Positions 1 to 32,056 of a DNA stretch of 32,056 nucleotides are shown in pieces. Numbering within the stretch: position 1 is the first letter of the stretch; each line of letters starts with the position of its first letter. Below the pieces are notes generated by a model. It did not search any database, was not told where the DNA came from, and saw nothing but the letters and a program-made list of their open reading frames with translations. The stretch is taken from positions 1 to 32,056 of IMG/VR virus record IMGVR_UViG_3300044986_000207. One strand, written 5' to 3'. The DNA is from a virus. Position numbers and translations under genes: made by a program.

Positions 1-3000
1 CCAGTCTGAACAACGCCAGCAGCAGGGACTCCAGTCGGGATGCCGCCAACAGCCAATGCTTTTTTGAGTGCGCGGTAGGATGTTTCCCAGAACTTCGCAT
101 TACCAGTGGCCTCATCAATCTGTTCGTCAGTCAACTGATCAATTGCTTTGCGAGTAAGTGCAAGCGTGTCACCTATTCCAAAAATGAAACTGGAAATAAG
201 GTCGATCTGCATTGGCTTCCGCATTTGATCTGGCGAGAAGAACGACTCCGTAAAGTTTTGCAGGGTCGGGCCAACCACGGGAACGATAGAAAGCGGGGTT
301 CCCGCCACCTTTCCAAGCAACTGCGCCCAAGTCTTCTCCTTCTCTTCTTCATCTTCGGGTGGGAACAAAAGGCTGTAGAAAGCTTGGGAGATTGCCTTGC
401 TTGCAGCCAAGCTGATTGAAAGGAAGACAAGCTTTGTTGCCGCGTCTTGAAGATTCTGGCGTCCGCCCTGCTGTGCTTGAAGCATTGCTTCAGCAAACAG
501 GGAATACTGCTTGGACACCGCGCTCTGGAACATAATAAAAACCTTGAACACTGGATTTTGGCCAGCAAACTGAAACACCCCAGTGCGATCAGCGCCATGG
601 GCCGTGTTCTCGGAACGAAACATCATTCTGTTCCACTCGTTGGCAACAGCTTGGTTGAATTCTTCCGTCCCATCCTGAAGTGCCGTCCGATCCCGCACCA
701 CCTGTTGGGCAATCTTGTAGCGAACCAAAGCACCCCACCTGTCTGTTCCTTCCAGCCAACTCATGGCGGCGGTCTCAAGGTTCTTGCGCCACTTGGTGTC
801 GGATGGGGCGTTGGAAAGCCCGCTAGTAAACTCTTGGATAAACCCTCCATCGCCATACCGCTCGTTGTAATAGGGGGAATACTTGGACAAAACAGCGGCC
901 ATATCGCGGCGATCCTTGGGATTCATGGCCTTTAGTCCGTAGGGAAATGCCTTGGCAAGATATTTGAATCCATCTTTTCCGTAGTAGGCTAGTGCAATCG
1001 GAATACCTACGGGGTTTTGCATGGCGGCGTGGAGTTTAAATCCAAGGACACCGACACCAGCGTTACCGACTAAAGTGGAAAGTAGCCCCATAGGCAATCC
1101 AGCAGGGGGAGTGGTCTGTTGACGAACCATTTCCCTAATCATTTTAAGCCCATCTTCTCCGATCTTTTGTGCCAGAGGGCGGGCAATCTTCGGATCATTC
1201 AAGACCATTTCAATGTCGCGGACAATCGGCAGATAGGCTCCGATCCGCGCATCATTGGTCACATGGTAGTCAAGACGTTGCAGAAAATCCACGGCGCGGA
1301 GCTTGGACTTGGCCCGCTCGTCGCGCTCTTTGAGGTAGCCCACATCATCCACCCGCCGTTGGTAGTAGGTAATGTAGTCCATATCCTTCTTGGTCTCGGT
1401 GGTGCGAGTCCATTTGTCGGCAGTTCGGGGGTAGTAGGTGCCAGTAACCCCCTTGATCCCGTGGCCGTATGCTTGAAGTGAGGCGTTTTCTAAAATGGTA
1501 AATAGATCATTGTTATAGAGGTCCACCATCATGTCCACCATCTGGGTATCCTGATCACCCATCTTATTCAGGATCTCAAAGTAGGTGTCGGGGGTGATCT
1601 TGACGGTGTCTATGGCAGCGGTGTCCAGACGATCAATGACGTAGCCACCAGAATTGACCGCCCGCCTGAAGTTGCTCTCATCCCGAAGCGAGGCCACCAT
1701 ATCCAAGAACTCCCTACGCTGAATCTTAATCGGTTTGGAAACACCAGAGCCATCAACGCCAGTTAGTTCGATCATCTCCTTAGACCACAGGTCATAGTCA
1801 CGGGTGCCAATTTCTAGTCCCGTGATTTCTTTGACGCGGGCTTCGATCTTCTTCTTGAGGTCGCGGCGAACCCGCAACTCGTCATTGTAGGCATCAAGGG
1901 TAAGGCGGTCATAGACAAACTCGCGAAGCTTGTTGAGTCCAAAAGCCCGAAGGATATTTTCTACTCTGGCTCCTTTGTATAGAGCAATGCGGTTGAACAA
2001 ACCAATCCCCATCCCACCATCTTTGCGGGCCTTGGCGATAGACCTAACCTGATCAATCTCGGAAGAAATCTCATCTACCAATTCCATTCGGGTTTGCTGT
2101 TTGTTGAAAAGCATCTCGCCTCTAGCCACCTTATCGGCATGGAGGGTGGAGTTGACCATTGCTGCGATCTCTCGTAGAGCATCCAGACCAAGGGACTTAT
2201 CGATCTTGATAGTTTGCAGGGCTCCCTTTTGTTTCAGGTATTTCTGAACAGCCAGATCTTCCAATGCTCCGACAGGATCAGCCTCGTAGCGTTTCATGGC
2301 ATCCTCAATCTTGGCTCTGGCTTCGGGGCCGATCCCCTTCTTGCTGTAGGTCTCGACAAAATCCCGAAGCACAGCCATAGCTTCTGGACTAATCTCATTT
2401 GCTTTTACTGCCTTCTGGGCGCGATCATAGGCTTTGCGGGCTCTGGCCGTGGCGTCATCCAGTCGGGCTTCGTTGAGGCCATTCTGGGCGGCTTCCACCA
2501 CCTTCTTGAGTCCTTCTAGACCCGTGGCGCGTTCAAGGGTTAGAAGCTGGTCTCCAAGATACTGGCGCGGAACCACCTCGCGGATGATGCGCTTGGCCTG
2601 ACGAAGCTGTTCTTCTATTTGCTTTTTCTCGGTAGCCCTATCCGTCTTGGGCTTGGCAATGTTAACATCAAAGGCTACGCGGATGGCCTCGGCAATCGAA
2701 TCGATAGTCCCAGCGGCCTCTTCCAGTTTGATCATGCGTTCCTTCTCGCGCTGTTGGCGATTAGTCACGGCAGGCAAGGCCCGCTCCATCCTGACCTGTG
2801 CCCGCTCCTTGGCATTAGTGACGTTCTGGGCTAATTGGTAGACGTTAGCAAAGTCGTTGGCCGTCTTCTCGGCTTGCGCCACATCCAGATTGGTAAATTG
2901 AACGATGGCATTTTTTAGTGCCGCTGGCCCCAACCCCGACTCCATCCAAGTAGCCATGATATCTTGCAATGAATAGGTAAGTTCTTTACCACCAGTAGTT

Positions 3001-6000
3001 TCTGATCTGCTATCAAGGATATCGGAAGCCCGCTTTAAGAGGCGCAAGGCTTCAGATTCACTAGTTCCTTTTTCGGGCTTGGCAATCTCCTTACCTTCCA
3101 CCTTCACTGTCGGCATTAGCCCACCATTAAGTTCTAGCCAAGTCGCCGCAATATAAGGATTGTAGGCTTCTCCCAGATTAAAGAATTGGGGATTAAGAAA
3201 GTCTCCCAAGGTCATACCATTTTGGTAGTTGGCTTGGGCTTCTTCGCGCAACTCGGCAGGAACCTCGTCAGGAAGGATGGAATATCCCGTCACCAACTCT
3301 TGAGCCTTCTTGGCTTCGGCGCGGTTGGTCACGGTCTGGGCAACCTCTTCGGATGTGGCGTCTTCGTTGGTGTCTGGCTCTGGTTCAGGGGCAAAAACCG
3401 CACCGAAAGTAACCCCAGTTGGCCTCGCCTCCATCTGTGCGTCCTTAACAAAAACACGGGAGCCAACCATGATTGCTTCAGATCCGCCAACCACAGCCTG
3501 TCCAGTTCTTGTATCCACAAAGAAACTAGATCTAACTGGATTATATCCAACCTCAGTCCAAGAATCAGGATCATTAATGTCAATTGGAAGTTCCGTAATC
3601 GGCTCGTATTTTCCTTTAACAGTAGCAAGCCTGAACTTTCCAGCGCCCATCGCAATGTTAAGCGCACCGCCCTCGCGCATTTCGCGAGTCATAAATCTTG
3701 GATCTGTTACCTTTGCTATACCAGCAAAGGCCGCAACACTGCCAATAGTCTTGGCGTCATCGGCAACAGGAAGATGGGCTGTAATCGCATATACAGTGTC
3801 TCCAGCTTTTGTAGATTCATTGTATGTCGGAATATCTATTCTGAATTCGTATTCAGATCCAGTCTCAAGTCTTGGATTCCCGTTTTCATCAATCAATCCA
3901 ACCTTGTCTAGTTTGGCTATTCCGCCACCCGTCTTTGCCATGTATTGCTTGATCTTTTCGTCAGTTGGAATTGGATCTGCTCCCTTCGGGACAAACGGAT
4001 CAACGGCGTCAACCAAATCAGCATAGTCTCCAGCGGTAATCTCGCCGTTTTTCATCCTAACCGCCGCAACAGCAAGTTGTGGATTCCTTCTTAAAATCTT
4101 ATTAGTAGATGCCTTATTAAATGCCTTTTGTTCTTCATCGGTTCTTGGGGCATACTCATCAACGATTGCTGTGGGCTCTGGCATTGGGGCCAGCGGGGCA
4201 ATGCCTTTAGTTTCTGGGGCCGCGCCTCTTGCTGCTGTGGTTGCCGCGATTCTCTGCTCTACCGTTCCTCTAGTGGCGGGAGCTTCAAGTTCCGCCAGTG
4301 CATAGGATGCATCCACTACTGCTGCTGCCATGGTGTCGCTATCAAATCCAAACAAATCCCGAATGATGCGAACAAAACGCTCATAGATAGATGGTTGGTT
4401 CTGCACCTTGATATTCTTTAGGAGATCTTGAAATGCTGGAGAACTCCAAGTCATGGCGACAAACTCATCCAGATTGGAGAGGCCATACAATTCGTCCCAT
4501 CCAATCTTCTTACCAGTAAACTTATTAATCAAAGGATTCTTCCTCCTCCATCCACTTTTCTGGGATCTAGTAGCGTCCATATCGGCAAGCCCGCCCGCCC
4601 CGAAATATTCCTGAGTCAATCCCATCTCATCGATGGTCTGCTTATAGAGGCTAACCAGTCTCTTGATTTGTTCTGGAGTGTTTGGGTCTGCCAGAGCCTT
4701 GTCCATGGCTCGCAAGTAAACAGCGCCCTTGGCTCCGCGAACCGCACGATCCTCAACATATTTCCTAATGGCATCCGAAGTAAGGGTGTGGCCAACTTCG
4801 TGAACCAAGGTTTCGGGCATTACGATATGGGGTTGCCCGCCAACCATAGCTGGAACACGAATGAATCCTTCGTTGGCGCGGTAGGCTCTGGCTCCTCCGC
4901 GCTCCCTCTTAATAAAGTCGGCATCCAGCATCCGCAATGGAAGTTTCGCCAGCACAGAGGCTGCGCGTTGCATTATCTGCGAAAGATTGAGCGAGCGACC
5001 AGTTGCCTCAAGATCCGAAGCCCCAAGGTTCTTGTCTGCCAAAAACTGCAAAGCTTCCCTAGCAGTCATGCCGAACATGTCGGCAGACGGGAGGGCACTA
5101 CCGCCAGTTACCCTTGGCTTGGTTGCCCTTTGGGCTTCTTCTGCGGTGTGATCGACAACTGGCGGCGATACTTCTCCTGCAACCTTACGAGCGTTTCCAC
5201 CGCTTCCGAATCGCTCATTCCACTTCGATTCTGCGGTGGCGGTGGCGGCATCAATCTCGTCGGAACTAAATCCTTGGTTTGAGGCATCTTGGATGTATTG
5301 TTTTGCATCGGTTTCGGTAAGCAGTCTTTGCTCTGTCAGTATGCCAGCAAGTGCCGCTCTTTCAAGTATTGAAAGCCTACGCAGTTCCCCCTGTGCCGCA
5401 AGCCGTTTTTTAAAGATAGCTGGAGGAACGGCATAAAAGTTTCCGCCATATTGTTCAACGGCCCAATTCTGTGGCCCAGCCCAAAATCCAGAAGAAGGAA
5501 GCTTAATAATTTTGTTATTGAATATGGCTGTTGCAAGTTGGTTATCAACTCCGTATTGAGTAGATATTTCTTTGATTGCCTCTTCATCTCTGGCAATTCT
5601 TCCAGCCATGGCCTGCGCTTCAGGCGGGACATAAACATCTCCAACCAGAGTCCACCCTTCAGGCATACGCACATTCGGCGGGACTTGATCCACCCCAATA
5701 CGAAGCCCCTTGGTAATAGCCTCTGCCGCCGCCTCGCTGGCTCCAGTGTCGATTTGGATCTTTCGGGCTTCGGGCGTTAGGCGTGGACGTTGATCTTGCG
5801 GAAGTGCATCAATGCCCGCTTGGGTGAGAACTTGCTGTCCCTTGTATTCCTCGGAAAATCCTTGCTCGACAAGAGACTCAAACTCTTGCGGGGTGGCCTC
5901 GTTGCGGGCCACTCGACCAATCAGATCTACGGGCTTGGCTGCGACAAATGCTGCTTGTCCAGCGGCTACTCGTCTAGCCTGTGCTTCCTGCTCTAGGCGG

Positions 6001-9000
6001 GTGACTTCTGCTGCTGCCCTTTGCTCAAGCTCGGTGACGCCTGCTGCAACTTCTGCCTCAGTTTCGGGGATCGCGCCAGCTTCGACAGGAGGGCGAACCT
6101 CCCTAACGATTGAGGACTTGTATCTTTGGTAGTTGGGGTTGCTTTCATAAGTTGAAATATCCTGATCTAAAAGAAGGAATGGCTCGGACAACTCCGCCTT
6201 CTGGTCTTCGGATATCGGCATAGCATCGATGATCCGAAGCGCACTGTCAACCAAACGGTTGGCTTGAGCTACTTGTTCGGGATTGACCTGACGGTAAAAT
6301 TCGGGAGTCTCGGAAACCTTGCGAGCCCGCTTGCCGTCTTGGGAAACCTTGGATTCTCCTGTGTCAAAGAGATTGGCAAAGAAATTGAGGGTCGGTGAAC
6401 GCTCAATCTCAACCAAGGCTTGCGGGAACTGGACGCTATCCTCTGTGGTATCGGCCTCTTCGGTTGTTACTATTGGGGCTTGCTCGACAATCGTAGTGGT
6501 CTCAACCCGCTCTTCTTCAGGGCGGATGCGGCGTTGGCCCCTCCGCGCCCATTGAATACCTTCAACCTGATCAAGGGTTTGGTTGGGGTTAACAGCAACA
6601 GTGTATTTCTCTTGGGTGCCAAAAGGCCGAAACACAACCTCGCCGTCTTCCTCGTTCAGCGCACCGCGCATTCCTTCATAGATAAAGGTGTCTTTATCCT
6701 GAATAGAATCAGCAATGGTTCTAACCGCTGGAAGAACGCGGGCCTCCTCTTCTTCGCCGCCACCAGCACCTTCGACGGGAACTTCGCCTCGGCTGACATA
6801 GTCATCCACTAGTCCGCGCAATGAAGCAATGGCTTCTTGTGGATTGGACTCAACCACTTGAATAAACCGCTCATAGTTCTCTGGAGCCATGAAGGTCTTG
6901 AACCTTGTCTTATCAATCTCGCTAACTTTAAATTCGTTTTTATTGATGAGGTTTTCCAAGTAGGTGACATCATCTTTGAGTCCGCGAACCGTGACGGGGT
7001 TGAGTCCTTCGGCGGGACGAACCACCTCATCCACCGCAATGTTTGTAACGTCCTGAAGGATCTGAGAAACGTCATTAGCCTGAATGCGCTCCAAGGCTTG
7101 GTTAACCGTTTGGTTTCTCTGGGTAATAAAGTCTTCTGGGAGTCTCACCATTCCATCGGCAAGGCTCTCGGTGATCTTGGTTTCTACATCGGTCTTTGCC
7201 GCTTCCACCGCCTGCTTCATAGCATCGGCAGATTCGGGCGTAAGACCAGATGCGTTGTTAGCCGCTTCTTCTGCTGCCGCAATAGCTGCTTGTTCGGCGC
7301 GGAGTTGTTCCGCTCTGGCTGTATCGGCCTTATCAAGGTCTTGCAATCTGCGCTCTGTTACCGCTTCACGCCGCGCCCTGACGGTGTCAACAGCAAACTT
7401 GGCCCCACCCAATGGCAGCAATCCAAGAGCCATGGCCTTCATGTCATCCGCTCCCATGGTGGATTGGGCTTGGTGGGCGCTCACCGCATTACGCATGTAA
7501 GCTTCCTTCCACTCCTCGGTAAACTTCTCTTGTCCAACCTCAACACCAATGTTGACTGCCCCATCAATCGTCCTGCCAATCATGCTCTTTCTTGCCGCCT
7601 TGGGCATCTTCAGGAACATGGTGGGCTCAATTAGCTCGGTGACGCTCGGAAGCTGCGAGGCGTAGAATGCATCTGTAGACTCCTTGTAGAGTTGCTTCTT
7701 CTGGTCTTCAGAAAGATCATTAATGTTCTGGACGTTAGCAGCCTCCAGAAAATCTTGAACGGTAGTTTGAAACCAATCCAATCCATAGATATTGGCGTTG
7801 GCTACAGCACTTGCCGCACCAGAAACCCAAGGTGCCGCCTGTTGTCCAAGCTGGTTGATCGTCGGGCTTTTGAGTAGGGCGGCGACAGCCAAGGACAGAC
7901 CGCGAACGCCAAGCTCTCCTGCTTTTTGGGATGTAATCTGGGCTCCAACTTGACCAATAACCTGTCCAGCCATGGCGGCTGTCGGATCTCGGAAGGGATC
8001 GGCGTTCTGCTGTTGTTTGTCTATTGTTTTCTGGATTAGCTCAAAGGCAAGTTCTCTGGACTGATCTTCATCCCCAGAGTCAAGTGTATCGCGAAGCCGC
8101 TGACCATCCACAGCCATGTCAATATACCCACCAAACCCTTCGCTTGCGCCCGAAAAGTAATCCATGACCGAAGATGTAAATCCCGTTCGGCTTGATTCGT
8201 ACTCTTCTAAAACTTCGTCATCGGTCTTGCCCTCGGCGCGTTGGGCGTAATCGGGAAGCTCGCGGACAAACTTCAGTTTATCTTCGCGCTCCGCCGCTGC
8301 TGTGGCGTCAAGAGCTTCAATAGAGGCAGTGCGTTGAATCTCGTTGATCTCGCCCTCGGAAAACAGATCATCAACCAATTCCTTGGCACGGTCATAGTCT
8401 CCCTGCACATCCTTGGAGAACACGGGGCGACCTTGGACAATGGCAACTTCCTTCTCGCCCTTTTGAACGGAGATCCATTCTTCCGCGTCTCGGCGGATCT
8501 GCTCTTGCTGGTCTGCGGGAAATCCCGAAACCAACTTGCTAATAGCCTCCTCTGTCTCTGCCCTGTTTTTATTCTGGGCGTCCTTAACTCCCTGCCACGC
8601 CTCTTCTGCCACCTTCAATCCTTCGGGACGGTCTGGCATGTCAAACGGAATGTCGCCATATCCCTCGGCTACCGCCGCTCCATAATCCGCCCAAGCACGC
8701 TTGTTGTTAACCTCAAGCTGTCTAGTAAGCCATGCCGTTTCTCTCGCCGCATCAAATCCCTTGGCATAGTTCTCTGCCGAAGATTTGATTAATCCATTCT
8801 CTTGGTCTGCGTATTTCTTGGCAATGGATTCAAACGTGAAATTACGCTCTTCGATATCGGAAATAGAGCGAGCTTGCTCCATCTCTGCTGCCATTTGGGA
8901 ATCAAACTGGTAAAGTTGATCAGCCACCGCATCACCAAAGGCGGGATCAAGGCGCTTGGATTCAATCTGATTTCGGCGTTCCTCGGCGCGTTGGGATTGA

Positions 9001-9371
9001 ATGCGATCTACTTCGGGGCGCAGGGTATTGAGTCGTTCTTGTTCTCCGTAGAGCCCAACCTCCGCTTCCTTGCCAGCGTTGAACGCGCTGACCATCTGTT
9101 GGACAATCTCAGGGGTGCGCTCTGGGATCTGGGCCAATTCATTGTATTTGGCGTAATTGGCCTCGCGGGACTTGGCGAGCTTTTCAGCTGCAGCGGCAGC
9201 ACTATTATAGTCTCCTATCGGATTGGGTTCTTTAAATGCTTCCCAAGGCTTGATCTCATCCTCTTCTTCGGGCTCGGAAAAATCCGACCACGGCCCGATA
9301 GCTTCTGGAGTCAGTGTTCCAGTTGCGCTATCAGCTTCATCATCTTGGAATTCCTCCCATGGATTTGCCAT
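1..9371 (-). CDS. Giant polyvalent virion protein with metallopeptidase motif (3' end outside window)
   Basis: One uninterrupted minus-strand frame starts at the ATG at 9371 (MANPWEEF) and is still open at base 1, giving at least 3,123 residues. I read it through without finding a stop, and separate landmarks fall in the same frame. The first 700 residues are polar, rich in Glu, Ala and Gln, and probably coiled coil. HEVGHTL (His1524, Glu1525, His1528) is a zinc-peptidase HExxH motif; LDEFVA with Glu1636 is the likely third ligand. About residues 1940-1978 (GYNPVRSSFF to FVKDAQ) resemble a segment I know from phage and plasmid polyvalent proteins. Residues about 2770-3050 resemble large polyvalent-protein-associated domain 38, with hydrophobic stretches and EGTDRWGALVRY near 2874. 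It starts 5 bases after the previous stop. In comparable phages such proteins sit in the capsid and are ejected with the DNA; that role is inferred here. An RNA polymerase of the N4 type was considered, but I see no polymerase motifs. Confidence 0.88.
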   Translation of the reverse strand, partial: MANPWEEFQDDEADSATGTLTPEAIGPWSDFSEPEEEDEIKPWEAFKEPNPIGDYNSAAAAAEKLAKSREANYAKYNELAQIPERTPEIVQQMVSAFNAGKEAEVGLYGEQERLNTLRPEVDRIQSQRAEERRNQIESKRLDPAFGDAVADQLYQFDSQMAAEMEQARSISDIEERNFTFESIAKKYADQENGLIKSSAENYAKGFDAARETAWLTRQLEVNNKRAWADYGAAVAEGYGDIPFDMPDRPEGLKVAEEAWQGVKDAQNKNRAETEEAISKLVSGFPADQQEQIRRDAEEWISVQKGEKEVAIVQGRPVFSKDVQGDYDRAKELVDDLFSEGEINEIQRTASIEALDATAAAEREDKLKFVRELPDYAQRAEGKTDDEVLEEYESSRTGFTSSVMDYFSGASEGFGGYIDMAVDGQRLRDTLDSGDEDQSRELAFELIQKTIDKQQQNADPFRDPTAAMAGQVIGQVGAQITSQKAGELGVRGLSLAVAALLKSPTINQLGQQAAPWVSGAASAVANANIYGLDWFQTTVQDFLEAANVQNINDLSEDQKKQLYKESTDAFYASQLPSVTELIEPTMFLKMPKAARKSMIGRTIDGAVNIGVEVGQEKFTEEWKEAYMRNAVSAHQAQSTMGADDMKAMALGLLPLGGAKFAVDTVRARREAVTERRLQDLDKADTARAEQLRAEQAAIAAAEEAANNASGLTPESADAMKQAVEAAKTDVETKITESLADGMVRLPEDFITQRNQTVNQALERIQANDVSQILQDVTNIAVDEVVRPAEGLNPVTVRGLKDDVTYLENLINKNEFKVSEIDKTRFKTFMAPENYERFIQVVESNPQEAIASLRGLVDDYVSRGEVPVEGAGGGEEEEARVLPAVRTIADSIQDKDTFIYEGMRGALNEEDGEVVFRPFGTQEKYTVAVNPNQTLDQVEGIQWARRGQRRIRPEEERVETTTIVEQAPIVTTEEADTTEDSVQFPQALVEIERSPTLNFFANLFDTGESKVSQDGKRARKVSETPEFYRQVNPEQVAQANRLVDSALRIIDAMPISEDQKAELSEPFLLLDQDISTYESNPNYQRYKSSIVREVRPPVEAGAIPETEAEVAAGVTELEQRAAAEVTRLEQEAQARRVAAGQAAFVAAKPVDLIGRVARNEATPQEFESLVEQGFSEEYKGQQVLTQAGIDALPQDQRPRLTPEARKIQIDTGASEAAAEAITKGLRIGVDQVPPNVRMPEGWTLVGDVYVPPEAQAMAGRIARDEEAIKEISTQYGVDNQLATAIFNNKIIKLPSSGFWAGPQNWAVEQYGGNFYAVPPAIFKKRLAAQGELRRLSILERAALAGILTEQRLLTETDAKQYIQDASNQGFSSDEIDAATATAESKWNERFGSGGNARKVAGEVSPPVVDHTAEEAQRATKPRVTGGSALPSADMFGMTAREALQFLADKNLGASDLEATGRSLNLSQIMQRAASVLAKLPLRMLDADFIKRERGGARAYRANEGFIRVPAMVGGQPHIVMPETLVHEVGHTLTSDAIRKYVEDRAVRGAKGAVYLRAMDKALADPNTPEQIKRLVSLYKQTIDEMGLTQEYFGAGGLADMDATRSQKSGWRRKNPLINKFTGKKIGWDELYGLSNLDEFVAMTWSSPAFQDLLKNIKVQNQPSIYERFVRIIRDLFGFDSDTMAAAVVDASYALAELEAPATRGTVEQRIAATTAARGAAPETKGIAPLAPMPEPTAIVDEYAPRTDEEQKAFNKASTNKILRRNPQLAVAAVRMKNGEITAGDYADLVDAVDPFVPKGADPIPTDEKIKQYMAKTGGGIAKLDKVGLIDENGNPRLETGSEYEFRIDIPTYNESTKAGDTVYAITAHLPVADDAKTIGSVAAFAGIAKVTDPRFMTREMREGGALNIAMGAGKFRLATVKGKYEPITELPIDINDPDSWTEVGYNPVRSSFFVDTRTGQAVVGGSEAIMVGSRVFVKDAQMEARPTGVTFGAVFAPEPEPDTNEDATSEEVAQTVTNRAEAKKAQELVTGYSILPDEVPAELREEAQANYQNGMTLGDFLNPQFFNLGEAYNPYIAATWLELNGGLMPTVKVEGKEIAKPEKGTSESEALRLLKRASDILDSRSETTGGKELTYSLQDIMATWMESGLGPAALKNAIVQFTNLDVAQAEKTANDFANVYQLAQNVTNAKERAQVRMERALPAVTNRQQREKERMIKLEEAAGTIDSIAEAIRVAFDVNIAKPKTDRATEKKQIEEQLRQAKRIIREVVPRQYLGDQLLTLERATGLEGLKKVVEAAQNGLNEARLDDATARARKAYDRAQKAVKANEISPEAMAVLRDFVETYSKKGIGPEARAKIEDAMKRYEADPVGALEDLAVQKYLKQKGALQTIKIDKSLGLDALREIAAMVNSTLHADKVARGEMLFNKQQTRMELVDEISSEIDQVRSIAKARKDGGMGIGLFNRIALYKGARVENILRAFGLNKLREFVYDRLTLDAYNDELRVRRDLKKKIEARVKEITGLEIGTRDYDLWSKEMIELTGVDGSGVSKPIKIQRREFLDMVASLRDESNFRRAVNSGGYVIDRLDTAAIDTVKITPDTYFEILNKMGDQDTQMVDMMVDLYNNDLFTILENASLQAYGHGIKGVTGTYYPRTADKWTRTTETKKDMDYITYYQRRVDDVGYLKERDERAKSKLRAVDFLQRLDYHVTNDARIGAYLPIVRDIEMVLNDPKIARPLAQKIGEDGLKMIREMVRQQTTPPAGLPMGLLSTLVGNAGVGVLGFKLHAAMQNPVGIPIALAYYGKDGFKYLAKAFPYGLKAMNPKDRRDMAAVLSKYSPYYNERYGDGGFIQEFTSGLSNAPSDTKWRKNLETAAMSWLEGTDRWGALVRYKIAQQVVRDRTALQDGTEEFNQAVANEWNRMMFRSENTAHGADRTGVFQFAGQNPVFKVFIMFQSAVSKQYSLFAEAMLQAQQGGRQNLQDAATKLVFLSISLAASKAISQAFYSLLFPPEDEEEKEKTWAQLLGKVAGTPLSIVPVVGPTLQNFTESFFSPDQMRKPMQIDLISSFIFGIGDTLALTRKAIDQLTDEQIDEATGNAKFWETSYRALKKALAVGGIPTGVPAAGVVQT

Positions 9372-9376
9372 AGCTG

Positions 9377-10465
9377 TTATTCTCTAGCCCAATTGCTTGG
9401 ATTGGAAGCCGCTTTTTTGTCGTTGCTTGGGCCAGTATATCGGAACCCGTTTCTAACATCTCCCGTCTTGGGAAGGTTCGACGCGGGGGCTGCTGGAGCT
9501 TCTGATGGTTTTGCCCTCTCGGCAACTTTTAATTCAGCCTCTGCTCTACGGAGTCGCGCCCTTGTCTTGACGTAGTCTAGATCATCATCTTCAAGTTCCC
9601 CTTTTTCAACTGAGGCCGAAAGAGTGTCAAATTCCGCTTGAACCACATCCCTACGATCCCGCGCCTCGGTTACTGATATGGGCTTGTATTCTTCTTCTTC
9701 GGGCTCTTTGGTTTTGCGCTCGCCAGCCCTTTGTGCGGCGAGTCTTTCAATTCTTCCGTAATCGTAATCAACGACCGCCGTCTTCGGATCGGCAAATCTT
9801 GTGGCCTCAATCTCGGCCTCTGTTACACCCTCACCCAATGCCTTGTTGATTATTTCGGCCTTGGCCTTGCCAGCTTCTTGCTCTGCTTTAGTTGTGGCGG
9901 CAATTCCATAGGTTCCATTGATTCTCCTTGCCGCCTCAAGTCGCTTGGCAATGTCCTCTCTTGCGGCACCTAATGGATTTTCCAAAACCAATTGTTCTAT
10001 TTTCAGTCCAGCCTCTGGGTCACTTTTAAGGTCGATGCCCTCCAAGCCCGAAGCAATAGCATTAACTTCTGAGGATTCTTGTGCCGCATCTCGCTCATTA
10101 AGTGTTTCCAACTTTAATTGTGCCGCATATTCATTTTGTTCTTTATTGAATCTCCATCCCTCACGCTGCTGAGAAAGTCTTGTTTGCTCCATTTGCTGCA
10201 TGATGCGCTGCTGCTCCAGTGCTTTTTCTTGGGCAAGATCATATGCAGCCGCCATCCGAATGGATCTGCGTGACCCTCCAGTTGGGCGACCACCATAAGC
10301 CTCTGGAAGCGTTTCCACGGGCGCTCTTCCAGCCCTAGCTTCTTGGGCCAAATAAGCCTCTTTCTCGGACTGGGATGCCATAAGACTTGGCTTGTCCATA
10401 GTCCCGCTCAATCCTTGATAATAACCAAGAAGCTTTTCAGCCTGTTGTTCTCCGTAAGTTGCCAT
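9377..10465 (-). CDS. Probable internal virion protein, coiled coil (362 aa)
   Basis: A 362-residue protein beginning MATYGEQQAEKLLGYYQGL. The composition is highly charged, rich in Ala, Glu, Lys and Arg, with long helical stretches. Residues about 75-210 contain many Gln and Glu (QQRIMQQMEQ, AKAEIINKAL), and about 260-320 is another charged helical part (LDYVKTRARLRRAEAELKVAE). The C-terminus is Pro- and Asn-rich and ends NPSNWARE. No catalytic motif or membrane segment is seen. It sits 5 bases before the giant protein and 3 bases after the preceding gene, so it is almost certainly co-transcribed with both. By position and composition it could be an internal or ejection protein that partners the giant protein. 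That role is inferred; I recognise no named family. The start lacks a Shine-Dalgarno sequence, as in several neighbours. Confidence 0.8.
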   Translation of the reverse strand: MATYGEQQAEKLLGYYQGLSGTMDKPSLMASQSEKEAYLAQEARAGRAPVETLPEAYGGRPTGGSRRSIRMAAAYDLAQEKALEQQRIMQQMEQTRLSQQREGWRFNKEQNEYAAQLKLETLNERDAAQESSEVNAIASGLEGIDLKSDPEAGLKIEQLVLENPLGAAREDIAKRLEAARRINGTYGIAATTKAEQEAGKAKAEIINKALGEGVTEAEIEATRFADPKTAVVDYDYGRIERLAAQRAGERKTKEPEEEEYKPISVTEARDRRDVVQAEFDTLSASVEKGELEDDDLDYVKTRARLRRAEAELKVAERAKPSEAPAAPASNLPKTGDVRNGFRYTGPSNDKKAASNPSNWARE

Positions 10466-10468
10466 AAA

Positions 10469-11164
10469 TTAATACATCCAAGAACGGCGGGGCTGTATTT
10501 CTACTGGACCCGTGGCTTGTGCTGGTTGCGGACCTCCAAACCTAGATGACGGAAACATTGGCAACCCTCCAAAAGTTGAGGCTTCTGTTGCTGGCTTAAA
10601 AGAAGATTCCGCGCCAGCAAACGGAAATCGCGGAACTCCAACAGTAGCTTCTATTCCAGTCATTCCTCGACCAACTGTGGTTTGAAATTCGCTGGCTCTT
10701 TGTTCTCTTGCCATTTGGCCAAATCCAGTAAAATCAAGTGGATTACCACTTGTGCCAAGTTCTGTTTTGCTAAATTGTGTAGATCTTTCTAAATTTCTAT
10801 CTTGAGTTATTTTTTTTGAAGTAGAAGGCAAAGCCGATGGTTCTTCTTTACTAGGTTCGGTATATGAAAATGTTCCAAAAGGCTGTGGGCGAGGAGCAAA
10901 AAAAATTGAACGCTGAGTAATTGGATCAAAACCAGTTTGTTTAATTTTATTAATATCAGTGTTTGCTGGAAGACCCATGGAAACCGCGCTTTCCATTCTG
11001 GCTTTACCTTCGCGCCCAGCTTGCGTGTAGGCCAAAGATGATTTTAATTCTCTGAGCCTAGAAGCCTCCATTTCGCCCAAGCCACCTATACGTTCGGATG
11101 GAGTAGGTGCGCCACGAAAAGAATAAATCAAATTGGGATCTGTTCCAAATCCAGTGTAGTTCAT
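10469..11164 (-). CDS. Hypothetical virion-associated protein (231 aa)
   Basis: A 231-residue protein of low complexity, rich in Gly, Pro, Ser, Thr and Phe. It begins MNYTGFGTDPNLIYSFRGAP and repeats a short TGFG motif (LDFTGFGQ near the middle). The C-terminal third has Pro-Phe-Gly patterns (FPFAGAESS, GGLPMFPSSRFGG) and ends SWMY. There is no membrane segment, catalytic motif or Cys cluster. It starts 4 bases after the preceding stop and ends 3 bases before the next start, inside a row of probable virion genes. The disordered composition suits a minor virion component or an assembly factor, but no family is recognised. The upstream sequence is A/T-rich with no Shine-Dalgarno. Confidence 0.75.
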   Translation of the reverse strand: MNYTGFGTDPNLIYSFRGAPTPSERIGGLGEMEASRLRELKSSLAYTQAGREGKARMESAVSMGLPANTDINKIKQTGFDPITQRSIFFAPRPQPFGTFSYTEPSKEEPSALPSTSKKITQDRNLERSTQFSKTELGTSGNPLDFTGFGQMAREQRASEFQTTVGRGMTGIEATVGVPRFPFAGAESSFKPATEASTFGGLPMFPSSRFGGPQPAQATGPVEIQPRRSWMY

Positions 11165-11168
11165 AGAA

Positions 11169-12149
11169 TTAAGTCATGTTTACGAGTCGGCGGGTAAGCC
11201 AAGGAGCGATTTGCATAACCCCTTCTTGCCCTGCGTTATACTCTTTTAGTTCGGCGTTGAGAAGTAAAATTGCCCTGTCCATATAATATTGTCCGCGCTC
11301 GACATCGGCCTTCTCTTCGGCGTTCAGGGCCATGAGACCAAGCTTAATAGCCTCCAAAGAGTCGGGGTAGAGGGGATCGTTGTCGGAGATGGCCCAGCAA
11401 TGGCGGCGTTTGAAGATGCCCTGAACGGCATCCCAGTTCTTGTCCACGATATAGCGACGATAGCTTATCGCCCGCTCCCCAGCCTCGTATTTGGCCAGAG
11501 TAAGCGAACCCGTGGTTGCCGCAAGTGTGATGGTGCCCGTGGTAGGGGTTTTCTCGACACTATAGATCTCCTTGAACGTCTGGCTTGTGGTCTGGGTTCC
11601 GTCTCCAAGGTCAAGACGAACGCCCTCCACTCGGTCTCCATCCACTGTAGAAAAGATTTTATCTCCATTGTTGTCCTTTCCGCGAATCCAGATGTAGCTT
11701 CCAGCACACTCTGTTTCGCTGCTCGACAAGGTCAAAGCTGATGCGGTCTCAATGTCCCTGAACGTAACATAGCCTTCCCCGATATCCTGCAAGGGGCCGT
11801 AGTAGGAGTCGGCTGTCCTGCGGATTCCGCGTCCTTGGGGAAGGTATTGATACCACTCGCTCTGGACTGCGGAGGTCTTGTAACCCGCCTTTCCACCCCG
11901 CAAACAGGTCTCCAGATGGCGGGGGAGGGTAATAAACTTGTTATCGTTGATATCCTCGTAGGCTGTGATTGTTGCCTGTTGGATAGTGCCAACATATTTT
12001 CCTTCGGCAAAAAAACGCTCCAAAACACGATTGATGTTGTTTCGGAGTTCGGCTTGCGCGTCAAAGTTCTCCAGATCAGGAGGATCAGGAACTGGAACAA
12101 CAGAGGTGGGTAAACGCTCTACACAGAGGCCAAGGGTCAATGAGGACAT
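11169..12149 (-). CDS. Probable virion/tail adaptor protein (326 aa)
   Basis: I favour the ATG at 12149 (MSSLTLGLCVERLP, 326 residues). A TTG 39 bases upstream would add 13 residues and cannot be excluded. The protein has a mixed alpha/beta pattern. A middle section of about 150 residues is rich in Thr, Gly and Asp and looks like beta structure (TTGTITLAATTGSLTL). A C-terminal helical section contains IKLGLMALNAEEKADV and YYMDRAILLLNAEL. C-terminal helices of this kind occur in podovirus head-tail or tail-tube adaptor proteins, and the gene lies among virion genes upstream of the giant protein. That makes an adaptor or tail-tube role plausible, but the assignment rests on context and general sequence character, not a clear motif. 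Confidence 0.78.
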   Translation of the reverse strand: MSSLTLGLCVERLPTSVVPVPDPPDLENFDAQAELRNNINRVLERFFAEGKYVGTIQQATITAYEDINDNKFITLPRHLETCLRGGKAGYKTSAVQSEWYQYLPQGRGIRRTADSYYGPLQDIGEGYVTFRDIETASALTLSSSETECAGSYIWIRGKDNNGDKIFSTVDGDRVEGVRLDLGDGTQTTSQTFKEIYSVEKTPTTGTITLAATTGSLTLAKYEAGERAISYRRYIVDKNWDAVQGIFKRRHCWAISDNDPLYPDSLEAIKLGLMALNAEEKADVERGQYYMDRAILLLNAELKEYNAGQEGVMQIAPWLTRRLVNMT

Positions 12150-12206
12150 TTTGCCCGCAAAGCTACCACCTTCACCCGTGAAGGTCAATAGTAGAGATTA
12201 CCAAAA

Positions 12207-12884
12207 CTAAATTACTCTGGGATAATATGGAAAAACTGGAAGATTTCCATAAGCTCTCTGTTGATAAATTGGTTGCCAATTTGTTCCCCGCTCTGACAAT
12301 GGACTTCCCATCATGGATTGCCGCATATTCCAATCAAGATCTCTGGAATTATATGCATAATCAATAGGATAATAATTGGGCTGGTAGCCCTCTTTAGTGG
12401 AATAACCAGAAAATGGCCCCGATCTTAAGGGTCTTGGAGACATATAACCTGTTTCAATATCGAATGAATATTTTGGCTGCATCTCATCTTGAACCCTTTC
12501 GTAAAATTCAATATTTCTTGGGGTAAGTTTCTCTGAAACCGTTGGTATAGGCAGTTGCGGAACTTCTGGTAAAGCAGGAACTGGCCTCATTTCTGGCATG
12601 GCGGGAGGCTCTTTAGCCCAGAAAGACTCAATGGGCTGGCCATATCTGTTAGTTGGCGTGGCATCGTATCCGCCTGCGGCCCGTCTTTCTCTCGCCCCTG
12701 TCTGATCTTTGTATGTTTGTTTTTGTTCCCGATACCGATTCATGGTTCGGGCATTCTCCCTTACAGCGGCAATCCGCTCTTTCTGAATTCGGTCTTGTTC
12801 TTCCCTAGCTTTAAAGGCTTCGGCCTGTTCGGGGGTAGCGGAGATAGTTCCGTATTTTGTTTTAATCTTTACTTTTTCGGCCAT
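12207..12884 (-). CDS. Hypothetical protein, Tyr/Pro/Arg-rich (225 aa)
   Basis: A 225-residue protein. The first 75 residues are charged and helical (MAEKVKIKTKYGTI, then repeated EERIAAVRENAR-type sequence). The rest is rich in Pro, Tyr, Met and Arg with little predicted secondary structure (MPEMRPVPALPEVPQLPIP, YSTKEGYQPNYYPIDYAY) and ends FPYYPRVI. No enzyme motif or membrane segment is seen. It lies 8 bases after the glycosyltransferase-like gene and 57 bases before the next probable start. The aromatic, Pro-rich tail resembles small structural or linker proteins of phage particles, but no family is recognised. Confidence 0.75.
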   Translation of the reverse strand: MAEKVKIKTKYGTISATPEQAEAFKAREEQDRIQKERIAAVRENARTMNRYREQKQTYKDQTGARERRAAGGYDATPTNRYGQPIESFWAKEPPAMPEMRPVPALPEVPQLPIPTVSEKLTPRNIEFYERVQDEMQPKYSFDIETGYMSPRPLRSGPFSGYSTKEGYQPNYYPIDYAYNSRDLDWNMRQSMMGSPLSERGTNWQPIYQQRAYGNLPVFPYYPRVI

Positions 12885-12892
12885 TTGAGAAC

Positions 12893-13675
12893 TTATACCC
12901 TAAAAAGGAGGTCGGCGGAAGCATTATTTCCCACCCATGGTAGAAACTCTTTCAGATCCTTGACGGGCCATTGTGTGTTCTTTTGCAACCTATCCCAGTC
13001 TTCGCAAGCATTCTCGTATCCACCTTTGTATATACGTTGCTTCTGAGCTACTTGTTGCGGGGTCACCCATGCCATGTGTAGGACTGAGCCTAGCATAGCT
13101 GTTGCTTCGTCTCGTTCGCAAATCTTACCTCTATTCCCATTGAATACGGGAGGTTCGTGGCGCTCCATCCAAAGACCCACACTATACCTCCAAGCCCGCA
13201 CCCACTCATTACTTCTGTTTCCATAGCCATTAGATGAGGTTGAAATTACATTGGGGCCTAACATGTAGTCCATCTTGACTTTGACTGTGTTGGTTTCGGG
13301 ATTTGCGGTGAATAGCCCCACTAATCTCCGCATTTGATCCGCTGTCCAAAGTTCATCACTGTCCATTTGGAGGAGAATGCCGCCCTTCTTGAAGGCGGTT
13401 AGAGCGGCGTTGATCATCTCGGTCTTCCCTCCCCACTCTGGTTTACTGGCAACTGTAATTCGGGGATGGGAGGCCAAGGCCGAAAGAAGCTGATTAGTCC
13501 CATCGTGACTCACCTTGCCCTGTTGATTCCCCATCCACGCCGTATCCTTAACGGCCATAGAGGCTCCCTCGACTATCGACCAATGCCAGTCATGGCGGAG
13601 TCTTGTGAGTTCGGCAAACTGAGCCCCGATCCAAGGAGCCCCATCAAGAACAATAGTAAAGATGTTTAGGGTCAC
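12893..13675 (-). CDS. Glycosyltransferase-like protein (GT-A type, 260 aa)
   Basis: A 260-residue protein beginning with GTG (MTLNIFTIVLDGAPWIGAQF). The opening beta strand, FTIVLDGAPWI, matches the N-terminus of family 2-like glycosyltransferases, which bind a nucleotide-sugar there. WSIVEGA follows near residue 32. Residues 100-110, ILLQMDSDELW, hold a DxD motif (Asp105, Asp107) that normally coordinates the metal and sugar-nucleotide phosphate. The order strand, acidic residue, DxD with correct spacing supports the fold. The acceptor is unknown; phage enzymes of this kind glycosylate DNA, virion proteins or host surface sugars. The start overlaps the previous stop by 4 bases (GTGA), so translation is probably coupled. 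A non-catalytic GT-A fold cannot be excluded. Confidence 0.72.
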   Translation of the reverse strand: MTLNIFTIVLDGAPWIGAQFAELTRLRHDWHWSIVEGASMAVKDTAWMGNQQGKVSHDGTNQLLSALASHPRITVASKPEWGGKTEMINAALTAFKKGGILLQMDSDELWTADQMRRLVGLFTANPETNTVKVKMDYMLGPNVISTSSNGYGNRSNEWVRAWRYSVGLWMERHEPPVFNGNRGKICERDEATAMLGSVLHMAWVTPQQVAQKQRIYKGGYENACEDWDRLQKNTQWPVKDLKEFLPWVGNNASADLLFRV

Positions 13676-13893
13676 AGACCTTCCCAGAGTTCGCCGCGCT
13701 TCATGCGGTCCAGATACTCTCCGAAGGTCAGGGGATCTCTCTCGTTGAAAATGTAGTCAAAGAGATAGTCTTCGGTCTCCTTGGGGAGATCCAGCTTGCG
13801 GCACAACTTCTTGAAATACCGATCTTGCACCTTGGACAACTCATTAATGAAGTCCTTGGTTACGAGGATTCGGTCATCGGGATGCTTGCTCAT
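13672..13893 (-). CDS. Small hypothetical protein (73 aa)
   Basis: A 73-residue, highly charged protein (MSKHPDDRILVTKDFINEL) predicted to be mostly helical, with an aromatic and acidic C-terminal half (YLFDYIFNERDP, then FGEYLDRMKRGELWEGL). No Cys cluster, membrane segment or enzymatic motif is present. Its ATG overlaps the preceding stop by 4 bases (ATGA), and its own stop overlaps the GTG of the glycosyltransferase-like gene by 4 bases. This tight coupling supports it being a real gene. Function unknown; it could be a partner or regulator of the transferase, purely by position. Confidence 0.75.
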   Translation of the reverse strand: MSKHPDDRILVTKDFINELSKVQDRYFKKLCRKLDLPKETEDYLFDYIFNERDPLTFGEYLDRMKRGELWEGL

Positions 13894-14027
13894 TTTTCTT
13901 TGAACCCACCTTTTTTGCTCTTCATTTTCTTGTAGACCTTGGGGTCAATGGTGGATTTGGATTTCGGGCGGCTGGTGCCAGCCTTTTTCCTTGCGTTGAT
14001 ATTATCGTATAGTCCTTTTTTCTTCAT
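13890..14027 (-). CDS. Small basic phage protein, KKGLYDNI family (45 aa)
   Basis: A 45-residue, strongly basic protein starting MKKKGLYDNINARKKAG. The opening Lys-Lys-Gly-Leu-Tyr-(Asp/Ala)-Asn-Ile is a pattern I know from many short, uncharacterised phage proteins, usually encoded near structural genes. I chose the ATG at 14027 over a longer in-frame start because an AAGGAAA Shine-Dalgarno sequence lies 8 bases before it and because it fits the family start. The stop overlaps the next ATG (ATGA). Its basic nature suggests nucleic-acid or acidic-protein contact, which is inference. Confidence 0.72.
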   Translation of the reverse strand: MKKKGLYDNINARKKAGTSRPKSKSTIDPKVYKKMKSKKGGFKEK

Positions 14028-14029
14028 GG

Positions 14030-14266
14030 CTATTTTCCTTTCTTTACTGATTTGCTTCCACTGCATCCCCACTTCTTGCGGGAAAGTTTGTTCGGTGAAT
14101 TTGGGTCACTCCGCCAATCGCCTTTAATCTTATTGCTGCGGGCACAGTAGGCATCGGCTCGCGGGCTTCCAATTGGCCCGATCTTACTTCCTTTCTCCCC
14201 ATACTTCACGGTTTTCTTACGCCCCGTTTCGGGGTTGGTTACTGTTTTGCTGAACTTTTTCTTCAT
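14030..14266 (-). CDS. Small basic hypothetical protein (78 aa)
   Basis: A 78-residue basic protein (MKKKFSKTVTNPETGRKKTV) ending in a Lys/Ser-rich tail. It contains two Cys (DAYCARSNKIKG and KKWGCSGSKS). The middle GPIGSPRADAYCARS and the C-terminal SPNKLSRKKWGCSG resemble a family of short phage proteins that I recognise only as uncharacterised. The ATG at 14266 is preferred to an earlier in-frame start because it follows the upstream stop by 4 bases and gives the Lys-rich N-terminus usual for the type. It ends 2 bases before the next start. Function unknown. Confidence 0.72.
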   Translation of the reverse strand: MKKKFSKTVTNPETGRKKTVKYGEKGSKIGPIGSPRADAYCARSNKIKGDWRSDPNSPNKLSRKKWGCSGSKSVKKGK

Positions 14267-14270
14267 AGTA

Positions 14271-14450
14271 TTATTTGGTTGATTTAAATTGAAACTTTGC
14301 ATTGCCATTTTGATCGGCCACCCATTCTGCCGCACCAGCCTTTACGGCTTCACTTTGCCATTGTGATCCAGTTAATGCGCCTCCAGCCACAAATCCAAAA
14401 AGGAAAATTAGGCCACCCACTATTGTTAGAATCGGAACATTTTCATTCAT
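14271..14450 (-). CDS. Small single-pass membrane protein (59 aa)
   Basis: A 59-residue frame, MNENVPILTIVGGLIFLFGF onward, with one hydrophobic segment at residues 5-26 and a polar C-terminus (WQSEAVKAGAAEWVADQNGN, then FQFKSTK). It starts 4 bases after the HNH gene stop and ends 4 bases before the next gene, so it fits the run of small genes exactly. The AVKAGAAEW pattern next to a membrane segment occurs in small phage proteins of unknown function. It could sit in the host inner membrane with its C-terminus on either side. Function unknown. Confidence 0.7.
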   Translation of the reverse strand: MNENVPILTIVGGLIFLFGFVAGGALTGSQWQSEAVKAGAAEWVADQNGNAKFQFKSTK

Positions 14451-14454
14451 GGTA

Positions 14455-15192
14455 TTAGTTGATTGTGGTTAAAATCTTAGCACCCTTTTGCATGTTTTCA
14501 ACTGGGTAAAGTGGTTGAAGATTTGTCCAATGGCAAGCGGCTTTTTGCTGTTCTGGATCGGTTAAATCAAATGAAGAAAGCGGACGGATATGATCGATGT
14601 GGAAGCTGTTTGGTTTATCCCAAGACATACCATTTTTAAATTTAGATTCCAAATGTTGCTTCAAAAAATCAAATGTGCATCCAAGTAGTTCTTGTGTTTT
14701 TTTAACCTTTTTCCATCCGCGCCGTCCAATAGCATAATAAAGCCTGCATCTAAGTCTACTTGCAATGGCATATTGTGGGTCAGTGGCTATTCTTTTTCTT
14801 TTGTGATCATTGATCCACTTTTTATTATTCCCGCGCCATGCACTTACCCTTTTGCGCTCTCGTTCTTTAACTTCTGGTCTTTTTTGATACTCAGCGTTTC
14901 TTTTCTTAATTTTCTCATAATTGTTTTTGACGTATTCTTTTTGTCTTGCCAAAACTTTTTCTTTGTTTTTCTGATAATTTGCAGCACCAGATTTTTTTTG
15001 TCTTTGTTTGTTCTTTGGATCTTTCCAATATTCAGCCGACCATTGTTTGTTTATTTCAAAGGCTTCTGGTGTCATCCATTGAGCATACTCGTAGATCTTT
15101 CCGCTTTTTCTAAGGATTTTTCTTTTACCGTAAAAGATTTTCCCGTCCGACTCGCGAACATCGCCCTTTTTATATTTCCGAGTTTTCTCCAT
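14455..15192 (-). CDS. HNH endonuclease, probably free-standing homing type (245 aa)
   Basis: A 245-residue, very basic protein. Residues about 45-130 carry several Lys/Arg-rich helical repeats of the Y-x-K-N-K-E-K type, likely DNA-binding. The C-terminal part has the HNH nuclease signature: FHIDHIRPLSSFDLTDPEQ, then HWTNLQPL, then NMQKG, giving the expected His-Asp-His, Asn and Asn positions. Such enzymes cut double-stranded DNA. In phages, stand-alone copies are often homing endonucleases that spread into relatives, and some act in packaging. The ATG lies 23 bases inside the end of the upstream PD-(D/E)XK nuclease, an overlap that could mark an insertion or simple coupling. The region is more A/T-rich than its structural neighbours, which agrees with recent acquisition. 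Confidence 0.87.
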   Translation of the reverse strand: MEKTRKYKKGDVRESDGKIFYGKRKILRKSGKIYEYAQWMTPEAFEINKQWSAEYWKDPKNKQRQKKSGAANYQKNKEKVLARQKEYVKNNYEKIKKRNAEYQKRPEVKERERKRVSAWRGNNKKWINDHKRKRIATDPQYAIASRLRCRLYYAIGRRGWKKVKKTQELLGCTFDFLKQHLESKFKNGMSWDKPNSFHIDHIRPLSSFDLTDPEQQKAACHWTNLQPLYPVENMQKGAKILTTIN

Positions 15193-16051
15193 TTATTCTC
15201 CTCCAATACGAACAAAAGGATCCAACTTTGCAGTAGTCTTGGCAACGACGATCTTGCCCAAGCCGTTCCTCAACAACACCTCCGACCTTTCTGGCGTGAG
15301 CTTCAGCCTGTAATCGGTCTTCGTAAGTCCCATTTGGCAACGCTCGCTTTGCTGTTTTGTCTTTGAGGACGGCATATAAATTTGGTATTCGCCAGCGTTC
15401 TTCGGGGGTGCATTCTGGAATTTCGTCATCCCCAAGATTTTTGGCGTTCTCATGTAGTTTAATTCGATTCCTAACCCATGCAAGCGTTTCTATTTCACCC
15501 CATGTGTTGAGCCTGATTTCTTGCACGGCACACTTAGGATAATCGGCCTTGAACTTGGAATCGCGCAACTTAAAGTCTTTCATCACAAGGATGACGGCTG
15601 CTCGTTTGACGGGGATTCCGTTGTGTTCCAAAAGCATTTTGTTTACAGATGCTTGGGATGTCCAATCGAAATGATCTTCGGTCATCGCTTTGTAAACGCT
15701 GCTAACCTTATAATCGTAAAGAACTTGTTCTTTTTTGTCGTAAAGATCTATTTGGCCACCCAATTTTACATTATCAATATCAGCGTAATACCTGCATTCA
15801 GCTATATATCTTTCAGGATTGCGCTTCGCTATCTGCTCCAGAACGTAGTGGTTTGCCGTCCCTAGCATCGTCCACACTTTCTCGGAACAATCCATGGTGA
15901 TCTCGTTGGCATGGCGTCTCCAGAGTTCGGCAATCTTGGGAGGTTGGGCCAACCCCGTAGTAGTGATATCGGACTCGCCCTTGCTGTAAGTGTCCTCGCT
16001 AACCAAGTCTACAAAAGGCTGGGGCAAATTGAATTTATTTGTGATGTTCAT
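15170..16051 (-). CDS. PD-(D/E)XK nuclease, Cas4/RecB-like with C-terminal cysteine cluster (293 aa)
   Basis: A 293-residue protein. GGQIDLYDKKE (Asp102), then LYDYK (Asp113, Lys115), is the PD-(D/E)XK nuclease core, which cuts DNA using a divalent metal. A preceding His (GTANHYVLEQ, His68) and AECR (Glu85) fit RecB- and Cas4-type nucleases. The C-terminus has Cys270, Cys274 and Cys280 (CQDYCKVGSFCSYW), resembling the three C-terminal cysteines that bind a 4Fe-4S cluster in Cas4 and AddB. Cys55 is a possible fourth ligand but its spacing is not certain. In phages this type usually acts in replication or recombination. It lies 24 bases downstream of the DUF6496-like gene. No CRISPR array or cas1/cas2 is nearby, so a spacer-acquisition role is not supported here. 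Confidence 0.85.
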   Translation of the reverse strand: MNITNKFNLPQPFVDLVSEDTYSKGESDITTTGLAQPPKIAELWRRHANEITMDCSEKVWTMLGTANHYVLEQIAKRNPERYIAECRYYADIDNVKLGGQIDLYDKKEQVLYDYKVSSVYKAMTEDHFDWTSQASVNKMLLEHNGIPVKRAAVILVMKDFKLRDSKFKADYPKCAVQEIRLNTWGEIETLAWVRNRIKLHENAKNLGDDEIPECTPEERWRIPNLYAVLKDKTAKRALPNGTYEDRLQAEAHARKVGGVVEERLGQDRRCQDYCKVGSFCSYWRRINGENSEI

Positions 16052-16075
16052 ACTTGTCCCAGTGTATTTATGGAC

Positions 16076-16231
16076 TTACTTGCCCTTTTTCTTTTTGCTC
16101 ATGCCAGCCTCGCTAAGAGCGATTGCGATGGCCTGTTTGGGGTTCTTGACCTTCTGGCCAGAGCTACTTTTAAGTTTGCCCTTGCCGTATTCTTTCATCA
16201 CTTTTGAGACTTTCTTTTTACCGTTTTTCAT
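16076..16231 (-). CDS. DUF6496-like small basic protein (51 aa)
   Basis: A 51-residue frame: MKNGKKKVSKVMKEYGKGKL, then SSSGQKVKNPKQAIAIALSE and AGMSKKKKGK. The order VMKEY, GKLKS, Gly-x-Lys-Val, then QAIAIALSEAG matches the small DUF6496 family, found in bacteria and phages and of unknown function. Its ATG shares one base with the SWIM gene stop (TAATG), so translation is probably coupled. It ends 24 bases before the nuclease start. The protein is strongly basic with one helix and could bind nucleic acid, which is inference. Confidence 0.82.
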   Translation of the reverse strand: MKNGKKKVSKVMKEYGKGKLKSSSGQKVKNPKQAIAIALSEAGMSKKKKGK

Positions 16232-16470
16232 TATGCTGCTTTTTCTAGTTGTTGGTTGTTGTTTGCTTGCGGCGTTTTGACGCCCAAGAGTTTACAGATG
16301 TAGCGGATGTGGAAGCACTCTTTGCGGAATTGATAGCCTGAACAAGTGCAGGTAACTGGGTCTTCGGTGAGGTCAACGAGGTAGTAGTCTTCTCGGTTGG
16401 TGCGTGACTGGACAAGAAATGTGAGCGGATCATGCGGCAGAATTTCAATGCCCTTTCCATAGCTAGTCAT
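16231..16470 (-). CDS. SWIM-type zinc-finger protein (79 aa)
   Basis: A 79-residue protein with CTCSGYQFRKECFHIRYICK: Cys41-x-Cys43, then Cys52-x-His54, the CxCx(n)CxH pattern of SWIM zinc fingers. SWIM domains bind DNA or proteins and occur in transposases, helicases and RecA-associated factors. The protein is essentially just this domain, preceded by beta-rich sequence (YYLVDLTEDPVTC). I chose the ATG at 16470 because it overlaps the upstream stop by 8 bases and has AGAGG just before it; a longer in-frame start at 16518 lies deep in the upstream gene. It sits between the 215-residue gene and the nuclease, in a likely replication or recombination operon. Confidence 0.83.
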   Translation of the reverse strand: MTSYGKGIEILPHDPLTFLVQSRTNREDYYLVDLTEDPVTCTCSGYQFRKECFHIRYICKLLGVKTPQANNNQQLEKAA

Positions 16471-17110
16471 TAGCCTCTTCTGGTTGCGGGGTTTTGAGGG
16501 ACTCGGCCTTGCTTGCACCCCAGCCTAGCTCTTCAGTGCTGTATGCGCTGATGGGCATGCCAGAAATGTATCCCTGCCTGTCGGCCTGAATGAAAAGGGT
16601 GGTTGCTATGCCTTGGCGGTGGGCATCGGGCAAATCAAGCTCAATAGCAATGTCGTTAGCCTTCTTGACGCACAAGCGCATGAGGTTTGCCGCCTGACAC
16701 AGAAACACCTTGGCCCTGCGGTCTACTGGGTCTAAAGCGGGCTGTTCTTTTCGGGGTTCTGGAGCAACCTCGCGCACAGGCTGGGCTTCCCTCTTGGGCA
16801 GCTTCGCAGCCTCTTCAGGAGGAACCTTTCCCACCTCTTGAATAATTACTGTATCGGTATCCCTTCGATCATCTCCACAAGTTTTAAGGTGGATCTCTTT
16901 TCCAATAAACGGAATAAAAGCATCAGCTATGGACTTCTTTTTTGTCCAATAATTACGCCTAACTCCGTTTGCTTCAAGTTCAATGACGCACAGTGTGTTA
17001 TTTTTAACCCACTTTGGTGGTGCGGCAACCTTGACGTTGCGCCCCTCTCTGAGGTTGGAGTGCTGGATTGCTGGATGGTTTTCGTATTGGATTGGTTTTT
17101 GGAATGACAT
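16463..17110 (-). CDS. Hypothetical protein, first gene of leftward operon (215 aa)
   Basis: A 215-residue protein starting MSFQKPIQYENHPAIQHSNL (ATG at 17110). A longer start at 17140 (10 more residues) overlaps the candidate promoter -10 box, so I prefer 17110. The first 100 residues look beta-rich (TLCVIELEANGVRRNYWTKK; HLKTCGDDRRDTDTVIIQEV), like a small DNA- or ligand-binding fold. Residues about 105-135 are a Pro/Glu/Lys/Ala linker, and the C-terminal 80 residues are helical (ANLMRLCVKKANDIAIELDL). It resembles the layout of phage accessory replication proteins, perhaps single-strand binding, but no diagnostic motif is seen. Next downstream are the SWIM protein and the nuclease. Confidence 0.8.
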   Translation of the reverse strand: MSFQKPIQYENHPAIQHSNLREGRNVKVAAPPKWVKNNTLCVIELEANGVRRNYWTKKKSIADAFIPFIGKEIHLKTCGDDRRDTDTVIIQEVGKVPPEEAAKLPKREAQPVREVAPEPRKEQPALDPVDRRAKVFLCQAANLMRLCVKKANDIAIELDLPDAHRQGIATTLFIQADRQGYISGMPISAYSTEELGWGASKAESLKTPQPEEAND

Positions 17111-17124
17111 AATGGTTTTGGTAT

Positions 17125-17153
17125 TCTCTATCTCCGACACTCGTCCTTGTCAA
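17125..17153 (-). promoter_or_regulatory. Candidate sigma70-type promoter for leftward operon
   Basis: On the minus strand TTGACA (17148-17153) is followed after exactly 17 bases by TAGAGA (17125-17130). The -35 box is a perfect consensus; the -10 box matches at three of six positions. Transcription would start about 17118, leaving roughly an 8-base leader before the ATG at 17110. No factor site is proven. Confidence 0.45.
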
Positions 17154-17180
17154 ACGTTCAAATTATTTTTGAAGGAAGGT

Positions 17181-17216
17181 GTCGGGGGCGGGAAAAACCA
17201 CTAACCCACCCCCGAC
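17181..17216. repeat. GC-rich inverted repeat in divergent intergenic region
   Basis: Arms GTCGGGGGCGGG (17181-17192) and CCCACCCCCGAC (17205-17216) pair over 12 positions with a single mismatch, around a 12-base A-rich loop. It is the strongest hairpin I saw in the window. No T-tract follows it on either strand, so a simple intrinsic terminator is not supported. It lies between divergent genes, upstream of both candidate promoters, which suits an operator, an insulating structure or a replication-related site. Confidence 0.65.
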
Positions 17217-17239
17217 GATGCTTACTCACACATGAAAAC

Positions 17240-17257
17240 GAGGGAGAACATGCCCTC
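17240..17257. repeat. Short inverted repeat in rightward leader region
   Basis: GAGGG (17240-17244) and CCCTC (17253-17257) can pair around an 8-base loop. It lies between the larger hairpin and the candidate rightward promoter. With only five pairs it is weak evidence, but together with the larger hairpin it suggests a structured control region. The whole 17141-17342 interval has no convincing gene. Confidence 0.35.
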
Positions 17258-17287
17258 AGACCCCGAACCTACCATATTCGTTCAATC

Positions 17288-17316
17288 TTGCAAGGGGAAA
17301 ATGACCTTGCTAGGAT
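17288..17316 (+). promoter_or_regulatory. Candidate promoter for plus-strand appendage operon
   Basis: TTGCAA (17288-17293) and TAGGAT (17311-17316) are separated by exactly 17 bases; each matches the sigma70 consensus at four of six positions. The start site would be near 17323, about 20 bases before the ATG at 17343. It is the best candidate in front of the plus-strand genes, but the boxes are imperfect. Confidence 0.35.
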
Positions 17317-17342
17317 CGGGCTTTTAGAGTAGGTTCTCCGAA

Positions 17343-19769
17343 ATGGCAGAGCAACCACCCCTCTCTAGAATTCATGTCGTTGGCTATTCGGCTAATGACC
17401 GCGATTTTCCGATCCTTAATCTGGTTTTAGATCCCCGTGTGGCAGGGTATCAGGTTCCCAAGGATCTCTCGGCCTGCCCCGATAAACGCTACCCCAACCA
17501 TGTATTTACGGGGGCTCAACCCATCTCTGGTGACCAACGGGTTCGCCATGTCTGGGAGATCCTCCCTTCTCCTTATGTGCCGTTTACCCGCTATGATGAT
17601 GACCTTGGCCCAGTTCAGGGGCGTAGGCGGTCTGTTAAAAATGAGGGACAAGTCGCAATTCGTCAGGCCGACAAGCAGGTAACTTACGATGCTCGCGAGG
17701 GGTCGGCCATTGTCTACACCGAACTGGAGGAGACTTGGTCGATCAAGACTGACGATGATGGGAATTCTCTTTTTCCGATTCGGGATCGAGATTTTTATGA
17801 TGCTTCTCGCGGGCCCGTCCAAGAACGCCGCCAACTATTCGTCCCCACGGGAGAAGAGGAGGGAAGCCTTGAGAACGTCAATGGCGTCATTACCCAGACA
17901 AGCTACGAGCCCTACAACGATTTTCTTTCGGTCAAAATTGTCCAGACCTACAGCGTTGATGGACCTCAATTAATTGGCAATGCCACCAACAATGAGGGAC
18001 AGCTTGTTACCGTTACTACTCAACGCAAGGCATCGGACAATTATGAAGCTCCGCAACCCACAGCCACTCGCACTGTTGAAGCATCGCGTGAAGATTCCGA
18101 AACAATAGTCGAAAGGATTGTTGATACCCCAGAAGTTTTTGGCGGGGAAACATATCGTAAAACCAGAGAAGATCTTACGCCACAAAAATTTAAAGCGGCT
18201 CAAGAAGACGCCACATTTGAACAAACCATTGAAGGAACGGCGCAAACTCCGACCCTTGATTCTGGAGAATTTGTTAAGAGCGAACAACAAGTAAATAAAT
18301 TCCTAAAAAGAATCTCAACCACATCAAGAAACATCCAGTCTTCTTCGGTTTTAAGTGAAGCGGTGCTGAATCAGGATGGGCAAATTGGAACCCGCACCCT
18401 TACTCTAGCCTCTGGAAGCCAATCCTTTGCCCCGTCTTCCACCCTCGTTGATGCTAGTGTTGAGGCTTTGGGTGATGGCAGAACAATCAAAACAGAAATA
18501 GTTATTCCAGAGGTATTTGATAATAAAACATTTTCCATTGAACGTCCAGATCCCGTCCCCCCAAAATTCCGAGTTCTCATTCCAACAGAAACCGAAGAAG
18601 AGACATTGGAGGGAACCGCATCATTACCTTTACTTTCAACTGGTCAAGTTTCCAAAAGCGAACAACAGGTTACAAAATTTGTAAAAAGAACAAGAACTTC
18701 TGAAAGAAGCGACATTTCTGAAGAAAAAACAATTGTTAGCCATGAATTCACATCAGATCTTGGCGGGGGAATTGCAACAGTTAATGAAATATATCCATAC
18801 AGTGGATCAACACCATTAGCAACCCTTGGAACTATTTCTGATACTGTGGAAGATGTTGGAGATGGAACAAAAATAAGAAGACAGGTTGTTTTACCAGAAT
18901 CTGAAAATTCCAAGTTGGCCACACTCAAGGGCCAAGAATACGATGATCAACTTGATATTGTAATTCCTTTTAATCAAACAGTTGCAAGTCCAAATTCAGC
19001 AGCCGTTCAGGGAGAAAGAAAAAGAGTAACCCCAAGAGATGTGGCACATAGCGTTGTCGTTGAATACAACGAAGATGATGTAAAAAATGCTTTAGAAGAA
19101 TATTACTGGGAAGTTCCAGACATGATTGAAATATCTTTGCCAGACAAATTAAAATCTGCATCTATTATTGTTGATGTCGCTGGAGGAAGCGGGAGCGGAA
19201 CAGGAAGTGGAGATACATATAGTTGGTCTTATTCGGCCTCTGGATCAATTAAGGGCGGATTATTTTATGATATTGAAGAAGGATTTAAAGGAAATGTCCC
19301 GACAACCAGAGCAATTTTCTTTTTAAAGAAAAACAACTCTTCTCCAAATGATGTTTTAGCAAGGGTTCAATCCGAAAGAAATAATCCAAATTTAAAATTC
19401 TGGCCAAATGCTAGACCAGAAGCCCATGAAATTGTTATTATGGGAAAATCACAATCGGTGGACAGGTCAGAATCAAAATCTCACAACTCTTCTTCTGTTT
19501 CTTCTTCATCAAGCGGAAGCATTACCACCGATCAATTAAATATTCCGCCAACCATCCATGAAAGAATAGAATTATACATTGATACAGAATATGATTTTGA
19601 TGATATTGAAACAAGTATACTTGTTCGTCCTAATTTTTTGCCACCAACTCAACCATATTCCGTATTCCCAACTGGAGAGTTTATTTTAAGAATAAATGCA
19701 ACACCATACAGACTTGGATATACAAGAATAGACGCTTTGATAGTTGATATAAAGCCAGAATATGTCTAA
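17343..19769 (+). CDS. Large repeat-containing structural/adhesin-like protein (808 aa)
   Basis: An 808-residue protein rich in Thr, Ser, Val and Glu, predicted mostly beta. After a less repetitive 240-residue N-terminal part, about 128-residue modules recur: TVEASREDSETI (about 245), SVEALGDGRTIK (about 372) and TVEDVGDGTKIR (about 501). Within the first two, VKSEQQVNKFLKR (about 311) and SKSEQQVTKFVKR (about 437) are clear copies. A Gly/Ser linker near 613-623 leads to a different C-terminal domain with a Ser-rich stretch at about 704-733. No signal peptide or membrane segment is seen. The modular beta architecture suggests a phage appendage or adhesin, but no named fibre family is recognised. 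It heads a plus-strand operon, overlapping the next gene by 8 bases. Its GC content drops sharply after about 18 kb. Confidence 0.82.
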   Translation: MAEQPPLSRIHVVGYSANDRDFPILNLVLDPRVAGYQVPKDLSACPDKRYPNHVFTGAQPISGDQRVRHVWEILPSPYVPFTRYDDDLGPVQGRRRSVKNEGQVAIRQADKQVTYDAREGSAIVYTELEETWSIKTDDDGNSLFPIRDRDFYDASRGPVQERRQLFVPTGEEEGSLENVNGVITQTSYEPYNDFLSVKIVQTYSVDGPQLIGNATNNEGQLVTVTTQRKASDNYEAPQPTATRTVEASREDSETIVERIVDTPEVFGGETYRKTREDLTPQKFKAAQEDATFEQTIEGTAQTPTLDSGEFVKSEQQVNKFLKRISTTSRNIQSSSVLSEAVLNQDGQIGTRTLTLASGSQSFAPSSTLVDASVEALGDGRTIKTEIVIPEVFDNKTFSIERPDPVPPKFRVLIPTETEEETLEGTASLPLLSTGQVSKSEQQVTKFVKRTRTSERSDISEEKTIVSHEFTSDLGGGIATVNEIYPYSGSTPLATLGTISDTVEDVGDGTKIRRQVVLPESENSKLATLKGQEYDDQLDIVIPFNQTVASPNSAAVQGERKRVTPRDVAHSVVVEYNEDDVKNALEEYYWEVPDMIEISLPDKLKSASIIVDVAGGSGSGTGSGDTYSWSYSASGSIKGGLFYDIEEGFKGNVPTTRAIFFLKKNNSSPNDVLARVQSERNNPNLKFWPNARPEAHEIVIMGKSQSVDRSESKSHNSSSVSSSSSGSITTDQLNIPPTIHERIELYIDTEYDFDDIETSILVRPNFLPPTQPYSVFPTGEFILRINATPYRLGYTRIDALIVDIKPEYV
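18076..18900 (+). repeat. Diverged tandem protein-coding repeats within the 808-residue gene
   Basis: Two full modules and a partial third, each about 380 bases long, begin near 18076, 18459 and 18846. The clearest DNA match is AGCGAACAACA, found at 18280 and 18658, exactly 378 bases apart. The modules share layout and key residues but have diverged, so this is old duplication rather than a recent slip. Confidence 0.7.
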
Positions 19770-20055
19770 CAAAGCAAATGCAGGTTGGTCTCCATATACA
19801 ATTCCAGCCACTCCAACAATAAACAATAATGATGTATATGCATTATCTTGTTCCAATGGGGCGGATTCTTCAAATAATCCAAGCCAATATTTGGAATGGA
19901 AAAAGACAATACCAAACGGAGAAAGGGTTGGTGATCTTTTAAGGTGGGATGGGAGTGCCTGGGTATTATTGCCAGCTATTTCAAGCGGAAGCCTTCATGT
20001 ATTGACCATTAAAAATAATGTATTGGCTTGGACCCCGACAGAAGACTGCGAATAA
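19762..20055 (+). CDS. Small appendage-operon protein (97 aa)
   Basis: A 97-residue protein, MSNKANAGWSPYTIPATPTI onward, rich in Asn, Ser, Trp and Pro. Short beta-like stretches include DVYALSCSNG, LLRWDGSAWVLLPA and LHVLTIKNNVLAWTP. GDLLRWDGSAWV resembles short beta-hairpin repeats of phage tail and head-decoration proteins. It overlaps the 808-residue gene by 8 bases and shares one base with the next start (TAATG), so the three genes are translationally coupled. It may be an assembly partner or an appendage subunit. No named family is recognised. Confidence 0.75.
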   Translation: MSNKANAGWSPYTIPATPTINNNDVYALSCSNGADSSNNPSQYLEWKKTIPNGERVGDLLRWDGSAWVLLPAISSGSLHVLTIKNNVLAWTPTEDCE

Positions 20056-20735
20056 TGGCTACTATTAAAAAAACAACAGAAGGCGGAATAGAGCGTATTA
20101 TTACAAAATCTTCTGGTGTAATTCAGAAAATAAGCTGCTCTTGTTGTGAGGAGGTGTGCTGTATGTATTCTGCACAGAAATACATAGAAGGAGTTTATCT
20201 TAGAGAAGATCTTCCAGAAACATTAACAATATATGGCCAAGCAGATGCTCCATATACTATAAATTTTGAATTAAATTTGTTTGGTCAAGATATTTATACT
20301 GGTGATGGTAATACAAAAATACAAATAATTAATGAATCTTGGGAAATTTTGGGCGAAGATGGAAATCCCGCTCAAGACAGAAGTCCAAGTGATTGTCTTG
20401 TTTATGAACCATTTTTTGAAGGCGGAGCTTATAATGGAGACAATTACGAAGATACTTATTTGGTTGAAGTAAAAACAACTCCATTGCCAAGCCCAACAAT
20501 AGAAACTTTTGAAATTACAAGAACTTCACTTTGCACATGGGAGGGATTTGGTTTTGGATATGATTTTACTCTTAAATATTATGACACAATAGAACTTGTA
20601 AATGAACGCCATACTATGTGGGGATTTGAATATAGCGCAGGAAATGCATTTAGAGATCCACTTGATGCGCCATTTAATTCTCCAGTTGGAACATATGCAG
20701 AAGCAAGCTTTGCATATATCGTAAAAGAAATTTAA
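20055..20735 (+). CDS. Hypothetical protein with N-terminal cysteine cluster (226 aa)
   Basis: A 226-residue protein (MATIKKTTEGGIERIITKSS). I chose the ATG at 20055 because it shares a base with the preceding stop. Residues 28-37, CSCCEEVCCM, contain five cysteines, then the rest is acidic and aromatic and looks beta-rich (TLTIYGQADAPYTINFELNL, then YDFTLKYYDTIELV). The Cys cluster could bind a metal or form disulfides; which one cannot be told. No signal peptide is seen. It belongs to the rightward operon and is very A/T-rich, unlike minus-strand neighbours. Function unknown, perhaps an appendage component. Confidence 0.75.
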   Translation: MATIKKTTEGGIERIITKSSGVIQKISCSCCEEVCCMYSAQKYIEGVYLREDLPETLTIYGQADAPYTINFELNLFGQDIYTGDGNTKIQIINESWEILGEDGNPAQDRSPSDCLVYEPFFEGGAYNGDNYEDTYLVEVKTTPLPSPTIETFEITRTSLCTWEGFGFGYDFTLKYYDTIELVNERHTMWGFEYSAGNAFRDPLDAPFNSPVGTYAEASFAYIVKEI

Positions 20736-20956
20736 TGAATTGCAAATATCAGTCAAGGACCAAGGATCATGGACAATTTAATTGTGCTTTGGGATGGTAT
20801 GGTGGCCGTCCATGGCTTGGTAATTGTCTTGATTGCATAAAACGAGGAGACAACACGTTAGAAGCAAGGTCGGCATTTGATAGAAGGGCTGAAAAATCCC
20901 ACCCATCCAATCGTCAACGCATTAGCGGATGCTGTGATCGGGCCGACCAATCCTAA
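20735..20956 (+). CDS. Small cysteine-motif protein (73 aa)
   Basis: A 73-residue protein (MNCKYQSRTKDHGQFNCALG, then WYGGRPWLGNCLDCIKRGDN). Cys3, Cys17, Cys31 and Cys34 form a C-x13-C-x13-C-x2-C pattern, possibly a zinc site. The Cys-(Ala/Ser)-Leu-Gly-x-Tyr-Gly-Gly-x-Pro core recurs in small proteins of phages and bacteria, in my recollection. The ATG shares one base with the preceding stop. Its stop codon overlaps the opposite-strand stop of the next gene, so this operon ends against the convergent one. Function unknown. Confidence 0.72.
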   Translation: MNCKYQSRTKDHGQFNCALGWYGGRPWLGNCLDCIKRGDNTLEARSAFDRRAEKSHPSNRQRISGCCDRADQS

Positions 20957-21246
20957 ATCTTCGGCCTGACAAAATTGATTTCTCTGACTGATGCCCCACA
21001 ATTGACCCTTTTCTTTGTTAACTCCAGCTTTTGACCGCGATTGGCCAACGCATTGATGTAGTTTTCGGCGTATCCACTATCTGCTGAAGCCTGCTTGATA
21101 GTCTTCCATCCTTCGGCGTTCATCGCCTCAATAGTGGTCATTTCGTTGGTTTCCCGAAACGACTGCCAAACATCATCCCACTGGTTAACTACAATTTTAG
21201 AAGCGGGCTTTTTTGCTCTACTAGTTTTGCTATGTGTTGTTTCCAT
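20953..21246 (-). CDS. Probable small DNA-binding/regulatory protein (97 aa)
   Basis: A 97-residue protein starting METTHSKTSRAKKPASKIVV. The ATG at 21246 has AAAGG upstream; an earlier start would bury more of the preceding gene. Residues about 40-75 (MTTIEAMNAEGWKTIKQASA, then GYAENYINALANRG) look like a helix-turn-helix: the WKTIKQASADSG stretch followed by a recognition-like helix. A C-terminal basic part follows (KKRVNCGASVREINFVRPKI). It overlaps the metallophosphoesterase end by 58 bases. It could be a transcription regulator or DNA-binding accessory factor; no family is certain. Confidence 0.7.
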   Translation of the reverse strand: METTHSKTSRAKKPASKIVVNQWDDVWQSFRETNEMTTIEAMNAEGWKTIKQASADSGYAENYINALANRGQKLELTKKRVNCGASVREINFVRPKI

Positions 21247-21983
21247 GAGAATGAACCTTTGTCTACAGTAAATGTGAGGAATCCGAAGTCTACCTTGCCC
21301 ACACATCGGCGGGCTCCAAACTTGCTGCCTGCCCCCTGAAGGGCTGGGGTGGTCATGGCAATCCAGTCATGGCCTCCGCAGAAGTTATGGTAATGCACAT
21401 GACTTCTTAGCAGGACGTTGGCCTTATGCTGCTCTCCTTCTTCGGAAAGCAAGACGTTCCAAAGGCGGTCTTTGGCCACCCCTGTGTGCCTTGTGTGGGG
21501 GATACTTCCGCTTCCTGCTGGGTGGTGTTTAAGATCGAAGACGATTCCTTCGACTTCAATCCAGAGTTGGTCTGAGATGGTGGCTCCCACCCTTTCTGCG
21601 ATAACGTTCTCCCAATCCTCTCCATCTGAAGAACTTACATGATATGGTGTGCCTCTTGAGATTGCTATCTTGCAGTTCTTTGTTTTCGGGATTTGACGGA
21701 TGATCTTCACGGCCATATCCGATTGATCTTCCATATCGGGGGCCAGAAGCTCCGTAGAGCCGCTTTTCTTGCCCTTGCCGTCTACCAGATCCCCGTTGAC
21801 AAAAACGATGTCGTAAGGGCCATTACGCGCAATCTCGCGGGCATACCAAGTCCAGTGGGCTTTGTTAATCTGAGCCCAGAGAGGAATTTCTCCGTTCTCG
21901 TCTTTTTCGGGCAACCAGCCTGTTGGGGTTAATCCGACCCTGTGGCCGCAATGGAAGTCCGAGAGGACTGCTATTTTTTTCAT
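21189..21983 (-). CDS. Metallophosphoesterase (calcineurin-like, 264 aa)
   Basis: A 264-residue protein with the calcineurin-like phosphoesterase motifs in order: DFHCGH (Asp9, His11), GDLVDG (Gly64, Asp65), then a degenerate RGTPYH at about 110-115 where GNH(D/E) is usual, then KHHPAG and SHVHYH (His195, His197). These residues bind two metal ions and hydrolyse phosphodiesters or phosphomonoesters; family members include DNA repair nucleases. The substrate is unknown. The start at 21983 lies 6 bases after the preceding stop and opens the standard strand KKIAVLSDFH. The last 58 bases overlap the next gene. Possible roles are host DNA breakdown, nucleotide turnover or second-messenger removal, none of which can be chosen from sequence alone. 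Confidence 0.86.
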   Translation of the reverse strand: MKKIAVLSDFHCGHRVGLTPTGWLPEKDENGEIPLWAQINKAHWTWYAREIARNGPYDIVFVNGDLVDGKGKKSGSTELLAPDMEDQSDMAVKIIRQIPKTKNCKIAISRGTPYHVSSSDGEDWENVIAERVGATISDQLWIEVEGIVFDLKHHPAGSGSIPHTRHTGVAKDRLWNVLLSEEGEQHKANVLLRSHVHYHNFCGGHDWIAMTTPALQGAGSKFGARRCVGKVDFGFLTFTVDKGSFSWKQHIAKLVEQKSPLLKL

Positions 21984-21989
21984 AAAGAG

Positions 21990-22211
21990 TTAGTTGAAGT
22001 TGACACACCTGTCTGCCATTTCGTTCAAAAGAAACTCGCGAACAGACTCTATGGTCTCGGTGTGCCATTCGGGGTCAGACCCGTGTTTAACGTGGGATCG
22101 AAAGCGGGCCTCCATCGCGCACAAGACGGAATACATATCCCCCGCCTTGTGGGCCATGTCGCATTCCACCTGTTCTTCTGGGAGGTTAAACTCCAGCAGT
22201 GCTTTAGGCAT
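21990..22211 (-). CDS. Small conserved phage-type protein (73 aa)
   Basis: A 73-residue acidic protein (MPKALLEFNLPEEQVECDMA). The start, K-A-x-L-E-F-N-L-P-E-(E/D)-x-x-E, is one I know from a widespread group of short, uncharacterised phage proteins. Helical remainder (DMYSVLCAMEARFRSHVKHG, then TIESVREFLLNEMADRC). No catalytic or membrane feature. It lies just upstream of the metallophosphoesterase with 6 bases between, and 18 bases after the previous gene. Function unknown. Confidence 0.77.
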   Translation of the reverse strand: MPKALLEFNLPEEQVECDMAHKAGDMYSVLCAMEARFRSHVKHGSDPEWHTETIESVREFLLNEMADRCVNFN

Positions 22212-22229
22212 AAATTTGGTTTCGGGATT

Positions 22230-22490
22230 TTAGGCGTCCTTGAGAACCTTCTTCAGGTCCCCATCATCCAAGTCATCGTCATCATCATCTTCAGACTGCC
22301 CATAGAGGATATCATGGATATTGGCTACTATGCCCTCGACAGCGTAGTCGTTACCGAACTTGAGAAAGGCGTTCTTGGTTGTTGGGCCGTCTTGGAAGGT
22401 GACCACAACCATGCCGCTGTCGAAGTATTCGATAAGCTCCTTGCACAGCCTATCCAGAACCTTTTGCATTTCTGGAGAATGATCAGCCAT
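22230..22490 (-). CDS. Small acidic hypothetical protein (86 aa)
   Basis: An 86-residue protein starting MADHSPEMQKVLDRLCKELI. I favour the ATG at 22490, which follows the preceding stop by 4 bases with GAGAGG upstream. An in-frame ATG at 22541 would add 17 residues but overlap the preceding gene by 47 bases. A beta-like section, GMVVVTFQDGPTTKNAFLKF, is followed by helices and a strongly acidic run (SEDDDDDDLDDGD). Acidic tails of this kind occur in inhibitors and DNA mimics, but that is only suggestive. Function unknown. Confidence 0.72.
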   Translation of the reverse strand: MADHSPEMQKVLDRLCKELIEYFDSGMVVVTFQDGPTTKNAFLKFGNDYAVEGIVANIHDILYGQSEDDDDDDLDDGDLKKVLKDA

Positions 22491-22494
22491 ACGT

Positions 22495-22635
22495 CTATTG
22501 TTCCTCTCGACAAGTTTTGCATATCTGAATAACTCCGACATGCGAAATCGTCAAGCGTTCAAATTCTTTCCCCCCACAGTAGATGCAGGTTTTGGATGCG
22601 GGCCTTTTGTAGACCTTTTTCTTCTTATCTTTCAT
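22495..22635 (-). CDS. Small zinc-ribbon-like protein (46 aa)
   Basis: A 46-residue protein, MKDKKKKVYKRPASKTCIYC then GGKEFERLTISHVGVIQICK, ending TCREEQ. Cys17-x2-Cys20 and Cys39-x2-Cys42 form a four-Cys zinc ribbon, typically used for nucleic-acid or protein binding. A basic N-terminal tail precedes it. I chose the ATG at 22635 because it overlaps the endolysin stop by 4 bases (ATGA); a longer frame from 22695 is inside the endolysin. It is followed after 4 bases by the next gene. A regulatory or adaptor role is possible but not shown. Confidence 0.75.
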   Translation of the reverse strand: MKDKKKKVYKRPASKTCIYCGGKEFERLTISHVGVIQICKTCREEQ

Positions 22636-23312
22636 TTGCTTGGTTGGATTCTGACGTAGCCTCTTACTAGTGACGGGGCTCGGGTTTTGAGCCACACCCC
22701 ATCTCCAGAGGTGGAGTCACGGGTCCCTCGCCCGTTGGTGTTTCCCTCCACACATTGAAATCTTCCATCAGCCAATACCTTGGTCACAATTCCGATATGA
22801 GAGAAGTCAAAAATGGCGAAGTCTCCAGCTTGGGGCTTGGATCTACTGGACAGGATCTTGGTGGTTGCGGGACGGTTCTTGGCCCATTCGATATAGCCAA
22901 AGGCCGCTGCCGTCTTCGGCCTCCATTGTTCGGGCGGGATCGTTTTGAGGTTGAGCCACTTGACGCTCTCCTTGTCCTTTAGCCATTGCTGGATTAGCCA
23001 GCCCGTAAATGCCGCGCACCATGGCCAAGGCGCTGGTTTTAAGTTGGTTGCAGATTGGTATTCCCGAACCTTGGCTCCGCAATTATTTCCGCCGACTTCT
23101 TTTACACCGACTTGAGACAGGGCCAGAGCGACCAGCTTTTCCAACGCTCCTGCTGGTTCGGGATTTTTTGGCCTTGGGGCCTTCTTTTCTACGGGCGGCT
23201 GCTCTGGTGTGGAGTTCTTCTTGGATGCGGAGGGCAAGCTCGGCAAGGACGGCGCTTGGCCAAAATCGGAGTTTTTCCTGCCAAAGAGTTTCTGGATGAA
23301 CCTCCACATCAT
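22632..23312 (-). CDS. Endolysin-like cysteine amidase/peptidase (226 aa)
   Basis: A 226-residue protein. After a short N-terminus (MMWRFIQKLFGRKNSDF) and a Pro/Lys/Ser linker (to about residue 53) comes a catalytic domain. WPWCAAF (Cys99), FSHIGIV (His172) and EGNTNG (Asn191) give the Cys-His-Asn arrangement of CHAP/NlpC-type wall hydrolases. GVKEVGGNNCG and a WCAAFTGWLI helix fit the amidase family known as TIGR02594. It would cleave peptidoglycan at the end of infection. No signal peptide is seen, so it needs a holin; candidates are encoded just upstream. The ATG has only a weak ribosome site. Confidence 0.85.
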   Translation of the reverse strand: MMWRFIQKLFGRKNSDFGQAPSLPSLPSASKKNSTPEQPPVEKKAPRPKNPEPAGALEKLVALALSQVGVKEVGGNNCGAKVREYQSATNLKPAPWPWCAAFTGWLIQQWLKDKESVKWLNLKTIPPEQWRPKTAAAFGYIEWAKNRPATTKILSSRSKPQAGDFAIFDFSHIGIVTKVLADGRFQCVEGNTNGRGTRDSTSGDGVWLKTRAPSLVRGYVRIQPSK

Positions 23313-23334
23313 GGATTGCTTTCACCCATCAATC

Positions 23335-23535
23335 TTACCAACTGCAAACACGCCTGCCAATGTCCCAGTTCCTAAAAATCCGCTCCGCCTCGGACTCCGA
23401 TGGAGATACTTGTTTTTCCAGCATTGCTCCGCTTGACTTTGGTTGAGAAGCGGAGGGAACCGAATAAACGGACAAGGAAACTTCTGCGATCTTCTTGGGG
23501 CGGGGCAGGGACGAGGATTGCTTTGAGTACTTCAT
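23335..23535 (-). CDS. Small hypothetical protein in lysis cluster (66 aa)
   Basis: A 66-residue basic, Ser/Pro-rich protein (MKYSKQSSSLPRPKKIAEVS, then LSVYSVPSASQPKSSGAMLE) ending RRVCSW. GAGG lies 8 bases before the ATG, one of the better Shine-Dalgarno sequences in the window, which supports translation. It fills the gap between the holin-like gene and the endolysin with 9- and 22-base spacings. There is no membrane segment or lipobox, so a spanin role is not supported. Function unknown. Confidence 0.65.
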   Translation of the reverse strand: MKYSKQSSSLPRPKKIAEVSLSVYSVPSASQPKSSGAMLEKQVSPSESEAERIFRNWDIGRRVCSW

Positions 23536-23544
23536 GGGATAACC

Positions 23545-23901
23545 TCACTTGATTTTGCGCTTGGATGCGGGCTTGCGGGCGGGCTTACGAGCAGATGAAA
23601 CTGCGATAGCCCGACGAACTTCGGTATAGGTCACGGGACCAGCCACTCCATCAACATCCGTATTGACCAAGGCTTGGATCTTCTTGACCCCCTTGACGTT
23701 GATCTCGTTGGTGACGTAGTTGACAATCGAAATGATCAAAGCCACCACAAACCCCGTAAGAGAGACTTGATCTACGGACTCGGCCAGTTTGGGATCAACC
23801 ATGGCGAGACGGGAGACAATGGCGGCTACAACCATGGCGATAATCGGGGTGATGACGCCTCCAAGTTTGGAGACAAGAAATGCTAGGATTTTGTCTTTCA
23901 T
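23545..23901 (-). CDS. Holin-like membrane protein with peptidoglycan-binding-like tail (118 aa)
   Basis: A 118-residue protein with two hydrophobic segments (residues about 13-31 and 48-64) separated by a charged loop. Residues about 72-100 (VKKIQALVNTDVDGVAGPVT, then YTEVRRAIA) match the pattern of a PG-binding type 1 repeat, which binds cell wall. The tail is basic (SSARKPARKPASKRKIK). Two-span small membrane proteins beside an endolysin are typical of holins, which form membrane holes for lysis. A wall-binding piece on a holin is unusual; it could instead belong to a wall-targeting or regulatory factor. The ATG overlaps the previous stop by 4 bases. Confidence 0.72.
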   Translation of the reverse strand: MKDKILAFLVSKLGGVITPIIAMVVAAIVSRLAMVDPKLAESVDQVSLTGFVVALIISIVNYVTNEINVKGVKKIQALVNTDVDGVAGPVTYTEVRRAIAVSSARKPARKPASKRKIK

Positions 23902-24185
23902 TGGTCTTCGTTTTTAAGCTTCTGGACAGCCGACTCGACAGTGAAGCGGATCACCGATTCAGAGGCATCAATGCCATTGCGGACGGCGGCTTGGGTCAGT
24001 TTTTTAACGGCTGCTTCGCGCTTTTGAGGCCCAGTCTTGCTGGAGTCGGCCAACTCGCGGACGATGTCCAATGCGAGGGGCAGGAGGGTAGCGGCCCCTT
24101 CAGCAATAAGCTGTTTGAGGATTGGAGCGTAGAAGTTCCAGATGAGGGCGGGAAGACCAGCCAATTTTGCAAATAGTGATTTCAT
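23898..24185 (-). CDS. Holin-LLH-like protein (95 aa)
   Basis: A 95-residue protein with a hydrophobic N-terminal half (MKSLFAKLAGLPALIWNFYA, and AATLLPLALDIV) and a charged C-terminal half. GPQKREAAVKKLTQAAVRNG, then ESVIRFTVESAVQKLK, resembles the LLH holin superfamily (Phage_holin_6), whose C-terminus has KR-A-x-V-x-x-L and a final VIE-type helix. It would form lesions in the host membrane to release endolysin. The following gene also encodes a membrane protein and overlaps it by 4 bases, so one may be holin and the other antiholin. The match is by eye and moderate. Confidence 0.65.
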   Translation of the reverse strand: MKSLFAKLAGLPALIWNFYAPILKQLIAEGAATLLPLALDIVRELADSSKTGPQKREAAVKKLTQAAVRNGIDASESVIRFTVESAVQKLKNEDQ

Positions 24186-24200
24186 AGATTTAAAGCTAGA

Positions 24201-24485
24201 CTAGAATCCCTTGGATTTCAAGTAATCTTCGATTCTTTTTGTCCGTTCGTCAATTCGGGCCAACGTCTCGGATCGGGCTTGGTTCTCTTGATTGATCATC
24301 TCAATCCGCGCATCCTGCTTGGCATCACTATTTTGCAAATGGCGCATCTGCTCTGGCAGCACAATCCATCCATTGAGGGCCGAAAACATGGTAACCAGAA
24401 GGGCCACTCCTGCGATCAACTCGCTCATCGTCAGTTTTACGCCGCGCTCCAGACCTCTGCGTCTTGGTATTTCTTCGATGCTCAT
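24201..24485 (-). CDS. Small membrane protein with C-terminal coiled coil (94 aa)
   Basis: A 94-residue protein. A basic N-terminus (MSIEEIPRRRGLERGVKLTM) is followed by one hydrophobic segment at about 22-44 (LIAGVALLVTMFSALNGWIV) and a charged coiled-coil-like tail (about 48-90, with regular Asn, Gln, Glu and Arg). Basic residues before the segment suggest the N-terminus stays in the cytoplasm and the coil faces the periplasm, as in inner-membrane spanins such as Rz. Hemolysin XhlA-like proteins have the reverse order. No partner outer-membrane spanin is recognised. It lies in the lysis cluster, 2 bases after the previous stop. Confidence 0.68.
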   Translation of the reverse strand: MSIEEIPRRRGLERGVKLTMSELIAGVALLVTMFSALNGWIVLPEQMRHLQNSDAKQDARIEMINQENQARSETLARIDERTKRIEDYLKSKGF

Positions 24486-24487
24486 GG

Positions 24488-24829
24488 CTATTCTTCTGGT
24501 TGCGGGGTTAGTTGTGCTAATTGTAGTTGGGTAAGTTCTTCAACGCCAGTAATCTGCCCAGCGGCAAAGGCGGAAGCGAGGTCGGCTTGCCATAGACAAG
24601 TGAAGGCCACACGCCCATCGGTCAGGGGTTGGCTCGTTATGGTTCCCTTGTGCAAACTAGCCGCACGAATGCGGGTCTTTGCGCCATCATCCCAGTGGCC
24701 TCCGATGGTTGCCACACTCTCCGCGCCGTCTGGTAAGACTTCGCCGTATTGGGCGAGGAGCGCAGGGAACAACGTCTCCATGGCTTCGGGAGCTACGGCG
24801 ATTGTGCGGTCTGTTGGTTCGTAACTCAT
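24488..24829 (-). CDS. Hypothetical protein (113 aa)
   Basis: A 113-residue protein (MSYEPTDRTIAVAPEAMETL) with mixed alpha/beta character and no membrane segment. It contains VATIGGHWDDGAKTRIRAAS and GRVAFTCLWQADLASAFAAG. It ends in a Gln/Leu-rich run (LTQLQLAQLTPQPEE). The ATG overlaps the LamG-protein stop by 4 bases (ATGA), so the two are probably co-translated; it may be an accessory to that protein. It precedes the lysis genes. No family recognised. Confidence 0.74.
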   Translation of the reverse strand: MSYEPTDRTIAVAPEAMETLFPALLAQYGEVLPDGAESVATIGGHWDDGAKTRIRAASLHKGTITSQPLTDGRVAFTCLWQADLASAFAAGQITGVEELTQLQLAQLTPQPEE

Positions 24830-26241
24830 GGGAGCGAAAGTCCTGCGCCGAGGGTTTGTTTGTAGAGGGTGTAAAAGGCGTCGGGCGAGGCTGGAGCGGC
24901 GTGGATGATGAAAGCGAAGGCGGCGGTGCCTTGGTAGCCTCCTGCTACGCGGCCCAGAATAAGGCCGCTTTGCAGGACACTAGGATCGGGAGTTGGCCCA
25001 ATGCCGCCCGTGCCCAGCAAGGTCGTGCTGCGATAACCTTTGGTGGGAACGGTTCCGCCTATTGCGGACCACATATGAACCCCTGAAGTTGTGTTATCAG
25101 CTACCGTTAAATTACCCGTGCTTGGTATACCGTATCTATACTCTCCGCCAAATGTTGTTCGGGGGTTCATCCAGTAAATAGTGTGAGACGGAACTTGGTT
25201 GTTGGTGCCGCCGTAAAAGTTTCCCTTAGCTCCACTTGTCGGCATATCGCCAACCATCCCGCAAAACACTTGCGTAGCGCCCTGCGTAAAAGTTGTCGTG
25301 ATGTGGTCGTCCACGCCGTCAAAGTCGATGCCATCGTTTGCCCAAGCGGGCCCATTAACCAGCGTCCCATTGAACGTTCCAAGCCCACCCAGCGAATACG
25401 CCGTGGTGCCAGTGCCTGCGTTTTGGGTGGAGCGCAGGGGCCAGCAGACCATGGAGTTGTAGAGGCCGAGATTCTTTACTCCTTTGACAAACTGATCGAT
25501 ACCCTCAATATCTGTAGCCCCGCTGGTTGTGATAAAGGTTTGAGCGTCTGTGTCTACTGCGGTATTAGTAATGATGGAAGCCACTTGATAGCGCCAAGGC
25601 CAGTCAATATAGGTGGCTAGGTTTGCGGGGTTGGCCGTGTCTCCACGATAGGCTGCTGCGATATGCCCCAAAGCTTGTTTCTCGCTCCAGTCGGTATGGT
25701 TCGGGCTTGGTTGCGGGATTTCGGCAACTGTAGGTGTGGGTTCTTCGCCGTTGGTTGCGGCCCAGCTTGTTACTTGCCATGGAAATTCGACATCATCGGT
25801 GGATGCATAAAAACCGTCTCCAATGTCATCATGAATAATCCACTCAACTCCACTCCAAGAAATTGCAAGCTGGTCTATAACACTAAATCCTGATTGGTTA
25901 TAATATTTCTTGCCGTTATTTTCTCCTGTTTCGGTATAAATCCCATTAACAACCCCAGACCCCGCACCCGAAACCAAAACACTAGAAGGAGGGATCAACC
26001 CCGCAACCGCATTGTAGATATCACTCCAAGCGTAGTTCTTGGGGAGGGAGATGTAGTCTGCTTCTCCTCGCGGTGCGCCTGCGGCTACGGCAATCTTGGC
26101 CCACAAATAATACTCTGGAAGAGTAGCATAATCGGCAACAGACCCAGAATACTGGATATTAACCAGCCACTGAGCCAGCATCTGCCGTCTGGGCAAATCT
26201 GCTGCCGAAGCAAAGACGCTATCTAAAGTAGGGAGAGCCAT
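24826..26241 (-). CDS. LamG/concanavalin-type structural protein (471 aa)
   Basis: A 471-residue protein. The first 85 residues have two short repeats with a shared aromatic pattern (ATLPEYYLWAKIAVAAG and ISLPKNYAWSDIYNAVAG); a third related patch is near 205 (IDWPWRYQVASIITN). The C-terminal half is a beta-sandwich of the LamG/concanavalin type: GIDFDGVDDHI at about 303-313 is the hallmark of such lectin-like domains, with GLILGRVAGGYQGTAAFAF near the end. LamG domains bind carbohydrates or proteins; in phages they are found in tail fibres and surface-exposed structural proteins. It lies 20 bases after the small acidic gene and before the lysis genes. It is a good candidate for host or surface recognition, by inference. 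Confidence 0.8.
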   Translation of the reverse strand: MALPTLDSVFASAADLPRRQMLAQWLVNIQYSGSVADYATLPEYYLWAKIAVAAGAPRGEADYISLPKNYAWSDIYNAVAGLIPPSSVLVSGAGSGVVNGIYTETGENNGKKYYNQSGFSVIDQLAISWSGVEWIIHDDIGDGFYASTDDVEFPWQVTSWAATNGEEPTPTVAEIPQPSPNHTDWSEKQALGHIAAAYRGDTANPANLATYIDWPWRYQVASIITNTAVDTDAQTFITTSGATDIEGIDQFVKGVKNLGLYNSMVCWPLRSTQNAGTGTTAYSLGGLGTFNGTLVNGPAWANDGIDFDGVDDHITTTFTQGATQVFCGMVGDMPTSGAKGNFYGGTNNQVPSHTIYWMNPRTTFGGEYRYGIPSTGNLTVADNTTSGVHMWSAIGGTVPTKGYRSTTLLGTGGIGPTPDPSVLQSGLILGRVAGGYQGTAAFAFIIHAAPASPDAFYTLYKQTLGAGLSLP

Positions 26242-26261
26242 AGCCTATGGCCCTTGCGGCG

Positions 26262-26507
26262 TTAAGCCATCCCCATGACGCGGGCTCCAAGGCCCCGCAT
26301 GGGTGCTTCTTCCATCTCGGCAACCGCTTCCTCTTCCATATCGGCCTCTTCGTCTTCGGCTTCTTCAGCCGCAATCTCGACGCCAGCAATCATGGTGGGA
26401 ATCAGTTCATCACCGTCAACGCGGAAGGTAACGAGTTCTTCAAAAGTTGAATTATCTTCAACTTCGGCGGGAAGGCTGTAGCCCTCTGGGATCTTAATGG
26501 TAGTCAT
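26262..26507 (-). CDS. Small acidic protein after the capsid gene (81 aa)
   Basis: An 81-residue protein (MTTIKIPEGYSLPAEVEDNS). The N-terminal half looks beta-like with IPEGYSLPAEV and FEELVTFRVDGDELIPTMIA. The C-terminal half is very acidic (EEAEDEEADMEEEAVAEMEE) and ends with a Gly/Met/Arg patch (MRGLGARVMGMA). The placement right after the capsid gene suits a decoration, head-assembly or capsid-linked protein, which is inference. AGGAGAG lies 14 bases before the ATG, too far for a normal ribosome site. A hairpin precedes it. Confidence 0.72.
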   Translation of the reverse strand: MTTIKIPEGYSLPAEVEDNSTFEELVTFRVDGDELIPTMIAGVEIAAEEAEDEEADMEEEAVAEMEEAPMRGLGARVMGMA

Positions 26508-26533
26508 ATATTTAGTTATTCTCTCCTCATAGA

Positions 26534-26563
26534 GCTTGCCTTAGATTTTATTCCAAGGCAAGC
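26534..26563 (-). other. Hairpin between capsid gene and downstream gene
   Basis: GCTTGCCTT and AAGGCAAGC pair over nine positions with a 12-base loop (26543-26554). A second, mutually exclusive hairpin is possible on the same transcript (CAAGGC with GCCTTG). No T-run follows on the minus strand, so a classical intrinsic terminator is not supported. Position after the capsid gene suggests partial transcription attenuation or mRNA end protection. Confidence 0.45.
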
Positions 26564-26586
26564 CTTGATGAATAGAGACTAACTAA

Positions 26587-27822
26587 TTACGCGAGATAGC
26601 CGTATCCAGCACCGCTAGGGCAAGCGACGAGGTCGCTGGCCAAGTTGCAGCGCAGATGGATCAAGTAGTAACCCCACTGAGGGAAGATCTGCTTGACCGC
26701 ACAGGCCATCTTAGCCCGCCAGTAACCGCTGTTCTTGTCAGGGTTGCAGTTCTTATCATACTCGTTGATCCAGCGGAAATCGCCGCGATAGTTCTGAGCA
26801 TCATAAGTCAGCTTGCCGACTTTGAGGTTCGGGTTAGGAACAAGCCATTCCATCGCCTTCGGGTGGAAGATCACCGTGGAGGTGTACTTCGCGGCCTTGT
26901 AGGCGGGGTTGATGATATACTTGTTCTGGCCGTTGACCGAAGCGCCAGCCGAAACATACGGGGCAACTTCCGTGAAGCCACCAGATCCGTTGTCGTTGAA
27001 GCGTTTCGGGAACGGGCGGCTGTGGAACACATAGCCACCATAGCTCTTCTTGGGCAACAGCGAGGAGCCGTTGGCACCGAGCAGGTCGTTGACGCGATCA
27101 CTCCAGCGGATGTCCTGACGGACATCGTCGTTGAGTTTGATCAGGTTTTCAATCGTGGCGCGTTCGGCAAACACGTTGAAGACGGGCGAACCATCATCGG
27201 TCACCGCATCACCGTCATCGCCAGCGTTGTCCTGATAAAGACGATCATAGATCTCGCGCAGAACGCCGAGGGTCAGAACGCTCGTGGGAGCAGGCAAGGC
27301 ATTGGTAAAGCCGCTGGTCGAAGTGGACTCAGAGAGGCCAGGTTCAACAGAGACTTTCGTCGAGAAGGCGAGGTAATCGTTGTCATAACGCTCAATCCAC
27401 TCCTTGTTGACGTTGTCGGCCAAGATTTTGATGTAGTTGTTGACATCATCAATCGGGAAGGCCGAGGTGCGAACGTCTTCCAAGCAGATCCAGTTCGACT
27501 CAATCGCCTGATGGCGGAGCTTGAAGGTCTTCTGGTCGAAGGCGTAGCCAACGGTTTTAACGGGGGCCAAGCAGGAGTTGGTCTCGCCGCTGACGCCAGT
27601 AACACCGACATCTTCCCAACCGCTGCCGACAGCGACAGTGCGTTGAGCGATGGTGTTGGTAACGATTGCGCCCATGTTGTCGGGGAAAGCCGACTGGGTC
27701 ACAAAACGCAGGAAGGGATCTTTATAAAGACCCAAGCGATAGGTGCCAAGGGCAATGCGTCCAGTCTCTCTCTGGAAATTGTCATTGATACTTTCGCAAG
27801 TAGTAGCAGTTTGTGCTGACAT
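26587..27822 (-). CDS. Major capsid protein (411 aa)
   Basis: A 411-residue protein (MSAQTATTCESINDNFQRET) of the usual capsid length, with mixed alpha/beta sequence, many aromatic and Asn/Asp residues, no membrane segment and few low-complexity stretches. It directly follows a coiled-coil scaffold-like gene and a portal, the standard head-gene order, and has its own strong candidate promoter. Segments such as VGSGWEDVGVTGVSG, NNYIKILADNVNKEWIERYD and AKYTSTVIFHPKAMEWLVPN fit an HK97-fold shell protein, but the fold is inferred from context; no diagnostic motif is claimed. It is expressed at high level if the usual pattern holds. A full-length open frame also exists on the opposite strand, a coding-bias artefact. 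Confidence 0.82.
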   Translation of the reverse strand: MSAQTATTCESINDNFQRETGRIALGTYRLGLYKDPFLRFVTQSAFPDNMGAIVTNTIAQRTVAVGSGWEDVGVTGVSGETNSCLAPVKTVGYAFDQKTFKLRHQAIESNWICLEDVRTSAFPIDDVNNYIKILADNVNKEWIERYDNDYLAFSTKVSVEPGLSESTSTSGFTNALPAPTSVLTLGVLREIYDRLYQDNAGDDGDAVTDDGSPVFNVFAERATIENLIKLNDDVRQDIRWSDRVNDLLGANGSSLLPKKSYGGYVFHSRPFPKRFNDNGSGGFTEVAPYVSAGASVNGQNKYIINPAYKAAKYTSTVIFHPKAMEWLVPNPNLKVGKLTYDAQNYRGDFRWINEYDKNCNPDKNSGYWRAKMACAVKQIFPQWGYYLIHLRCNLASDLVACPSGAGYGYLA

Positions 27823-27986
27823 ATTGATTAATTATTTTTAGTTTGTTTAATAGGGTTAGATTTGATTTCGGGATTTTTACCCCTAGATCGGTTAAGTTCT
27901 GGGCCGCGACCAGAGATTTACGGCTACAAATTTTGAAGGCGCTAACTCGCCAGCAGAGTGTCCGCGACCAACTCGGACTCAAGTCT
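27823..27986 (-). other. Capsid-gene 5' leader, possibly structured
   Basis: About 165 bases separate the predicted start site from the capsid ATG, far longer than other leaders here. It contains TGGTCGCGG-like sequence twice, GGCG...CGCC and GGG...CCC short stems, and an A/T-rich last 40 bases with no Shine-Dalgarno. This suggests mRNA-level control or stability elements; no known riboswitch is recognised. Confidence 0.35.
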
Positions 27987-27990
27987 TGAG
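27978..27990. promoter_or_regulatory. Palindrome at predicted capsid-gene start site
   Basis: CTCAAGTCTTGAG is a 13-base near-perfect palindrome (CTCAA, TTGAG arms). It overlaps the predicted transcription start of the capsid promoter, the normal place for a repressor site. It could also be a start-proximal RNA hairpin. No repressor is identified. Confidence 0.35.
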
Positions 27991-27993
27991 CGC

Positions 27994-28022
27994 AAACTAT
28001 TACATTTGCGTTAAATTGTCAA
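27994..28022 (-). promoter_or_regulatory. Candidate sigma70-type promoter for the capsid gene
   Basis: TTGACA (28017-28022, perfect -35) and TAGTTT (27994-27999) are separated by exactly 17 bases on the minus strand. It lies in the only long gap between head genes, just after the scaffold stop at 28033. A separate capsid promoter would raise capsid output relative to scaffold and portal. Confidence 0.55.
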
Positions 28023-28032
28023 TAACAGAATT

Positions 28033-29349
28033 TTAACGGAAAATAGATTTTCCGAAATTCATCAAGCTATCTGGATCTTCGTCCTCGTCGTTAGAGTCGG
28101 TTTCGGTGGCCTTTCCAAGACTGGGGGTGGCTCCAACCAGTCCTTCCAACTGGGCTTTAAGCTCTTTGATTTCGGCGTCCTTGGTCTCGCTTACTTTCTG
28201 CAACTGGGCGCTATAGTGATTGATGGCGCTTTCAAGGAAGGGAACTACGGAGGCGCGGGCTAAGATGGCGCTGCGGTCTTCGACACTCAATCTATCCAAA
28301 TTGGTTTCAGAAGCGTTCTTCTTGGCGCTACGGATGTGGCTATTCCACTCATCTTGTCCTTCGACCTCTTGAAGGAAGTTATAACGATCTTCCAGATTTG
28401 TCCACGTTTTGGCCGTGAATGCTTTCTGGAGGCGGAGGTCATTCTCAATAAACTCCTGCTCGGATTGGGCCTTACGAGCATTTTCGGCCTCTGCGAGGGA
28501 TTCCGCCTCTTTCTGGAACCGCTCATGGTATTGAGCCAACTCATGGTATTTATCAGCCATCTTAACGATGGACAACTGCTCCATGCGCTTGAAATCGGTT
28601 GTTAGATCCTCAAGAGAATCAATGCGCTTGCGGGCGTCTGGCTCGGTTAGGGCTTGCCAAAGTTTGGAGAAGTCGGCGTCATTGGCTTCTGCAATAGCCT
28701 TCAAATCACCTTGGAGGCCACTGAGAGGCTTTTTAATGGCCTCAACGTATTCGGGGCTTCTTTCAAAGTTGGCGGTCTTTAGCTCGCGATTAAGCTCTGC
28801 CATGCGGGTTTTGTAAGCCTCAAGCTCTTCCTGAAGGCTTTTGACAGTTTCTCCTTCATATTTACCCACCTTCTCTTTGGTGGCTTCTAGTTCGGCCTTG
28901 AGGCGATCCCGCTCTTCGCGGGCCTTTTTCATTTCAGTTTTGATCTCTTTCCAGCTTGAGATGCCCTTCTCGGAATCATCGCCTTCGGGCTTGTCGGAAA
29001 CTTGCTTGTCTTGGAAGTGGGGGTTAACAGGAAGATCGTCCTCAGATGAGGCTTCGGCTTTTGGGGCCTCCTCCTTGGTTTCCCTAGAAGCACTCTCGGT
29101 AATCTTCTCTACCGCCTTGGCCGTCTCTTCCTTGGTGGCCTTGGGTTTGGCCTTGGGTTCCGCTTTGACGGGAGCAGCTTTCTCCTCTTTGGGAGCTTCC
29201 TCTTTCGGCGCTTCGGCTGCGGGCTTGGGCTCTTCCTGCTGGGTTTCGGGCGCGGGAGTTTCACTGGGTTCGGGCTGGTTCTTGCCACCAAAGATGGTTC
29301 CAGCAAAGTCTGCTTCGCCCGTGAGGGCTGAGTTGAGGATATCGGCCAT
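28033..29349 (-). CDS. Scaffolding-like protein (438 aa)
   Basis: A 438-residue protein. Residues about 25-110 are low-complexity, rich in Ala, Pro, Lys and Glu (PKAEAPKEE-type repeats). A long charged coiled coil spans roughly 130-200 (KAREERDRLKAELEATKEKV), with more helices to 400. The short C-terminus ends DSLMNFGKSIFR, a basic tail of the type that contacts capsid subunits in scaffold proteins. Position directly before the capsid gene and after the portal fits a scaffold, which guides capsid assembly and then leaves. No protease motif is seen. The start has A/T-rich TATACAATAC just upstream and no Shine-Dalgarno. Confidence 0.8.
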   Translation of the reverse strand: MADILNSALTGEADFAGTIFGGKNQPEPSETPAPETQQEEPKPAAEAPKEEAPKEEKAAPVKAEPKAKPKATKEETAKAVEKITESASRETKEEAPKAEASSEDDLPVNPHFQDKQVSDKPEGDDSEKGISSWKEIKTEMKKAREERDRLKAELEATKEKVGKYEGETVKSLQEELEAYKTRMAELNRELKTANFERSPEYVEAIKKPLSGLQGDLKAIAEANDADFSKLWQALTEPDARKRIDSLEDLTTDFKRMEQLSIVKMADKYHELAQYHERFQKEAESLAEAENARKAQSEQEFIENDLRLQKAFTAKTWTNLEDRYNFLQEVEGQDEWNSHIRSAKKNASETNLDRLSVEDRSAILARASVVPFLESAINHYSAQLQKVSETKDAEIKELKAQLEGLVGATPSLGKATETDSNDEDEDPDSLMNFGKSIFR

Positions 29350-29373
29350 AGTATTGTATAGTTAACTTAATTA

Positions 29374-29673
29374 TTATGCTGTTTGTGTTGTGTCTTCTGA
29401 AGTTATATGGGAGAAGGGTTCTGGCAAGTCGAATCTTGGTTTAGTTTCTACTTTGCCCTGTGAGAGAATTTCAACAAGATCCATAACCTCTTGAGAGCCC
29501 TCATAAAAACCCGCACTCTTGATAAACACGGGCGACAGATCAAAGCCTTGTGCCACTGGGCCTGTGCTACGTTTTGGCCTAACGCGCCTTGCAATGTATC
29601 GCAAGCCCTTCTGCATATGGGGCATCGCCCATGTCTTAGCCCATTCGCGGGCATCTTGATCTGTCCACTCCAT
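29374..29673 (-). CDS. Hypothetical protein in head module (99 aa)
   Basis: A 99-residue protein (MEWTDQDAREWAKTWAMPHM) with a basic helical middle (QKGLRYIARRVRPKRST) and a less regular, acidic C-terminus. No membrane segment or Cys cluster is seen. It sits between the 80-residue gene and the scaffold, so a role in assembly or packaging is plausible. A candidate promoter ends 8 bases before its ATG, and no Shine-Dalgarno is present. Confidence 0.73.
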   Translation of the reverse strand: MEWTDQDAREWAKTWAMPHMQKGLRYIARRVRPKRSTGPVAQGFDLSPVFIKSAGFYEGSQEVMDLVEILSQGKVETKPRFDLPEPFSHITSEDTTQTA

Positions 29674-29681
29674 TAAGAAAA

Positions 29682-29710
29682 TAGCTACACCTTATTTATG
29701 GTGTTGTCTA
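29682..29710 (-). promoter_or_regulatory. Candidate promoter with internal inverted repeat
   Basis: TAGACA (29705-29710) and TAGCTA (29682-29687) are 17 bases apart on the minus strand, and the -10 box ends 8 bases before an ATG at 29673. The spacer contains ACACC and GGTGT arms (29687-29691, 29700-29704), a possible repressor site. Boxes are imperfect. Confidence 0.35.
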
Positions 29711-29718
29711 TAGAAAAT

Positions 29719-29961
29719 CTATTTCTTTCGTTTGCCGATATCTTTTACGTCTTTCAAAGATTGGTAATCTTTGCTTTTGGGGCGTTTATTTGCTTCGGCG
29801 CGGGCGCGATCTGCTTTTCCCATATCATAAGCAGTTTTCATATAAGAAGCAGCGGCTGCTCCTATGGGATTTTGTCCAATACCCATTTGGGTGTTCCAAT
29901 TTTTACCAAATGTTTTTGTGGCTTCTCCAATCCACTCGTCCCAGTTCTTTTTGTCAGCCAT
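29719..29961 (-). CDS. Small hypothetical protein downstream of portal (80 aa)
   Basis: An 80-residue protein (MADKKNWDEWIGEATKTFGK) that is helical and basic, with a small-residue stretch (GIGQNPIGAAAASYMKTAYD) and a Lys-rich C-terminus (KSKDYQSLKDVKDIGKRKK). Likely soluble. It lies 44 bases after the portal stop. The context suggests a head-related or packaging-related factor; no family is recognised. The ATG has an A/T-rich leader with no Shine-Dalgarno. Confidence 0.73.
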   Translation of the reverse strand: MADKKNWDEWIGEATKTFGKNWNTQMGIGQNPIGAAAASYMKTAYDMGKADRARAEANKRPKSKDYQSLKDVKDIGKRKK

Positions 29962-29969
29962 AATCGTGT

Positions 29970-29997
29970 ATATTATCTATTGTTTTAAGCTTGTCTA
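29970..29997 (-). promoter_or_regulatory. Candidate promoter downstream of portal
   Basis: TAGACA (29992-29997) and TAATAT (29970-29975) are 16 bases apart on the minus strand. As in the next gene, the -10 box ends 8 bases before the ATG (29961), implying a near-leaderless transcript if used. Evidence is sequence resemblance only. Confidence 0.35.
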
Positions 29998-30005
29998 GTA
30001 GAAAG

Positions 30006-32056
30006 TTATACTTGGGTAGCCATCGGGGGTCGGCCTGCGGGGCGAGCCGTTTTCTCAAGAATAGAACTCCGCGTCTTTAGATCATTAAGAGCCATTTGCT
30101 GGCGGATGGTCTCCATCTTTTGAGCGTGGGTCTCTTGGTTCATCATGCGTTTTTCCTGCATCTCAGCCAGTTTGAGTTGGGCCTTCTGGAATTCCATTTC
30201 GGCCTTCGGGTCCATCTGTCCTTGCGGGGCCTGCTGCATTGCGGCTTCCTGCATCTTAGTTTGTTCGGCCATAGCCCGATTGATTACTTGCTGCTCCAAC
30301 TCGTCCACATAGGCGGTGACGTTCTGAAGTTGACGCTTGAGTTCATTGACCTCCTGCTTGCGGAAGCTGTTGTTTGAGAATAGAACCAAATGCTCGGTGG
30401 TGTGGTCGGCGGTAGGACGAAGGATGGCCATCGCCTGCTCGTCGGGCATCTGCTGCTGGCGGTGCATTTCAATAATCTCCGCCATGAGGGGAATGTGGGC
30501 TTCGATATGGACAGCGTGGTTTTGGCTGTCATGCACCATTTGCTGGATTCCGTTGCGGAGGTTGCCGTTCTCAAGGTTGGCGATGTCGAAGTCAATCGTG
30601 CGGCGGGGACCCTTCTCCGACACAAAGAGATTGACCTTCTGCCAACCCACACCAGAGATACCAGCAATGACAGAGCGGAGGGTGTTTTCTTTGCCTTTCT
30701 CGTCCATCAAGGAATAAAGTTCCATGAGTTGCTTGCTTGCCATCTCGGTCATTACGGGGCTTCCGTCACCCATGGCGCGAAATGCTGTGACTTTCAAAAA
30801 CTGGCGCATACGCTCAACACTCACTCCTCTGCGTAGACAACGTTTACGGAATTCCAAGGCAAGGCGTCCTCCCTTGTCGTTAGCCGTAAGAAGCGGACTG
30901 ACCGCCCTGCGATACTGCTCAGTTAGAAGTTTGTTATACGGAGTATAAAATAACTCTAGTGCTGCGGCGTTCAGGGTGGACTCTTGGCGGGCTTGCTGCA
31001 CCACTTCGGTGGCGGAGCGGGCTTGGCCTTCGGGCGTGGTCTGGCGGGAGCGGTAGCTGCCCGTATTGTTCTGCAACACCTGACTCATCAGGTTATAAAC
31101 AGGGAGGCCCTGAGTGGCCACGGCAGGAGGTTGAAGCTGGATCGGGGTCAACCCGCTGGGGATGAACGTGTACGGTCCTACTTCAATATATTGAAAATCT
31201 TGGATGGCTTCGGCGTCACCCTGCAATTGGATAAGGCCAGAGGTGATTGCCGCTTGGGCGGCTTGACACAACACGCGGTTGGAAATCTGGATCTGGTTAT
31301 AAATCTTCTGCTTGAGTCCGCGAATCGTATGAAAAGTTCCCTGTCCGACCCCGTAGGTGAAGATGACAAAGCATTGATTTACATTCCCATAGCGGCTGTA
31401 GCGTTCGTAGAGGAAGTCCGAAGAATCCCGACCTCCAATTAGCTGTGTAAACTTGCCATCAAACTCCTTGTTATACCCGTAAACCAACTGAGCCCTATGG
31501 TAGGCCGACTCACCAGCGTAAAGATCGTTCTCTTTGATTTCGCGCTCAAAATCCTCCCAGTGGGCAGTGTAGTTCTTCCACTGATCCCGCTTGGTTGATG
31601 CCTTCCAGATGGCTTGTTTGACCGCGTTGAGGTTCCAGCCAAGGGCTTTGGCCGCTTTGGGATTGCGGATGTAGTTGTAAAGTTCACTCACGCTCATTGA
31701 GCGTTGGACGATAGCCACTTCAATAGATTCATCTGATACCTTGGTATCGCGGGCCACTTTGAAATCTTTGAGTCCGCATGGCTCCCAAAAGATCGATCTT
31801 TCATCGGGCCACATGGCAACCCCAACTCCGTCTCCGACAAACTCACGGGATAGAAGTTGCATGTTGTAGGCATGGTCGTTCCATTCCTTGAGCATCCAAT
31901 CAAACTCCTCAGAGATGATCTCGGAGTCTTCATTGGAGTCTCCCTCGTAGGAGTCCATGATGACGTTGGCAATGCGGGGCACCCCGTTTTGGAGTTCGAT
32001 ATAGGGGGCCAACGCCGCTTCCATGATGGAGTTGGCTTCTCCGAAGTTAGCATTAA
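30006..32056 (-). CDS. Portal protein (5' end outside window; at least 683 aa)
   Basis: The frame is open at the right edge: residues NANFGEANSIMEAALAPYIE precede the first Met seen at 32024, so that Met is internal. It continues to a stop at 30006. The N-terminal part is mixed alpha/beta, and AYHRAQLVYGYNKEFDGKF and FVIFTYGVGQGTFHTIRGLK lie in the middle. SYRSRQTTPEGQARSATEVV, followed by long helices and a Gln/Met/Lys-rich C-terminal coiled coil (MQQAPQGQMDPKAEMEFQKA), is typical of large podovirus portals. Twelve copies would form the DNA entry ring at the capsid vertex. Head order portal, scaffold, capsid supports the call. A terminase gene would be expected just past the right edge. Confidence 0.83.
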   Translation of the reverse strand, partial: NANFGEANSIMEAALAPYIELQNGVPRIANVIMDSYEGDSNEDSEIISEEFDWMLKEWNDHAYNMQLLSREFVGDGVGVAMWPDERSIFWEPCGLKDFKVARDTKVSDESIEVAIVQRSMSVSELYNYIRNPKAAKALGWNLNAVKQAIWKASTKRDQWKNYTAHWEDFEREIKENDLYAGESAYHRAQLVYGYNKEFDGKFTQLIGGRDSSDFLYERYSRYGNVNQCFVIFTYGVGQGTFHTIRGLKQKIYNQIQISNRVLCQAAQAAITSGLIQLQGDAEAIQDFQYIEVGPYTFIPSGLTPIQLQPPAVATQGLPVYNLMSQVLQNNTGSYRSRQTTPEGQARSATEVVQQARQESTLNAAALELFYTPYNKLLTEQYRRAVSPLLTANDKGGRLALEFRKRCLRRGVSVERMRQFLKVTAFRAMGDGSPVMTEMASKQLMELYSLMDEKGKENTLRSVIAGISGVGWQKVNLFVSEKGPRRTIDFDIANLENGNLRNGIQQMVHDSQNHAVHIEAHIPLMAEIIEMHRQQQMPDEQAMAILRPTADHTTEHLVLFSNNSFRKQEVNELKRQLQNVTAYVDELEQQVINRAMAEQTKMQEAAMQQAPQGQMDPKAEMEFQKAQLKLAEMQEKRMMNQETHAQKMETIRQQMALNDLKTRSSILEKTARPAGRPPMATQV

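Follow-up and report, generated by a model that had tools for sequence, protein, structure and literature searches.

The window, the whole 32,056-nt stretch of viral DNA analysed here (IMG/VR record IMGVR_UViG_3300044986_000207), carries a plus-strand cassette encoding a fibre-like protein of 808 residues, a putative 97-aa adapter and two Cys-rich proteins of 226 and 73 aa (Table 1). In agreement with a first-pass annotation of this DNA, no other plus-strand block is recognisable: every gene recognised outside the cassette lies on the minus strand, and a long plus-strand ORF (26656–27819) is antisense to a minus-strand gene with 86% conservation. The 226-aa gene probably starts at ATG 20055 rather than at TTG 20028, because its homologues begin there, and the conserved start of the left-flanking 225-aa gene is probably M10. 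The divergent leader, whose GCAAG..CTTGC dyad is found in 55 of 67 loci, may have a regulatory role. A candidate cassette promoter, TTGCTA-N17-TAGGTT before the start codon, is not claimed, because the regions 5' of 67 fibre genes scored about as promoter-like as shuffled sequence did (7.42 versus 7.34). An invertible segment was also rejected: the inverted repeats are short and imperfect, none is paired at the two ends of the block, and all relatives have one orientation. No tRNA or known RNA element was found within the window.

Table 1 Features of the cassette and its flanks
Feature	Position	Strand	Remarks
Conserved 225-aa gene, left (divergent) flank	16463..17140	-	minus strand in 62/62 loci counted
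Conserved divergent leader, GC-rich hairpin and GCAAG..CTTGC dyad just 5' of fibre start	17141..17342		fold z -3.79
Fibre-like protein, conserved N-terminal domain (residues 1-232)	17343..18038	+	GC3 0.52
Fibre-like protein, tandem beta repeats of ~126 aa	18039..18950	+	repeat number variable among relatives
Fibre-like protein, variable C-terminal part (tip)	18951..19769	+	GC3 ~0.2
97-aa putative adapter	19762..20055	+	start overlaps fibre stop; N-half tracks fibre tip, C-half distal protein
226-aa Cys-rich distal protein, SCSCCE..CCMY family, putative receptor-binding protein	20055..20735	+	start/stop overlap TAATG with adapter
73-aa Cys-rich protein, partner of 226-aa protein	20735..20956	+	start/stop overlap TAATG with 226-aa gene
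Conserved 117-aa gene, convergent with cassette	20953..21306	-	3' end is the fixed right edge of swaps
Conserved metallophosphatase gene, right flank	21189..21983	-	PF00149, E 1.4e-4

The inverted arrangement is constant among relatives, the fibre gene being opposite in strand to the left flank in all 62 loci that have this flank and to the right flank in all 54 that have that one. Eight relatives share 72–91% identity with the window fibre over residues 1–259, and whole fibre length ranges from 577 to 2211 aa among relatives (the 331-aa L079 left out). The protein is mostly beta and repeat-containing, with a conserved N-terminus and a variable C-terminus, which matches the layout of tail fibres. 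Its structure model (pLDDT 75.9, pTM 0.39) is informative for local structure only. The only strong structural match to this model, A0A6J5RCY2 of an uncultured Caudovirales in BFVD (Foldseek E 1.9e-33, 19% identity over 750 columns), is itself without an assigned function. For the model of residues 586–797, the best 21 matches are all pore-forming MACPF/CDC/gasdermin chains and are weak (Z 5.0–6.7, rmsd 6–17.5 Å), a Z below 8 counting as background according to the note of the search tool. The model of the 226-aa protein (pLDDT 88.5) best matched small beta barrels (Z ≤6.5), with no viral structural match at E below 0.001.

For the fibre, adapter, 226-aa and 73-aa families, searches of Pfam, PHROG and NCBIfam gave nothing informative, and no cassette protein matched a named tail-fibre or adhesin family; among 28 fibre relatives, one matches an unnamed PHROG (E 0.021). 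A sequence search of solved structures with the fibre alignment gave no match, and neither did tblastn of the 808-, 97-, 226- and 73-aa proteins against named isolates in the phage collection. Two large conserved virion-region proteins also lack named relatives in that collection; only the exonuclease gave matches to named phages, and these were distant. A scan of the genome-contig collection with the fibre N-domain found no host or prophage. In 10 large contigs, no terminase was found by Pfam search, and one was recognised through PHROGs in one of the same contigs. The lack of family, structure and isolate matches counts against the interpretation preferred below, as do the position of the cassette outside the main virion gene run and a second tail-fibre-like locus, adjoining the terminase gene, in a complete relative.

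Exchange of the tip and distal genes

The first-pass annotation proposed a host-range module and suggested comparing the phylogenies of the two ends of the 808-residue protein, which proved discordant rather than uniform. Across 36 loci, distances for the left flank, N-domain and right flank are intercorrelated (Mantel rho 0.25–0.49, p 0.001), whereas those for the fibre C-terminus range from −0.14 to −0.04 against the same three regions. The N-terminal domain shares its history with the flanking genes, and the C-terminus has its own. Replacement of whole blocks is seen between sister loci: L015 and L016 are 98.9% identical through the end of the adapter, then carry unrelated segments of 0.86 and 1.19 kb, and then are again 99.8% identical. 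The distal block is also replaced in the pairs L052/L055, L053/L055-57, L024/L033 and L025/L036, and in L077/L078, where the left side is 82% identical. On the right, these replacements have one fixed edge, where the 117-aa gene has its 3' end; on the left, the edge varies, either following the N-terminal domain or falling at the adapter or within it.

The small gene in which some of these edges fall covaries with both neighbours. Across 40 loci, the N-half of the adapter follows the fibre tip (rho 0.46) and not the distal protein (0.02), the last 45 aa follow the distal protein (rho 0.28, p 0.001; partial 0.30), and the fibre tip and distal protein show no such relation to each other (rho −0.07). 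By this pattern of covariation, the 97-aa protein behaves as a two-faced connector. The same pattern could reflect linkage, through breakpoints inside a small gene, instead of physical matching.

The 97-, 226- and 73-aa genes recur in unrelated contigs, mostly siphovirus-like. The 73-aa gene is carried by 33 IMG/VR contigs, 25 of which have no flanking backbone gene of the window; in 24 of these 25, the gene directly upstream is a Cys-motif relative of the 226-aa gene, the remaining contig being cut by its end at that site. A second type of distal protein is likewise present in contigs with no match to the window backbone (9 of 19). The new carriers came from scans with the 73-aa gene and with an alignment; neither the 226-aa protein nor one distal protein of a different type, each used as a single query, gave anything new. 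Further upstream of the distal genes, 19 of 22 unrelated contigs have an ORF longer than 450 aa, and four of five such ORFs tested match tape-measure families. Tail-tip genes are usually located just downstream of the tape-measure gene.

This position bears on whether the cassette products might instead act in the infected cell, as a surface or secreted factor for superinfection exclusion or a toxin-like role. We regard such a function as improbable. The inverted orientation, conserved leader, small Cys-rich proteins and faint resemblance of residues 586–797 to MACPF-type chains would suit it; however, the Z scores of that resemblance fall in the range that the search tool counts as background, the placement of the distal genes behind a tape-measure gene in unrelated phages points to the tail, and a conserved N-terminus followed by tandem beta repeats and a variable tip is the architecture of a fibre.

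Composition of the cassette

The counts first reported for this region, 34 G/C in 60 at bases 17821–17880 and 13 in 60 at 19561–19620, were reproduced, and a shift starting near 18 kb and lasting to ~20.7 kb was borne out, with GC3 low throughout. In a 600-base profile, GC declines from 0.525 (17401–18000) to 0.345 (20101–20700) and is back to 0.50 by 21001–21600. By GC3 counts, the change within the 808-aa gene is largely synonymous, with successive values per 101 codons of 0.50, 0.56, 0.33, 0.33, 0.21, 0.23, 0.25 and 0.20. A single changepoint fits best at residue 232 (nt ~18,040), with a GC3 of 0.52 before it and 0.25 after it (log-likelihood gain 26.7, equalled in 0 of 60 shuffles). Downstream, GC3 is 0.31 in the 97-aa gene, 0.18 in the third gene (computed with TTG 20028 as start) and 0.36 in the 73-aa gene; most flanking genes have values of 0.47–0.69. 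The drop is one among several in the window, since GC3 is also low at 10469–11164 (0.26), 12207–12884 (0.36) and 14455–15192 (0.33).

The first-pass annotation took this change as a sign of a different source, and a recent acquisition by the window phage from one AT-rich donor would be compatible with the sharp step at residue 232, with low GC3 in other mobile-looking genes such as 14455–15192 and with the presence of the distal genes in unrelated phages. The anomaly is not, however, confined to the window phage. In 68 of 68 related fibre genes, the last 250 codons have a lower GC3 than the N-domain, and in 54 of 54 loci the genes downstream of the fibre have a lower GC3 than the right flank. 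The loci counted are not independent events, ~14 of the 68 being near-duplicates. A change common to all relatives, which the annotation itself had named as evidence against its reading, largely refutes such an acquisition. In addition, the unrelated carriers have a relatively high G+C (0.53–0.64) instead of being AT-rich, and 19 of 22 show the pattern once more, GC3 of the 226-aa-type gene being below that of their other genes; the swapped alternatives in L015/L016 are AT-rich as well. We consider a single recent donor very unlikely. Across genes, conservation correlates with GC3 (Spearman rho 0.54, 0.61, 0.56 and 0.79), variable genes being low. Because the drop is shared and low GC3 marks variable genes genome-wide, composition fails as evidence for a foreign source; what stands of the proposed host-range module is its modular exchange, seen in the discordant C-terminal phylogeny, the block swaps and the sharing with unrelated phages.

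The AT-richness could also result from mutation pressure combined with weak selection on codons in genes that evolve fast, import being minor and exchange a side effect. The tracking of GC3 with conservation and its gradual fall along the fibre in several relatives agree with this account, while clean block replacements and sharing across phage families indicate frequent import. Moreover, cassette GC3 and flank GC3 were not correlated, although a correlation might be expected if one process acted in situ. We judge this account to have a chance somewhat short of even; it addresses AT-richness only and is compatible with an exchangeable cassette.

Interpretation and relation to known systems

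Taken together, we think it probable that the block serves an uncultured group of ~70-kb tailed phages as an exchangeable receptor-binding (host-range) cassette, and that being AT-rich is a lasting feature of the rapidly turned-over genes of this group rather than the trace of a single recent foreign acquisition. At the level of sequence, the comparisons establish a conserved N-terminus with a variable C-terminus, variation in repeat number, discordant phylogeny, clean replacements, adapter covariation, distal genes in unrelated phages and a shared composition. From these we infer a location in the virion, the order of the parts in the particle, receptor binding and an effect on host range. 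The cassette would be transcribed against the surrounding genes. The large protein would be anchored to the virion through its N-terminal domain, with beta-repeat units, variable in number, as the shaft; the variable C-terminal tip would carry the small two-faced adapter, and this in turn may hold the distal Cys-rich protein, the presumed point of contact with the host. Variants would arise by recombination between a fixed right edge and variable left edges.

The odd composition marks fast turnover rather than recent foreign origin, since all the swapping relatives share it; an abrupt change of composition within a gene can thus be real, group-wide and yet not date a transfer. The sister phages that differ only in the tip form a natural data set, and the candidate connector could account for unrelated tails bearing the same receptor-binding part. 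A more tentative and rather doubtful extension is a plug-and-socket system common to unrelated phages, in which the N-half of the adapter fits a phage-specific carrier (the fibre tip here, another tail protein in siphovirus-like phages), its C-end takes an interchangeable distal protein, and low GC3 marks membership of the exchange pool whatever the composition of the carrier. If true, one receptor-binding part could be mounted on quite different virions.

Host-recognition modules are already known; the variant described here is built from families that lack informative database matches. According to the available portion of PMC10579305, the distantly related Alteromonas phages A5, V22 and P24 share a host-recognition module, a syntenic receptor-binding set that, like the one in the window, moves between morphologies without other genome homology. 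That module has ten genes, including a fibre and a chaperone, and was experimentally tested. The window set, in contrast, described here from sequence, comprises the putative adapter, the Cys-rich distal protein and its 73-aa partner, and has no sequence relation to named phages that we could find. In the metaviromic islands of marine phages, host-recognition genes vary among otherwise similar phages, and the tail fibres of pelagiphages likewise have a conserved N-terminus, repeats and a variable C-terminus (PMC3909814, available portion); the term 'GC content' does not occur in that portion of the text. Whereas those islands were defined by read recruitment (PMC3909814, same portion), the window cassette is defined by assembled sister genomes with located breakpoints and, in contrast to the islands, is inverted and has a fixed right edge.

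Histories of the two halves of the fibre

In the 808-aa fibre-like protein encoded by the plus-strand cassette (17343-20956), a conserved N-domain (residues 1-232) precedes a variable C-terminal part. The comparison covered 36 related IMG/VR loci that have both flanks, after manual removal of near-duplicates. Distances of the N-domain and of the two flanks correlate with one another (Mantel rho 0.25-0.49, p 0.001 each). In contrast, those of the fibre C-terminus correlate with none of the three (rho −0.14, −0.07 and −0.04), and thus the phylogenies of the two halves differ, as the first-pass annotation anticipated. The mean amino-acid distance is 0.76 for the C-terminus versus 0.21-0.28 for the flanks and N-domain. 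By N-domain, the loci closest to the window are L015 and L016 (90%); by C-terminus, they are L033 (54%) and L002 (52%). Nearest-neighbour agreement is low for all region pairs, flanks included (6 to 11 of 36 loci), which argues that genomes of this group recombine widely and counts against a simple picture.

Replacement of the cassette was assessed in 19 pairs of loci (REPLACEMENTS) with an N-domain and right flank that are both largely alignable at ≥90%. The cassette is the same in 13 pairs and replaced in 6 (four independent groups). The right edge always falls near the 3′ end of the conserved 117-aa gene. The left edge lies at fibre residue ~266 in L024/L033 and L025/L036, and inside or at the end of the 97-aa adapter gene in L053/L056 and L015/L016, as well as in L052/L055, a pair outside the filter. 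In L077/L078, the break is at fibre residue ~300 and the left side is just 82% identical.

In 40 loci, the adapter N-half tracks the fibre tip in similarity (rho 0.46, p 0.001) but shows no such relation to the distal protein (0.02), whereas the last 45 residues track the distal protein (rho 0.28, p 0.001; partial 0.30) and show a weaker link to the tip (rho 0.16, partial 0.19). The tip and distal protein are independent (rho −0.07). This pattern fits a putative two-faced connector, and breakpoints falling within the adapter gene would account for it equally.

Composition of the cassette

The GC counts of the first-pass annotation are exact (34/60 at 17821-17880, 13/60 at 19561-19620). GC at third codon positions (GC3) falls within the 808-aa gene from ~0.5 to 0.2, residue 232 (nt ~18,040) being the best-fitting changepoint, and the low-GC stretch persists through the 97-, 226- and 73-aa genes to ~20.7-20.9 kb. 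However, the same drop is found in 68/68 fibre genes (the window and 67 IMG/VR relatives, ~14 near-duplicates among them), so composition gives no evidence that the stretch arose separately and recently in this phage. Mean GC3 is 0.469 in the N-domain versus 0.305 in the last 250 codons, the latter lower in every gene. The best single changepoint has the same direction in all 68, outperforms shuffles in 56 and has a median position of residue 308. Downstream cassette genes average 0.312, below the phosphatase gene (mean 0.545) in 54/54 loci, and no correlation is seen between the GC3 of the cassette and that of its flanks (rho −0.05 to 0.06). Genome-wide, GC3 correlates with conservation in the window (rho 0.79, 19 genes) and in three long relatives (0.54, 44 genes; 0.61, 47; 0.56, 38). 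Because of this correlation and the drop in all relatives, the anomaly is shared, positional and linked to variability. The AT-richness of variable genes may stem from an imported pool or from weak codon selection. In the three long relatives, the genes right before the giant gene are likewise AT-rich at third positions.

Coordinates of features in the window and in related loci
Feature	Location	Strand	Remarks
Giant ORF, window	3-9371	-	at least 3123 aa; runs off the left end
Gene, window	10469-11164	-	GC3 0.26; poorly conserved
Gene, window	12207-12884	-	GC3 0.36; poorly conserved
Endonuclease VII-like gene, window	14455-15192	-	phrog_1035, E 1e-6; GC3 0.33
Divergent leader, window	17141-17345		conserved and structured to an unusual degree; fold z −3.79
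Phosphatase gene, L004	10264-11844	-	in-frame insert
Last cassette gene, L011	9216-9722		nucleotidyltransferase-like in look
Last cassette gene, L005	4403-4891		homologue of that in L011
Last cassette gene, L010	3509-3934		DUF6171, Cys-rich; above cut-off
Last cassette gene, L013	4129-4542		DUF6171, Cys-rich; below cut-off

Genomic setting and predicted structures

Start-to-stop overlaps, read directly from the sequence, join the four cassette genes, which therefore form one unit; the 73-aa and 117-aa genes meet tail-to-tail. The last gene varies among loci and is cargo at the fixed right edge: L011 and L005 carry what is presumably a nucleotidyltransferase-like motif (no Pfam match for L011), and L010 and L013 a DUF6171 protein. 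The window itself is an IMG/VR record of 32,056 bases. The longest contigs of its phage group are 66-73 kb, and three of these were taken as complete circular assemblies because their ends overlap by ~70-127 bases. In all three, the cassette is oriented opposite to both flanks, with virion-type genes and the phosphatase on one side and the 225-aa and exonuclease genes on the other. The virion-type genes include a terminase (PHROG match, E 2.2e-14) and a scaffold-like gene (PF06810, E 0.0022, below the family cut-off); capsid and portal labels, which would depend on position alone, were avoided. Counterparts of the giant ORF, which has no Pfam or PHROG match, span 2728-3077 aa in long relatives. 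A dyad (GCAAG..AAAA..CTTGC) directly precedes the fibre start in 55/67 loci and is single-copy in each of three long genomes. The endonuclease VII-like gene has homologues in 20 of the loci searched; in several of these the homologue is placed differently with respect to the 225-aa and exonuclease genes, so it is probably a mobile nuclease gene. The phosphatase genes of L004 and L038 contain an in-frame insert of ~0.8 kb (526 aa versus ~264), possibly an intein.

The fibre model (pLDDT 75.9, pTM 0.39) consists almost entirely of beta structure and shows small domains in tandem. For tip residues 586-797, the best 21 structural matches are all MACPF/CDC/gasdermin pore-forming chains, at Z scores (5.0-6.7) within background and too weak to interpret. 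The 226-aa protein gives a confident model with no informative structural match; cysteines 28, 30, 31, 35, 36 and 160 are invariant in 26 sequences of its family.

Distal genes in other phages

The 73-aa gene was found in 33 contigs: 6 of the same group, 2 distant relatives and 25 without the window's flanking backbone genes, 3 of which show a partial 30-34% match to a 471-aa protein. In 24 of the 25, the gene immediately upstream encodes a relative of the 226-aa protein with the Cys motif (the other contig is cut). The adapter is matched in 11 contigs, in 10 by its C-terminal part only. Further upstream, a large ORF is present in 19/22 (tape-measure-like in 4 of 5 tested). The GC content of the contigs without the window's backbone is 0.53-0.64, and GC3 of the 226-aa-type gene is below that of other genes in 19/22 (p 0.0037). 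Another distal type (NLGLFP..WWRVK..EYWPYD) is present in 9/19 contigs without backbone matches.

Based on these comparisons, the region is best read as a putative exchangeable receptor-binding cassette. The earlier proposal of a foreign host-range module started from a real observation and reached a largely right conclusion, but its reasoning from composition was wrong. Exchangeable host-recognition cassettes are of a kind already described in PMC10579305 and PMC3909814. This one is set apart by being inverted and having a right edge that is fixed, by the covariation of its adapter, by group-wide AT-richness and by a Cys-rich distal pair that also occurs in siphovirus-like phages.
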